DNA from: Labia minor | Lineage: Eukaryota; Arthropoda; Insecta; Dermaptera; Spongiphoridae | DNA length: 64,000 nucleotides | Direction of reading: 5' to 3' | Assembly (NCBI GenBank): GCA_963082975.1 | Contig: OY720345.1 | Location: 33,178,611 to 33,242,610, forward strand | Part shown: positions 1 to 64,000 of the stretch, piece after piece | Layout of the letters: each line of letters begins with the position of its first letter | Numbering within the stretch: the first letter of the stretch is position 1 | The notes under the pieces: model-generated | The model's input: the letters and a program-made list of their open reading frames with translations, nothing else | What the model was told of the DNA's origin: nothing | Databases searched by the model: none | Translations under genes and position numbers: made by a program

Positions 1-781
1 TCATCTATTGGGCGCCTGAAGAGTCAACCGTTTTCGCCTGCAACACCATCTTGTGTTCGTATTTCACCAGTCCCATAGAGGTGCACCGCCATTTATTTAA
101 AATAGATATTTTACATTAAAAAGTTTTTACTTTTTAGCAAAGAAATTAATAAATATTGAAATTCTATTTTACTTATCTATTGTTAACTTAGTTTCCTAGT
201 AGAAAATAATTTTTCTAAGAGTGGGATAATTTTTCTAAGATTAATCTTAAATATTCTTATATTCCTTATAATATTTAAAGAAATAAAATAATTTTTTTTA
301 CATTTATTCACACTTCATAAAGTTTAAATGAAATTGGATAAAAAATGTAGTTTCACTATAATTAGAATTATGAGTTGTTTACAATGCTGTTGATTTTAAA
401 AAATAAAATTTGAAAAAATATTGCTAGAATGGCTTATGAGAAATGCAACAAAGATAAACATTAAATCTCTTTAAAATTAAATAAATCAGATGTTTAAAAT
501 TACTAATTCTTATAATATCATTTAAATAAATGATTATTTAATTTTAATTTTAAGTTCAATGTATATTACAAATAATGTCACAATGGAAGTGGATATGGAG
601 ATAATTTGTGGATTCTTTAAATTTTCTGGACTTTAAAAACAAATCAACAAAATGTTAAAAGAATTCGTCTGTTTAATTAAAACTTAATTCAATTAGTTAC
701 ATATAAATAAAAGAACACATGATATAAATATAATTGATAAAAAATAATTTAGGTTTGTTGCCTTTATATTAAATGTAATGT
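1..781. other. Upstream block of an off-window copy plus AT-rich 3' flank
   Basis: Bases 1-95 are the GC-richer distal promoter block of a ZMAT2 copy lying left of the window. Bases 96-781 are very AT-rich and are the 3' flank of the first gene. A short direct repeat sits at 206-220 and 226-240. On the minus strand, ATTAAA at about 671-676 and AATATA near 766-771 are possible weak poly(A) signals downstream of the stop. No other gene is seen. The equivalent flank recurs in every unit, at 2490-3177, 4886-5573, 7282-7967, 9676-10363, 12072-12759, 14468-15153, 16862-17549, 19258-19945 and 21654-22339. Confidence 0.6.
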
Positions 782-1862
782 TTATAGATAATCTGATAGT
801 TTAAAAATTTTTTTTTTTGAAGAACCAAATCCAGAAAAGCCCATAATTAATGCTAATTCAGACTCTGCTTCAGTAGGAGGTTTTACTTCTTCCAATTTTC
901 GTTTTCTATCTTTTCTTATTTCTCTTCTAGATTCTCTAAGTTTTTCTTCCTAATAAAAATTACAAAAAAAATATTAGATTAAAATATTACATTAAAATAA
1001 TAAACGATATATAATAAAAGTACAAAATATACCTCCTCTTTTAATTCTTTCATTCGCACCTCAATATCATAATCTTTTTTCATTTCTTCCATTTTTTTTT
1101 TATTCGATTCGAATCTTTTCTTTACTTGATCTAATGAGGATCTTTCGATTCTCATCGACATACCAAGATTTCTTTGATCTAAAATTAAAAGAAAAACATT
1201 CTAATTAATTTTATAAATCCTATATATTGATTATAAGTTTTGTATGTTTAGTTCTTTAAATAAACATGAATAAAGCCTTAGATAATTTACTGCACATGCT
1301 TTCTAAAGCTATTTTATAACATGAGTAAAATCAGATTTATTTTAATTTCCTTGAATTTCGATTCAACTAAAGGTCAAACTAAAATTAAAGTTAAAATTTT
1401 AGGATGTTAGAAATTTAAATTAAATATAGTTTTTCAAGCACGATTAAATTCACTTTTGACAATTTAAATTAATATAATTTACTTACGTTTTTTTTCATTA
1501 ATATGGTCAAGGAAATTAATTGAGTCTTTGACGACACAATCACACACATTACAATAATATCCTCCACTTTGGGAACAGGGTGTATTTTTTGTAATAAGAA
1601 TACTTTTACCGAGTTTAGATTTTAAATCAACTCGGTAATCTCTTTGTTTTAAAAGTTCTCTTTTAATAGGTACTGGTTTTTGTTTGGCTTTTTCTTGTGC
1701 ATCCAATTCTTCCTGTATTCTGTCACTTGCCAAACGTTCGTATTCATCTCTGTCCCATTTTCTTCTATGATCTTCATATTTCTAAAATCATTAAAAAAAT
1801 AGAATATAAAATGTTTTATTATTATTTTTAAAATATTAAATAATTTAACTAACATCTGCCAT
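782..1862 (-). CDS. ZMAT2: ZMAT2 / Snu23-type zinc-finger splicing factor, copy 1
   Basis: Nuclear spliceosomal protein of the ZMAT2/Snu23 family, which joins the spliceosome with the U4/U6.U5 tri-snRNP before activation. Exons in transcription order are 1862-1854, 1781-1487, 1178-1033 and 949-782. Introns are 72, 308 and 83 bp, all GT-AG. The joined CDS is 618 nt, 205 aa; the human protein is about 199. Visible landmarks are the N-terminal KWDRDEYERL (11-20), VKREL-like PIKREL (41-46), GGYYCNVCDC (76-85), a U1-like C2H2 finger with C80, C83, H96 and H102, GMSMRIERSS (107-116), a basic coiled-coil-like stretch (about 120-172) and the family C-terminal MGFSGFGSSKKK (186-197). The last zinc-ligand codon, H102, is split by intron 2. 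The start shown gives MAD before the conserved region. An upstream ATG at 2263 on a separate exon would give MVLN in the same frame. This is the reference copy for the array. Confidence 0.95.
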
Positions 1863-2251
1863 TGTAAAATAAAATTAATGTTTGATTAACGGTTAAAATA
1901 TGTTTTATCTTTTAAACATAAAATAAAAAATATCATTTGGTTTAAAAAGAAAATTTAGTAAAATAGAGATTAATTTATAATTATATTCACACAAGAAGTG
2001 TCAATCACAGAGCATTATAAAATTTGCAACGATTAATAAAACAAAAAGACATTGGTTATTTTATTGGGTTAAAAATTAATTTTATTAGACTTTTAAATTA
2101 ATAAAAATTGATTAATTTCTAAAAAATATATAACACTTAAAATAAAATGAGATTTTTCATATAAAATTAAATTCTAAATATATGCGCATATAAAAAATAA
2201 TTCATAATTACTAAATAATAAAATAATTTAAATAATTAAAAATTTACTTAC
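1863..2251 (-). other. AT-rich leader or first intron of ZMAT2
   Basis: About 390 bp of AT-rich sequence separates the MAD start codon from the candidate upstream exon. It would be intron if the upstream exon is used. No ORF or RNA gene is seen. It contains the short palindrome TATGCGCATA near 2181. It recurs in each unit, for example 4259-4647, 6655-7043 and 9049-9437. Confidence 0.5.
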
Positions 2252-2263
2252 ATTTAATACCAT
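2252..2263 (-). other. Possible alternative first coding exon of ZMAT2 copy 1
   Basis: On the minus strand an ATG at 2263 is followed by three codons and a strong donor, AAAT then GTAAGT, at 2251-2246. Its phase matches exon 2 at 1781, so splicing here would skip the 9-nt MAD exon and start the protein MVLN. The donor is closer to consensus than the GTTAGT after the MAD exon. It may also be a 5' UTR exon; the sequence alone does not decide. The same site recurs upstream of all nine genes, for example with its ATG at 4659, 7055, 9449, 11845, 14241, 16635, 19031 and 21427. Confidence 0.45.
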
Positions 2264-2489
2264 GTTTGCTGGGTTTGTTTCAAATATTATGAGTACTGAT
2301 GGTATGTGGGTGTCGAGTTTGACATTCAAATAATTGCAATGAATTCGGAAGGCATGTGGGTGGGGGTGATCTGCGGTTATTTTTATTTGCGGTGTCATCT
2401 ATTGGGCGCCTGAAGAGTCAACCGTTTTCGCCTGCAACACCATCTTGTGTTCGTATTTCACCAGTCCCATTGAGGTGCACCGCCATTTA
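2263..2489 (-). promoter_or_regulatory. GC-richer upstream block of ZMAT2 (probable promoter)
   Basis: This ~225-bp island stands out from the AT-rich surroundings and lies directly upstream of the gene. It contains two G-rich direct elements, ATGTGGGTG near 2302 and GCATGTGGGTGGGGGTG near 2352. It also has the sequence TGTCATCTATTGG at 2393-2405, whose reverse complement resembles the CTCF core, and an ATGGCGGTGC motif at its distal end on the minus strand. No clear TATA box or initiator is seen. Equivalent blocks are at 4659-4885, 7055-7281, 9449-9675, 11845-12071, 14241-14467, 16635-16861, 19031-19257 and 21427-21653. That each gene keeps its own block suggests each copy can be transcribed. 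Confidence 0.5.
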
Positions 2490-3177
2490 TTTAAAATAGA
2501 TATTTTACATTAAAAAGTTTTTACTTTTTAGCAAAGAAATTAATAAATATTGAAATTCTATTTTACTTATCTATTGTTAACTTAGTTTCCTAGTAGAAAA
2601 TAATTTTTCTAAGAGTGGGATAATTTTTCTAAGATTAATCTTAAATATTCTTATATTCCTTATAATATTTAAAGAAATAAAATAATTTTTTTTACATTTA
2701 TTCACACTTCATAAAGTTTAAATGAAATTGGATAAAAAATGTAGTTTCACTATAATTAGAATTATGAGTTGTTTACAATGCTGTTGATTTTAAAAAATAA
2801 AATTTGAAAAAATATTGCTAGAATGGCTTATGAGAAATGCAACAAAGATAAACATTAAATCTCTTTAAAATTAAATAAATCAGATGTTTAAAATTACTAA
2901 TTCTTATAATATCATTTAAATAAATGATTATTTAATTTTAATTTTAAGTTCAATGTATATTACAATTAATGTCACAATGGAAGTGGATATGGAGATAATT
3001 TGTGGATTCTTTAAATTTTCTGGACTTTAAAAACAAATCAACAAAATGTTAAAAGAATTCGTCTGTTTAATTAAAACTTAATTCAATTAGGTACATATAA
3101 ATATAAAAGAACACATGATATAAATATAATTGATAAAAAATAATTTAGGTTTGTTGCCTTTATATTAAATGTAATGT

Positions 3178-4258
3178 TTATAGATAATCTGATAGTTTAA
3201 AAATTTTTTTTTTTGAAGAACCAAATCCAGAAAAGCCCATAATTAATGCTAATTCAGACTCTGCTTCAGTAGGAGGTTTTACTTCTTCCAATTTTCGTTT
3301 TCTATCTTTTCTTATTTCTCTTCTAGATTCTCTAAGTTTTTCTTCCTAATAAAAATTACAAAAAAAATATTAGATTAAAATATTACATTAAAATAATAAA
3401 CGATATATAATAAAAGTACAAAATATACCTCCTCTTTTAATTCTTTCATTCGCACCTCAATATCATAATCTTTTTTCATTTCTTCCATTTTTTTTTTATT
3501 CGATTCGAATCTTTTCTTTACTTGATCTAATGAGGATCTTTCGATTCTCATCGACATACCAAGATTTCTTTGATCTAAAATTAAAAGAAAAACATTCTAA
3601 TTAATTTTATAAATCCTATATATTGATTATAAGTTTTGTATGTTTAGTTCTTTAAATAAACATGAATAAAGCCTTAGATAATTTACTGCACATGCTTTCT
3701 AAAGCTATTTTATAACATGAGTAAAATCAGATTTATTTTAATTTCCTTGAATTTCGATTCAACTAAAGGTCAAACTAAAATTAAAGTTAAAATTTTAGGA
3801 TGTTAGAAATTCAAATTAAATATAGTTTTTCAAGCACGATTAAATTCACTTTTGACAATTTAAATTAATATAATTTACTTACGTTTTTTTTCATTAATAT
3901 GGTCAAGGAAATTAATTGAGTCTTTGACGACACAATCACACACATTACAATAATATCCTCCACTTTGGGAACAGGGTGTATTTTTTGTAATAAGAATACT
4001 TTTACCGAGTTTAGATTTTAAATCAACTCGGTAATCTCTTTGTTTTAAAAGTTCTCTTTTAATAGGTACTGGTTTTTGTTTGGCTTTTTCTTGTGCATCC
4101 AATTCTTCCTGTATTCTGTCACTTGCCAAACGTTCGTATTCATCTCTGTCCCATTTTCTTCTATGATCTTCATATTTCTAAAATCATTAAAAAAATAGAA
4201 TATAAAATGTTTTATTATTATTTTTAAAATATTAAATAATTTAACTAACATCTGCCAT
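3178..4258 (-). CDS. ZMAT2: ZMAT2 splicing factor, copy 2
   Basis: Exons are 4258-4250, 4177-3883, 3574-3429 and 3345-3178, coding for the same 205 aa as copy 1 with all splice sites intact. Intron 2 carries a private T-to-C change near 3811. The upstream unit end has the T/C variant pair (TTTTAAAT and GCCGGG), unlike copy 1. Confidence 0.95.
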
Positions 4259-5573
4259 TGTAAAATAAAATTAATGTTTGATTAACGGTTAAAATATGTT
4301 TTATCTTTTAAACATAAAATAAAAAATATCATTTGGTTTAAAAAGAAAATTTAGTAAAATAGAGATTAATTTATAATTATATTCACACAAGAAGTGTCAA
4401 TCACAGAGCATTATAAAATTTGCAACGATTAATAAAACAAAAAGACATTGGTTATTTTATTGGGTTAAAAATTAATTTTATTAGACTTTTAAATTAATAA
4501 AAATTGATTAATTTCTAAAAAATATATAACACTTAAAATAAAATGAGATTTTTCATATAAAATTAAATTTTAAATATATGCGCATATAAAAAATAATTCA
4601 TAATTACTAAATAATAAAATAATTTAAATAATTAAAAATTTACTTACATTTAATACCATGTTTGCCGGGTTTGTTTCAAATATTATGAGTACTGATGGTA
4701 TGTGGGTGTCGAGTTTGACATTCAAATAATTGCAATGAATTCGGAAGGCATGTGGGTGGGGGTGATCTGCGGTTATTTTTATTTGCGGTGTCATCTATTG
4801 GGCGCCTGAAGAGTCAACCGTTTTCGCCTGCAACACCATCTTGTGTTCGTATTTCACCAGTCCCATTGAGGTGCACCGCCATTTATTTAAAATAGATATT
4901 TTACATTAAAAAGTTTTTACTTTTTAGCAAAGAAATTAATAAATATTGAAATTCTATTTTACTTATCTATTGTTAACTTAGTTTCCTAGTAGAAAATAAT
5001 TTTTCTAAGAGTGGGATAATTTTTCTAAGATTAATCTTAAATATTCTTATATTCCTTATAATATTTAAAGAAATAAAATAATTTTTTTTACATTTATTCA
5101 CACTTCATAAAGTTTAAATGAAATTGGATAAAAAATGTAGTTTCACTATAATTAGAATTATGAGTTGTTTACAATGCTGTTGATTTTAAAAAATAAAATT
5201 TGAAAAAATATTGCTAGAATGGCTTATGAGAAATGCAACAAAGATAAACATTAAATCTCTTTAAAATTAAATAAATCAGATGTTTAAAATTACTAATTCT
5301 TATAATATCATTTAAATAAATGATTATTTAATTTTAATTTTAAGTTCAATGTATATTACAATTAATGTCACAATGGAAGTGGATATGGAGATAATTTGTG
5401 GATTCTTTAAATTTTCTGGACTTTAAAAACAAATCAACAAAATGTTAAAAGAATTCGTCTGTTTAATTAAAACTTAATTCAATTAGGTACATATAAATAT
5501 AAAAGAACACATGATATAAATATAATTGATAAAAAATAATTTAGGTTTGTTGCCTTTATATTAAATGTAATGT

Positions 5574-6654
5574 TTATAGATAATCTGATAGTTTAAAAAT
5601 TTTTTTTTTTGAAGAACCAAATCCAGAAAAGCCCATAATTAATGCTAATTCAGACTCTGCTTCAGTAGGAGGTTTTACTTCTTCCAATTTTCGTTTTCTA
5701 TCTTTTCTTATTTCTCTTCTAGATTCTCTAAGTTTTTCTTCCTAATAAAAATTACAAAAAAAATATTAGATTAAAATATTACATTAAAATAATAAACGAT
5801 ATATAATAAAAGTACAAAATATACCTCCTCTTTTAATTCTTTCATTCGCACCTCAATATCATAATCTTTTTTCATTTCTTCCATTTTTTTTTTATTCGAT
5901 TCGAATCTTTTCTTTACTTGATCTAATGAGGATCTTTCGATTCTCATCGACATACCAAGATTTCTTTGATCTAAAATTAAAAGAAAAACATTCTAATTAA
6001 TTTTATAAATCCTATATATTGATTATAAGTTTTGTATGTTTAGTTCTTTAAATAAACATGAATAAAGCCTTAGATAATTTACTGCACATGCTTTCTAAAG
6101 CTATTTTATAACATGAGTAAAATCAGATTTATTTTAATTTCCTTGAATTTCGATTCAACTAAAGGTCAAACTAAAATTAAAGTTAAAATTTTAGGATGTT
6201 AGAAATTTAAATTAAATATAGTTTTTCAAGCACGATTAAATTCACTTTTGACAATTTAAATTAATATAATTTACTTACGTTTTTTTTCATTAATATGGTC
6301 AAGGAAATTAATTGAGTCTTTGACGACACAATCACACACATTACAATAATATCCTCCACTTTGGGAACAGGGTGTATTTTTTGTAATAAGAATACTTTTA
6401 CCGAGTTTAGATTTTAAATCAACTCGGTAATCTCTTTGTTTTAAAAGTTCTCTTTTAATAGGTACTGGTTTTTGTTTGGCTTTTTCTTGTGCATCCAATT
6501 CTTCCTGTATTCTGTCACTTGCCAAACGTTCGTATTCATCTCTGTCCCATTTTCTTCTATGATCTTCATATTTCTAAAATCATTAAAAAAATAGAATATA
6601 AAATGTTTTATTATTATTTTTAAAATATTAAATAATTTAACTAACATCTGCCAT
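5574..6654 (-). CDS. ZMAT2: ZMAT2 splicing factor, copy 3
   Basis: Exons are 6654-6646, 6573-6279, 5970-5825 and 5741-5574. Coding sequence and splice sites match copy 1 by eye. It belongs to the 2396-bp unit type and has the same upstream variant pair as copy 2. Confidence 0.95.
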
Positions 6655-7967
6655 TGTAAAATAAAATTAATGTTTGATTAACGGTTAAAATATGTTTTAT
6701 CTTTTAAACATAAAATAAAAAATATCATTTGGTTTAAAAAGAAAATTTAGTAAAATAGAGATTAATTTATAATTATATTCACACAAGAAGTGTCAATCAC
6801 AGAGCATTATAAAATTTGCAACGATTAATAAAACAAAAAGACATTGGTTATTTTATTGGGTTAAAAATTAATTTTATTAGACTTTTAAATTAATAAAAAT
6901 TGATTAATTTCTAAAAAATATATAACACTTAAAATAAAATGAGATTTTTCATATAAAATTAAATTTTAAATATATGCGCATATAAAAAATAATTCATAAT
7001 TACTAAATAATAAAATAATTTAAATAATTAAAAATTTACTTACATTTAATACCATGTTTGCCGGGTTTGTTTCAAATATTATGAGTACTGATGGTATGTG
7101 GGTGTCGAGTTTGACATTCAAATAATTGCAATGAATTCGGAAGGCATGTGGGTGGGGGTGATCTGCGGTTATTTTTATTTGCGGTGTCATCTATTGGGCG
7201 CCTGAAGAGTCAACCGTTTTCGCCTGCAACACCATCTTGTGTTCGTATTTCACCAGTCCCATTGAGGTGCACCGCCATTTATTTAAAATAGATATTTTAC
7301 ATTAAAAAGTTTTTACTTTTTAGCAAAGAAATTAATAAATATTGAAATTCTATTTTACTTATCTATTGTTAACTTAGTTTCCTAGTAGAAAATAATTTTT
7401 CTAAGAGTGGGATAATTTTTCTAAGATTAATCTTAAATATTCTTATATTCCTTATAATATTTAAAGAAATAAAATAATTTTTTTTACATTTATTCACACT
7501 TCATAAAGTTTAAATGAAATTGGATAAAAAATGTAGTTTCACTATAATTAGAATTATGAGTTGTTTACAATGCTGTTGATTTTAAAAAATAAAATTTGAA
7601 AAAATATTGCTAGAATGGCTTATGAGAAATGCAACAAAGATAAACATTAAATCTCTTTAAAATTAAATAAATCAGATGTTTAAAATTACTAATTCTTATA
7701 ATATCATTTAAATAAATGATTATTTAATTTTAATTTTAAGTTCAATGTATATTACAATTAATGTCACAATGGAAGTGGATATGGAGATAATTTGTGGATT
7801 CTTTAAATTTTCTGGACTTTAAAAACAAATCAACAAAATGTTAAAAGAATTCGTCTGTTTAATTAAAACTTAATTCAATTAGGTACATATAAATAAAAGA
7901 ACACATGATATAAATATAATTGATAAAAAATAATTTAGGTTTGTTGCCTTTATATTAAATGTAATGT

Positions 7968-9048
7968 TTATAGATAATCTGATAGTTTAAAAATTTTTTT
8001 TTTTGAAGAACCAAATCCAGAAAAGCCCATAATTAATGCTAATTCAGACTCTGCTTCAGTAGGAGGTTTTACTTCTTCCAATTTTCGTTTTCTATCTTTT
8101 CTTATTTCTCTTCTAGATTCTCTAAGTTTTTCTTCCTAATAAAAATTACAAAAAAAATATTAGATTAAAATATTACATTAAAATAATAAACGATATATAA
8201 TAAAAGTACAAAATATACCTCCTCTTTTAATTCTTTCATTCGCACCTCAATATCATAATCTTTTTTCATTTCTTCCATTTTTTTTTTATTCGATTCGAAT
8301 CTTTTCTTTACTTGATCTAATGAGGATCTTTCGATTCTCATCGACATACCAAGATTTCTTTGATCTAAAATTAAAAGAAAAACATTCTAATTAATTTTAT
8401 AAATCCTATATATTGATTATAAGTTTTGTATGTTTAGTTCTTTAAATAAACATGAATAAAGCCTTAGATAATTTACTGCACATGCTTTCTAAAGCTATTT
8501 TATAACATGAGTAAAATCAGATTTATTTTAATTTCCTTGAATTTCGATTCAACTAAAGGTCAAACTAAAATTAAAGTTAAAATTTTAGGATGTTAGAAAT
8601 TTAAATTAAATATAGTTTTTCAAGCACGATTAAATTCACTTTTGACAATTTAAATTAATATAATTTACTTACGTTTTTTTTCATTAATATGGTCAAGGAA
8701 ATTAATTGAGTCTTTGACGACACAATCACACACATTACAATAATATCCTCCACTTTGGGAACAGGGTGTATTTTTTGTAATAAGAATACTTTTACCGAGT
8801 TTAGATTTTAAATCAACTCGGTAATCTCTTTGTTTTAAAAGTTCTCTTTTAATAGGTACTGGTTTTTGTTTGGCTTTTTCTTGTGCATCCAATTCTTCCT
8901 GTATTCTGTCACTTGCCAAACGTTCGTATTCATCTCTGTCCCATTTTCTTCTATGATCTTCATATTTCTAAAATCATTAAAAAAATAGAATATAAAATGT
9001 TTTATTATTATTTTTAAAATATTAAATAATTTAACTAACATCTGCCAT
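7968..9048 (-). CDS. ZMAT2: ZMAT2 splicing factor, copy 4
   Basis: Exons are 9048-9040, 8967-8673, 8364-8219 and 8135-7968, with no coding difference from copy 1. It lies in a short (2394-bp) unit lacking a TA dinucleotide in the 3' flank near 7893. Confidence 0.95.
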
Positions 9049-10363
9049 TGTAAAATAAAATTAATGTTTGATTAACGGTTAAAATATGTTTTATCTTTTA
9101 AACATAAAATAAAAAATATCATTTGGTTTAAAAAGAAAATTTAGTAAAATAGAGATTAATTTATAATTATATTCACACAAGAAGTGTCAATCACAGAGCA
9201 TTATAAAATTTGCAACGATTAATAAAACAAAAAGACATTGGTTATTTTATTGGGTTAAAAATTAATTTTATTAGACTTTTAAATTAATAAAAATTGATTA
9301 ATTTCTAAAAAATATATAACACTTAAAATAAAATGAGATTTTTCATATAAAATTAAATTTTAAATATATGCGCATATAAAAAATAATTCATAATTACTAA
9401 ATAATAAAATAATTTAAATAATTAAAAATTTACTTACATTTAATACCATGTTTGCCGGGTTTGTTTCAAATATTATGAGTACTGATGGTATGTGGGTGTC
9501 GAGTTTGACATTCAAATAATTGCAATGAATTCGGAAGGCATGTGGGTGGGGGTGATCTGCGGTTATTTTTATTTGCGGTGTCATCTATTGGGCGCCTGAA
9601 GAGTCAACCGTTTTCGCCTGCAACACCATCTTGTGTTCGTATTTCACCAGTCCCATTGAGGTGCACCGCCATTTATTTAAAATAGATATTTTACATTAAA
9701 AAGTTTTTACTTTTTAGCAAAGAAATTAATAAATATTGAAATTCTATTTTACTTATCTATTGTTAACTTAGTTTCCTAGTAGAAAATAATTTTTCTAAGA
9801 GTGGGATAATTTTTCTAAGATTAATCTTAAATATTCTTATATTCCTTATAATATTTAAAGAAATAAAATAATTTTTTTTACATTTATTCACACTTCATAA
9901 AGTTTAAATGAAATTGGATAAAAAATGTAGTTTCACTATAATTAGAATTATGAGTTGTTTACAATGCTGTTGATTTTAAAAAATAAAATTTGAAAAAATA
10001 TTGCTAGAATGGCTTATGAGAAATGCAACAAAGATAAACATTAAATCTCTTTAAAATTAAATAAATCAGATGTTTAAAATTACTAATTCTTATAATATCA
10101 TTTAAATAAATGATTATTTAATTTTAATTTTAAGTTCAATGTATATTACAATTAATGTCACAATGGAAGTGGATATGGAGATAATTTGTGGATTCTTTAA
10201 ATTTTCTGGACTTTAAAAACAAATCAACAAAATGTTAAAAGAATTCGTCTGTTTAATTAAAACTTAATTCAATTAGGTACATATAAATATAAAAGAACAC
10301 ATGATATAAATATAATTGATAAAAAATAATTTAGGTTTGTTGCCTTTATATTAAATGTAATGT

Positions 10364-11444
10364 TTATAGATAATCTGATAGTTTAAAAAATTTTTTTTTT
10401 GAAGAACCAAATCCAGAAAAGCCCATAATTAATGCTAATTCAGACTCTGCTTCAGTAGGAGGTTTTACTTCTTCCAATTTTCGTTTTCTATCTTTTCTTA
10501 TTTCTCTTCTAGATTCTCTAAGTTTTTCTTCCTAATAAAAATTACAAAAAAAATATTAGATTAAAATATTACATTAAAATAATAAACGATATATAATAAA
10601 AGTACAAAATATACCTCCTCTTTTAATTCTTTCATTCGCACCTCAATATCATAATCTTTTTTCATTTCTTCCATTTTTTTTTTATTCGATTCGAAACTTT
10701 TCTTTACTTGATCTAATGAGGATCTTTCGATTCTCATCGACATACCAAGATTTCTTTGATCTAAAATTAAAAGAAAAACATTCTAATTAATTTTATAAAT
10801 CCTATATATTGATTATAAGTTTTGTATGTTTAGTTCTTTAAATAAACATGAATAAAGCCTTAGATAATTTACTGCACATGCTTTCTAAAGCTATTTTATA
10901 ACATGAGTAAAATCAGATTTATTTTAATTTCCTTGAATTTCGATTCAACTAAAGGTCAAACTAAAATTAAAGTTAAAATTTTAGGATGTTAGAAATTTAA
11001 ATTAAATATAGTTTTTCAAGCACGATTAAATTCACTTTTGACAATTTAAATTAATATAATTTACTTACGTTTTTTTTCATTAATATGGTCAAGGAAATTA
11101 ATTGAGTCTTTGACGACACAATCACACACATTACAATAATATCCTCCACTTTGGGAACAGGGTGTATTTTTTGTAATAAGAATACTTTTACCGAGTTTAG
11201 ATTTTAAATCAACTCGGTAATCTCTTTGTTTTAAAAGTTCTCTTTTAATAGGTACTGGTTTTTGTTTGGCTTTTTCTTGTGCATCCAATTCTTCCTGTAT
11301 TCTGTCACTTGCCAAACGTTCGTATTCATCTCTGTCCCATTTTCTTCTATGATCTTCATATTTCTAAAATCATTAAAAAAATAGAATATAAAATGTTTTA
11401 TTATTATTTTTAAAATATTAAATAATTTAACTAACATCTGCCAT
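10364..11444 (-). CDS. ZMAT2: ZMAT2 splicing factor, copy 5 (variant)
   Basis: Exons are 11444-11436, 11363-11069, 10760-10615 and 10531-10364. This is the only copy with amino-acid changes. R123 becomes S (AGA to AGT, base 10696) in the conserved VKKRFE segment after the zinc finger. I198 becomes F in the C-terminal tail, where the A/T runs at 10384-10400 are 6 and 10 in place of 5 and 11. Reading frame and splice sites stay intact. R123 lies in a conserved motif, so this copy may be functionally altered. An error in the homopolymer is possible for I198F but less so for R123S. Confidence 0.94.
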
Positions 11445-12759
11445 TGTAAAATAAAATTAATGTTTGATTAACGGTTAAAATATGTTTTATCTTTTAAACA
11501 TAAAATAAAAAATATCATTTGGTTTAAAAAGAAAATTTAGTAAAATAGAGATTAATTTATAATTATATTCACACAAGAAGTGTCAATCACAGAGCATTAT
11601 AAAATTTGCAACGATTAATAAAACAAAAAGACATTGGTTATTTTATTAGGTTAAAAATTAATTTTATTAGACTTTTAAATTAATAAAAATTGATTAATTT
11701 CTAAAAAATATATAACACTTAAAATAAAATGAGATTTTTCATATAAAATTAAATTCTAAATATATGCGCATATAAAAAATAATTCATAATTACTAAATAA
11801 TAAAATAATTTAAATAATTAAAAATTTACTTACATTTAATACCATGTTTGCTGGGTTTGTTTCAAATATTATGAGTACTGATGGTATGTGGGTGTCGAGT
11901 TTGACATTCAAATAATTGCAATGAATTCGGAAGGCATGTGGGTGGGGGTGATCTGCGGTTATTTTTATTTGCGGTGTCATCTATTGGGCGCCTGAAGAGT
12001 CAACCGTTTTCGCCTGCAACACCATCTTGTGTTCGTATTTCACCAGTCCCATTGAGGTGCACCGCCATTTATTTAAAATAGATATTTTACATTAAAAAGT
12101 TTTTACTTTTTAGCAAAGAAATTAATAAATATTGAAATTCTATTTTACTTATCTATTGTTAACTTAGTTTCCTAGTAGAAAATAATTTTTCTAAGAGTGG
12201 GATAATTTTTCTAAGATTAATCTTAAATATTCTTATATTCCTTATAATATTTAAAGAAATAAAATAATTTTTTTTACATTTATTCACACTTCATAAAGTT
12301 TAAATGAAATTGGATAAAAAATGTAGTTTCACTATAATTAGAATTATGAGTTGTTTACAATGCTGTTGATTTTAAAAAATAAAATTTGAAAAAATATTGC
12401 TAGAATGGCTTATGAGAAATGCAACAAAGATAAACATTAAATCTCTTTAAAATTAAATAAATCAGATGTTTAAAATTACTAATTCTTATAATATCATTTA
12501 AATAAATGATTATTTAATTTTAATTTTAAGTTCAATGTATATTACAATTAATGTCACAATGGAAGTGGATATGGAGATAATTTGTGGATTCTTTAAATTT
12601 TCTGGACTTTAAAAACAAATCAACAAAATGTTAAAAGAATTCGTCTGTTTAATTAAAACTTAATTCAATTAGGTACATATAAATATAAAAGAACACATGA
12701 TATAAATATAATTGATAAAAAATAATTTAGGTTTGTTGCCTTTATATTAAATGTAATGT

Positions 12760-13840
12760 TTATAGATAATCTGATAGTTTAAAAATTTTTTTTTTTGAAG
12801 AACCAAATCCAGAAAAGCCCATAATTAATGCTAATTCAGACTCTGCTTCAGTAGGAGGTTTTACTTCTTCCAATTTTCGTTTTCTATCTTTTCTTATTTC
12901 TCTTCTAGATTCTCTAAGTTTTTCTTCCTAATAAAAATTACAAAAAAAATATTAGATTAAAATATTACATTAAAATAATAAACGATATATAATAAAAGTA
13001 CAAAATATACCTCCTCTTTTAATTCTTTCATTCGCACCTCAATATCATAATCTTTTTTCATTTCTTCCATTTTTTTTTTATTCGATTCGAATCTTTTCTT
13101 TACTTGATCTAATGAGGATCTTTCGATTCTCATCGACATACCAAGATTTCTTTGATCTAAAATTAAAAGAAAAACATTCTAATTAATTTTATAAATCCTA
13201 TATATTGATTATAAGTTTTGTATGTTTAGTTCTTTAAATAAACATGAATAAAGCCTTAGATAATTTACTGCACATGCTTTCTAAAGCTATTTTATAACAT
13301 GAGTAAAATCAGATTTATTTTAATTTCCTTGAATTTCGATTCAACTAAAGGTCAAACTAAAATTAAAGTTAAAATTTTAGGATGTTAGAAATTTAAATTA
13401 AATATAGTTTTTCAAGCACGATTAAATTCACTTTTGACAATTTAAATTAATATAATTTACTTACGTTTTTTTTCATTAATATGGTCAAGGAAATTAATTG
13501 AGTCTTTGACGACACAATCACACACATTACAATAATATCCTCCACTTTGGGAACAGGGTGTATTTTTTGTAATAAGAATACTTTTACCGAGTTTAGATTT
13601 TAAATCAACTCGGTAATCTCTTTGTTTTAAAAGTTCTCTTTTAATAGGTACTGGTTTTTGTTTGGCTTTTTCTTGTGCATCCAATTCTTCCTGTATTCTG
13701 TCACTTGCCAAACGTTCGTATTCATCTCTGTCCCATTTTCTTCTATGATCTTCATATTTCTAAAATCATTAAAAAAATAGAATATAAAATGTTTTATTAT
13801 TATTTTTAAAATATTAAATAATTTAACTAACATCTGCCAT
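12760..13840 (-). CDS. ZMAT2: ZMAT2 splicing factor, copy 6
   Basis: Exons are 13840-13832, 13759-13465, 13156-13011 and 12927-12760. The protein is identical to copy 1. The unit is 2396 bp, with the C/T upstream variant pair (TTCTAAAT and GCTGGG). Confidence 0.95.
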
Positions 13841-15153
13841 TGTAAAATAAAATTAATGTTTGATTAACGGTTAAAATATGTTTTATCTTTTAAACATAAA
13901 ATAAAAAATATCATTTGGTTTAAAAAGAAAATTTAGTAAAATAGAGATTAATTTATAATTATATTCACACAAGAAGTGTCAATCACAGAGCATTATAAAA
14001 TTTGCAACGATTAATAAAACAAAAAGACATTGGTTATTTTATTGGGTTAAAAATTAATTTTATTAGACTTTTAAATTAATAAAAATTGATTAATTTCTAA
14101 AAAATATATAACACTTAAAATAAAATGAGATTTTTCATATAAAATTAAATTCTAAATATATGCGCATATAAAAAATAATTCATAATTACTAAATAATAAA
14201 ATAATTTAAATAATTAAAAATTTACTTACATTTAATACCATGTTTGCTGGGTTTGTTTCAAATATTATGAGTACTGATGGTATGTGGGTGTCGAGTTTGA
14301 CATTCAAATAATTGCAATGAATTCGGAAGGCATGTGGGTGGGGGTGATCTGCGGTTATTTTTATTTGCGGTGTCATCTATTGGGCGCCTGAAGAGTCAAC
14401 CGTTTTCGCCTGCAACACCATCTTGTGTTCGTATTTCACCAGTCCCATTGAGGTGCACCGCCATTTATTTAAAATAGATATTTTACATTAAAAAGTTTTT
14501 ACTTTTTAGCAAAGAAATTAATAAATATTGAAATTCTATTTTACTTATCTATTGTTAACTTAGTTTCCTAGTAGAAAATAATTTTTCTAAGAGTGGGATA
14601 ATTTTTCTAAGATTAATCTTAAATATTCTTATATTCCTTATAATATTTAAAGAAATAAAATAATTTTTTTTACATTTATTCACACTTCATAAAGTTTAAA
14701 TGAAATTGGATAAAAAATGTAGTTTCACTATAATTAGAATTATGAGTTGTTTACAATGCTGTTGATTTTAAAAAATAAAATTTGAAAAAATATTGCTAGA
14801 ATGGCTTATGAGAAATGCAACAAAGATAAACATTAAATCTCTTTAAAATTAAATAAATCAGATGTTTAAAATTACTAATTCTTATAATATCATTTAAATA
14901 AATGATTATTTAATTTTAATTTTAAGTTCAATGTATATTACAATTAATGTCACAATGGAAGTGGATATGGAGATAATTTGTGGATTCTTTAAATTTTCTG
15001 GACTTTAAAAACAAATCAACAAAATGTTAAAAGAATTCGTCTGTTTAATTAAAACTTAATTCAATTAGGTACATATAAATAAAAGAACACATGATATAAA
15101 TATAATTGATAAAAAATAATTTAGGTTTGTTGCCTTTATATTAAATGTAATGT

Positions 15154-16234
15154 TTATAGATAATCTGATAGTTTAAAAATTTTTTTTTTTGAAGAACCAA
15201 ATCCAGAAAAGCCCATAATTAATGCTAATTCAGACTCTGCTTCAGTAGGAGGTTTTACTTCTTCCAATTTTCGTTTTCTATCTTTTCTTATTTCTCTTCT
15301 AGATTCTCTAAGTTTTTCTTCCTAATAAAAATTACAAAAAAAATATTAGATTAAAATATTACATTAAAATAATAAACGATATATAATAAAAGTACAAAAT
15401 ATACCTCCTCTTTTAATTCTTTCATTCGCACCTCAATATCATAATCTTTTTTCATTTCTTCCATTTTTTTTTTATTCGATTCGAATCTTTTCTTTACTTG
15501 ATCTAATGAGGATCTTTCGATTCTCATCGACATACCAAGATTTCTTTGATCTAAAATTAAAAGAAAAACATTCTAATTAATTTTATAAATCCTATATATT
15601 GATTATAAGTTTTGTATGTTTAGTTCTTTAAATAAACATGAATAAAGCCTTAGATAATTTACTGCACATGCTTTCTAAAGCTATTTTATAACATGAGTAA
15701 AATCAGATTTATTTTAATTTCCTTGAATTTCGATTCAACTAAAGGTCAAACTAAAATTAAAGTTAAAATTTTAGGATGTTAGAAATTTAAATTAAATATA
15801 GTTTTTCAAGCACGATTAAATTCACTTTTGACAATTTAAATTAATATAATTTACTTACGTTTTTTTTCATTAATATGGTCAAGGAAATTAATTGAGTCTT
15901 TGACGACACAATCACACACATTACAATAATATCCTCCACTTTGGGAACAGGGTGTATTTTTTGTAATAAGAATACTTTTACCGAGTTTAGATTTTAAATC
16001 AACTCGGTAATCTCTTTGTTTTAAAAGTTCTCTTTTAATAGGTACTGGTTTTTGTTTGGCTTTTTCTTGTGCATCCAATTCTTCCTGTATTCTGTCACTT
16101 GCCAAACGTTCGTATTCATCTCTGTCCCATTTTCTTCTATGATCTTCATATTTCTAAAATCATTAAAAAAATAGAATATAAAATGTTTTATTATTATTTT
16201 TAAAATATTAAATAATTTAACTAACATCTGCCAT
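15154..16234 (-). CDS. ZMAT2: ZMAT2 splicing factor, copy 7
   Basis: Exons are 16234-16226, 16153-15859, 15550-15405 and 15321-15154. The protein is identical to copy 1. It lies in a short (2394-bp) unit, as copies 1, 4 and 10 do. Confidence 0.95.
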
Positions 16235-17549
16235 TGTAAAATAAAATTAATGTTTGATTAACGGTTAAAATATGTTTTATCTTTTAAACATAAAATAAAA
16301 AATATCATTTGGTTTAAAAAGAAAATTTAGTAAAATAGAGATTAATTTATAATTATATTCACACAAGAAGTGTCAATCACAGAGCATTATAAAATTTGCA
16401 ACGATTAATAAAACAAAAAGACATTGGTTATTTTATTGGGTTAAAAATTAATTTTATTAGACTTTTAAATTAATAAAAATTGATTAATTTCTAAAAAATA
16501 TATAACACTTAAAATAAAATGAGATTTTTCATATAAAATTAAATTCTAAATATATGCGCATATAAAAAATAATTCATAATTACTAAATAATAAAATAATT
16601 TAAATAATTAAAAATTTACTTACATTTAATACCATGTTTGCTGGGTTTGTTTCAAATATTATGAGTACTGATGGTATGTGGGTGTCGAGTTTGACATTCA
16701 AATAATTGCAATGAATTCGGAAGGCATGTGGGTGGGGGTGATCTGCGGTTATTTTTATTTGCGGTGTCATCTATTGGGCGCCTGAAGAGTCAACCGTTTT
16801 CGCCTGCAACACCATCTTGTGTTCGTATTTCACCAGTCCCATTGAGGTGCACCGCCATTTATTTAAAATAGATATTTTACATTAAAAAGTTTTTACTTTT
16901 TAGCAAAGAAATTAATAAATATTGAAATTCTATTTTACTTATCTATTGTTAACTTAGTTTCCTAGTAGAAAATAATTTTTCTAAGAGTGGGATAATTTTT
17001 CTAAGATTAATCTTAAATATTCTTATATTCCTTATAATATTTAAAGAAATAAAATAATTTTTTTTACATTTATTCACACTTCATAAAGTTTAAATGAAAT
17101 TGGATAAAAAATGTAGTTTCACTATAATTAGAATTATGAGTTGTTTACAATGCTGTTGATTTTAAAAAATAAAATTTGAAAAAATATTGCTAGAATGGCT
17201 TATGAGAAATGCAACAAAGATAAACATTAAATCTCTTTAAAATTAAATAAATCAGATGTTTAAAATTACTAATTCTTATAATATCATTTAAATAAATGAT
17301 TATTTAATTTTAATTTTAAGTTCAATGTATATTACAATTAATGTCACAATGGAAGTGGATATGGAGATAATTTGTGGATTCTTTAAATTTTCTGGACTTT
17401 AAAAACAAATCAACAAAATGTTAAAAGAATTCGTCTGTTTAATTAAAACTTAATTCAATTAGGTACATATAAATATAAAAGAACACATGATATAAATATA
17501 ATTGATAAAAAATAATTTAGGTTTGTTGCCTTTATATTAAATGTAATGT

Positions 17550-18630
17550 TTATAGATAATCTGATAGTTTAAAAATTTTTTTTTTTGAAGAACCAAATCC
17601 AGAAAAGCCCATAATTAATGCTAATTCAGACTCTGCTTCAGTAGGAGGTTTTACTTCTTCCAATTTTCGTTTTCTATCTTTTCTTATTTCTCTTCTAGAT
17701 TCTCTAAGTTTTTCTTCCTAATAAAAATTACAAAAAAAATATTAGATTAAAATATTACATTAAAATAATAAACGATATATAATAAAAGTACAAAATATAC
17801 CTCCTCTTTTAATTCTTTCATTCGCACCTCAATATCATAATCTTTTTTCATTTCTTCCATTTTTTTTTTATTCGATTCGAATCTTTTCTTTACTTGATCT
17901 AATGAGGATCTTTCGATTCTCATCGACATACCAAGATTTCTTTGATCTAAAATTAAAAGAAAAACATTCTAATTAATTTTATAAATCCTATATATTGATT
18001 ATAAGTTTTGTATGTTTAGTTCTTTAAATAAACATGAATAAAGCCTTAGATAATTTACTGCACATGCTTTCTAAAGCTATTTTATAACATGAGTAAAATC
18101 AGATTTATTTTAATTTCCTTGAATTTCGATTCAACTAAAGGTCAAACTAAAATTAAAGTTAAAATTTTAGGATGTTAGAAATTTAAATTAAATATAGTTT
18201 TTCAAGCACGATTAAATTCACTTTTGACAATTTAAATTAATATAATTTACTTACGTTTTTTTTCATTAATATGGTCAAGGAAATTAATTGAGTCTTTGAC
18301 GACACAATCACACACATTACAATAATATCCTCCACTTTGGGAACAGGGTGTATTTTTTGTAATAAGAATACTTTTACCGAGTTTAGATTTTAAATCAACT
18401 CGGTAATCTCTTTGTTTTAAAAGTTCTCTTTTAATAGGTACTGGTTTTTGTTTGGCTTTTTCTTGTGCATCCAATTCTTCCTGTATTCTGTCACTTGCCA
18501 AACGTTCGTATTCATCTCTGTCCCATTTTCTTCTATGATCTTCATATTTCTAAAATCATTAAAAAAATAGAATATAAAATGTTTTATTATTATTTTTAAA
18601 ATATTAAATAATTTAACTAACATCTGCCAT
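17550..18630 (-). CDS. ZMAT2: ZMAT2 splicing factor, copy 8
   Basis: Exons are 18630-18622, 18549-18255, 17946-17801 and 17717-17550. The protein is identical to copy 1. The unit is 2396 bp with the C/T upstream variant pair. Confidence 0.95.
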
Positions 18631-19945
18631 TGTAAAATAAAATTAATGTTTGATTAACGGTTAAAATATGTTTTATCTTTTAAACATAAAATAAAAAATA
18701 TCATTTGGTTTAAAAAGAAAATTTAGTAAAATAGAGATTAATTTATAATTATATTCACACAAGAAGTGTCAATCACAGAGCATTATAAAATTTGCAACGA
18801 TTAATAAAACAAAAAGACATTGGTTATTTTATTGGGTTAAAAATTAATTTTATTAGACTTTTAAATTAATAAAAATTGATTAATTTCTAAAAAATATATA
18901 ACACTTAAAATAAAATGAGATTTTTCATATAAAATTAAATTCTAAATATATGCGCATATAAAAAATAATTCATAATTACTAAATAATAAAATAATTTAAA
19001 TAATTAAAAATTTACTTACATTTAATACCATGTTTGCTGGGTTTGTTTCAAATATTATGAGTACTGATGGTATGTGGGTGTCGAGTTTGACATTCAAATA
19101 ATTGCAATGAATTCGGAAGGCATGTGGGTGGGGGTGATCTGCGGTTATTTTTATTTGCGGTGTCATCTATTGGGCGCCTGAAGAGTCAACCGTTTTCGCC
19201 TGCAACACCATCTTGTGTTCGTATTTCACCAGTCCCATTGAGGTGCACCGCCATTTATTTAAAATAGATATTTTACATTAAAAAGTTTTTACTTTTTAGC
19301 AAAGAAATTAATAAATATTGAAATTCTATTTTACTTATCTATTGTTAACTTAGTTTCCTAGTAGAAAATAATTTTTCTAAGAGTGGGATAATTTTTCTAA
19401 GATTAATCTTAAATATTCTTATATTCCTTATAATATTTAAAGAAATAAAATAATTTTTTTTACATTTATTCACACTTCATAAAGTTTAAATGAAATTGGA
19501 TAAAAAATGTAGTTTCACTATAATTAGAATTATGAGTTGTTTACAATGCTGTTGATTTTAAAAAATAAAATTTGAAAAAATATTGCTAGAATGGCTTATG
19601 AGAAATGCAACAAAGATAAACATTAAATCTCTTTAAAATTAAATAAATCAGATGTTTAAAATTACTAATTCTTATAATATCATTTAAATAAATGATTATT
19701 TAATTTTAATTTTAAGTTCAATGTATATTACAATTAATGTCACAATGGAAGTGGATATGGAGATAATTTGTGGATTCTTTAAATTTTCTGGACTTTAAAA
19801 ACAAATCAACAAAATGTTAAAAGAATTCGTCTGTTTAATTAAAACTTAATTCAATTAGGTACATATAAATATAAAAGAACACATGATATAAATATAATTG
19901 ATAAAAAATAATTTAGGTTTGTTGCCTTTATATTAAATGTAATGT

Positions 19946-21026
19946 TTATAGATAATCTGATAGTTTAAAAATTTTTTTTTTTGAAGAACCAAATCCAGAA
20001 AAGCCCATAATTAATGCTAATTCAGACTCTGCTTCAGTAGGAGGTTTTACTTCTTCCAATTTTCGTTTTCTATCTTTTCTTATTTCTCTTCTAGATTCTC
20101 TAAGTTTTTCTTCCTAATAAAAATTACAAAAAAAATATTAGATTAAAATATTACATTAAAATAATAAACGATATATAATAAAAGTACAAAATATACCTCC
20201 TCTTTTAATTCTTTCATTCGCACCTCAATATCATAATCTTTTTTCATTTCTTCCATTTTTTTTTTATTCGATTCGAATCTTTTCTTTACTTGATCTAATG
20301 AGGATCTTTCGATTCTCATCGACATACCAAGATTTCTTTGATCTAAAATTAAAAGAAAAACATTCTAATTAATTTTATAAATCCTATATATTGATTATAA
20401 GTTTTGTATGTTTAGTTCTTTAAATAAACATGAATAAAGCCTTAGATAATTTACTGCACATGCTTTCTAAAGCTATTTTATAACATGAGTAAAATCAGAT
20501 TTATTTTAATTTCCTTGAATTTCGATTCAACTAAAGGTCAAACTAAAATTAAAGTTAAAATTTTAGGATGTTAGAAATTTAAATTAAATATAGTTTTTCA
20601 AGCACGATTAAATTCACTTTTGACAATTTAAATTAATATAATTTACTTACGTTTTTTTTCATTAATATGGTCAAGGAAATTAATTGAGTCTTTGACGACA
20701 CAATCACACACATTACAATAATATCCTCCACTTTGGGAACAGGGTGTATTTTTTGTAATAAGAATACTTTTACCGAGTTTAGATTTTAAATCAACTCGGT
20801 AATCTCTTTGTTTTAAAAGTTCTCTTTTAATAGGTACTGGTTTTTGTTTGGCTTTTTCTTGTGCATCCAATTCTTCCTGTATTCTGTCACTTGCCAAACG
20901 TTCGTATTCATCTCTGTCCCATTTTCTTCTATGATCTTCATATTTCTAAAATCATTAAAAAAATAGAATATAAAATGTTTTATTATTATTTTTAAAATAT
21001 TAAATAATTTAACTAACATCTGCCAT
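19946..21026 (-). CDS. ZMAT2: ZMAT2 splicing factor, copy 9 (last complete)
   Basis: Exons are 21026-21018, 20945-20651, 20342-20197 and 20113-19946. The protein is identical to copy 1. The upstream unit end carries the T/C variant pair seen after copies 2-4, so variants are not simply ordered along the array. It is the last copy with a full promoter block, at 21427-21653. Confidence 0.95.
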
Positions 21027-22339
21027 TGTAAAATAAAATTAATGTTTGATTAACGGTTAAAATATGTTTTATCTTTTAAACATAAAATAAAAAATATCAT
21101 TTGGTTTAAAAAGAAAATTTAGTAAAATAGAGATTAATTTATAATTATATTCACACAAGAAGTGTCAATCACAGAGCATTATAAAATTTGCAACGATTAA
21201 TAAAACAAAAAGACATTGGTTATTTTATTGGGTTAAAAATTAATTTTATTAGACTTTTAAATTAATAAAAATTGATTAATTTCTAAAAAATATATAACAC
21301 TTAAAATAAAATGAGATTTTTCATATAAAATTAAATTTTAAATATATGCGCATATAAAAAATAATTCATAATTACTAAATAATAAAATAATTTAAATAAT
21401 TAAAAATTTACTTACATTTAATACCATGTTTGCCGGGTTTGTTTCAAATATTATGAGTACTGATGGTATGTGGGTGTCGAGTTTGACATTCAAATAATTG
21501 CAATGAATTCGGAAGGCATGTGGGTGGGGGTGATCTGCGGTTATTTTTATTTGCGGTGTCATCTATTGGGCGCCTGAAGAGTCAACCGTTTTCGCCTGCA
21601 ACACCATCTTGTGTTCGTATTTCACCAGTCCCATTGAGGTGCACCGCCATTTATTTAAAATAGATATTTTACATTAAAAAGTTTTTACTTTTTAGCAAAG
21701 AAATTAATAAATATTGAAATTCTATTTTACTTATCTATTGTTAACTTAGTTTCCTAGTAGAAAATAATTTTTCTAAGAGTGGGATAATTTTTCTAAGATT
21801 AATCTTAAATATTCTTATATTCCTTATAATATTTAAAGAAATAAAATAATTTTTTTTACATTTATTCACACTTCATAAAGTTTAAATGAAATTGGATAAA
21901 AAATGTAGTTTCACTATAATTAGAATTATGAGTTGTTTACAATGCTGTTGATTTTAAAAAATAAAATTTGAAAAAATATTGCTAGAATGGCTTATGAGAA
22001 ATGCAACAAAGATAAACATTAAATCTCTTTAAAATTAAATAAATCAGATGTTTAAAATTACTAATTCTTATAATATCATTTAAATAAATGATTATTTAAT
22101 TTTAATTTTAAGTTCAATGTATATTACAATTAATGTCACAATGGAAGTGGATATGGAGATAATTTGTGGATTCTTTAAATTTTCTGGACTTTAAAAACAA
22201 ATCAACAAAATGTTAAAAGAATTCGTCTGTTTAATTAAAACTTAATTCAATTAGGTACATATAAATAAAAGAACACATGATATAAATATAATTGATAAAA
22301 AATAATTTAGGTTTGTTGCCTTTATATTAAATGTAATGT

Positions 22340-22507
22340 TTATAGATAATCTGATAGTTTAAAAATTTTTTTTTTTGAAGAACCAAATCCAGAAAAGCCC
22401 ATAATTAATGCTAATTCAGACTCTGCTTCAGTAGGAGGTTTTACTTCTTCCAATTTTCGTTTTCTATCTTTTCTTATTTCTCTTCTAGATTCTCTAAGTT
22501 TTTCTTC
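22340..22507 (-). pseudogene. ZMAT2: ZMAT2 copy 10, only the last exon left
   Basis: Exon 4 (56 codons including the stop) is complete and unchanged, with its acceptor AG at 22509-22508. The sequence then departs from the unit about 12 bases into intron 3. Exons 1-3 and the promoter are missing because the junction with array B falls there. It cannot make ZMAT2 unless transcribed from array B sequence. It marks the right breakpoint of the ZMAT2 amplicon. Confidence 0.93.
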
Positions 22508-22560
22508 CTAATAAAAATTACCGTTCACAGTGTTAGAGGAGTGTGTCTGTCTGTCTGTGT
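22508..22560. other. Junction of arrays A and B with templated filler
   Basis: Array A sequence is recognisable up to 22521. Bases 22520-22541 (22 nt) are identical, in the same orientation, to 27996-28017 inside the array B gene (codons for PPFTVLEE and neighbours). From 22544 the sequence is array B TCTG-repeat sequence. The filler overlaps array A by 2 nt (AC) and is followed by 2 unexplained bases (TG). The (AT)n run that precedes the TCTG repeat at every other unit boundary is missing here. Confidence 0.85.
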
Positions 22561-22737
22561 AGGTGTCTGTCAAATACTCAAAAACTACCCGTCCGATTGC
22601 GATGAAACTTTCAGGGAATGTTGTGGGCGTCCCAGGGAAGGTTTTACTGTAGTTAAATCCAAAATTAATTTATCCAAAATTAATTTAATTAGTAATATTT
22701 TGGTAAAAGTCTATTTATGGTTACCATGGTTACATTG
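22544..22737. repeat. Dispersed repeat R1 with TCTG microsatellite
   Basis: A (TCTG)n run leads into a body containing CCGTCCGATTGCGATGAAAC and ending near the palindromic GGTTACCATGGTTAC. The style (short tetranucleotide run next to an ATGAAA-type motif) is common in insect non-autonomous repeats; I cannot assign a class. Other copies start at about 29494, 36433, 43374, 50335 and 57600. The + frame across it stays open by chance and is not treated as coding. Confidence 0.6.
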
Positions 22738-23315
22738 AAAAATTTACAATAAATAAATAAAAATAATTGGAAATCTTTTCAACTTATTATTTTGATAAAT
22801 TTTATTAATATTTTTAATTTTTTTTAAACTGCAAAAAATAACATACCCCTAGTAATAGTTGTAATAAAAAAAAAATATAAATCACAATGTAAGTAAAATA
22901 TTGAATCGTTTTATTTATATTGTTTGAATTATTGTTTGAATATTTATTAAATTTATATATAGATTAATTTACATGTTTAAATGTATATTTAATAAATTTA
23001 TTTATCAAACATATATCTTTATTTTTACGGTCACACACACACACACACACATATTTAAAAATTAATTTATTAAAATATATATTATATAATATATTATATA
23101 TAGTATATAATTTAATATATATATAAATATATATATATTCTGAAATTAATTTTAAATTATATAAATATATTAGAAATTAATTTAATATAATTTAACACAT
23201 AATAATATATTAAAATATTTTATTTTATATATACATAATTTAGTAATACTGATTATTAATGTAAATATAAATAATAATATTTAATATGGCAAATATGTAA
23301 AATTTTGTAAAGAAT
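22738..23315. other. AT-rich spacer with R3 end stub and AC repeat
   Basis: Mostly low-complexity AT sequence. Bases 23002-23033 match the terminal part of repeat R3 and abut a (CA)n run at 23032-23051. In unit 5 the same stub is attached to the rest of R3, so here it is a deletion remnant. From 23052 to 23200 the DNA is a mesh of TA-rich palindromes likely to form cruciforms. No gene is seen. Confidence 0.6.
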
Positions 23316-23470
23316 GTATCAGAAGTTTAGTGTCTAACATTCTGGCGTATTGCGCATGCGTATATCGGTCGGGTCGGTCGGTCGGGTCGTTTTGGAATCT
23401 CACGCGAGTTCTATACTTTTTCCCCATCCCGCAAAAGTGCTCAACGCCGCTAAAGAAGTTTTCACTTCAA
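23316..23470. promoter_or_regulatory. GC-rich island 1 with NRF-1-like site and GGTC repeats
   Basis: TGCGCATGCG at 23351-23360 closely matches the NRF-1 palindrome core, and a run of GGTC/GGGTC repeats follows at 23366-23390. A CACGCGAGTT motif near 23401 is echoed as CGCGCGAGTT near 23721. This looks like a TATA-less promoter or other regulatory island, but no obvious exon follows on either strand. Copies are at 30268-30422, 37208-37362, 44149-44303, 51434-51588 and 58375-58529. Confidence 0.4.
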
Positions 23471-23690
23471 TAAATATAACTATACATTATATTATTATTT
23501 AGATTATCCCAGTATAAAATATAAAAGATAAATAAAAAAATTTATTTTTTTGTTATTTATTTAAATTAAAAAAAATATTTTAAATTAATATTAAATAGAA
23601 TAAATACATATGGAAGTTATATTACACGTATATAAATAAATGAAAAGAATGAAAAGTTATTTTGTCACAATTTTACAATGATAATGGTGA
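23471..23690. other. AT-rich spacer between GC islands
   Basis: Low-complexity AT-rich sequence with short A/T homopolymers. No ORF, RNA gene or clear motif is seen. Confidence 0.5.
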
Positions 23691-23990
23691 GGAGGAGTTG
23701 AGAGGGTTGTAATTGGTTATCGCGCGAGTTATAATAAATGATAATAAACCTCACCCCGAGGTTGAATTTTGACAGTTACAGCGCCGCTCCCCGAGCTCAC
23801 TGGCTACCACTCGAGCAGCTGGCTAGGAACAGCCCCTGGCATTTAGGCAACCAGCTGCGCTAGTTTCCAAATTTAAAATTCTCATATTTAAAGTACCTGG
23901 ATTATCCAGCAGCCGCTCAGAAGATTAATAAGTTGACCTGTGGCCAGGTCCGAACCGACCGACGGTTTGAAATAAATTAATTTCCAGCTA
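23691..23990. other. GC-rich island 2, hairpin-forming, function unknown
   Basis: Four perfect stems can be read directly. AACCTC/GAGGTT is at 23747-23763; GCAGCTGG/CCAGCTGC pairs 23815-23822 with 23851-23858; CTGGAT/ATCCAG is at 23897-23909; and GACCTG/CAGGTC is at 23935-23950 with a TGGC loop. There is no long ORF. A structured non-coding RNA, a promoter or a replication-related element are all possible; nothing chooses between them. Copies of the core are at 30695-30912, 37635-37852, 44576-44793, 51861-52078 and 58802-59019. Confidence 0.4.
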
Positions 23991-24107
23991 CAGAAACAAT
24001 TTCAAATAATTTTAATATATCTATTAATGTAATAAAAAACAGATAGGCATATAACATAAATATTTTTAATTTTATTTTATTTATAATATATATGTAAGAC
24101 CAGGCTG

Positions 24108-24135
24108 TGACGTCATGAATGGCTGGATGACGTCA
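24108..24135. promoter_or_regulatory. Paired CRE palindromes TGACGTCA
   Basis: Two perfect TGACGTCA octamers lie at 24108-24115 and 24128-24135, 20 bp start to start, about two helical turns. This is the consensus for CREB/ATF bZIP dimers. The pair sits between GC-rich island 2 and a dispersed repeat, about 3.4 kb upstream of the gene. Other pairs begin at 31060, 38000, 44941, 52226 and 59167. Confidence 0.5.
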
Positions 24136-24159
24136 TATAATTTTAAATTAAAAAAAAAA

Positions 24160-24550
24160 CTAATAAAGATGATTTGTCTCGAGAATAAAACCAATAAAAA
24201 GTGCATGATTCGTGGTGATATGTAAAAAATCTCCTTATGGTGCGAAAATAACCCTTACCTTCCTATCGTCGATCGCTAATACTACCACTTCCGGTTTCCG
24301 GATTTGCACCAAAAGTGAATCAATTCATCCTACTGATGCATTAAGTAAATATAACAAATTTCATCAAAATCCGTTGAGCCGTTCAGGCTGTACACATCTA
24401 TGCGGACGGACGGACGAACGGACATCATGCTAAAAATACTTTTTTCTGTTAAGAAAATGCATGTTTCGTGGAGATATATAAAAATCTCCACATGTGAAAT
24501 TTGGTGTGAAAACAATACCTCCCAATACTATCGTCGGTCGGTAAATATAT
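24160..24550. repeat. Dispersed repeat R2, partial head-to-tail dimer
   Basis: A monomer beginning GTGCATGATTCGTGG near 24200 and running to a CTATCGTCGATCG motif is followed about 256 bp later by a related one. The second begins ATGCATGTTTCGTGG near 24458 and runs to CTATCGTCGGTCGG. Between them are an ATTTCATCAAAATCCGTTGA motif and a GGAC tetranucleotide run. The class of transposable element is not assigned. Copies are at 31151-31496, 38092-38437, 45033-45378, 52318-52663 and 59259-59604. Short ORFs here on both strands are not believed. Confidence 0.6.
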
Positions 24551-24840
24551 ATATATTTTTAATTTAAAAAAAAACATTAATTTTTTATTTTTTATTTTAT
24601 TTTAAACCTTAATTAATTAAATAATATATTCTATCTGTATATCTCTTAAATATATTATAAAAAAATCTGTTTTGTTTTTTTATAAAATTTTTAAAAACAA
24701 TAATAATATGTAAATTTTGTATTTTATAAAATTTTTTTAGTTCAATATTTATAAGTTGACTTTCTTTTTTTTTACCTCATACCTATATTTTAACTTTATT
24801 AATATATAAATATTTATAAATTAATAATTCTTTTGTTTAC
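24551..24840. other. AT-rich spacer
   Basis: A/T homopolymers and short TA palindromes only. Nothing supportable as a gene or site. Confidence 0.5.
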
Positions 24841-25144
24841 ATTAAAAATTAACTGGAGTGTCTCCACTCGACTATCTCGCAATTTGAATTGGATTAAATA
24901 ACCTAATATATTATATTTAAATTAAATTTAATTAATAAATATTAAACCAGCGCATGTTTGGCTTTTTGTATAAGGCACCAAGTCACGTGTTGACGCGTGA
25001 GATTTGCAGTGTTAATTAATTCTGTTAATTAATTGTGGTAATTTCAACGAATCAGTCAAGCTGAAATTCTATATATATCAGTTTTATACAATTATTAATC
25101 ATGTGAAAAATTATCAAACATATATCTTTATTTTTACGGTCACT
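24841..25144. repeat. Dispersed repeat R3 (contains CACGTG)
   Basis: A ~300-bp element with CAAGTCACGTGTTGACGCG in its middle and ending in a segment with ATATCTTTATTTTTACGGTC. A diverged copy, roughly 80 percent alike by eye, occurs at 50811-51154 in unit 5 only. A stub of its end is found at 23002-23033 in every other unit. Copies of this one are at 31792-32095, 38733-39036, 45674-45977, 52959-53262 and 59900-60203. No protein is encoded, so it is a non-autonomous repeat. Confidence 0.65.
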
Positions 25145-25440
25145 TTAGAGGAAAAAAAATCAAAACGTTGTAAGTAATGACCCTCTTCCGGTTGAGCTAC
25201 ATTTCTCAAAAGTTGATAGAAAACTAGGAATTTTGAATAATGCTCATGAACCAAATTTCATCATTCTAGCTCAAACCCTTTTTGCGTAATCTTGGTTACA
25301 TACATACATACACACACACACACACAGACATTTTTCTCAACCTTAGTGAAAATGATTCAGGAACCTTCAAAACGTATAAAAACATCAAAATCTCAACATC
25401 GAAAATTTTCGTGATCGCAATACTATCTCTTACGAGATAG
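25145..25440. repeat. Dispersed repeat R4 with ACAT/AC microsatellite
   Basis: The body has AAATTTCATCATTCTAGCTC followed by (ACAT)n and (AC)n runs at 25298-25326 and GACATTTTTCTC. It ends in CTATCTCTTACGAGATAG, itself a hairpin. It has the layout of the other microsatellite-tailed repeats in the unit. Copies are at 32096-32391, 39037-39332, 45978-46273, 53263-53558 and 60204-60499. Confidence 0.55.
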
Positions 25441-25495
25441 TAAAAATTTATATATAAGATATATTTAAGTTACAATCTCAGTTTTTGCAACGCCA

Positions 25496-25742
25496 GCAGG
25501 ATTTATTACGTCATAAATCCTGCAATCCCAATCACTTATATATTTCATATAGTGATTAGTACTTTCCATGTAGTACAACTCAGCAATCTATTTAAAAGAT
25601 TAGCTGCATTGACGTGCTTTTAGCATGTCTGTAAAACGTTCATTACAGCCTTGTATTATTTATTAAAATTAAATAAATATAAAAAAAAACTAAGAAAAAG
25701 TAACTTTGTACTTTTTCTTTCAAAACCGTTTTTTTAAAAACG
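25496..25742. other. Cluster of consecutive hairpins
   Basis: Seven to eight stem-loops follow one another in under 250 bp. Stems are 25496-25506 with 25513-25523 (11 bp perfect); 25530-25541 with 25547-25557 (11 bp, one bulge); 25559-25563 with 25572-25576 (weak); 25581-25589 with 25597-25606 (9 bp, one bulge); 25611-25618 with 25622-25629 (8 bp, one G-T); 25629-25634 with 25643-25648 (6 bp); 25692-25702 with 25709-25719 (11 bp perfect); and 25727-25732 with 25737-25742. No ORF is present. It could be a structured RNA or a fold-back type repeat. Copies start at 32447, 39388, 46329, 53614 and 60555. Confidence 0.6.
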
Positions 25743-26172
25743 ACAACGCTCGGCACAGGACCTTTACTTATATATATTTAATAAAAAAATATTTTCGATA
25801 CAATTATTTATTTTCATTTGTTCTAATTTATTTAATTTAATAGTATATATAATATCAATAATAATTGATAATTCTATTGATTTTATTTCAATTAAAATTA
25901 AAATACATTATTGATGCAGATAATAATTCCATAATTTAATTCCAATGACATCAATTTATACAATTAAATATATATATATACTAACTGCTAAGACCGCCTT
26001 AAGCGCTTTTTGCACCTGGACAGGGTGATCTGCCCCCTGTACCCCCGAAGTAGTACACTGAAAATCTGTATGTCAAAGGTTTTCATTCATTTTATTTCAA
26101 TCAGTATATTAAAATATTCATTTCTTTTTGTGTCCTTATTGAAAATATATTTTAATTTAACCCGTTAAGTGG
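25743..26172. other. AT-rich spacer with a small GC patch
   Basis: AT-rich throughout apart from 25980-26060, which has AGACCGCCTTAAGCGC and a 6-bp ACAGGG/CCCTGT stem around 26019-26039. The patch looks like a fragment of something once longer, but I do not recognise it. It recurs at 32931-33011, 39872-39952, 46813-46893, 54098-54178 and 61039-61119. Confidence 0.4.
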
Positions 26173-26409
26173 TTATGACATATATATACGTCTATATCTT
26201 GATCTCTTGTACAGTGTAGCGCTTATGACGGATATATTCGCATCATGATTTTTCTTGGTATATTTAATGGGTAAGACGAATAAATATTAATGGGTAAGAC
26301 GAATATATACGTCTTATCCATTAAATATACCAAGAAAAATCATGATGCGAATATATCCGTCATAAGCGCTACACTAAACAAGAGATCAAGACGTATATAT
26401 AAGTCATAA
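26173..26409. repeat. Long inverted repeat, ~100-bp arms
   Basis: The left arm 26173-26278 is nearly the exact reverse complement of the right arm 26310-26409, with a 31-bp spacer. The arms differ by one 6-base gap and a few substitutions. Transcribed, it would form a ~100-bp double-stranded RNA hairpin; as DNA it could extrude a cruciform. Next to the spacer, AATGGGTAAGACGAA occurs twice in tandem. A TTAACCC lies just left of the arm, as at piggyBac-type ends, but the right side has no matching end. Copies are at 33124-33360, 40065-40301, 47006-47242, 54291-54527 and 61232-61468. Confidence 0.8.
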
Positions 26410-27202
26410 ACATAAAATTTCTAATTAATAGTAATAGTAGAGCTAATATTATTTAAAAAAAACTTACAAACCAATATTTTATAAACTCTTTTTCTCGGAC
26501 CTTTGCACATCGAGAGAGCGTAGTGAAACTAATAATTAGTGTCTTGAGTATTATTTGGTAATCAATATATAACGATTCGTACCGTAAGAGTATATTTGTA
26601 GTGATTAAAAAAGTTCACAAAAAGAGAGAGTATTTCGAAAAATTTTCCATAAAATCCCAATAAATCGCAACAATAATAATATAATTCAAGATAATTGCTT
26701 TAATATAATATATCTGTAAAAATCTAATAATTCATAATTATGGTATATAGAAATAATTTACATTTTATATTTTTTTTACAAAAAAATGTTAAGATACCTA
26801 TTAAAATAACAAAATAAAAATTATTATTGTCTTTTAATGATTATATCCCACCTTAAAATTATTGGAATCTTAAACTAAACCTATCAAACGGGGAATGAAA
26901 AAATTTGAAAAATTAATTATTTAAAAAAATTGAAAAATTATAAATGAAAGAGTTAAATTAGTAAAATTGAGAATAATAAAATATTTTTTTTTTTAAAAAA
27001 AACAATTTGTTAAAAATTTCTTTTGATAGGTCTATTTTTAGATATTTTAGGTAATGTGTTTTTATTATTTTCTTTTCATTTTTCTTCTCTTTTAAATTGT
27101 CTAAACCCTATATAAATAAACAAAAAGGCAATTTATCCTTTTCCTATTGGACCATTAAAGCTCCAATACAATAATATCATTTAAAATCTGGAAAATATAT
27201 TT
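26410..27202. other. AT-rich 5' flank of the 233-aa gene
   Basis: Mostly AT-rich, no ORF of note. A TATATAAA box-like sequence at 27109-27116 and an inverted CCAAT (ATTGG) near 27148 lie upstream of the predicted start site. They could serve an alternative upstream start. No repeat is recognised apart from A/T runs. Confidence 0.4.
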
Positions 27203-27244
27203 TTTAAAATAAATTACAAGAGCCCTTCACAGTACAACTCAGTC
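27203..27244 (+). promoter_or_regulatory. Predicted core promoter of the 233-aa gene
   Basis: TCAGTC at 27239-27244 matches the arthropod initiator, with the start site at the A (27241). A TTTAAAATAAAT stretch at 27203-27214 lies about 27-38 bases upstream, where a TATA box would be expected. The exon that follows is richer in GC than its flanks and ends in a clear donor. Equivalent initiators are at 34190, 41131, 48072, 55357 and 62298. Confidence 0.45.
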
Positions 27245-27510
27245 TTGTGTTCAAGACACATCTACTACCAGTACTACTAGCTCTTTCTGTGGAAAATCAC
27301 TAAAATTGTATTAGTTATAATTCCGACAGGCTGTGCTAAAATAGTGTTCCGTGAATTTCAACTCTCCAGTTGTCTTCGGCGTCAACATCATAAAATTGGT
27401 ATGTACAAAATATTAATTAATTAATCATCAAACAATTACAAATTAATATTATTTTTTTTTATTTCTAATATATTTTCGATTATTTTCTTACTATAGATTT
27501 ACTGAAAATC
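27241..27510 (+). other. 5' UTR exon and intron of the 233-aa gene
   Basis: A non-coding first exon of about 158 nt (27241-27398) ends at a donor, ATTG then GTATGT. The intron, 27399-27496 (98 bp), ends in a T-rich tract and TTACTATAG. The second exon adds 14 nt before the ATG at 27511. Other predicted first exons are 34192-34349, 41133-41290, 48074-48231, 55359-55516 and 62300-62457. Confidence 0.6.
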
Positions 27511-28212
27511 ATGACGAAAATGATGTTTTATTTAAAAAATATTGAAAAATTGGGAAATAAATATAATTTGCTTATTAGTGATTATATACTAATAATTATT
27601 TCTCATTTAAAAAATAATTCATTCCGAAATAAATTGTTAAAATCCAATTTAACAAATATAACAACGAGTGAATTTCAAGAATTATTTAAAAGAAAAGCTG
27701 CGAGAGAAATGAATCCAAATTCAATTAATACTTCTCTCAAATTAGCAATTAAACAGATTAACAAATATGGCATTCGCTATATAGATATCTTGAGAAATTG
27801 TTACAAACAACGTCAAGTAAAGTTGAATAACAATGAATTTTCAAAGAGTGTATTAAAACGAGCTAGAGAATTTGGAAAATTATCTAATCAACTAAAATTA
27901 CAATGTAATCATTCCTATTCAGTCCATCCACAGACCGAGTGGAGAAATCTGTATAGATATCAAGAAACAGGAATTGGTTTTGATTATAGAAAACCACCGT
28001 TCACAGTGTTAGAGGAGAACATTAGTGAAATAGAAATAAAACGAAGACCGTTACGCAACTACAATTTTTTTACGCCATTCTCGAATAAGGAGAATGAGCC
28101 ACCCGTACAAGATGATGATGATGATGAGACGGTCTTGAATCTTCCCATCAATAGATTTAGATTCACTGACACAAAATCTAAAATGAAAAGCCACTATTAT
28201 CATATTAGATAA
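27511..28212 (+). CDS. Unrecognised KEN-box protein, 233 aa, copy 1
   Basis: I do not recognise the family. The ORF is a single exon after a spliced 5' UTR and starts at the first ATG (A at -3); further Met codons are at 4 and 5. The protein is basic overall, with no convincing signal peptide. Residues 19-32 are hydrophobic but interrupted by charged residues, so probably a helix rather than a membrane span. Residues 55-130 look helical and Lys/Arg-rich. The C-terminal third is likely disordered. It holds RRPL (178-181, RxxL), TP (188-189), a KEN box in SNKENEPP (191-198) and DDDDDE (201-206). KEN and RxxL motifs are recognition signals for the anaphase-promoting complex, so a cell-cycle-regulated protein is a reasonable inference but not shown. 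Cysteines are only C97 and C132. AATAAA poly(A) signals lie at 28523 and 28538. Confidence 0.8.
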   Translation: MTKMMFYLKNIEKLGNKYNLLISDYILIIISHLKNNSFRNKLLKSNLTNITTSEFQELFKRKAAREMNPNSINTSLKLAIKQINKYGIRYIDILRNCYKQRQVKLNNNEFSKSVLKRAREFGKLSNQLKLQCNHSYSVHPQTEWRNLYRYQETGIGFDYRKPPFTVLEENISEIEIKRRPLRNYNFFTPFSNKENEPPVQDDDDDETVLNLPINRFRFTDTKSKMKSHYYHIR

Positions 28213-28678
28213 TATTAATTGAATAGTTATTAATTGTAGAAATTGAAAAATATCTTAAATACCTAATATTGTTGATTATTGAAAATTGTAATTAATTATA
28301 CTTATTGTTAGATAAAAAATATATGTACATACATGTAAAATATTGATATCATATTGTTATAGTATGACTATTTATTTTTATATTTTACAATTTATTGCAA
28401 GTTAAAAATTAATCTGATGAAATATAAAATTTGGTTCATTTTAATTATTGTTTTAAATGTGTGTTTTATCCAATCTAAATATTATAATGTTATATATGTA
28501 CAATAATTATATGTATAGTAAAAATAAATATATTATAAATAAAAAATTTCTTTATACATTATAAATATTTTCCATGTGTGTTTTCACTTAAAATTTTACT
28601 TTTCCTATATAAAATAAATTCCTCAAATTAACATTTTCCTTTTAACCATATATATATATATATATAAACGGTATACAG
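28213..28678 (+). other. 3' UTR and AT-rich spacer after the 233-aa gene
   Basis: AATAAA occurs at 28523-28528 and 28538-28543, giving a 3' UTR of about 330-350 nt. A (TA)n run follows at about 28649-28666. No other gene is seen. Confidence 0.5.
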
Positions 28679-28860
28679 ATATATGTTTTTGAACTTGAAA
28701 AATATCCACATGACTTTGAAAGGCGAATCAAACTGTTTAAGTCTCATGAGGAAATTCAATTTATTATTTATTTATTTAAATAGTATTTAGAAATATTAAA
28801 AACAAAATATTTATTTCAGGGTGACGAAATTATTAGATTTTGGAATATATATTTATAGCA
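28679..28860 (+). other. Exon-like island, possible captured gene fragment
   Basis: After TATACAG the + frame from 28679 reads IYVFELEKYPHDFERRIKLF and continues KSHEEIQF before entering AT sequence and a stop. A second acceptor, TATTTCAG, at 28819 is followed by GDEIIRFWNIYL and a stop. The amino-acid use is protein-like rather than AT noise. I do not recognise the family. No donor with a matching phase joins the two pieces, so this is probably a decayed gene fragment. Copies are at 35630, 42571, 49512, 56797 and 63738. Confidence 0.3.
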
Positions 28861-29220
28861 TACTATATATTTTTTTATATAATAATCTCTTAAAAACAAT
28901 TTTCAATTTTTTAAATTGATATTCATTTAAATAGATAAAATTAAAAAACATTAAATCTTAATTTCTATTAAAATATTAAATAAGTTTGACCTAATGTATG
29001 AAATAAATTAATATAATTATTTTTAGTATGATTTAAATATTTTAAATGATATTTAATTAATTAAAAACTTATAATAAATTAAATATTTTAATAATCCAGC
29101 CAATAGATAAAACATGAACAGTGACTTCAAATTGAAATAGACATCAGATATATTCTTATTAAATGTTTTATAATGAACATTACTTTATATATATAGTTTA
29201 TTCAAATTATATAAAAACCC
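28861..29220. other. AT-rich spacer
   Basis: Very AT-rich, with many in-frame stops on all frames. No site or gene can be supported. Confidence 0.5.
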
Positions 29221-29430
29221 TTAAAAAGTGCCATGCATCAGAATAATCTCGAAAAAGTCGAATTGGCAGTCGTGGGACTGGCCGACAGAAGTGAAAACTT
29301 GTGCGTAAGAAATTTGAAAGCAGACGGAATGCGCACCAGCTTCACGAGAAAAATGAAATTTATATACGTATATATATATATATATAAAATTCATAATTAT
29401 TTTTTTCAGCAAACTGATTATTATTACAAA
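29221..29430. other. GC-richer exon-like island before the unit boundary
   Basis: About 130 bp (29228-29358) has balanced base composition within AT-rich DNA. On the plus strand it could be an exon starting MHQNNLEKVELAVVGLADRS, with a strong donor (TGC then GTAAGA, 29305) and a good acceptor (TTTTTTCAG, ending 29409) enclosing 105 bp. The minus strand is also open, ending FFEIILMHGTF. The downstream side runs straight into a microsatellite, so any gene is incomplete. It may be part of a repeat. Copies start at 36184, 43125, 50066 (with a C-to-T change at 50168) and 57351. Confidence 0.3.
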
Positions 29431-29452
29431 AATATTAAAAATACGATGTGTA

Positions 29453-29455
<3 letters not shown>

Positions 29456-29493
<38 letters not shown>
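29456..29493. repeat. (AT)n microsatellite at unit boundary
   Basis: An AT run of 38 bp lies next to the (TCTG)n run. Lengths at successive boundaries are 38 bp (29456-29493), 26 bp (36407-36432), 26 bp (43348-43373), 46 bp (50289-50334) and 26 bp (57574-57599). It is absent at the array A junction. Confidence 0.9.
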
Positions 29494-29496
<3 letters not shown>

Positions 29497-32400
29497 TGTC
29501 TGTCTGTCTGTGTAGGTGTCTGTCAAATACTCAAAAACTACCCGTCCGATTGCGATGAAACTTTCAGGGAATGTTGTGGGCGTCCCAGGGAAGGTTTTAC
29601 TGTAGTTAAATCCAAAATTAATTTATCCAAAATTAATTTAATTAGTAATATTTTGGTAAAAGTCTATTTATGGTTACCATGGTTACATTGAAAAATTTAC
29701 AATAAATAAATAAAAATAATTGGAAATCTTTTCAACTTATTATTTTGATAAATTTTATTAATATTTTTAATTTTTTTTAAACTGCAAAAAATAACATACC
29801 CCTAGTAATAGTTGTAATAAAAAAAAATATAAATCACAATGTAAGTAAAATATTGAATCGTTTTATTTATATTGTTTCAATTATTGTTTGAATATTTATT
29901 AAATTTATATATAGATTAATTTACATGTTTAAATGTATATTTAATAAATTTATTTATCAAACATATATCTTTATTTTTACGGTCACACACACACACACAC
30001 ACATATTTAAAAATTAATTTATTAAAATATATATTATATAATATATTATATATAGTATATAATTTAATATATATATAAATATATATATATTCTGAAATTA
30101 ATTTTAAATTATATAAATATATTAGAAATTAATTTAATATAATTTAACACATAATAATATATTAAAATATTTTATTTTATATATACATAATTTAGTAATA
30201 CTGATTATTAATGTAAATATAAATAATAATATTTAATATGGCAAATATGTAAAATTTTGTAAAGAATGTATTAGAAGTTTAGTGTCTAACATTCTGGCGT
30301 ATTGCGCATGCGTATATCGGTCGGGTCGGTCGGTCGGGTCGTTTTGGAATCTCACGCGAGTTCTATACTTTTTCCCCATCCCGCAAAAGTGCTCAACGCC
30401 GCTAAAGAAGTTTTCACTTCAATAAATATAACTATACATTATATTATTATTTAGATTATCCCAGTATAAAATATAAAAGATAAATAAAAAAATTTATTTT
30501 TTTGTTATTTATTTAAATTAAAAAAAATATTTTAAATTAATATTAAATAGAATAAATACATATGGAAGTTATATTACACGTATATAAATAAATGAAAAGA
30601 ATGAAAAGTTATTTTGTCACAATTTTACAATGATAATGGTGAGGAGGAGTTGAGAGGGTTGTAATTGGTTATCGCGCGAGTTATAATAAATGATAATAAA
30701 CCTCACCCCGAGGTTGAATTTTGACAGTTACAGCGCCGCTCCCCGAGCTCACTGGCTACCACTCGAGCAGCTGGCTAGGAACAGCCCCTGGCATTTAGGC
30801 AACCAGCTGCGCTAGTTTCCAAATTTAAAATTCTCATATTTAAAGTACCTGGATTATCCAGCAGCCGCTCAGAAGATTAATAAGTTGACCTGTGGCCAGG
30901 TCCGAACCGACCGACGGTTTGAAATAAATTAATTTCCAGCTACAGAAACAATTTCAAATAATTTTAATATATCTATTAATGTAATAAAAAACAGATAGGC
31001 ATATAACATAAATATTTTTAATTTTATTTTATTTATAATATATATGTAAGACCAGGCTGTGACGTCATGAATGGCTGGATGACGTCATATAATTTTAAAT
31101 TAAAAAAAAACTAATAAAGATGATTTGTCTCGAGAATAAAACCAATAAAAAGTGCATGATTCGTGGTGATATGTAAAAAATCTCCTTATGGTGCGAAAAT
31201 AACCCTTACCTTCCTATCGTCGATCGCTAATACTACCACTTCCGGTTTCCGGATTTGCACCAAAAGTGAATCAATTCATCCTACTGATGCATTAAGTAAA
31301 TATAACAAATTTCATCAAAATCCGTTGAGCCGTTCAGGCTGTACACATCTATGCGGACGGACGGACGAACGGACATCATGCTAAAAATACTTTTTTCTGT
31401 TAAGAAAATGCATGTTTCGTGGAGATATATAAAAATCTCCACATGTGAAATTTGGTGTGAAAACAATACCTCCCAATACTATCGTCGGTCGGTAAATATA
31501 TATATATTTTTAATTTAAAAAAAAACATTAATTTTTTATTTTTTATTTTATTTTAAACCTTAATTAATTAAATAATATATTCTATCTGTATATCTCTTAA
31601 ATATATTATAAAAAAATCTGTTTTGTTTTTTTATAAAATTTTTAAAAACAATAATAATATGTAAATTTTGTATTTTATAAAATTTTTTTAGTTCAATATT
31701 TATAAGTTGACTTTCTTTTTTTTTACCTCATACCTATATTTTAACTTTATTAATATATAAATATTTATAAATTAATAATTCTTTTGTTTACATTAAAAAT
31801 TAACTGGAGTGTCTCCACTCGACTATCTCGCAATTTGAATTGGATTAAATAACCTAATATATTATATTTAAATTAAATTTAATTAATAAATATTAAACCA
31901 GCGCATGTTTGGCTTTTTGTATAAGGCACCAAGTCACGTGTTGACGCGTGAGATTTGCAGTGTTAATTAATTCTGTTAATTAATTGTGGTAATTTCAACG
32001 AATCAGTCAAGCTGAAATTCTATATATATCAGTTTTATACAATTATTAATCATGTGAAAAATTATCAAACATATATCTTTATTTTTACGGTCACTTTAGA
32101 GGAAAAAAAATCAAAACGTTGTAAGTAATGACCCTCTTCCGGTTGAGCTACATTTCTCAAAAGTTGATAGAAAACTAGGAATTTTGAATAATGCTCATGA
32201 ACCAAATTTCATCATTCTAGCTCAAACCCTTTTTGCGTAATCTTGGTTACATACATACATACACACACACACACACAGACATTTTTCTCAACCTTAGTGA
32301 AAATGATTCAGGAACCTTCAAAATGTATAAAAACATCAAAATCTCAACATCGAAAATTTTCGTGATCGCAATACTATCTCTTACGAGATAGTAAAAATTT

Positions 32401-34461
32401 ATATATAAGATATATTTAAGTTACAATCTCAGTTTTTGCAACGCCAGCAGGATTTATTACGTCATAAATCCTGCAATCCCAATCACTTATATATTTCATA
32501 TAGTGATTAGTACTTTCCATGTAGTACAACTCAGCAATCTATTTAAAAGATTAGCTGCATTGACGTGCTTTTAGCATGTCTGTAAAACGTTCATTACAGC
32601 CTTGTATTATTTATTAAAATTAAATAAATATAAAAAAAAACTAAGAAAAAGTAACTTTGTACTTTTTCTTTCAAAACCGTTTTTTTAAAAACGACAACGC
32701 TCGGCACAGGACCTTTACTTATATATATTTAATAAAAAAATATTTTCGATACAATTATTTATTTTCATTTGTTCTAATTTATTTAATTTAATAGTATATA
32801 TAATATCAATAATAATTGATAATTCTATTGATTTTATTTCAATTAAAATTAAAATACATTATTGATGCAGATAATAATTCCATAATTTAATTCCAATGAC
32901 ATCAATTTATACAATTAAATATATATATATACTAACTGCTAAGACCGCCTTAAGCGCTTTTTGCACCTGGACAGGGTGATCTGCCCCCTGTACCCCCGAA
33001 GTAGTACACTGAAAATCTGTATGTCAAAGGTTTTCATTCATTTTATTTCAATCAGTATATTAAAATATTCATTTCTTTTTGTGTCCTTATTGAAAATATA
33101 TTTTAATTTAACCCGTTAAGTGGTTATGACATATATATACGTCTATATCTTGATCTCTTGTACAGTGTAGCGCTTATGACGGATATATTCGCATCATGAT
33201 TTTTCTTGGTATATTTAATGGGTAAGACGAATAAATATTAATGGGTAAGACGAATATATACGTCTTATCCATTAAATATACCAAGAAAAATCATGATGCG
33301 AATATATCCGTCATAAGCGCTACACTAAACAAGAGATCAAGACGTATATATAAGTCATAAACATAAAATTTCTAATTAATAGTAATAGTAGAGCTAATAT
33401 TATTTAAAAAAAACTTACAAACCAATATTTTATAAACTCTTTTTCTCGGACCTTTGCACATCGAGAGAGCGTAGTGAAACTAATAATTAGTGTCTTGAGT
33501 ATTATTTGGTAATCAATATATAACGATTCGTACCGTAAGAGTATATTTGTAGTGATTAAAAAAGTTCACAAAAAGAGAGAGTATTTCGAAAAATTTTCCA
33601 TAAAATCCCAATAAATCGCAACAATAATAATATAATTCAAGATAATTGCTTTAATATAATATATCTGTAAAAATCTAATAATTCATAATTATGGTATATA
33701 GAAATAATTTACATTTTATATTTTTTTTACAAAAAAATGTTAAGATACCTATTAAAATAACAAAATAAAAATTATTATTGTCTTTTAATGATTATATCCC
33801 ACCTTAAAATTATTGGAATCTTAAACTAAACCTATCAAACGGGGAATGAAAAAATTTGAAAAATTAATTATTTAAAAAAATTGAAAAATTATAAATGAAA
33901 GAGTTAAATTAGTAAAATTGAGAATAATAAAATATTTTTTTTTTTAAAAAAAACAATTTGTTAAAAATTTCTTTTGATAGGTCTATTTTTAGATATTTTA
34001 GGTAATGTGTTTTTATTATTTTCTTTTCATTTTTCTTCTCTTTTAAATTGTCTAAACCCTATATAAATAAACAAAAAGGCAATTTATCCTTTTCCTATTG
34101 GACCATTAAAGCTCCAATACAATAATATCATTTAAAATCTGGAAAATATATTTTTTAAAATAAATTACAAGAGCCCTTCACAGTACAACTCAGTCTTGTG
34201 TTCAAGACACATCTACTACCAGTACTACTAGCTCTTTCTGTGGAAAATCACTAAAATTGTATTAGTTATAATTCCGACAGGCTGTGCTAAAATAGTGTTC
34301 CGTGAATTTCAACTCTCCAGTTGTCTTCGGCGTCAACATCATAAAATTGGTATGTACAAAATATTAATTAATTAATCATCAAACAATTACAAATTAATAT
34401 TATTTTTTTTTATTTCTAATATATTTTCGATTATTTTCTTACTATAGATTTACTGAAAATC

Positions 34462-35163
34462 ATGACGAAAATGATGTTTTATTTAAAAAATATTGAAAAA
34501 TTGGGAAATAAATATAATTTGCTTATTAGTGATTATATACTAATAATTATTTCTCATTTAAAAAATAATTCATTCCGAAATAAATTGTTAAAATCCAATT
34601 TAACAAATATAACAACGAGTGAATTTCAAGAATTATTTAAAAGAAAAGCTGCGAGAGAAATGAATCCAAATTCAATTAATACTTCTCTCAAATTAGCAAT
34701 TAAACAGATTAACAAATATGGCATTCGCTATATAGATATCTTGAGAAATTGTTACAAACAACGTCAAGTAAAGTTGAATAACAATGAATTTTCAAAGAGT
34801 GTATTAAAACGAGCTAGAGAATTTGGAAAATTATCTAATCAACTAAAATTACAATGTAATCATTCCTATTCAGTCCATCCACAGACCGAGTGGAGAAATC
34901 TGTATAGATATCAAGAAACAGGAATTGGTTTTGATTATAGAAAACCACCGTTCACAGTGTTAGAGGAGAACATTAGTGAAATAGAAATAAAACGAAGACC
35001 GTTACGCAACTACAATTTTTTTACGCCATTCTCGAATAAGGAGAATGAGCCACCCGTACAAGATGATGATGATGATGAGACGGTCTTGAATCTTCCCATC
35101 AATAGATTTAGATTCACTGACACAAAATCTAAAATGAAAAGCCACTATTATCATATTAGATAA
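34462..35163 (+). CDS. Unrecognised KEN-box protein, 233 aa, copy 2
   Basis: Identical in protein sequence to copy 1 (see 27511-28212). The 5' UTR intron is at 34350-34447. It lies in unit 2, which carries the T variants at 30272 and 32324. Confidence 0.8.
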   Translation: MTKMMFYLKNIEKLGNKYNLLISDYILIIISHLKNNSFRNKLLKSNLTNITTSEFQELFKRKAAREMNPNSINTSLKLAIKQINKYGIRYIDILRNCYKQRQVKLNNNEFSKSVLKRAREFGKLSNQLKLQCNHSYSVHPQTEWRNLYRYQETGIGFDYRKPPFTVLEENISEIEIKRRPLRNYNFFTPFSNKENEPPVQDDDDDETVLNLPINRFRFTDTKSKMKSHYYHIR

Positions 35164-38100
35164 TATTAATTGAATAGTTATTAATTGTAGAAATTGAAAA
35201 ATATCTTAAATACCTAATATTGTTGATTATTGAAAATTGTAATTAATTATACTTATTGTTAGATAAAAAATATATGTACATACATGTAAAATATTGATAT
35301 CATATTGTTATAGTATGACTATTTATTTTTATATTTTACAATTTATTGCAAGTTAAAAATTAATCTGATGAAATATAAAATTTGGTTCATTTTAATTATT
35401 GTTTTAAATGTGTGTTTTATCCAATCTAAATATTATAATGTTATATATGTACAATAATTATATGTATAGTAAAAATAAATATATTATAAATAAAAAATTT
35501 CTTTATACATTATAAATATTTTCCATGTGTGTTTTCACTTAAAATTTTACTTTTCCTATATAAAATAAATTCCTCAAATTAACATTTTCCTTTTAACCAT
35601 ATATATATATATATATAAACGGTATACAGATATATGTTTTTGAACTTGAAAAATATCCACATGACTTTGAAAGGCGAATCAAACTGTTTAAGTCTCATGA
35701 GGAAATTCAATTTATTATTTATTTATTTAAATAGTATTTAGAAATATTAAAAACAAAATATTTATTTCAGGGTGACGAAATTATTAGATTTTGGAATATA
35801 TATTTATAGCATACTATATATTTTTTTATATAATAATCTCTTAAAAACAATTTTCAATTTTTTAAATTGATATTCATTTAAATAGATAAAATTAAAAAAC
35901 ATTAAATCTTAATTTCTATTAAAATATTAAATAAGTTTGACCTAATGTATGAAATAAATTAATATAATTATTTTTAGTATGATTTAAATATTTTAAATGA
36001 TATTTAATTAATTAAAAACTTATAATAAATTAAATATTTTAATAATCCAGCCAATAGATAAAACATGAACAGTGACTTCAAATTGAAATAGACATCAGAT
36101 ATATTCTTATTAAATGTTTTATAATGAACATTACTTTATATATATAGTTTATTCAAATTATATAAAAACCCTTAAAAAGTGCCATGCATCAGAATAATCT
36201 CGAAAAAGTCGAATTGGCAGTCGTGGGACTGGCCGACAGAAGTGAAAACTTGTGCGTAAGAAATTTGAAAGCAGACGGAATGCGCACCAGCTTCACGAGA
36301 AAAATGAAATTTATATACGTATATATATATATATATAAAATTCATAATTATTTTTTTCAGCAAACTGATTATTATTACAAAAATATTAAAAATACGATGT
36401 GTATGAATATATATATATATATATATATATATGTCTGTCTGTCTGTCTGTGTAGGTGTCTGTCAAATACTCAAAAACTACCCGTCCGATTGCGATGAAAC
36501 TTTCAGGGAATGTTGTGGGCGTCCCAGGGAAGGTTTTACTGTAGTTAAATCCAAAATTAATTTATCCAAAATTAATTTAATTAGTAATATTTTGGTAAAA
36601 GTCTATTTATGGTTACCATGGTTACATTGAAAAATTTACAATAAATAAATAAAAATAATTGGAAATCTTTTCAACTTATTATTTTGATAAATTTTATTAA
36701 TATTTTTAATTTTTTTTAAACTGCAAAAAATAACATACCCCTAGTAATAGTTGTAATAAAAAAAAAATATAAATCACAATGTAAGTAAAATATTGAATCG
36801 TTTTATTTATATTGTTTGAATTATTGTTTGAATATTTATTAAATTTATATATAGATTAATTTACATGTTTAAATGTATATTTAATAAATTTATTTATCAA
36901 ACATATATCTTTATTTTTACGGTCACACACACACACACACACATATTTAAAAATTAATTTATTAAAATATATATTATATAATATATTATATATAGTATAT
37001 AATTTAATATATATATAAATATATATATATTCTGAAATTAATTTTAAATTATATAAATATATTAGAAATTAATTTAATATAATTTAACACATAATAATAT
37101 ATTAAAATATTTTATTTTATATATACATAATTTAGTAATACTGATTATTAATGTAAATATAAATAATAATATTTAATATGGCAAATATGTAAAATTTTGT
37201 AAAGAATGTATCAGAAGTTTAGTGTCTAACATTCTGGCGTATTGCGCATGCGTATATCGGTCGGGTCGGTCGGTCGGGTCGTTTTGGAATCTCACGCGAG
37301 TTCTATACTTTTTCCCCATCCCGCAAAAGTGCTCAACGCCGCTAAAGAAGTTTTCACTTCAATAAATATAACTATACATTATATTATTATTTAGATTATC
37401 CCAGTATAAAATATAAAAGATAAATAAAAAAATTTATTTTTTTGTTATTTATTTAAATTAAAAAAAATATTTTAAATTAATATTAAATAGAATAAATACA
37501 TATGGAAGTTATATTACACGTATATAAATAAATGAAAAGAATGAAAAGTTATTTTGTCACAATTTTACAATGATAATGGTGAGGAGGAGTTGAGAGGGTT
37601 GTAATTGGTTATCGCGCGAGTTATAATAAATGATAATAAACCTCACCCCGAGGTTGAATTTTGACAGTTACAGCGCCGCTCCCCGAGCTCACTGGCTACC
37701 ACTCGAGCAGCTGGCTAGGAACAGCCCCTGGCATTTAGGCAACCAGCTGCGCTAGTTTCCAAATTTAAAATTCTCATATTTAAAGTACCTGGATTATCCA
37801 GCAGCCGCTCAGAAGATTAATAAGTTGACCTGTGGCCAGGTCCGAACCGACCGACGGTTTGAAATAAATTAATTTCCAGCTACAGAAACAATTTCAAATA
37901 ATTTTAATATATCTATTAATGTAATAAAAAACAGATAGGCATATAACATAAATATTTTTAATTTTATTTTATTTATAATATATATGTAAGACCAGGCTGT
38001 GACGTCATGAATGGCTGGATGACGTCATATAATTTTAAATTAAAAAAAAAACTAATAAAGATGATTTGTCTCGAGAATAAAACCAATAAAAAGTGCATGA

Positions 38101-41100
38101 TTCGTGGTGATATGTAAAAAATCTCCTTATGGTGCGAAAATAACCCTTACCTTCCTATCGTCGATCGCTAATACTACCACTTCCGGTTTCCGGATTTGCA
38201 CCAAAAGTGAATCAATTCATCCTACTGATGCATTAAGTAAATATAACAAATTTCATCAAAATCCGTTGAGCCGTTCAGGCTGTACACATCTATGCGGACG
38301 GACGGACGAACGGACATCATGCTAAAAATACTTTTTTCTGTTAAGAAAATGCATGTTTCGTGGAGATATATAAAAATCTCCACATGTGAAATTTGGTGTG
38401 AAAACAATACCTCCCAATACTATCGTCGGTCGGTAAATATATATATATTTTTAATTTAAAAAAAAACATTAATTTTTTATTTTTTATTTTATTTTAAACC
38501 TTAATTAATTAAATAATATATTCTATCTGTATATCTCTTAAATATATTATAAAAAAATTTGTTTTGTTTTTTTATAAAATTTTTAAAAACAATAATAATA
38601 TGTAAATTTTGTATTTTATAAAATTTTTTTAGTTCAATATTTATAAGTTGACTTTCTTTTTTTTTACCTCATACCTATATTTTAACTTTATTAATATATA
38701 AATATTTATAAATTAATAATTCTTTTGTTTACATTAAAAATTAACTGGAGTGTCTCCACTCGACTATCTCGCAATTTGAATTGGATTAAATAACCTAATA
38801 TATTATATTTAAATTAAATTTAATTAATAAATATTAAACCAGCGCATGTTTGGCTTTTTGTATAAGGCACCAAGTCACGTGTTGACGCGTGAGATTTGCA
38901 GTGTTAATTAATTCTGTTAATTAATTGTGGTAATTTCAACGAATCAGTCAAGCTGAAATTCTATATATATCAGTTTTATACAATTATTAATCATGTGAAA
39001 AATTATCAAACATATATCTTTATTTTTACGGTCACTTTAGAGGAAAAAAAATCAAAACGTTGTAAGTAATGACCCTCTTCCGGTTGAGCTACACTTCTCA
39101 AAAGTTGATAGAAAACTAGGAATTTTGAATAATGCTCATGAACCAAATTTCATCATTCTAGCTCAAACCCTTTTTGCGTAATCTTGGTTACATACATACA
39201 TACACACACACACACACAGACATTTTTCTCAACCTTAGTGAAAATGATTCAGGAACCTTCAAAACGTATAAAAACATCAAAATCTCAACATCGAAAATTT
39301 TCGTGATCGCAATACTATCTCTTACGAGATAGTAAAAATTTATATATAAGATATATTTAAGTTACAATCTCAGTTTTTGCAACGCCAGCAGGATTTATTA
39401 CGTCATAAATCCTGCAATCCCAATCACTTATATATTTCATATAGTGATTAGTACTTTCCATGTAGTACAACTCAGCAATCTATTTAAAAGATTAGCTGCA
39501 TTGACGTGCTTTTAGCATGTCTGTAAAACGTTCATTACAGCCTTGTATTATTTATTAAAATTAAATAAATATAAAAAAAAACTAAGAAAAAGTAACTTTG
39601 TACTTTTTCTTTCAAAACCGTTTTTTTAAAAACGACAACGCTCGGCACAGGACCTTTACTTATATATATTTAATAAAAAAATATTTTCGATACAATTATT
39701 TATTTTCATTTGTTCTAATTTATTTAATTTAATAGTATATATAATATCAATAATAATTGATAATTCTATTGATTTTATTTCAATTAAAATTAAAATACAT
39801 TATTGATGCAGATAATAATTCCATAATTTAATTCCAATGACATCAATTTATACAATTAAATATATATATATACTAACTGCTAAGACCGCCTTAAGCGCTT
39901 TTTGCACCTGGACAGGGTGATCTGCCCCCTGTACCCCCGAAGTAGTACACTGAAAATCTGTATGTCAAAGGTTTTCATTCATTTTATTTCAATCAGTATA
40001 TTAAAATATTCATTTCTTTTTGTGTCCTTATTGAAAATATATTTTAATTTAACCCGTTAAGTGGTTATGACATATATATACGTCTATATCTTGATCTCTT
40101 GTACAGTGTAGCGCTTATGACGGATATATTCGCATCATGATTTTTCTTGGTATATTTAATGGGTAAGACGAATAAATATTAATGGGTAAGACGAATATAT
40201 ACGTCTTATCCATTAAATATACCAAGAAAAATCATGATGCGAATATATCCGTCATAAGCGCTACACTAAACAAGAGATCAAGACGTATATATAAGTCATA
40301 AACATAAAATTTCTAATTAATAGTAATAGTAGAGCTAATATTATTTAAAAAAAACTTACAAACCAATATTTTATAAACTCTTTTTCTCGGACCTTTGCAC
40401 ATCGAGAGAGCGTAGTGAAACTAATAATTAGTGTCTTGAGTATTATTTGGTAATCAATATATAACGATTCGTACCGTAAGAGTATATTTGTAGTGATTAA
40501 AAAAGTTCACAAAAAGAGAGAGTATTTCGAAAAATTTTCCATAAAATCCCAATAAATCGCAACAATAATAATATAATTCAAGATAATTGCTTTAATATAA
40601 TATATCTGTAAAAATCTAATAATTCATAATTATGGTATATAGAAATAATTTACATTTTATATTTTTTTTACAAAAAAATGTTAAGATACCTATTAAAATA
40701 ACAAAATAAAAATTATTATTGTCTTTTAATGATTATATCCCACCTTAAAATTATTGGAATCTTAAACTAAACCTATCAAACGGGGAATGAAAAAATTTGA
40801 AAAATTAATTATTTAAAAAAATTGAAAAATTATAAATGAAAGAGTTAAATTAGTAAAATTGAGAATAATAAAATATTTTTTTTTTTAAAAAAAACAATTT
40901 GTTAAAAATTTCTTTTGATAGGTCTATTTTTAGATATTTTAGGTAATGTGTTTTTATTATTTTCTTTTCATTTTTCTTCTCTTTTAAATTGTCTAAACCC
41001 TATATAAATAAACAAAAAGGCAATTTATCCTTTTCCTATTGGACCATTAAAGCTCCAATACAATAATATCATTTAAAATCTGGAAAATATATTTTTTAAA

Positions 41101-41402
41101 ATAAATTACAAGAGCCCTTCACAGTACAACTCAGTCTTGTGTTCAAGACACATCTACTACCAGTACTACTAGCTCTTTCTGTGGAAAATCACTAAAATTG
41201 TATTAGTTATAATTCCGACAGGCTGTGCTAAAATAGTGTTCCGTGAATTTCAACTCTCCAGTTGTCTTCGGCGTCAACATCATAAAATTGGTATGTACAA
41301 AATATTAATTAATTAATCATCAAACAATTACAAATTAATATTATTTTTTTTTATTTCTAATATATTTTCGATTATTTTCTTACTATAGATTTACTGAAAA
41401 TC

Positions 41403-42104
41403 ATGACGAAAATGATGTTTTATTTAAAAAATATTGAAAAATTGGGAAATAAATATAATTTGCTTATTAGTGATTATATACTAATAATTATTTCTCATTT
41501 AAAAAATAATTCATTCCGAAATAAATTGTTAAAATCCAATTTAACAAATATAACAACGAGTGAATTTCAAGAATTATTTAAAAGAAAAGCTGCGAGAGAA
41601 ATGAATCCAAATTCAATTAATACTTCTCTCAAATTAGCAATTAAACAGATTAACAAATATGGCATTCGCTATATAGATATCTTGAGAAATTGTTACAAAC
41701 AACGTCAAGTAAAGTTGAATAACAATGAATTTTCAAAGAGTGTATTAAAACGAGCTAGAGAATTTGGAAAATTATCTAATCAACTAAAATTACAATGTAA
41801 TCATTCCTATTCAGTCCATCCACAGACCGAGTGGAGAAATCTGTATAGATATCAAGAAACAGGAATTGGTTTTGATTATAGAAAACCACCGTTCACAGTG
41901 TTAGAGGAGAACATTAGTGAAATAGAAATAAAACGAAGACCGTTACGCAACTACAATTTTTTTACGCCATTCTCGAATAAGGAGAATGAGCCACCCGTAC
42001 AAGATGATGATGATGATGAGACGGTCTTGAATCTTCCCATCAATAGATTTAGATTCACTGACACAAAATCTAAAATGAAAAGCCACTATTATCATATTAG
42101 ATAA
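41403..42104 (+). CDS. Unrecognised KEN-box protein, 233 aa, copy 3
   Basis: Protein identical to copy 1. The 5' UTR intron is at 41291-41388. Its unit (3) carries two variants shared only with unit 6, at 38559 and near 39094. Confidence 0.8.
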   Translation: MTKMMFYLKNIEKLGNKYNLLISDYILIIISHLKNNSFRNKLLKSNLTNITTSEFQELFKRKAAREMNPNSINTSLKLAIKQINKYGIRYIDILRNCYKQRQVKLNNNEFSKSVLKRAREFGKLSNQLKLQCNHSYSVHPQTEWRNLYRYQETGIGFDYRKPPFTVLEENISEIEIKRRPLRNYNFFTPFSNKENEPPVQDDDDDETVLNLPINRFRFTDTKSKMKSHYYHIR

Positions 42105-45100
42105 TATTAATTGAATAGTTATTAATTGTAGAAATTGAAAAATATCTTAAATACCTAATATTGTTGATTATTGAAAATTGTAATTAATTATACTTATTGT
42201 TAGATAAAAAATATATGTACATACATGTAAAATATTGATATCATATTGTTATAGTATGACTATTTATTTTTATATTTTACAATTTATTGCAAGTTAAAAA
42301 TTAATCTGATGAAATATAAAATTTGGTTCATTTTAATTATTGTTTTAAATGTGTGTTTTATCCAATCTAAATATTATAATGTTATATATGTACAATAATT
42401 ATATGTATAGTAAAAATAAATATATTATAAATAAAAAATTTCTTTATACATTATAAATATTTTCCATGTGTGTTTTCACTTAAAATTTTACTTTTCCTAT
42501 ATAAAATAAATTCCTCAAATTAACATTTTCCTTTTAACCATATATATATATATATATAAACGGTATACAGATATATGTTTTTGAACTTGAAAAATATCCA
42601 CATGACTTTGAAAGGCGAATCAAACTGTTTAAGTCTCATGAGGAAATTCAATTTATTATTTATTTATTTAAATAGTATTTAGAAATATTAAAAACAAAAT
42701 ATTTATTTCAGGGTGACGAAATTATTAGATTTTGGAATATATATTTATAGCATACTATATATTTTTTTATATAATAATCTCTTAAAAACAATTTTCAATT
42801 TTTTAAATTGATATTCATTTAAATAGATAAAATTAAAAAACATTAAATCTTAATTTCTATTAAAATATTAAATAAGTTTGACCTAATGTATGAAATAAAT
42901 TAATATAATTATTTTTAGTATGATTTAAATATTTTAAATGATATTTAATTAATTAAAAACTTATAATAAATTAAATATTTTAATAATCCAGCCAATAGAT
43001 AAAACATGAACAGTGACTTCAAATTGAAATAGACATCAGATATATTCTTATTAAATGTTTTATAATGAACATTACTTTATATATATAGTTTATTCAAATT
43101 ATATAAAAACCCTTAAAAAGTGCCATGCATCAGAATAATCTCGAAAAAGTCGAATTGGCAGTCGTGGGACTGGCCGACAGAAGTGAAAACTTGTGCGTAA
43201 GAAATTTGAAAGCAGACGGAATGCGCACCAGCTTCACGAGAAAAATGAAATTTATATACGTATATATATATATATATAAAATTCATAATTATTTTTTTCA
43301 GCAAACTGATTATTATTACAAAAATATTAAAAATACGATGTGTATGAATATATATATATATATATATATATATGTCTGTCTGTCTGTCTGTGTAGGTGTC
43401 TGTCAAATACTCAAAAACTACCCGTCCGATTGCGATGAAACTTTCAGGGAATGTTGTGGGCGTCCCAGGGAAGGTTTTACTGTAGTTAAATCCAAAATTA
43501 ATTTATCCAAAATTAATTTAATTAGTAATATTTTGGTAAAAGTCTATTTATGGTTACCATGGTTACATTGAAAAATTTACAATAAATAAATAAAAATAAT
43601 TGGAAATCTTTTCAACTTATTATTTTGATAAATTTTATTAATATTTTTAATTTTTTTTAAACTGCAAAAAATAACATACCCCTAGTAATAGTTGTAATAA
43701 AAAAAAAATATAAATCACAATGTAAGTAAAATATTGAATCGTTTTATTTATATTGTTTGAATTATTGTTTGAATATTTATTAAATTTATATATAGATTAA
43801 TTTACATGTTTAAATGTATATTTAATAAATTTATTTATCAAACATATATCTTTATTTTTACGGTCACACACACACACACACACATATTTAAAAATTAATT
43901 TATTAAAATATATATTATATAATATATTATATATAGTATATAATTTAATATATATATAAATATATATATATTCTGAAATTAATTTTAAATTATATAAATA
44001 TATTAGAAATTAATTTAATATAATTTAACACATAATAATATATTAAAATATTTTATTTTATATATACATAATTTAGTAATACTGATTATTAATGTAAATA
44101 TAAATAATAATATTTAATATGGCAAATATGTAAAATTTTGTAAAGAATGTATCAGAAGTTTAGTGTCTAACATTCTGGCGTATTGCGCATGCGTATATCG
44201 GTCGGGTCGGTCGGTCGGGTCGTTTTGGAATCTCACGCGAGTTCTATACTTTTTCCCCATCCCGCAAAAGTGCTCAACGCCGCTAAAGAAGTTTTCACTT
44301 CAATAAATATAACTATACATTATATTATTATTTAGATTATCCCAGTATAAAATATAAAAGATAAATAAAAAAATTTATTTTTTTGTTATTTATTTAAATT
44401 AAAAAAAATATTTTAAATTAATATTAAATAGAATAAATACATATGGAAGTTATATTACACGTATATAAATAAATGAAAAGAATGAAAAGTTATTTTGTCA
44501 CAATTTTACAATGATAATGGTGAGGAGGAGTTGAGAGGGTTGTAATTGGTTATCGCGCGAGTTATAATAAATGATAATAAACCTCACCCCGAGGTTGAAT
44601 TTTGACAGTTACAGCGCCGCTCCCCGAGCTCACTGGCTACCACTCGAGCAGCTGGCTAGGAACAGCCCCTGGCATTTAGGCAACCAGCTGCGCTAGTTTC
44701 CAAATTTAAAATTCTCATATTTAAAGTACCTGGATTATCCAGCAGCCGCTCAGAAGATTAATAAGTTGACCTGTGGCCAGGTCCGAACCGACCGACGGTT
44801 TGAAATAAATTAATTTCCAGCTACAGAAACAATTTCAAATAATTTTAATATATCTATTAATGTAATAAAAAACAGATAGGCATATAACATAAATATTTTT
44901 AATTTTATTTTATTTATAATATATATGTAAGACCAGGCTGTGACGTCATGAATGGCTGGATGACGTCATATAATTTTAAATTAAAAAAAAAACTAATAAA
45001 GATGATTTGTCTCGAGAATAAAACCAATAAAAAGTGCATGATTCGTGGTGATATGTAAAAAATCTCCTTATGGTGCGAAAATAACCCTTACCTTCCTATC

Positions 45101-48100
45101 GTCGATCGCTAATACTACCACTTCCGGTTTCCGGATTTGCACCAAAAGTGAATCAATTCATCCTACTGATGCATTAAGTAAATATAACAAATTTCATCAA
45201 AATCCGTTGAGCCGTTCAGGCTGTACACATCTATGCGGACGGACGGACGAACGGACATCATGCTAAAAATACTTTTTTCTGTTAAGAAAATGCATGTTTC
45301 GTGGAGATATATAAAAATCTCCACATGTGAAATTTGGTGTGAAAACAATACCTCCCAATACTATCGTCGGTCGGTAAATATATATATATTTTTAATTTAA
45401 AAAAAAACATTAATTTTTTATTTTTTATTTTATTTTAAACCTTAATTAATTAAATAATATATTCTATCTGTATATCTCTTAAATATATTATAAAAAAATC
45501 TGTTTTGTTTTTTTATAAAATTTTTAAAAACAATAATAATATGTAAATTTTGTATTTTATAAAATTTTTTTAGTTCAATATTTATAAGTTGACTTTCTTT
45601 TTTTTTACCTCATACCTATATTTTAACTTTATTAATATATAAATATTTATAAATTAATAATTCTTTTGTTTACATTAAAAATTAACTGGAGTGTCTCCAC
45701 TCGACTATCTCGCAATTTGAATTGGATTAAATAACCTAATATATTATATTTAAATTAAATTTAATTAATAAATATTAAACCAGCGCATGTTTGGCTTTTT
45801 GTATAAGGCACCAAGTCACGTGTTGACGCGTGAGATTTGCAGTGTTAATTAATTCTGTTAATTAATTGTGGTAATTTCAACGAATCAGTCAAGCTGAAAT
45901 TCTATATATATCAGTTTTATACAATTATTAATCATGTGAAAAATTATCAAACATATATCTTTATTTTTACGGTCACTTTAGAGGAAAAAAAATCAAAACG
46001 TTGTAAGTAATGACCCTCTTCCGGTTGAGCTACATTTCTCAAAAGTTGATAGAAAACTAGGAATTTTGAATAATGCTCATGAACCAAATTTCATCATTCT
46101 AGCTCAAACCCTTTTTGCGTAATCTTGGTTACATACATACATACACACACACACACACAGACATTTTTCTCAACCTTAGTGAAAATGATTCAGGAACCTT
46201 CAAAACGTATAAAAACATCAAAATCTCAACATCGAAAATTTTCGTGATCGCAATACTATCTCTTACGAGATAGTAAAAATTTATATATAAGATATATTTA
46301 AGTTACAATCTCAGTTTTTGCAACGCCAGCAGGATTTATTACGTCATAAATCCTGCAATCCCAATCACTTATATATTTCATATAGTGATTAGTACTTTCC
46401 ATGTAGTACAACTCAGCAATCTATTTAAAAGATTAGCTGCATTGACGTGCTTTTAGCATGTCTGTAAAACGTTCATTACAGCCTTGTATTATTTATTAAA
46501 ATTAAATAAATATAAAAAAAAACTAAGAAAAAGTAACTTTGTACTTTTTCTTTCAAAACCGTTTTTTTAAAAACGACAACGCTCGGCACAGGACCTTTAC
46601 TTATATATATTTAATAAAAAAATATTTTCGATACAATTATTTATTTTCATTTGTTCTAATTTATTTAATTTAATAGTATATATAATATCAATAATAATTG
46701 ATAATTCTATTGATTTTATTTCAATTAAAATTAAAATACATTATTGATGCAGATAATAATTCCATAATTTAATTCCAATGACATCAATTTATACAATTAA
46801 ATATATATATATACTAACTGCTAAGACCGCCTTAAGCGCTTTTTGCACCTGGACAGGGTGATCTGCCCCCTGTACCCCCGAAGTAGTACACTGAAAATCT
46901 GTATGTCAAAGGTTTTCATTCATTTTATTTCAATCAGTATATTAAAATATTCATTTCTTTTTGTGTCCTTATTGAAAATATATTTTAATTTAACCCGTTA
47001 AGTGGTTATGACATATATATACGTCTATATCTTGATCTCTTGTACAGTGTAGCGCTTATGACGGATATATTCGCATCATGATTTTTCTTGGTATATTTAA
47101 TGGGTAAGACGAATAAATATTAATGGGTAAGACGAATATATACGTCTTATCCATTAAATATACCAAGAAAAATCATGATGCGAATATATCCGTCATAAGC
47201 GCTACACTAAACAAGAGATCAAGACGTATATATAAGTCATAAACATAAAATTTCTAATTAATAGTAATAGTAGAGCTAATATTATTTAAAAAAAACTTAC
47301 AAACCAATATTTTATAAACTCTTTTTCTCGGACCTTTGCACATCGAGAGAGCGTAGTGAAACTAATAATTAGTGTCTTGAGTATTATTTGGTAATCAATA
47401 TATAACGATTCGTACCGTAAGAGTATATTTGTAGTGATTAAAAAAGTTCACAAAAAGAGAGAGTATTTCGAAAAATTTTCCATAAAATCCCAATAAATCG
47501 CAACAATAATAATATAATTCAAGATAATTGCTTTAATATAATATATCTGTAAAAATCTAATAATTCATAATTATGGTATATAGAAATAATTTACATTTTA
47601 TATTTTTTTTACAAAAAAATGTTAAGATACCTATTAAAATAACAAAATAAAAATTATTATTGTCTTTTAATGATTATATCCCACCTTAAAATTATTGGAA
47701 TCTTAAACTAAACCTATCAAACGGGGAATGAAAAAATTTGAAAAATTAATTATTTAAAAAAATTGAAAAATTATAAATGAAAGAGTTAAATTAGTAAAAT
47801 TGAGAATAATAAAATATTTTTTTTTTTAAAAAAAACAATTTGTTAAAAATTTCTTTTGATAGGTCTATTTTTAGATATTTTAGGTAATGTGTTTTTATTA
47901 TTTTCTTTTCATTTTTCTTCTCTTTTAAATTGTCTAAACCCTATATAAATAAACAAAAAGGCAATTTATCCTTTTCCTATTGGACCATTAAAGCTCCAAT
48001 ACAATAATATCATTTAAAATCTGGAAAATATATTTTTTAAAATAAATTACAAGAGCCCTTCACAGTACAACTCAGTCTTGTGTTCAAGACACATCTACTA

Positions 48101-48343
48101 CCAGTACTACTAGCTCTTTCTGTGGAAAATCACTAAAATTGTATTAGTTATAATTCCGACAGGCTGTGCTAAAATAGTGTTCCGTGAATTTCAACTCTCC
48201 AGTTGTCTTCGGCGTCAACATCATAAAATTGGTATGTACAAAATATTAATTAATTAATCATCAAACAATTACAAATTAATATTATTTTTTTTTATTTCTA
48301 ATATATTTTCGATTATTTTCTTACTATAGATTTACTGAAAATC

Positions 48344-49045
48344 ATGACGAAAATGATGTTTTATTTAAAAAATATTGAAAAATTGGGAAATAAATATAAT
48401 TTGCTTATTAGTGATTATATACTAATAATTATTTCTCATTTAAAAAATAATTCATTCCGAAATAAATTGTTAAAATCCAATTTAACAAATATAACAACGA
48501 GTGAATTTCAAGAATTATTTAAAAGAAAAGCTGCGAGAGAAATGAATCCAAATTCAATTAATACTTCTCTCAAATTAGCAATTAAACAGATTAACAAATA
48601 TGGCATTCGCTATATAGATATCTTGAGAAATTGTTACAAACAACGTCAAGTAAAGTTGAATAACAATGAATTTTCAAAGAGTGTATTAAAACGAGCTAGA
48701 GAATTTGGAAAATTATCTAATCAACTAAAATTACAATGTAATCATTCCTATTCAGTCCATCCACAGACCGAGTGGAGAAATCTGTATAGATATCAAGAAA
48801 CAGGAATTGGTTTTGATTATAGAAAACCACCGTTCACAGTGTTAGAGGAGAACATTAGTGAAATAGAAATAAAACGAAGACCGTTACGCAACTACAATTT
48901 TTTTACGCCATTCTCGAATAAGGAGAATGAGCCACCCGTACAAGATGATGATGATGATGAGACGGTCTTGAATCTTCCCATCAATAGATTTAGATTCACT
49001 GACACAAAATCTAAAATGAAAAGCCACTATTATCATATTAGATAA
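48344..49045 (+). CDS. Unrecognised KEN-box protein, 233 aa, copy 4
   Basis: Protein identical to copy 1. The 5' UTR intron is at 48232-48329. Its unit matches unit 1 at all the period-three marker sites. Confidence 0.8.
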   Translation: MTKMMFYLKNIEKLGNKYNLLISDYILIIISHLKNNSFRNKLLKSNLTNITTSEFQELFKRKAAREMNPNSINTSLKLAIKQINKYGIRYIDILRNCYKQRQVKLNNNEFSKSVLKRAREFGKLSNQLKLQCNHSYSVHPQTEWRNLYRYQETGIGFDYRKPPFTVLEENISEIEIKRRPLRNYNFFTPFSNKENEPPVQDDDDDETVLNLPINRFRFTDTKSKMKSHYYHIR

Positions 49046-50285
49046 TATTAATTGAATAGTTATTAATTGTAGAAATTGAAAAATATCTTAAATACCTAAT
49101 ATTGTTGATTATTGAAAATTGTAATTAATTATACTTATTGTTAGATAAAAAATATATGTACATACATGTAAAATATTGATATCATATTGTTATAGTATGA
49201 CTATTTATTTTTATATTTTACAATTTATTGCAAGTTAAAAATTAATCTGATGAAATATAAAATTTGGTTCATTTTAATTATTGTTTTAAATGTGTGTTTT
49301 ATCCAATCTAAATATTATAATGTTATATATGTACAATAATTATATGTATAGTAAAAATAAATATATTATAAATAAAAAATTTCTTTATACATTATAAATA
49401 TTTTCCATGTGTGTTTTCACTTAAAATTTTACTTTTCCTATATAAAATAAATTCCTCAAATTAACATTTTCCTTTTAACCATATATATATATATATATAA
49501 ACGGTATACAGATATATGTTTTTGAACTTGAAAAATATCCACATGACTTTGAAAGGCGAATCAAACTGTTTAAGTCTCATGAGGAAATTCAATTTATTAT
49601 TTATTTATTTAAATAGTATTTAGAAATATTAAAAACAAAATATTTATTTCAGGGTGACGAAATTATTAGATTTTGGAATATATATTTATAGCATACTATA
49701 TATTTTTTTATATAATAATCTCTTAAAAACAATTTTCAATTTTTTAAATTGATATTCATTTAAATAGATAAAATTAAAAAACATTAAATCTTAATTTCTA
49801 TTAAAATATTAAATAAGTTTGACCTAATGTATGAAATAAATTAATATAATTATTTTTAGTATGATTTAAATATTTTAAATGATATTTAATTAATTAAAAA
49901 CTTATAATAAATTAAATATTTTAATAATCCAGCCAATAGATAAAACATGAACAGTGACTTCAAATTGAAATAGACATCAGATATATTCTTATTAAATGTT
50001 TTATAATGAACATTACTTTATATATATAGTTTATTCAAATTATATAAAAACCCTTAAAAAGTGCCATGCATCAGAATAATCTCGAAAAAGTCGAATTGGC
50101 AGTCGTGGGACTGGCCGACAGAAGTGAAAACTTGTGCGTAAGAAATTTGAAAGCAGACGGAATGCGCATCAGCTTCACGAGAAAAATGAAATTTATATAC
50201 GTATATATATATATATATAAAATTCATAATTATTTTTTTCAGCAAACTGATTATTATTACAAAAATATTAAAAATACGATGTGTA

Positions 50286-50337
<52 letters not shown>

Positions 50338-50800
50338 TGTCTGTCTGTCTGTGTAGGTGTCTGTCAAATACTCAAAAACTACCCGTCCGATTGCGATGAA
50401 ACTTTCAGGGATTGTTGTGGGCGTCCCAGGGAAGGTTTTACTGTAGTTAAATCCAAAATTAATTTATCCAAAATTAATTTAATTAGTAATATTTTGGTAA
50501 AAGTCTATTTATGGTTACCATGGTTACATTGAAAAATTTACAATAATTAAATAAAAATAATTGGAAATCTTTTCAACTTATTATTTTGATAAATTTTATT
50601 AATATTTTTAATTTTTTTTAAACTGCAAAAAATAACATACCCATAGTAATAGTTGTAATAAAAATAAAAATATAAATCACAATGTAAGTAAAATATTGAA
50701 TCGTTTTATTTATATTGTTTCAATTATTGTTTGAATATTTATTAAATTTATATATAGATTAATTTACATGTGTAAATGTATATTTAATAAATTTATTTAT

Positions 50801-51123
50801 TATTAATATTAATAATTCCAATTACTTTCTTGAAATTTTTTTTTATTTAAAGGCATATTCAGCATATCTCACAAATTTGAATTGGATTAAATAACATATA
50901 TTAATTTAAATTAAATTAAATTAATTCAATTATAAATTAAAATTAATAAATAATATTTATTAAACCAGCGAAAGTTTGGTTCTTTTTTGACGGCACCACG
51001 TCACGTGTTGGCGCGTGAGATTTCCAGTGTTAAAAAATTAATTCTGGTACTTTCAGCGATTCTATCAAGCTGAAATTCTATATATAGCAGTTTTATACAA
51101 TTATTAATCCTGTGAAAAATTAT
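50801..51123. repeat. 323-bp segment present only in unit 5 (R3 copy)
   Basis: This segment, with 51124-51154, forms a diverged copy of repeat R3, including the ACGTCACGTGTTGGCGCG core. In all other units 50800 is joined directly to the base equivalent to 51124. TTAT occurs at both edges (50797-50800 and 51120-51123). The other units keep the R3 end beyond the right edge, so the segment was most likely deleted from them rather than inserted here. Confidence 0.75.
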
Positions 51124-54100
51124 CAAACATATATCTTTATTTTTACGGTCACACACACACACACACACATATTTAAAAATTAATTTATTAAAATATATAT
51201 TATATAATATATTATATATAGTATATAATTTAATATATATATAAATATATATATATTCTGAAATTAATTTTAAATTATATAAATATATTAGAAATTAATT
51301 TAATATAATTTAACACATAATAATATATTAAAATATTTTATTTTATATATACATAATTTAGTAATACTGATTATTAATGTAAATATAAATAATAATATTT
51401 AATATGGCAAATATGTAAAATTTTGTAAAGAATGTATTAGAAGTTTAGTGTCTAACATTCTGGCGTATTGCGCATGCGTATATCGGTCGGGTCGGTCGGT
51501 CGGGTCGTTTTGGAATCTCACGCGAGTTCTATACTTTTTCCCCATCCCGCAAAAGTGCTCAACGCCGCTAAAGAAGTTTTCACTTCAATAAATATAACTA
51601 TACATTATATTATTATTTAGATTATCCCAGTATAAAATATAAAAGATAAATAAAAAAATTTATTTTTTTGTTATTTATTTAAATTAAAAAAAATATTTTA
51701 AATTAATATTAAATAGAATAAATACATATGGAAGTTATATTACACGTATATAAATAAATGAAAAGAATGAAAAGTTATTTTGTCACAATTTTACAATGAT
51801 AATGGTGAGGAGGAGTTGAGAGGGTTGTAATTGGTTATCGCGCGAGTTATAATAAATGATAATAAACCTCACCCCGAGGTTGAATTTTGACAGTTACAGC
51901 GCCGCTCCCCGAGCTCACTGGCTACCACTCGAGCAGCTGGCTAGGAACAGCCCCTGGCATTTAGGCAACCAGCTGCGCTAGTTTCCAAATTTAAAATTCT
52001 CATATTTAAAGTACCTGGATTATCCAGCAGCCGCTCAGAAGATTAATAAGTTGACCTGTGGCCAGGTCCGAACCGACCGACGGTTTGAAATAAATTAATT
52101 TCCAGCTACAGAAACAATTTCAAATAATTTTAATATATCTATTAATGTAATAAAAAACAGATAGGCATATAACATAAATATTTTTAATTTTATTTTATTT
52201 ATAATATATATGTAAGACCAGGCTGTGACGTCATGAATGGCTGGATGACGTCATATAATTTTAAATTAAAAAAAAAACTAATAAAGATGATTTGTCTCGA
52301 GAATAAAACCAATAAAAAGTGCATGATTCGTGGTGATATGTAAAAAATCTCCTTATGGTGCGAAAATAACCCTTACCTTCCTATCGTCGATCGCTAATAC
52401 TACCACTTCCGGTTTCCGGATTTGCACCAAAAGTGAATCAATTCATCCTACTGATGCATTAAGTAAATATAACAAATTTCATCAAAATCCGTTGAGCCGT
52501 TCAGGCTGTACACATCTATGCGGACGGACGGACGAACGGACATCATGCTAAAAATACTTTTTTCTGTTAAGAAAATGCATGTTTCGTGGAGATATATAAA
52601 AATCTCCACATGTGAAATTTGGTGTGAAAACAATACCTCCCAATACTATCGTCGGTCGGTAAATATATATATATTTTTAATTTAAAAAAAAACATTAATT
52701 TTTTATTTTTTATTTTATTTTAAACCTTAATTAATTAAATAATATATTCTATCTGTATATCTCTTAAATATATTATAAAAAAATCTGTTTTGTTTTTTTA
52801 TAAAATTTTTAAAAACAATAATAATATGTAAATTTTGTATTTTATAAAATTTTTTTAGTTCAATATTTATAAGTTGACTTTCTTTTTTTTTACCTCATAC
52901 CTATATTTTAACTTTATTAATATATAAATATTTATAAATTAATAATTCTTTTGTTTACATTAAAAATTAACTGGAGTGTCTCCACTCGACTATCTCGCAA
53001 TTTGAATTGGATTAAATAACCTAATATATTATATTTAAATTAAATTTAATTAATAAATATTAAACCAGCGCATGTTTGGCTTTTTGTATAAGGCACCAAG
53101 TCACGTGTTGACGCGTGAGATTTGCAGTGTTAATTAATTCTGTTAATTAATTGTGGTAATTTCAACGAATCAGTCAAGCTGAAATTCTATATATATCAGT
53201 TTTATACAATTATTAATCATGTGAAAAATTATCAAACATATATCTTTATTTTTACGGTCACTTTAGAGGAAAAAAAATCAAAACGTTGTAAGTAATGACC
53301 CTCTTCCGGTTGAGCTACATTTCTCAAAAGTTGATAGAAAACTAGGAATTTTGAATAATGCTCATGAACCAAATTTCATCATTCTAGCTCAAACCCTTTT
53401 TGCGTAATCTTGGTTACATACATACATACACACACACACACACAGACATTTTTCTCAACCTTAGTGAAAATGATTCAGGAACCTTCAAAATGTATAAAAA
53501 CATCAAAATCTCAACATCGAAAATTTTCGTGATCGCAATACTATCTCTTACGAGATAGTAAAAATTTATATATAAGATATATTTAAGTTACAATCTCAGT
53601 TTTTGCAACGCCAGCAGGATTTATTACGTCATAAATCCTGCAATCCCAATCACTTATATATTTCATATAGTGATTAGTACTTTCCATGTAGTACAACTCA
53701 GCAATCTATTTAAAAGATTAGCTGCATTGACGTGCTTTTAGCATGTCTGTAAAACGTTCATTACAGCCTTGTATTATTTATTAAAATTAAATAAATATAA
53801 AAAAAAACTAAGAAAAAGTAACTTTGTACTTTTTCTTTCAAAACCGTTTTTTTAAAAACGACAACGCTCGGCACAGGACCTTTACTTATATATATTTAAT
53901 AAAAAAATATTTTCGATACAATTATTTATTTTCATTTGTTCTAATTTATTTAATTTAATAGTATATATAATATCAATAATAATTGATAATTCTATTGATT
54001 TTATTTCAATTAAAATTAAAATACATTATTGATGCAGATAATAATTCCATAATTTAATTCCAATGACATCAATTTATACAATTAAATATATATATATACT

Positions 54101-55628
54101 AACTGCTAAGACCGCCTTAAGCGCTTTTTGCACCTGGACAGGGTGATCTGCCCCCTGTACCCCCGAAGTAGTACACTGAAAATCTGTATGTCAAAGGTTT
54201 TCATTCATTTTATTTCAATCAGTATATTAAAATATTCATTTCTTTTTGTGTCCTTATTGAAAATATATTTTAATTTAACCCGTTAAGTGGTTATGACATA
54301 TATATACGTCTATATCTTGATCTCTTGTACAGTGTAGCGCTTATGACGGATATATTCGCATCATGATTTTTCTTGGTATATTTAATGGGTAAGACGAATA
54401 AATATTAATGGGTAAGACGAATATATACGTCTTATCCATTAAATATACCAAGAAAAATCATGATGCGAATATATCCGTCATAAGCGCTACACTAAACAAG
54501 AGATCAAGACGTATATATAAGTCATAAACATAAAATTTCTAATTAATAGTAATAGTAGAGCTAATATTATTTAAAAAAAACTTACAAACCAATATTTTAT
54601 AAACTCTTTTTCTCGGACCTTTGCACATCGAGAGAGCGTAGTGAAACTAATAATTAGTGTCTTGAGTATTATTTGGTAATCAATATATAACGATTCGTAC
54701 CGTAAGAGTATATTTGTAGTGATTAAAAAAGTTCACAAAAAGAGAGAGTATTTCGAAAAATTTTCCATAAAATCCCAATAAATCGCAACAATAATAATAT
54801 AATTCAAGATAATTGCTTTAATATAATATATCTGTAAAAATCTAATAATTCATAATTATGGTATATAGAAATAATTTACATTTTATATTTTTTTTACAAA
54901 AAAATGTTAAGATACCTATTAAAATAACAAAATAAAAATTATTATTGTCTTTTAATGATTATATCCCACCTTAAAATTATTGGAATCTTAAACTAAACCT
55001 ATCAAACGGGGAATGAAAAAATTTGAAAAATTAATTATTTAAAAAAATTGAAAAATTATAAATGAAAGAGTTAAATTAGTAAAATTGAGAATAATAAAAT
55101 ATTTTTTTTTTTAAAAAAAACAATTTGTTAAAAATTTCTTTTGATAGGTCTATTTTTAGATATTTTAGGTAATGTGTTTTTATTATTTTCTTTTCATTTT
55201 TCTTCTCTTTTAAATTGTCTAAACCCTATATAAATAAACAAAAAGGCAATTTATCCTTTTCCTATTGGACCATTAAAGCTCCAATACAATAATATCATTT
55301 AAAATCTGGAAAATATATTTTTTAAAATAAATTACAAGAGCCCTTCACAGTACAACTCAGTCTTGTGTTCAAGACACATCTACTACCAGTACTACTAGCT
55401 CTTTCTGTGGAAAATCACTAAAATTGTATTAGTTATAATTCCGACAGGCTGTGCTAAAATAGTGTTCCGTGAATTTCAACTCTCCAGTTGTCTTCGGCGT
55501 CAACATCATAAAATTGGTATGTACAAAATATTAATTAATTAATCATCAAACAATTACAAATTAATATTATTTTTTTTTATTTCTAATATATTTTCGATTA
55601 TTTTCTTACTATAGATTTACTGAAAATC

Positions 55629-56330
55629 ATGACGAAAATGATGTTTTATTTAAAAAATATTGAAAAATTGGGAAATAAATATAATTTGCTTATTAGTGAT
55701 TATATACTAATAATTATTTCTCATTTAAAAAATAATTCATTCCGAAATAAATTGTTAAAATCCAATTTAACAAATATAACAACGAGTGAATTTCAAGAAT
55801 TATTTAAAAGAAAAGCTGCGAGAGAAATGAATCCAAATTCAATTAATACTTCTCTCAAATTAGCAATTAAACAGATTAACAAATATGGCATTCGCTATAT
55901 AGATATCTTGAGAAATTGTTACAAACAACGTCAAGTAAAGTTGAATAACAATGAATTTTCAAAGAGTGTATTAAAACGAGCTAGAGAATTTGGAAAATTA
56001 TCTAATCAACTAAAATTACAATGTAATCATTCCTATTCAGTCCATCCACAGACCGAGTGGAGAAATCTGTATAGATATCAAGAAACAGGAATTGGTTTTG
56101 ATTATAGAAAACCACCGTTCACAGTGTTAGAGGAGAACATTAGTGAAATAGAAATAAAACGAAGACCGTTACGCAACTACAATTTTTTTACGCCATTCTC
56201 GAATAAGGAGAATGAGCCACCCGTACAAGATGATGATGATGATGAGACGGTCTTGAATCTTCCCATCAATAGATTTAGATTCACTGACACAAAATCTAAA
56301 ATGAAAAGCCACTATTATCATATTAGATAA
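55629..56330 (+). CDS. Unrecognised KEN-box protein, 233 aa, copy 5
   Basis: Protein identical to copy 1. The 5' UTR intron is at 55517-55614. It lies in the longest unit (7265 bp), yet its gene region shows no extra divergence. Confidence 0.8.
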   Translation: MTKMMFYLKNIEKLGNKYNLLISDYILIIISHLKNNSFRNKLLKSNLTNITTSEFQELFKRKAAREMNPNSINTSLKLAIKQINKYGIRYIDILRNCYKQRQVKLNNNEFSKSVLKRAREFGKLSNQLKLQCNHSYSVHPQTEWRNLYRYQETGIGFDYRKPPFTVLEENISEIEIKRRPLRNYNFFTPFSNKENEPPVQDDDDDETVLNLPINRFRFTDTKSKMKSHYYHIR

Positions 56331-59300
56331 TATTAATTGAATAGTTATTAATTGTAGAAATTGAAAAATATCTTAAATACCTAATATTGTTGATTATTGA
56401 AAATTGTAATTAATTATACTTATTGTTAGATAAAAAATATATGTACATACATGTAAAATATTGATATCATATTGTTATAGTATGACTATTTATTTTTATA
56501 TTTTACAATTTATTGCAAGTTAAAAATTAATCTGATGAAATATAAAATTTGGTTCATTTTAATTATTGTTTTAAATGTGTGTTTTATCCAATCTAAATAT
56601 TATAATGTTATATATGTACAATAATTATATGTATAGTAAAAATAAATATATTATAAATAAAAAATTTCTTTATACATTATAAATATTTTCCATGTGTGTT
56701 TTCACTTAAAATTTTACTTTTCCTATATAAAATAAATTCCTCAAATTAACATTTTCCTTTTAACCATATATATATATATATATAAACGGTATACAGATAT
56801 ATGTTTTTGAACTTGAAAAATATCCACATGACTTTGAAAGGCGAATCAAACTGTTTAAGTCTCATGAGGAAATTCAATTTATTATTTATTTATTTAAATA
56901 GTATTTAGAAATATTAAAAACAAAATATTTATTTCAGGGTGACGAAATTATTAGATTTTGGAATATATATTTATAGCATACTATATATTTTTTTATATAA
57001 TAATCTCTTAAAAACAATTTTCAATTTTTTAAATTGATATTCATTTAAATAGATAAAATTAAAAAACATTAAATCTTAATTTCTATTAAAATATTAAATA
57101 AGTTTGACCTAATGTATGAAATAAATTAATATAATTATTTTTAGTATGATTTAAATATTTTAAATGATATTTAATTAATTAAAAACTTATAATAAATTAA
57201 ATATTTTAATAATCCAGCCAATAGATAAAACATGAACAGTGACTTCAAATTGAAATAGACATCAGATATATTCTTATTAAATGTTTTATAATGAACATTA
57301 CTTTATATATATAGTTTATTCAAATTATATAAAAACCCTTAAAAAGTGCCATGCATCAGAATAATCTCGAAAAAGTCGAATTGGCAGTCGTGGGACTGGC
57401 CGACAGAAGTGAAAACTTGTGCGTAAGAAATTTGAAAGCAGACGGAATGCGCACCAGCTTCACGAGAAAAATGAAATTTATATACGTATATATATATATA
57501 TATAAAATTCATAATTATTTTTTTCAGCAAACTGATTATTATTACAAAAATATTAAAAATACGATGTGTATGAATATATATATATATATATATATATATG
57601 TCTGTCTGTCTGTCTGTGTAGGTGTCTGTCAAATACTCAAAAACTACCCGTCCGATTGCGATGAAACTTTCAGGGAATGTTGTGGGCGTCCCAGGGAAGG
57701 TTTTACTGTAGTTAAATCCAAAATTAATTTATCCAAAATTAATTTAATTAGTAATATTTTGGTAAAAGTCTATTTATGGTTACCATGGTTACATTGAAAA
57801 ATTTACAATAAATAAATAAAAATAATTGGAAATCTTTTCAACTTATTATTTTGATAAATTTTATTAATATTTTTAATTTTTTTTAAACTGCAAAAAATAA
57901 CATACCCCTAGTAATAGTTGTAATAAAAAAAAAATATAAATCACAATGTAAGTAAAATATTGAATCGTTTTATTTATATTGTTTGAATTATTGTTTGAAT
58001 ATTTATTAAATTTATATATAGATTAATTTACATGTTTAAATGTATATTTAATAAATTTATTTATCAAACATATATCTTTATTTTTACGGTCACACACACA
58101 CACACACACATATTTAAAAATTAATTTATTAAAATATATATTATATAATATATTATATATAGTATATAATTTAATATATATATAAATATATATATATTCT
58201 GAAATTAATTTTAAATTATATAAATATATTAGAAATTAATTTAATATAATTTAACACATAATAATATATTAAAATATTTTATTTTATATATACATAATTT
58301 AGTAATACTGATTATTAATGTAAATATAAATAATAATATTTAATATGGCAAATATGTAAAATTTTGTAAAGAATGTATCAGAAGTTTAGTGTCTAACATT
58401 CTGGCGTATTGCGCATGCGTATATCGGTCGGGTCGGTCGGTCGGGTCGTTTTGGAATCTCACGCGAGTTCTATACTTTTTCCCCATCCCGCAAAAGTGCT
58501 CAACGCCGCTAAAGAAGTTTTCACTTCAATAAATATAACTATACATTATATTATTATTTAGATTATCCCAGTATAAAATATAAAAGATAAATAAAAAAAT
58601 TTATTTTTTTGTTATTTATTTAAATTAAAAAAAATATTTTAAATTAATATTAAATAGAATAAATACATATGGAAGTTATATTACACGTATATAAATAAAT
58701 GAAAAGAATGAAAAGTTATTTTGTCACAATTTTACAATGATAATGGTGAGGAGGAGTTGAGAGGGTTGTAATTGGTTATCGCGCGAGTTATAATAAATGA
58801 TAATAAACCTCACCCCGAGGTTGAATTTTGACAGTTACAGCGCCGCTCCCCGAGCTCACTGGCTACCACTCGAGCAGCTGGCTAGGAACAGCCCCTGGCA
58901 TTTAGGCAACCAGCTGCGCTAGTTTCCAAATTTAAAATTCTCATATTTAAAGTACCTGGATTATCCAGCAGCCGCTCAGAAGATTAATAAGTTGACCTGT
59001 GGCCAGGTCCGAACCGACCGACGGTTTGAAATAAATTAATTTCCAGCTACAGAAACAATTTCAAATAATTTTAATATATCTATTAATGTAATAAAAAACA
59101 GATAGGCATATAACATAAATATTTTTAATTTTATTTTATTTATAATATATATGTAAGACCAGGCTGTGACGTCATGAATGGCTGGATGACGTCATATAAT
59201 TTTAAATTAAAAAAAAAACTAATAAAGATGATTTGTCTCGAGAATAAAACCAATAAAAAGTGCATGATTCGTGGTGATATGTAAAAAATCTCCTTATGGT

Positions 59301-62300
59301 GCGAAAATAACCCTTACCTTCCTATCGTCGATCGCTAATACTACCACTTCCGGTTTCCGGATTTGCACCAAAAGTGAATCAATTCATCCTACTGATGCAT
59401 TAAGTAAATATAACAAATTTCATCAAAATCCGTTGAGCCGTTCAGGCTGTACACATCTATGCGGACGGACGGACGAACGGACATCATGCTAAAAATACTT
59501 TTTTCTGTTAAGAAAATGCATGTTTCGTGGAGATATATAAAAATCTCCACATGTGAAATTTGGTGTGAAAACAATACCTCCCAATACTATCGTCGGTCGG
59601 TAAATATATATATATTTTTAATTTAAAAAAAAACATTAATTTTTTATTTTTTATTTTATTTTAAACCTTAATTAATTAAATAATATATTCTATCTGTATA
59701 TCTCTTAAATATATTATAAAAAAATTTGTTTTGTTTTTTTATAAAATTTTTAAAAACAATAATAATATGTAAATTTTGTATTTTATAAAATTTTTTTAGT
59801 TCAATATTTATAAGTTGACTTTCTTTTTTTTTACCTCATACCTATATTTTAACTTTATTAATATATAAATATTTATAAATTAATAATTCTTTTGTTTACA
59901 TTAAAAATTAACTGGAGTGTCTCCACTCGACTATCTCGCAATTTGAATTGGATTAAATAACCTAATATATTATATTTAAATTAAATTTAATTAATAAATA
60001 TTAAACCAGCGCATGTTTGGCTTTTTGTATAAGGCACCAAGTCACGTGTTGACGCGTGAGATTTGCAGTGTTAATTAATTCTGTTAATTAATTGTGGTAA
60101 TTTCAACGAATCAGTCAAGCTGAAATTCTATATATATCAGTTTTATACAATTATTAATCATGTGAAAAATTATCAAACATATATCTTTATTTTTACGGTC
60201 ACTTTAGAGGAAAAAAAATCAAAACGTTGTAAGTAATGACCCTCTTCCGGTTGAGCTACACTTCTCAAAAGTTGATAGAAAACTAGGAATTTTGAATAAT
60301 GCTCATGAACCAAATTTCATCATTCTAGCTCAAACCCTTTTTGCGTAATCTTGGTTACATACATACATACACACACACACACACAGACATTTTTCTCAAC
60401 CTTAGTGAAAATGATTCAGGAACCTTCAAAACGTATAAAAACATCAAAATCTCAACATCGAAAATTTTCGTGATCGCAATACTATCTCTTACGAGATAGT
60501 AAAAATTTATATATAAGATATATTTAAGTTACAATCTCAGTTTTTGCAACGCCAGCAGGATTTATTACGTCATAAATCCTGCAATCCCAATCACTTATAT
60601 ATTTCATATAGTGATTAGTACTTTCCATGTAGTACAACTCAGCAATCTATTTAAAAGATTAGCTGCATTGACGTGCTTTTAGCATGTCTGTAAAACGTTC
60701 ATTACAGCCTTGTATTATTTATTAAAATTAAATAAATATAAAAAAAAACTAAGAAAAAGTAACTTTGTACTTTTTCTTTCAAAACCGTTTTTTTAAAAAC
60801 GACAACGCTCGGCACAGGACCTTTACTTATATATATTTAATAAAAAAATATTTTCGATACAATTATTTATTTTCATTTGTTCTAATTTATTTAATTTAAT
60901 AGTATATATAATATCAATAATAATTGATAATTCTATTGATTTTATTTCAATTAAAATTAAAATACATTATTGATGCAGATAATAATTCCATAATTTAATT
61001 CCAATGACATCAATTTATACAATTAAATATATATATATACTAACTGCTAAGACCGCCTTAAGCGCTTTTTGCACCTGGACAGGGTGATCTGCCCCCTGTA
61101 CCCCCGAAGTAGTACACTGAAAATCTGTATGTCAAAGGTTTTCATTCATTTTATTTCAATCAGTATATTAAAATATTCATTTCTTTTTGTGTCCTTATTG
61201 AAAATATATTTTAATTTAACCCGTTAAGTGGTTATGACATATATATACGTCTATATCTTGATCTCTTGTACAGTGTAGCGCTTATGACGGATATATTCGC
61301 ATCATGATTTTTCTTGGTATATTTAATGGGTAAGACGAATAAATATTAATGGGTAAGACGAATATATACGTCTTATCCATTAAATATACCAAGAAAAATC
61401 ATGATGCGAATATATCCGTCATAAGCGCTACACTAAACAAGAGATCAAGACGTATATATAAGTCATAAACATAAAATTTCTAATTAATAGTAATAGTAGA
61501 GCTAATATTATTTAAAAAAAACTTACAAACCAATATTTTATAAACTCTTTTTCTCGGACCTTTGCACATCGAGAGAGCGTAGTGAAACTAATAATTAGTG
61601 TCTTGAGTATTATTTGGTAATCAATATATAACGATTCGTACCGTAAGAGTATATTTGTAGTGATTAAAAAAGTTCACAAAAAGAGAGAGTATTTCGAAAA
61701 ATTTTCCATAAAATCCCAATAAATCGCAACAATAATAATATAATTCAAGATAATTGCTTTAATATAATATATCTGTAAAAATCTAATAATTCATAATTAT
61801 GGTATATAGAAATAATTTACATTTTATATTTTTTTTACAAAAAAATGTTAAGATACCTATTAAAATAACAAAATAAAAATTATTATTGTCTTTTAATGAT
61901 TATATCCCACCTTAAAATTATTGGAATCTTAAACTAAACCTATCAAACGGGGAATGAAAAAATTTGAAAAATTAATTATTTAAAAAAATTGAAAAATTAT
62001 AAATGAAAGAGTTAAATTAGTAAAATTGAGAATAATAAAATATTTTTTTTTTTAAAAAAAACAATTTGTTAAAAATTTCTTTTGATAGGTCTATTTTTAG
62101 ATATTTTAGGTAATGTGTTTTTATTATTTTCTTTTCATTTTTCTTCTCTTTTAAATTGTCTAAACCCTATATAAATAAACAAAAAGGCAATTTATCCTTT
62201 TCCTATTGGACCATTAAAGCTCCAATACAATAATATCATTTAAAATCTGGAAAATATATTTTTTAAAATAAATTACAAGAGCCCTTCACAGTACAACTCA

Positions 62301-62569
62301 GTCTTGTGTTCAAGACACATCTACTACCAGTACTACTAGCTCTTTCTGTGGAAAATCACTAAAATTGTATTAGTTATAATTCCGACAGGCTGTGCTAAAA
62401 TAGTGTTCCGTGAATTTCAACTCTCCAGTTGTCTTCGGCGTCAACATCATAAAATTGGTATGTACAAAATATTAATTAATTAATCATCAAACAATTACAA
62501 ATTAATATTATTTTTTTTTATTTCTAATATATTTTCGATTATTTTCTTACTATAGATTTACTGAAAATC

Positions 62570-63271
62570 ATGACGAAAATGATGTTTTATTTAAAAAATA
62601 TTGAAAAATTGGGAAATAAATATAATTTGCTTATTAGTGATTATATACTAATAATTATTTCTCATTTAAAAAATAATTCATTCCGAAATAAATTGTTAAA
62701 ATCCAATTTAACAAATATAACAACGAGTGAATTTCAAGAATTATTTAAAAGAAAAGCTGCGAGAGAAATGAATCCAAATTCAATTAATACTTCTCTCAAA
62801 TTAGCAATTAAACAGATTAACAAATATGGCATTCGCTATATAGATATCTTGAGAAATTGTTACAAACAACGTCAAGTAAAGTTGAATAACAATGAATTTT
62901 CAAAGAGTGTATTAAAACGAGCTAGAGAATTTGGAAAATTATCTAATCAACTAAAATTACAATGTAATCATTCCTATTCAGTCCATCCACAGACCGAGTG
63001 GAGAAATCTGTATAGATATCAAGAAACAGGAATTGGTTTTGATTATAGAAAACCACCGTTCACAGTGTTAGAGGAGAACATTAGTGAAATAGAAATAAAA
63101 CGAAGACCGTTACGCAACTACAATTTTTTTACGCCATTCTCGAATAAGGAGAATGAGCCACCCGTACAAGATGATGATGATGATGAGACGGTCTTGAATC
63201 TTCCCATCAATAGATTTAGATTCACTGACACAAAATCTAAAATGAAAAGCCACTATTATCATATTAGATAA
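62570..63271 (+). CDS. Unrecognised KEN-box protein, 233 aa, copy 6
   Basis: Protein identical to copy 1. The 5' UTR intron is at 62458-62555. The window ends 729 bp after its stop, inside the spacer beyond the first exon-like island, so the unit and probably the array continue to the right. Confidence 0.8.
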   Translation: MTKMMFYLKNIEKLGNKYNLLISDYILIIISHLKNNSFRNKLLKSNLTNITTSEFQELFKRKAAREMNPNSINTSLKLAIKQINKYGIRYIDILRNCYKQRQVKLNNNEFSKSVLKRAREFGKLSNQLKLQCNHSYSVHPQTEWRNLYRYQETGIGFDYRKPPFTVLEENISEIEIKRRPLRNYNFFTPFSNKENEPPVQDDDDDETVLNLPINRFRFTDTKSKMKSHYYHIR

Positions 63272-64000
63272 TATTAATTGAATAGTTATTAATTGTAGAA
63301 ATTGAAAAATATCTTAAATACCTAATATTGTTGATTATTGAAAATTGTAATTAATTATACTTATTGTTAGATAAAAAATATATGTACATACATGTAAAAT
63401 ATTGATATCATATTGTTATAGTATGACTATTTATTTTTATATTTTACAATTTATTGCAAGTTAAAAATTAATCTGATGAAATATAAAATTTGGTTCATTT
63501 TAATTATTGTTTTAAATGTGTGTTTTATCCAATCTAAATATTATAATGTTATATATGTACAATAATTATATGTATAGTAAAAATAAATATATTATAAATA
63601 AAAAATTTCTTTATACATTATAAATATTTTCCATGTGTGTTTTCACTTAAAATTTTACTTTTCCTATATAAAATAAATTCCTCAAATTAACATTTTCCTT
63701 TTAACCATATATATATATATATATAAACGGTATACAGATATATGTTTTTGAACTTGAAAAATATCCACATGACTTTGAAAGGCGAATCAAACTGTTTAAG
63801 TCTCATGAGGAAATTCAATTTATTATTTATTTATTTAAATAGTATTTAGAAATATTAAAAACAAAATATTTATTTCAGGGTGACGAAATTATTAGATTTT
63901 GGAATATATATTTATAGCATACTATATATTTTTTTATATAATAATCTCTTAAAAACAATTTTCAATTTTTTAAATTGATATTCATTTAAATAGATAAAAT

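Follow-up and report, generated by a model that had tools for sequence, protein, structure and literature searches.

The 64,000-nucleotide stretch of insect DNA analyzed here (the window) contains two unrelated tandem gene arrays side by side. Nine complete copies and a truncated tenth copy of a 2.4-kb unit holding the spliceosome gene ZMAT2/SNU23 (array 1) are joined directly to a series of 6.94-kb units that each hold one orphan gene (array 2). Both arrays, their intact genes and the templated junction between them can be read directly in the sequence, and within the window many copies are more than 99% identical and keep open frames, as in an ampliconic gene family. We judge the chances to be about even that the stretch as a whole represents an ampliconic block of recent origin.

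The ZMAT2 array

Array 1 occupies bases 1-22521, where nine complete units of 2394 or 2396 bp and a truncated tenth follow one another head to tail. Unit starts were set by an anchor sequence, whose spacing is 2394 or 2396, and self-BLAST of the window gave 99.7-99.9% identity at each unit lag. These results bear out the earlier note on this DNA, which had described nine complete, nearly identical 2.4-kb units plus a truncated tenth, with an intact four-exon ZMAT2 gene in each complete unit; the array end that it placed at 22521 is exact in the self-comparison. The note made no mention of the second tandem array, joined directly at about 22542. Array 1 is already running at the start of the window and its left end lies beyond it, and it is a fair inference that further units extend leftward. 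Its units are the following.

1..2394, minus strand: array 1 unit 1, complete ZMAT2 (coding exons 2252-2263, 1487-1781, 1033-1178 and 782-949)
2395..4790, minus strand: array 1 unit 2 (coding exons 4648-4659, 3883-4177, 3429-3574 and 3178-3345)
4791..7186, minus strand: array 1 unit 3
7187..9580, minus strand: array 1 unit 4
9581..11976, minus strand: array 1 unit 5, its ZMAT2 bearing an R-to-S and an I-to-F missense change, both private
11977..14372, minus strand: array 1 unit 6
14373..16766, minus strand: array 1 unit 7
16767..19162, minus strand: array 1 unit 8
19163..21558, minus strand: array 1 unit 9
21559..22521, minus strand: truncated tenth unit, retaining by its coordinates just the 3' flank and the last coding exon, with the break in intron 3

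On sequence similarity, the identity of the array-1 gene as ZMAT2/SNU23 is secure. The gene encodes 206 amino acids in four coding exons on the minus strand of each of the nine complete units; the first coding exon was found in all nine (9/9), and the other three are translated in all nine, with frames open in every complete copy. In unit 2, the coding sequence measures 621 nt with the stop and is interrupted by three GT..AG introns (470, 308 and 83 nt), which makes this an intron-bearing gene rather than a processed copy. Upstream in the same unit lies an initiator-like TCAGT (4691-4695), a sequence that serves as an arthropod initiator, and the start codon has a good context (CAAACATGG at 4656-4664). 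The protein is similar over its full length to human ZMAT2, with a U1-type zinc finger and the C-terminal block MGFSGFGSSKK. It matched PDB chain 5o9z_N (E 1.1e-77) and, second, the 23-kDa tri-snRNP protein in 5nrl (E 1.9e-13), and zf-C2H2_jaz (PF12171) scored above the cut-off. The relatives numbered 1391 proteins at E <= 1e-3; among the best 120 of these 1391, the top ones were insects, namely Polyneoptera and Hemiptera. The query used in the Pfam, PDB and relatives searches differed from the ZMAT2 protein only at its extreme ends, the body being the same. Judged by composition, the codon-position G+C of 0.425/0.29/0.184, as against 0.108-0.198 in the introns, is the pattern of a long-used coding gene. 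A viral origin of ZMAT2 was rejected, as no relative was found in viral contigs and none of 39 pattern-matched stretches was confirmed.

To our knowledge, multiplication of a normally single core spliceosome gene has rarely been reported, and a limited literature search on ZMAT2 duplication returned no tandem ZMAT2 array in titles or abstract openings. The earlier note had taken ZMAT2 to be a normally single-copy housekeeping component of the spliceosome, and its standing as a conserved gene usually present once is supported by the available part of one study, which places ZMAT2 among zinc-finger genes "resistant to deletion/expansion" and gives a single homologue in Daphnia (PMC2889900). Additional copies do occur in mammals, for which the accessible text of another study describes Zmat2 pseudogenes and an opossum duplicate (PMC6995233). 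Those mammalian pseudogenes are mostly dispersed, intron-less and processed, however, whereas the array-1 copies are tandem and intron-bearing.

One explanation for the array, which the earlier note offered alongside that of a passenger in a selfish amplification, is selection on ZMAT2 dosage, in which extra splicing factor would be useful in some tissue and the whole gene with its start region would have been amplified. In keeping with this, the complete unit holds the whole gene together with initiator-like sequence and start context, and eight of the nine ZMAT2 proteins are identical. However, the description of ZMAT2 as resistant to expansion (PMC2889900, in the part available), the presence of missense changes in one copy and the amplification of an unrelated gene in the neighboring array all speak against dosage selection, which we consider unlikely.

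The nine full units differ by only 10 variable events, nine single-base changes and one 2-bp indel. Units 3 and 9 are identical, as are units 6 and 8, while private variants are carried by u1, u2 and u5. Two of the 10 events are coding, both of them missense and both in unit 5, where an R-to-S and an I-to-F change are private to that copy; one of the two sites is an arginine kept by all 14 relatives shown. Since the variable events are so few, array 1 neither proves nor disproves constraint. The same data bear on the possibility of a neutral tandem array on an ordinary autosome, where amplification through a circle or unequal exchange took in ZMAT2 and, separately, the orphan gene, bringing neither drive nor benefit and destined to be lost soon. 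The identity of 99.7-99.9% points to very recent expansion or homogenization, and unit 5 has already changed at the conserved arginine, both of which are consistent with neutrality. The open frame in every complete copy argues the other way, although it would be expected in so young an array anyway, and two adjoining gene arrays exceed what one accident would produce. We therefore regard a neutral origin as possible but doubtful.

The phylogenetic placement of the window protein varied with the tree. In a 48-row tree it grouped with seven polyneopteran-type rows (support 98/96), whereas a 29-row tree with the corrected protein did not recover that clade and placed it with cockroaches and termites (support 75/87). 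Eight groups were tested as placements in the 29-row tree: Coleoptera (p 0.012) and Heteroptera (0.023) were rejected, and among those kept were Hymenoptera (0.11), Lepidoptera (0.067), lice (0.16), scale insects (0.16) and stick insects (0.34). By its sequence relationships, the lineage is probably that of a hemimetabolous insect. The end branch of the window protein measured 0.36-0.37 in the two trees, as against 0-0.12 in six named polyneopteran rows, and comparably long branches (0.32-0.48) belong to the ordinary-gene rows of Megalurothrips, Cacopsylla and Homarus in the 29-row tree. Such a branch is what a free extra copy might show, and it may also be a property of the whole lineage. Among 94 columns with conservation of 95% or more across 120 relatives, the protein departs at three, within a range of 0 to 6 among the relatives, 68 of which (68/120) have none. 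As it is long-branched and yet departs at so few conserved columns, it appears to have evolved faster than its near kin without being broken. AT-driven drift as the cause of the long branch was unsupported, since residue gains and losses relative to Periplaneta are nearly balanced; relaxed constraint did not emerge from the data either.

The second array and its orphan gene

Array 2 fills the remainder of the window, with the following features.

22520..22541, plus strand: junction, a 22-nt match to 27996-28017 within the array-2 gene
22542..64000, plus strand: array 2, 6.94-kb units head to tail, from self-comparison
27239..27510, plus strand: putative 5' part of the orphan gene, with TCAGT at 27239-27243, a non-coding exon without ATG and an intron at 27399-27496 (GT..AG)
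27511..28209, plus strand: orphan gene, 233 aa, first copy, an open frame
50797..51119, no strand assigned: 323 bases of array-2 unit 5 only, 85-89% related to about 24873-25143 of the first unit

Units of array 2 start at about 22541, 29494, 36433, 43374, 50335 and 57600 and measure 6939-7265 bp, five being whole and the sixth cut by the right window edge. The fifth, at 7265 bp, has 323 extra bases. This piece is absent from five of the six units (5/6), and because TTAT stands at both bounds of the missing piece, those five units look as though they carry a 323-bp microhomology deletion, which we regard as the probable source of the difference. Alternatively, unit 5 may have undergone exchange with an older copy, since it has private changes on that side. 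Across the segment 25374-29335 (first-unit coordinates), which includes the orphan gene, the copies show 0 differences (the sixth compared to the window end), whereas 14 differences fall in the 2833 bases before 25374. Of these 14, one lies at the junction edge and six occur only in the fifth unit.

Several smaller features were noted along the array. The 33-bp tail of the 323-base segment occurs twice in the unit examined (29494-36432). Unit ends carry (AT)n tracts (29456-29493, 36407-36432, 43348-43373, 50289-50334 and 57574-57599), which vary from 26 to 46 bases and are longest in units 1 and 4. A near-perfect hairpin at 33148-33342, by offset about 26197-26391 in the first unit, has 89-nt arms that are 94% complementary and stand 17 nt apart; its form suggests a foldback or an element of the MITE type. 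Two DNA patterns from array 2 had no exact match in viral contigs. Rfam gave no match at gathering scores and tRNAs were likewise absent, so ribosomal, snRNA or other RNA gene arrays were rejected as candidates.

One clear long open frame was found per unit, with further copies of the orphan gene starting at 34462, 41403, 48344, 55629 and 62570, and its protein is identical in all six copies (6/6). This identity fits constraint, homogenization or youth. A non-coding first exon and an intron probably precede the frame. The codon-position G+C contrast is weak (0.318/0.283/0.253), as against the stronger one in ZMAT2. The protein gave nothing above the Pfam cut-off (best APG12, E 0.056) and no PDB match better than E 0.065; none of 285 candidates proved to be a relative at E 1e-3 or at E 10. 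A single-sequence structure model had a mean pLDDT of 36. A viral origin of this gene was also rejected, as viral contigs held no relative and none of 14 pattern-matched stretches was confirmed.

The orphan protein contains the sequence NKENEPP, which conforms to the KEN-box consensus [DNE]KENxxP as given in the available part of PMC5717348 and appears in 0.126% of 200000 shuffles. RRPL and FTVLEE sit just before the KEN box and resemble a D box and an ABBA motif only: RRPLRNYNFF has the R and L of the full D box RxxLx[D/E][O]xN[N/S] but not the acidic residue or N, and FTVLEE fails position 4 of the ABBA motif Fx[ILV][FY]x[DE]. With loosened patterns, the order of the three motifs recurred in 0.02% of shuffles. 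These figures flatter the motifs, however, because the motifs were sought after reading the protein and the patterns were loosened to fit. The KEN box offers a weak cell-cycle lead.

The junction and the fidelity of the assembly

At the boundary between the arrays, array 1 breaks off in intron 3 of a ZMAT2 copy, and array 2 sets in after an insert, beside its own (AT)n-TGTC microsatellite. The first two junction bases (AC) also belong to array 1, so that the insert comprises 20 nt (22522-22541), which reproduce exactly a stretch from within the orphan gene. A templated insert at a join is a residue of templated, microhomology-mediated end joining. The 20 nt can be taken as a sign of such joining, and an end-joining process of the microhomology or polymerase-theta type would have connected the two arrays.

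The alternative that the arrays are an assembly artifact, with the assembler repeating one or a few true copies too many times or making a chimeric join at 22521, draws on the identical units of array 1 (3 and 9; 6 and 8) and on the recurrence of shared array-2 variants every third unit (v1=v4, v2=v5, v3=v6), as a twice-walked graph loop could give. However, u1, u2 and u5 have their private variants and v5 its private 323-bp form, and the junction is hard to explain as misassembly because its 20-nt templated insert is a repair scar and not a typical misjoin. Furthermore, the every-third pattern is unsupported across array 1, even though the 2-bp indel there does recur every third unit: when unit order was permuted, 13420 of 20000 orders were as extreme on all 10 events and 10138 of 20000 on the three shared ones. 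The corresponding counts for array 2 were 32 of 720 on all 14 events and 48 of 720 on the five shared. A three-unit higher-order repeat common to both arrays was rejected, as permutation lends it weak support in array 2 and none in array 1; the array-2 pattern would follow either from duplication of a block of three units or from a graph loop. It is quite possible that the exact copy number is an artifact, off by some units. A wholly artificial array is disfavored by the private variants and the templated junction, and the artifact explanation seems to us quite improbable; both arrays appear to be faithfully assembled.

Origin of the block

A young ampliconic block could have arisen in a few steps. 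A complete 2.4-kb ZMAT2 gene, comprising the start region, four coding exons and 3' flank, would have been multiplied head to tail, as would a separate 6.94-kb segment with one orphan gene. A break next to the (AT)n tract of array 2 would have been sealed by end joining to a broken unit of array 1, the gap being filled with 20 nt copied out of the orphan gene, and the likeness of the copies would have come about through recent expansion and exchange. By analogy with known systems, the block may lie where recombination is low, for instance on a sex or B chromosome, and the array copies may be expressed in the germ line, with an ordinary ZMAT2 elsewhere. We counted in favor of the ampliconic block the open frames of ZMAT2 (9/9) and of the orphan gene (6/6), the adjacency of the arrays, the templated junction, the probable 323-bp deletion with its 4-bp microhomology and the long ZMAT2 branch, and against it the 10 events of array 1, whose small number cannot demonstrate selection. 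The second array, together with the templated junction, also makes an unstable ampliconic region, rich in repeats, somewhat more likely to us than simple selection for ZMAT2 dosage.

The closest likeness is to the Drosophila simulans clade, on whose Y chromosome, in the text available, the Lhk family (derived from the splicing kinase SRPK) and the CK2betates-Y family are amplified, most Lhk-1 copies lie near CK2betates-Y, frames are open and indels suggest MMEJ (PMC8794474). There, as here, two host genes have been amplified partly near each other, one of them related to splicing, with open frames and indels suggestive of microhomology-type repair. The gene and lineage differ, however: the present case concerns ZMAT2 and is known from sequence alone, its second amplified gene has no known relative where the Y-linked one is related to CK2 beta, and the templated junction belongs to the present window, such inserts not being described in the available text on the Y arrays (PMC8794474). 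Stellate and Su(Ste) of Drosophila melanogaster likewise involve a multicopy gene resembling a housekeeping regulator (the CK2 beta subunit), with about 40 or about 200 copies on different X chromosomes, and the accessible part of the source describes Stellate as a weak X-linked driver (PMC12057659). Unlike the array described here, Stellate is X-linked and has a Y-linked piRNA suppressor. B chromosomes also carry amplified genes or fragments, some intact and with cell-cycle genes enriched, and a putative B chromosome is reported from a leaf insect (Phasmatodea) in the available portions of PMC6406668, PMC7509943 and PMC13108252. The amplified genes are the point of resemblance, a B chromosome being no more than a conceivable setting for the present contig; as a term, ZMAT2 is absent from the leaf-insect paper's main text (0 occurrences). 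Because of the simulans-clade Y and B-chromosome precedents, as far as the available texts go, our preferred reading is an ampliconic block situated where recombination is low.

Such a region could also be selfish, with the orphan protein binding the APC/C by way of its KEN box and biasing segregation and the faster-changing ZMAT2 copies altering germ-line splicing to its advantage, but we hold this to be very improbable. In full, the selfish reading would make the block a two-gene driver built partly from a core spliceosome gene.

If the array is autosomal and silent, it would represent an ordinary young tandem duplication. Array 2 with its orphan gene is a finding that merits its own treatment. 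An intact tandem array of a spliceosome gene would provide a natural experiment on how cells put up with, silence or exploit a surplus of splicing factor, and the ZMAT2 array, lying beside a co-amplified orphan gene with a preserved frame, is a good place to look for segregation conflict beyond Drosophila and mammals.
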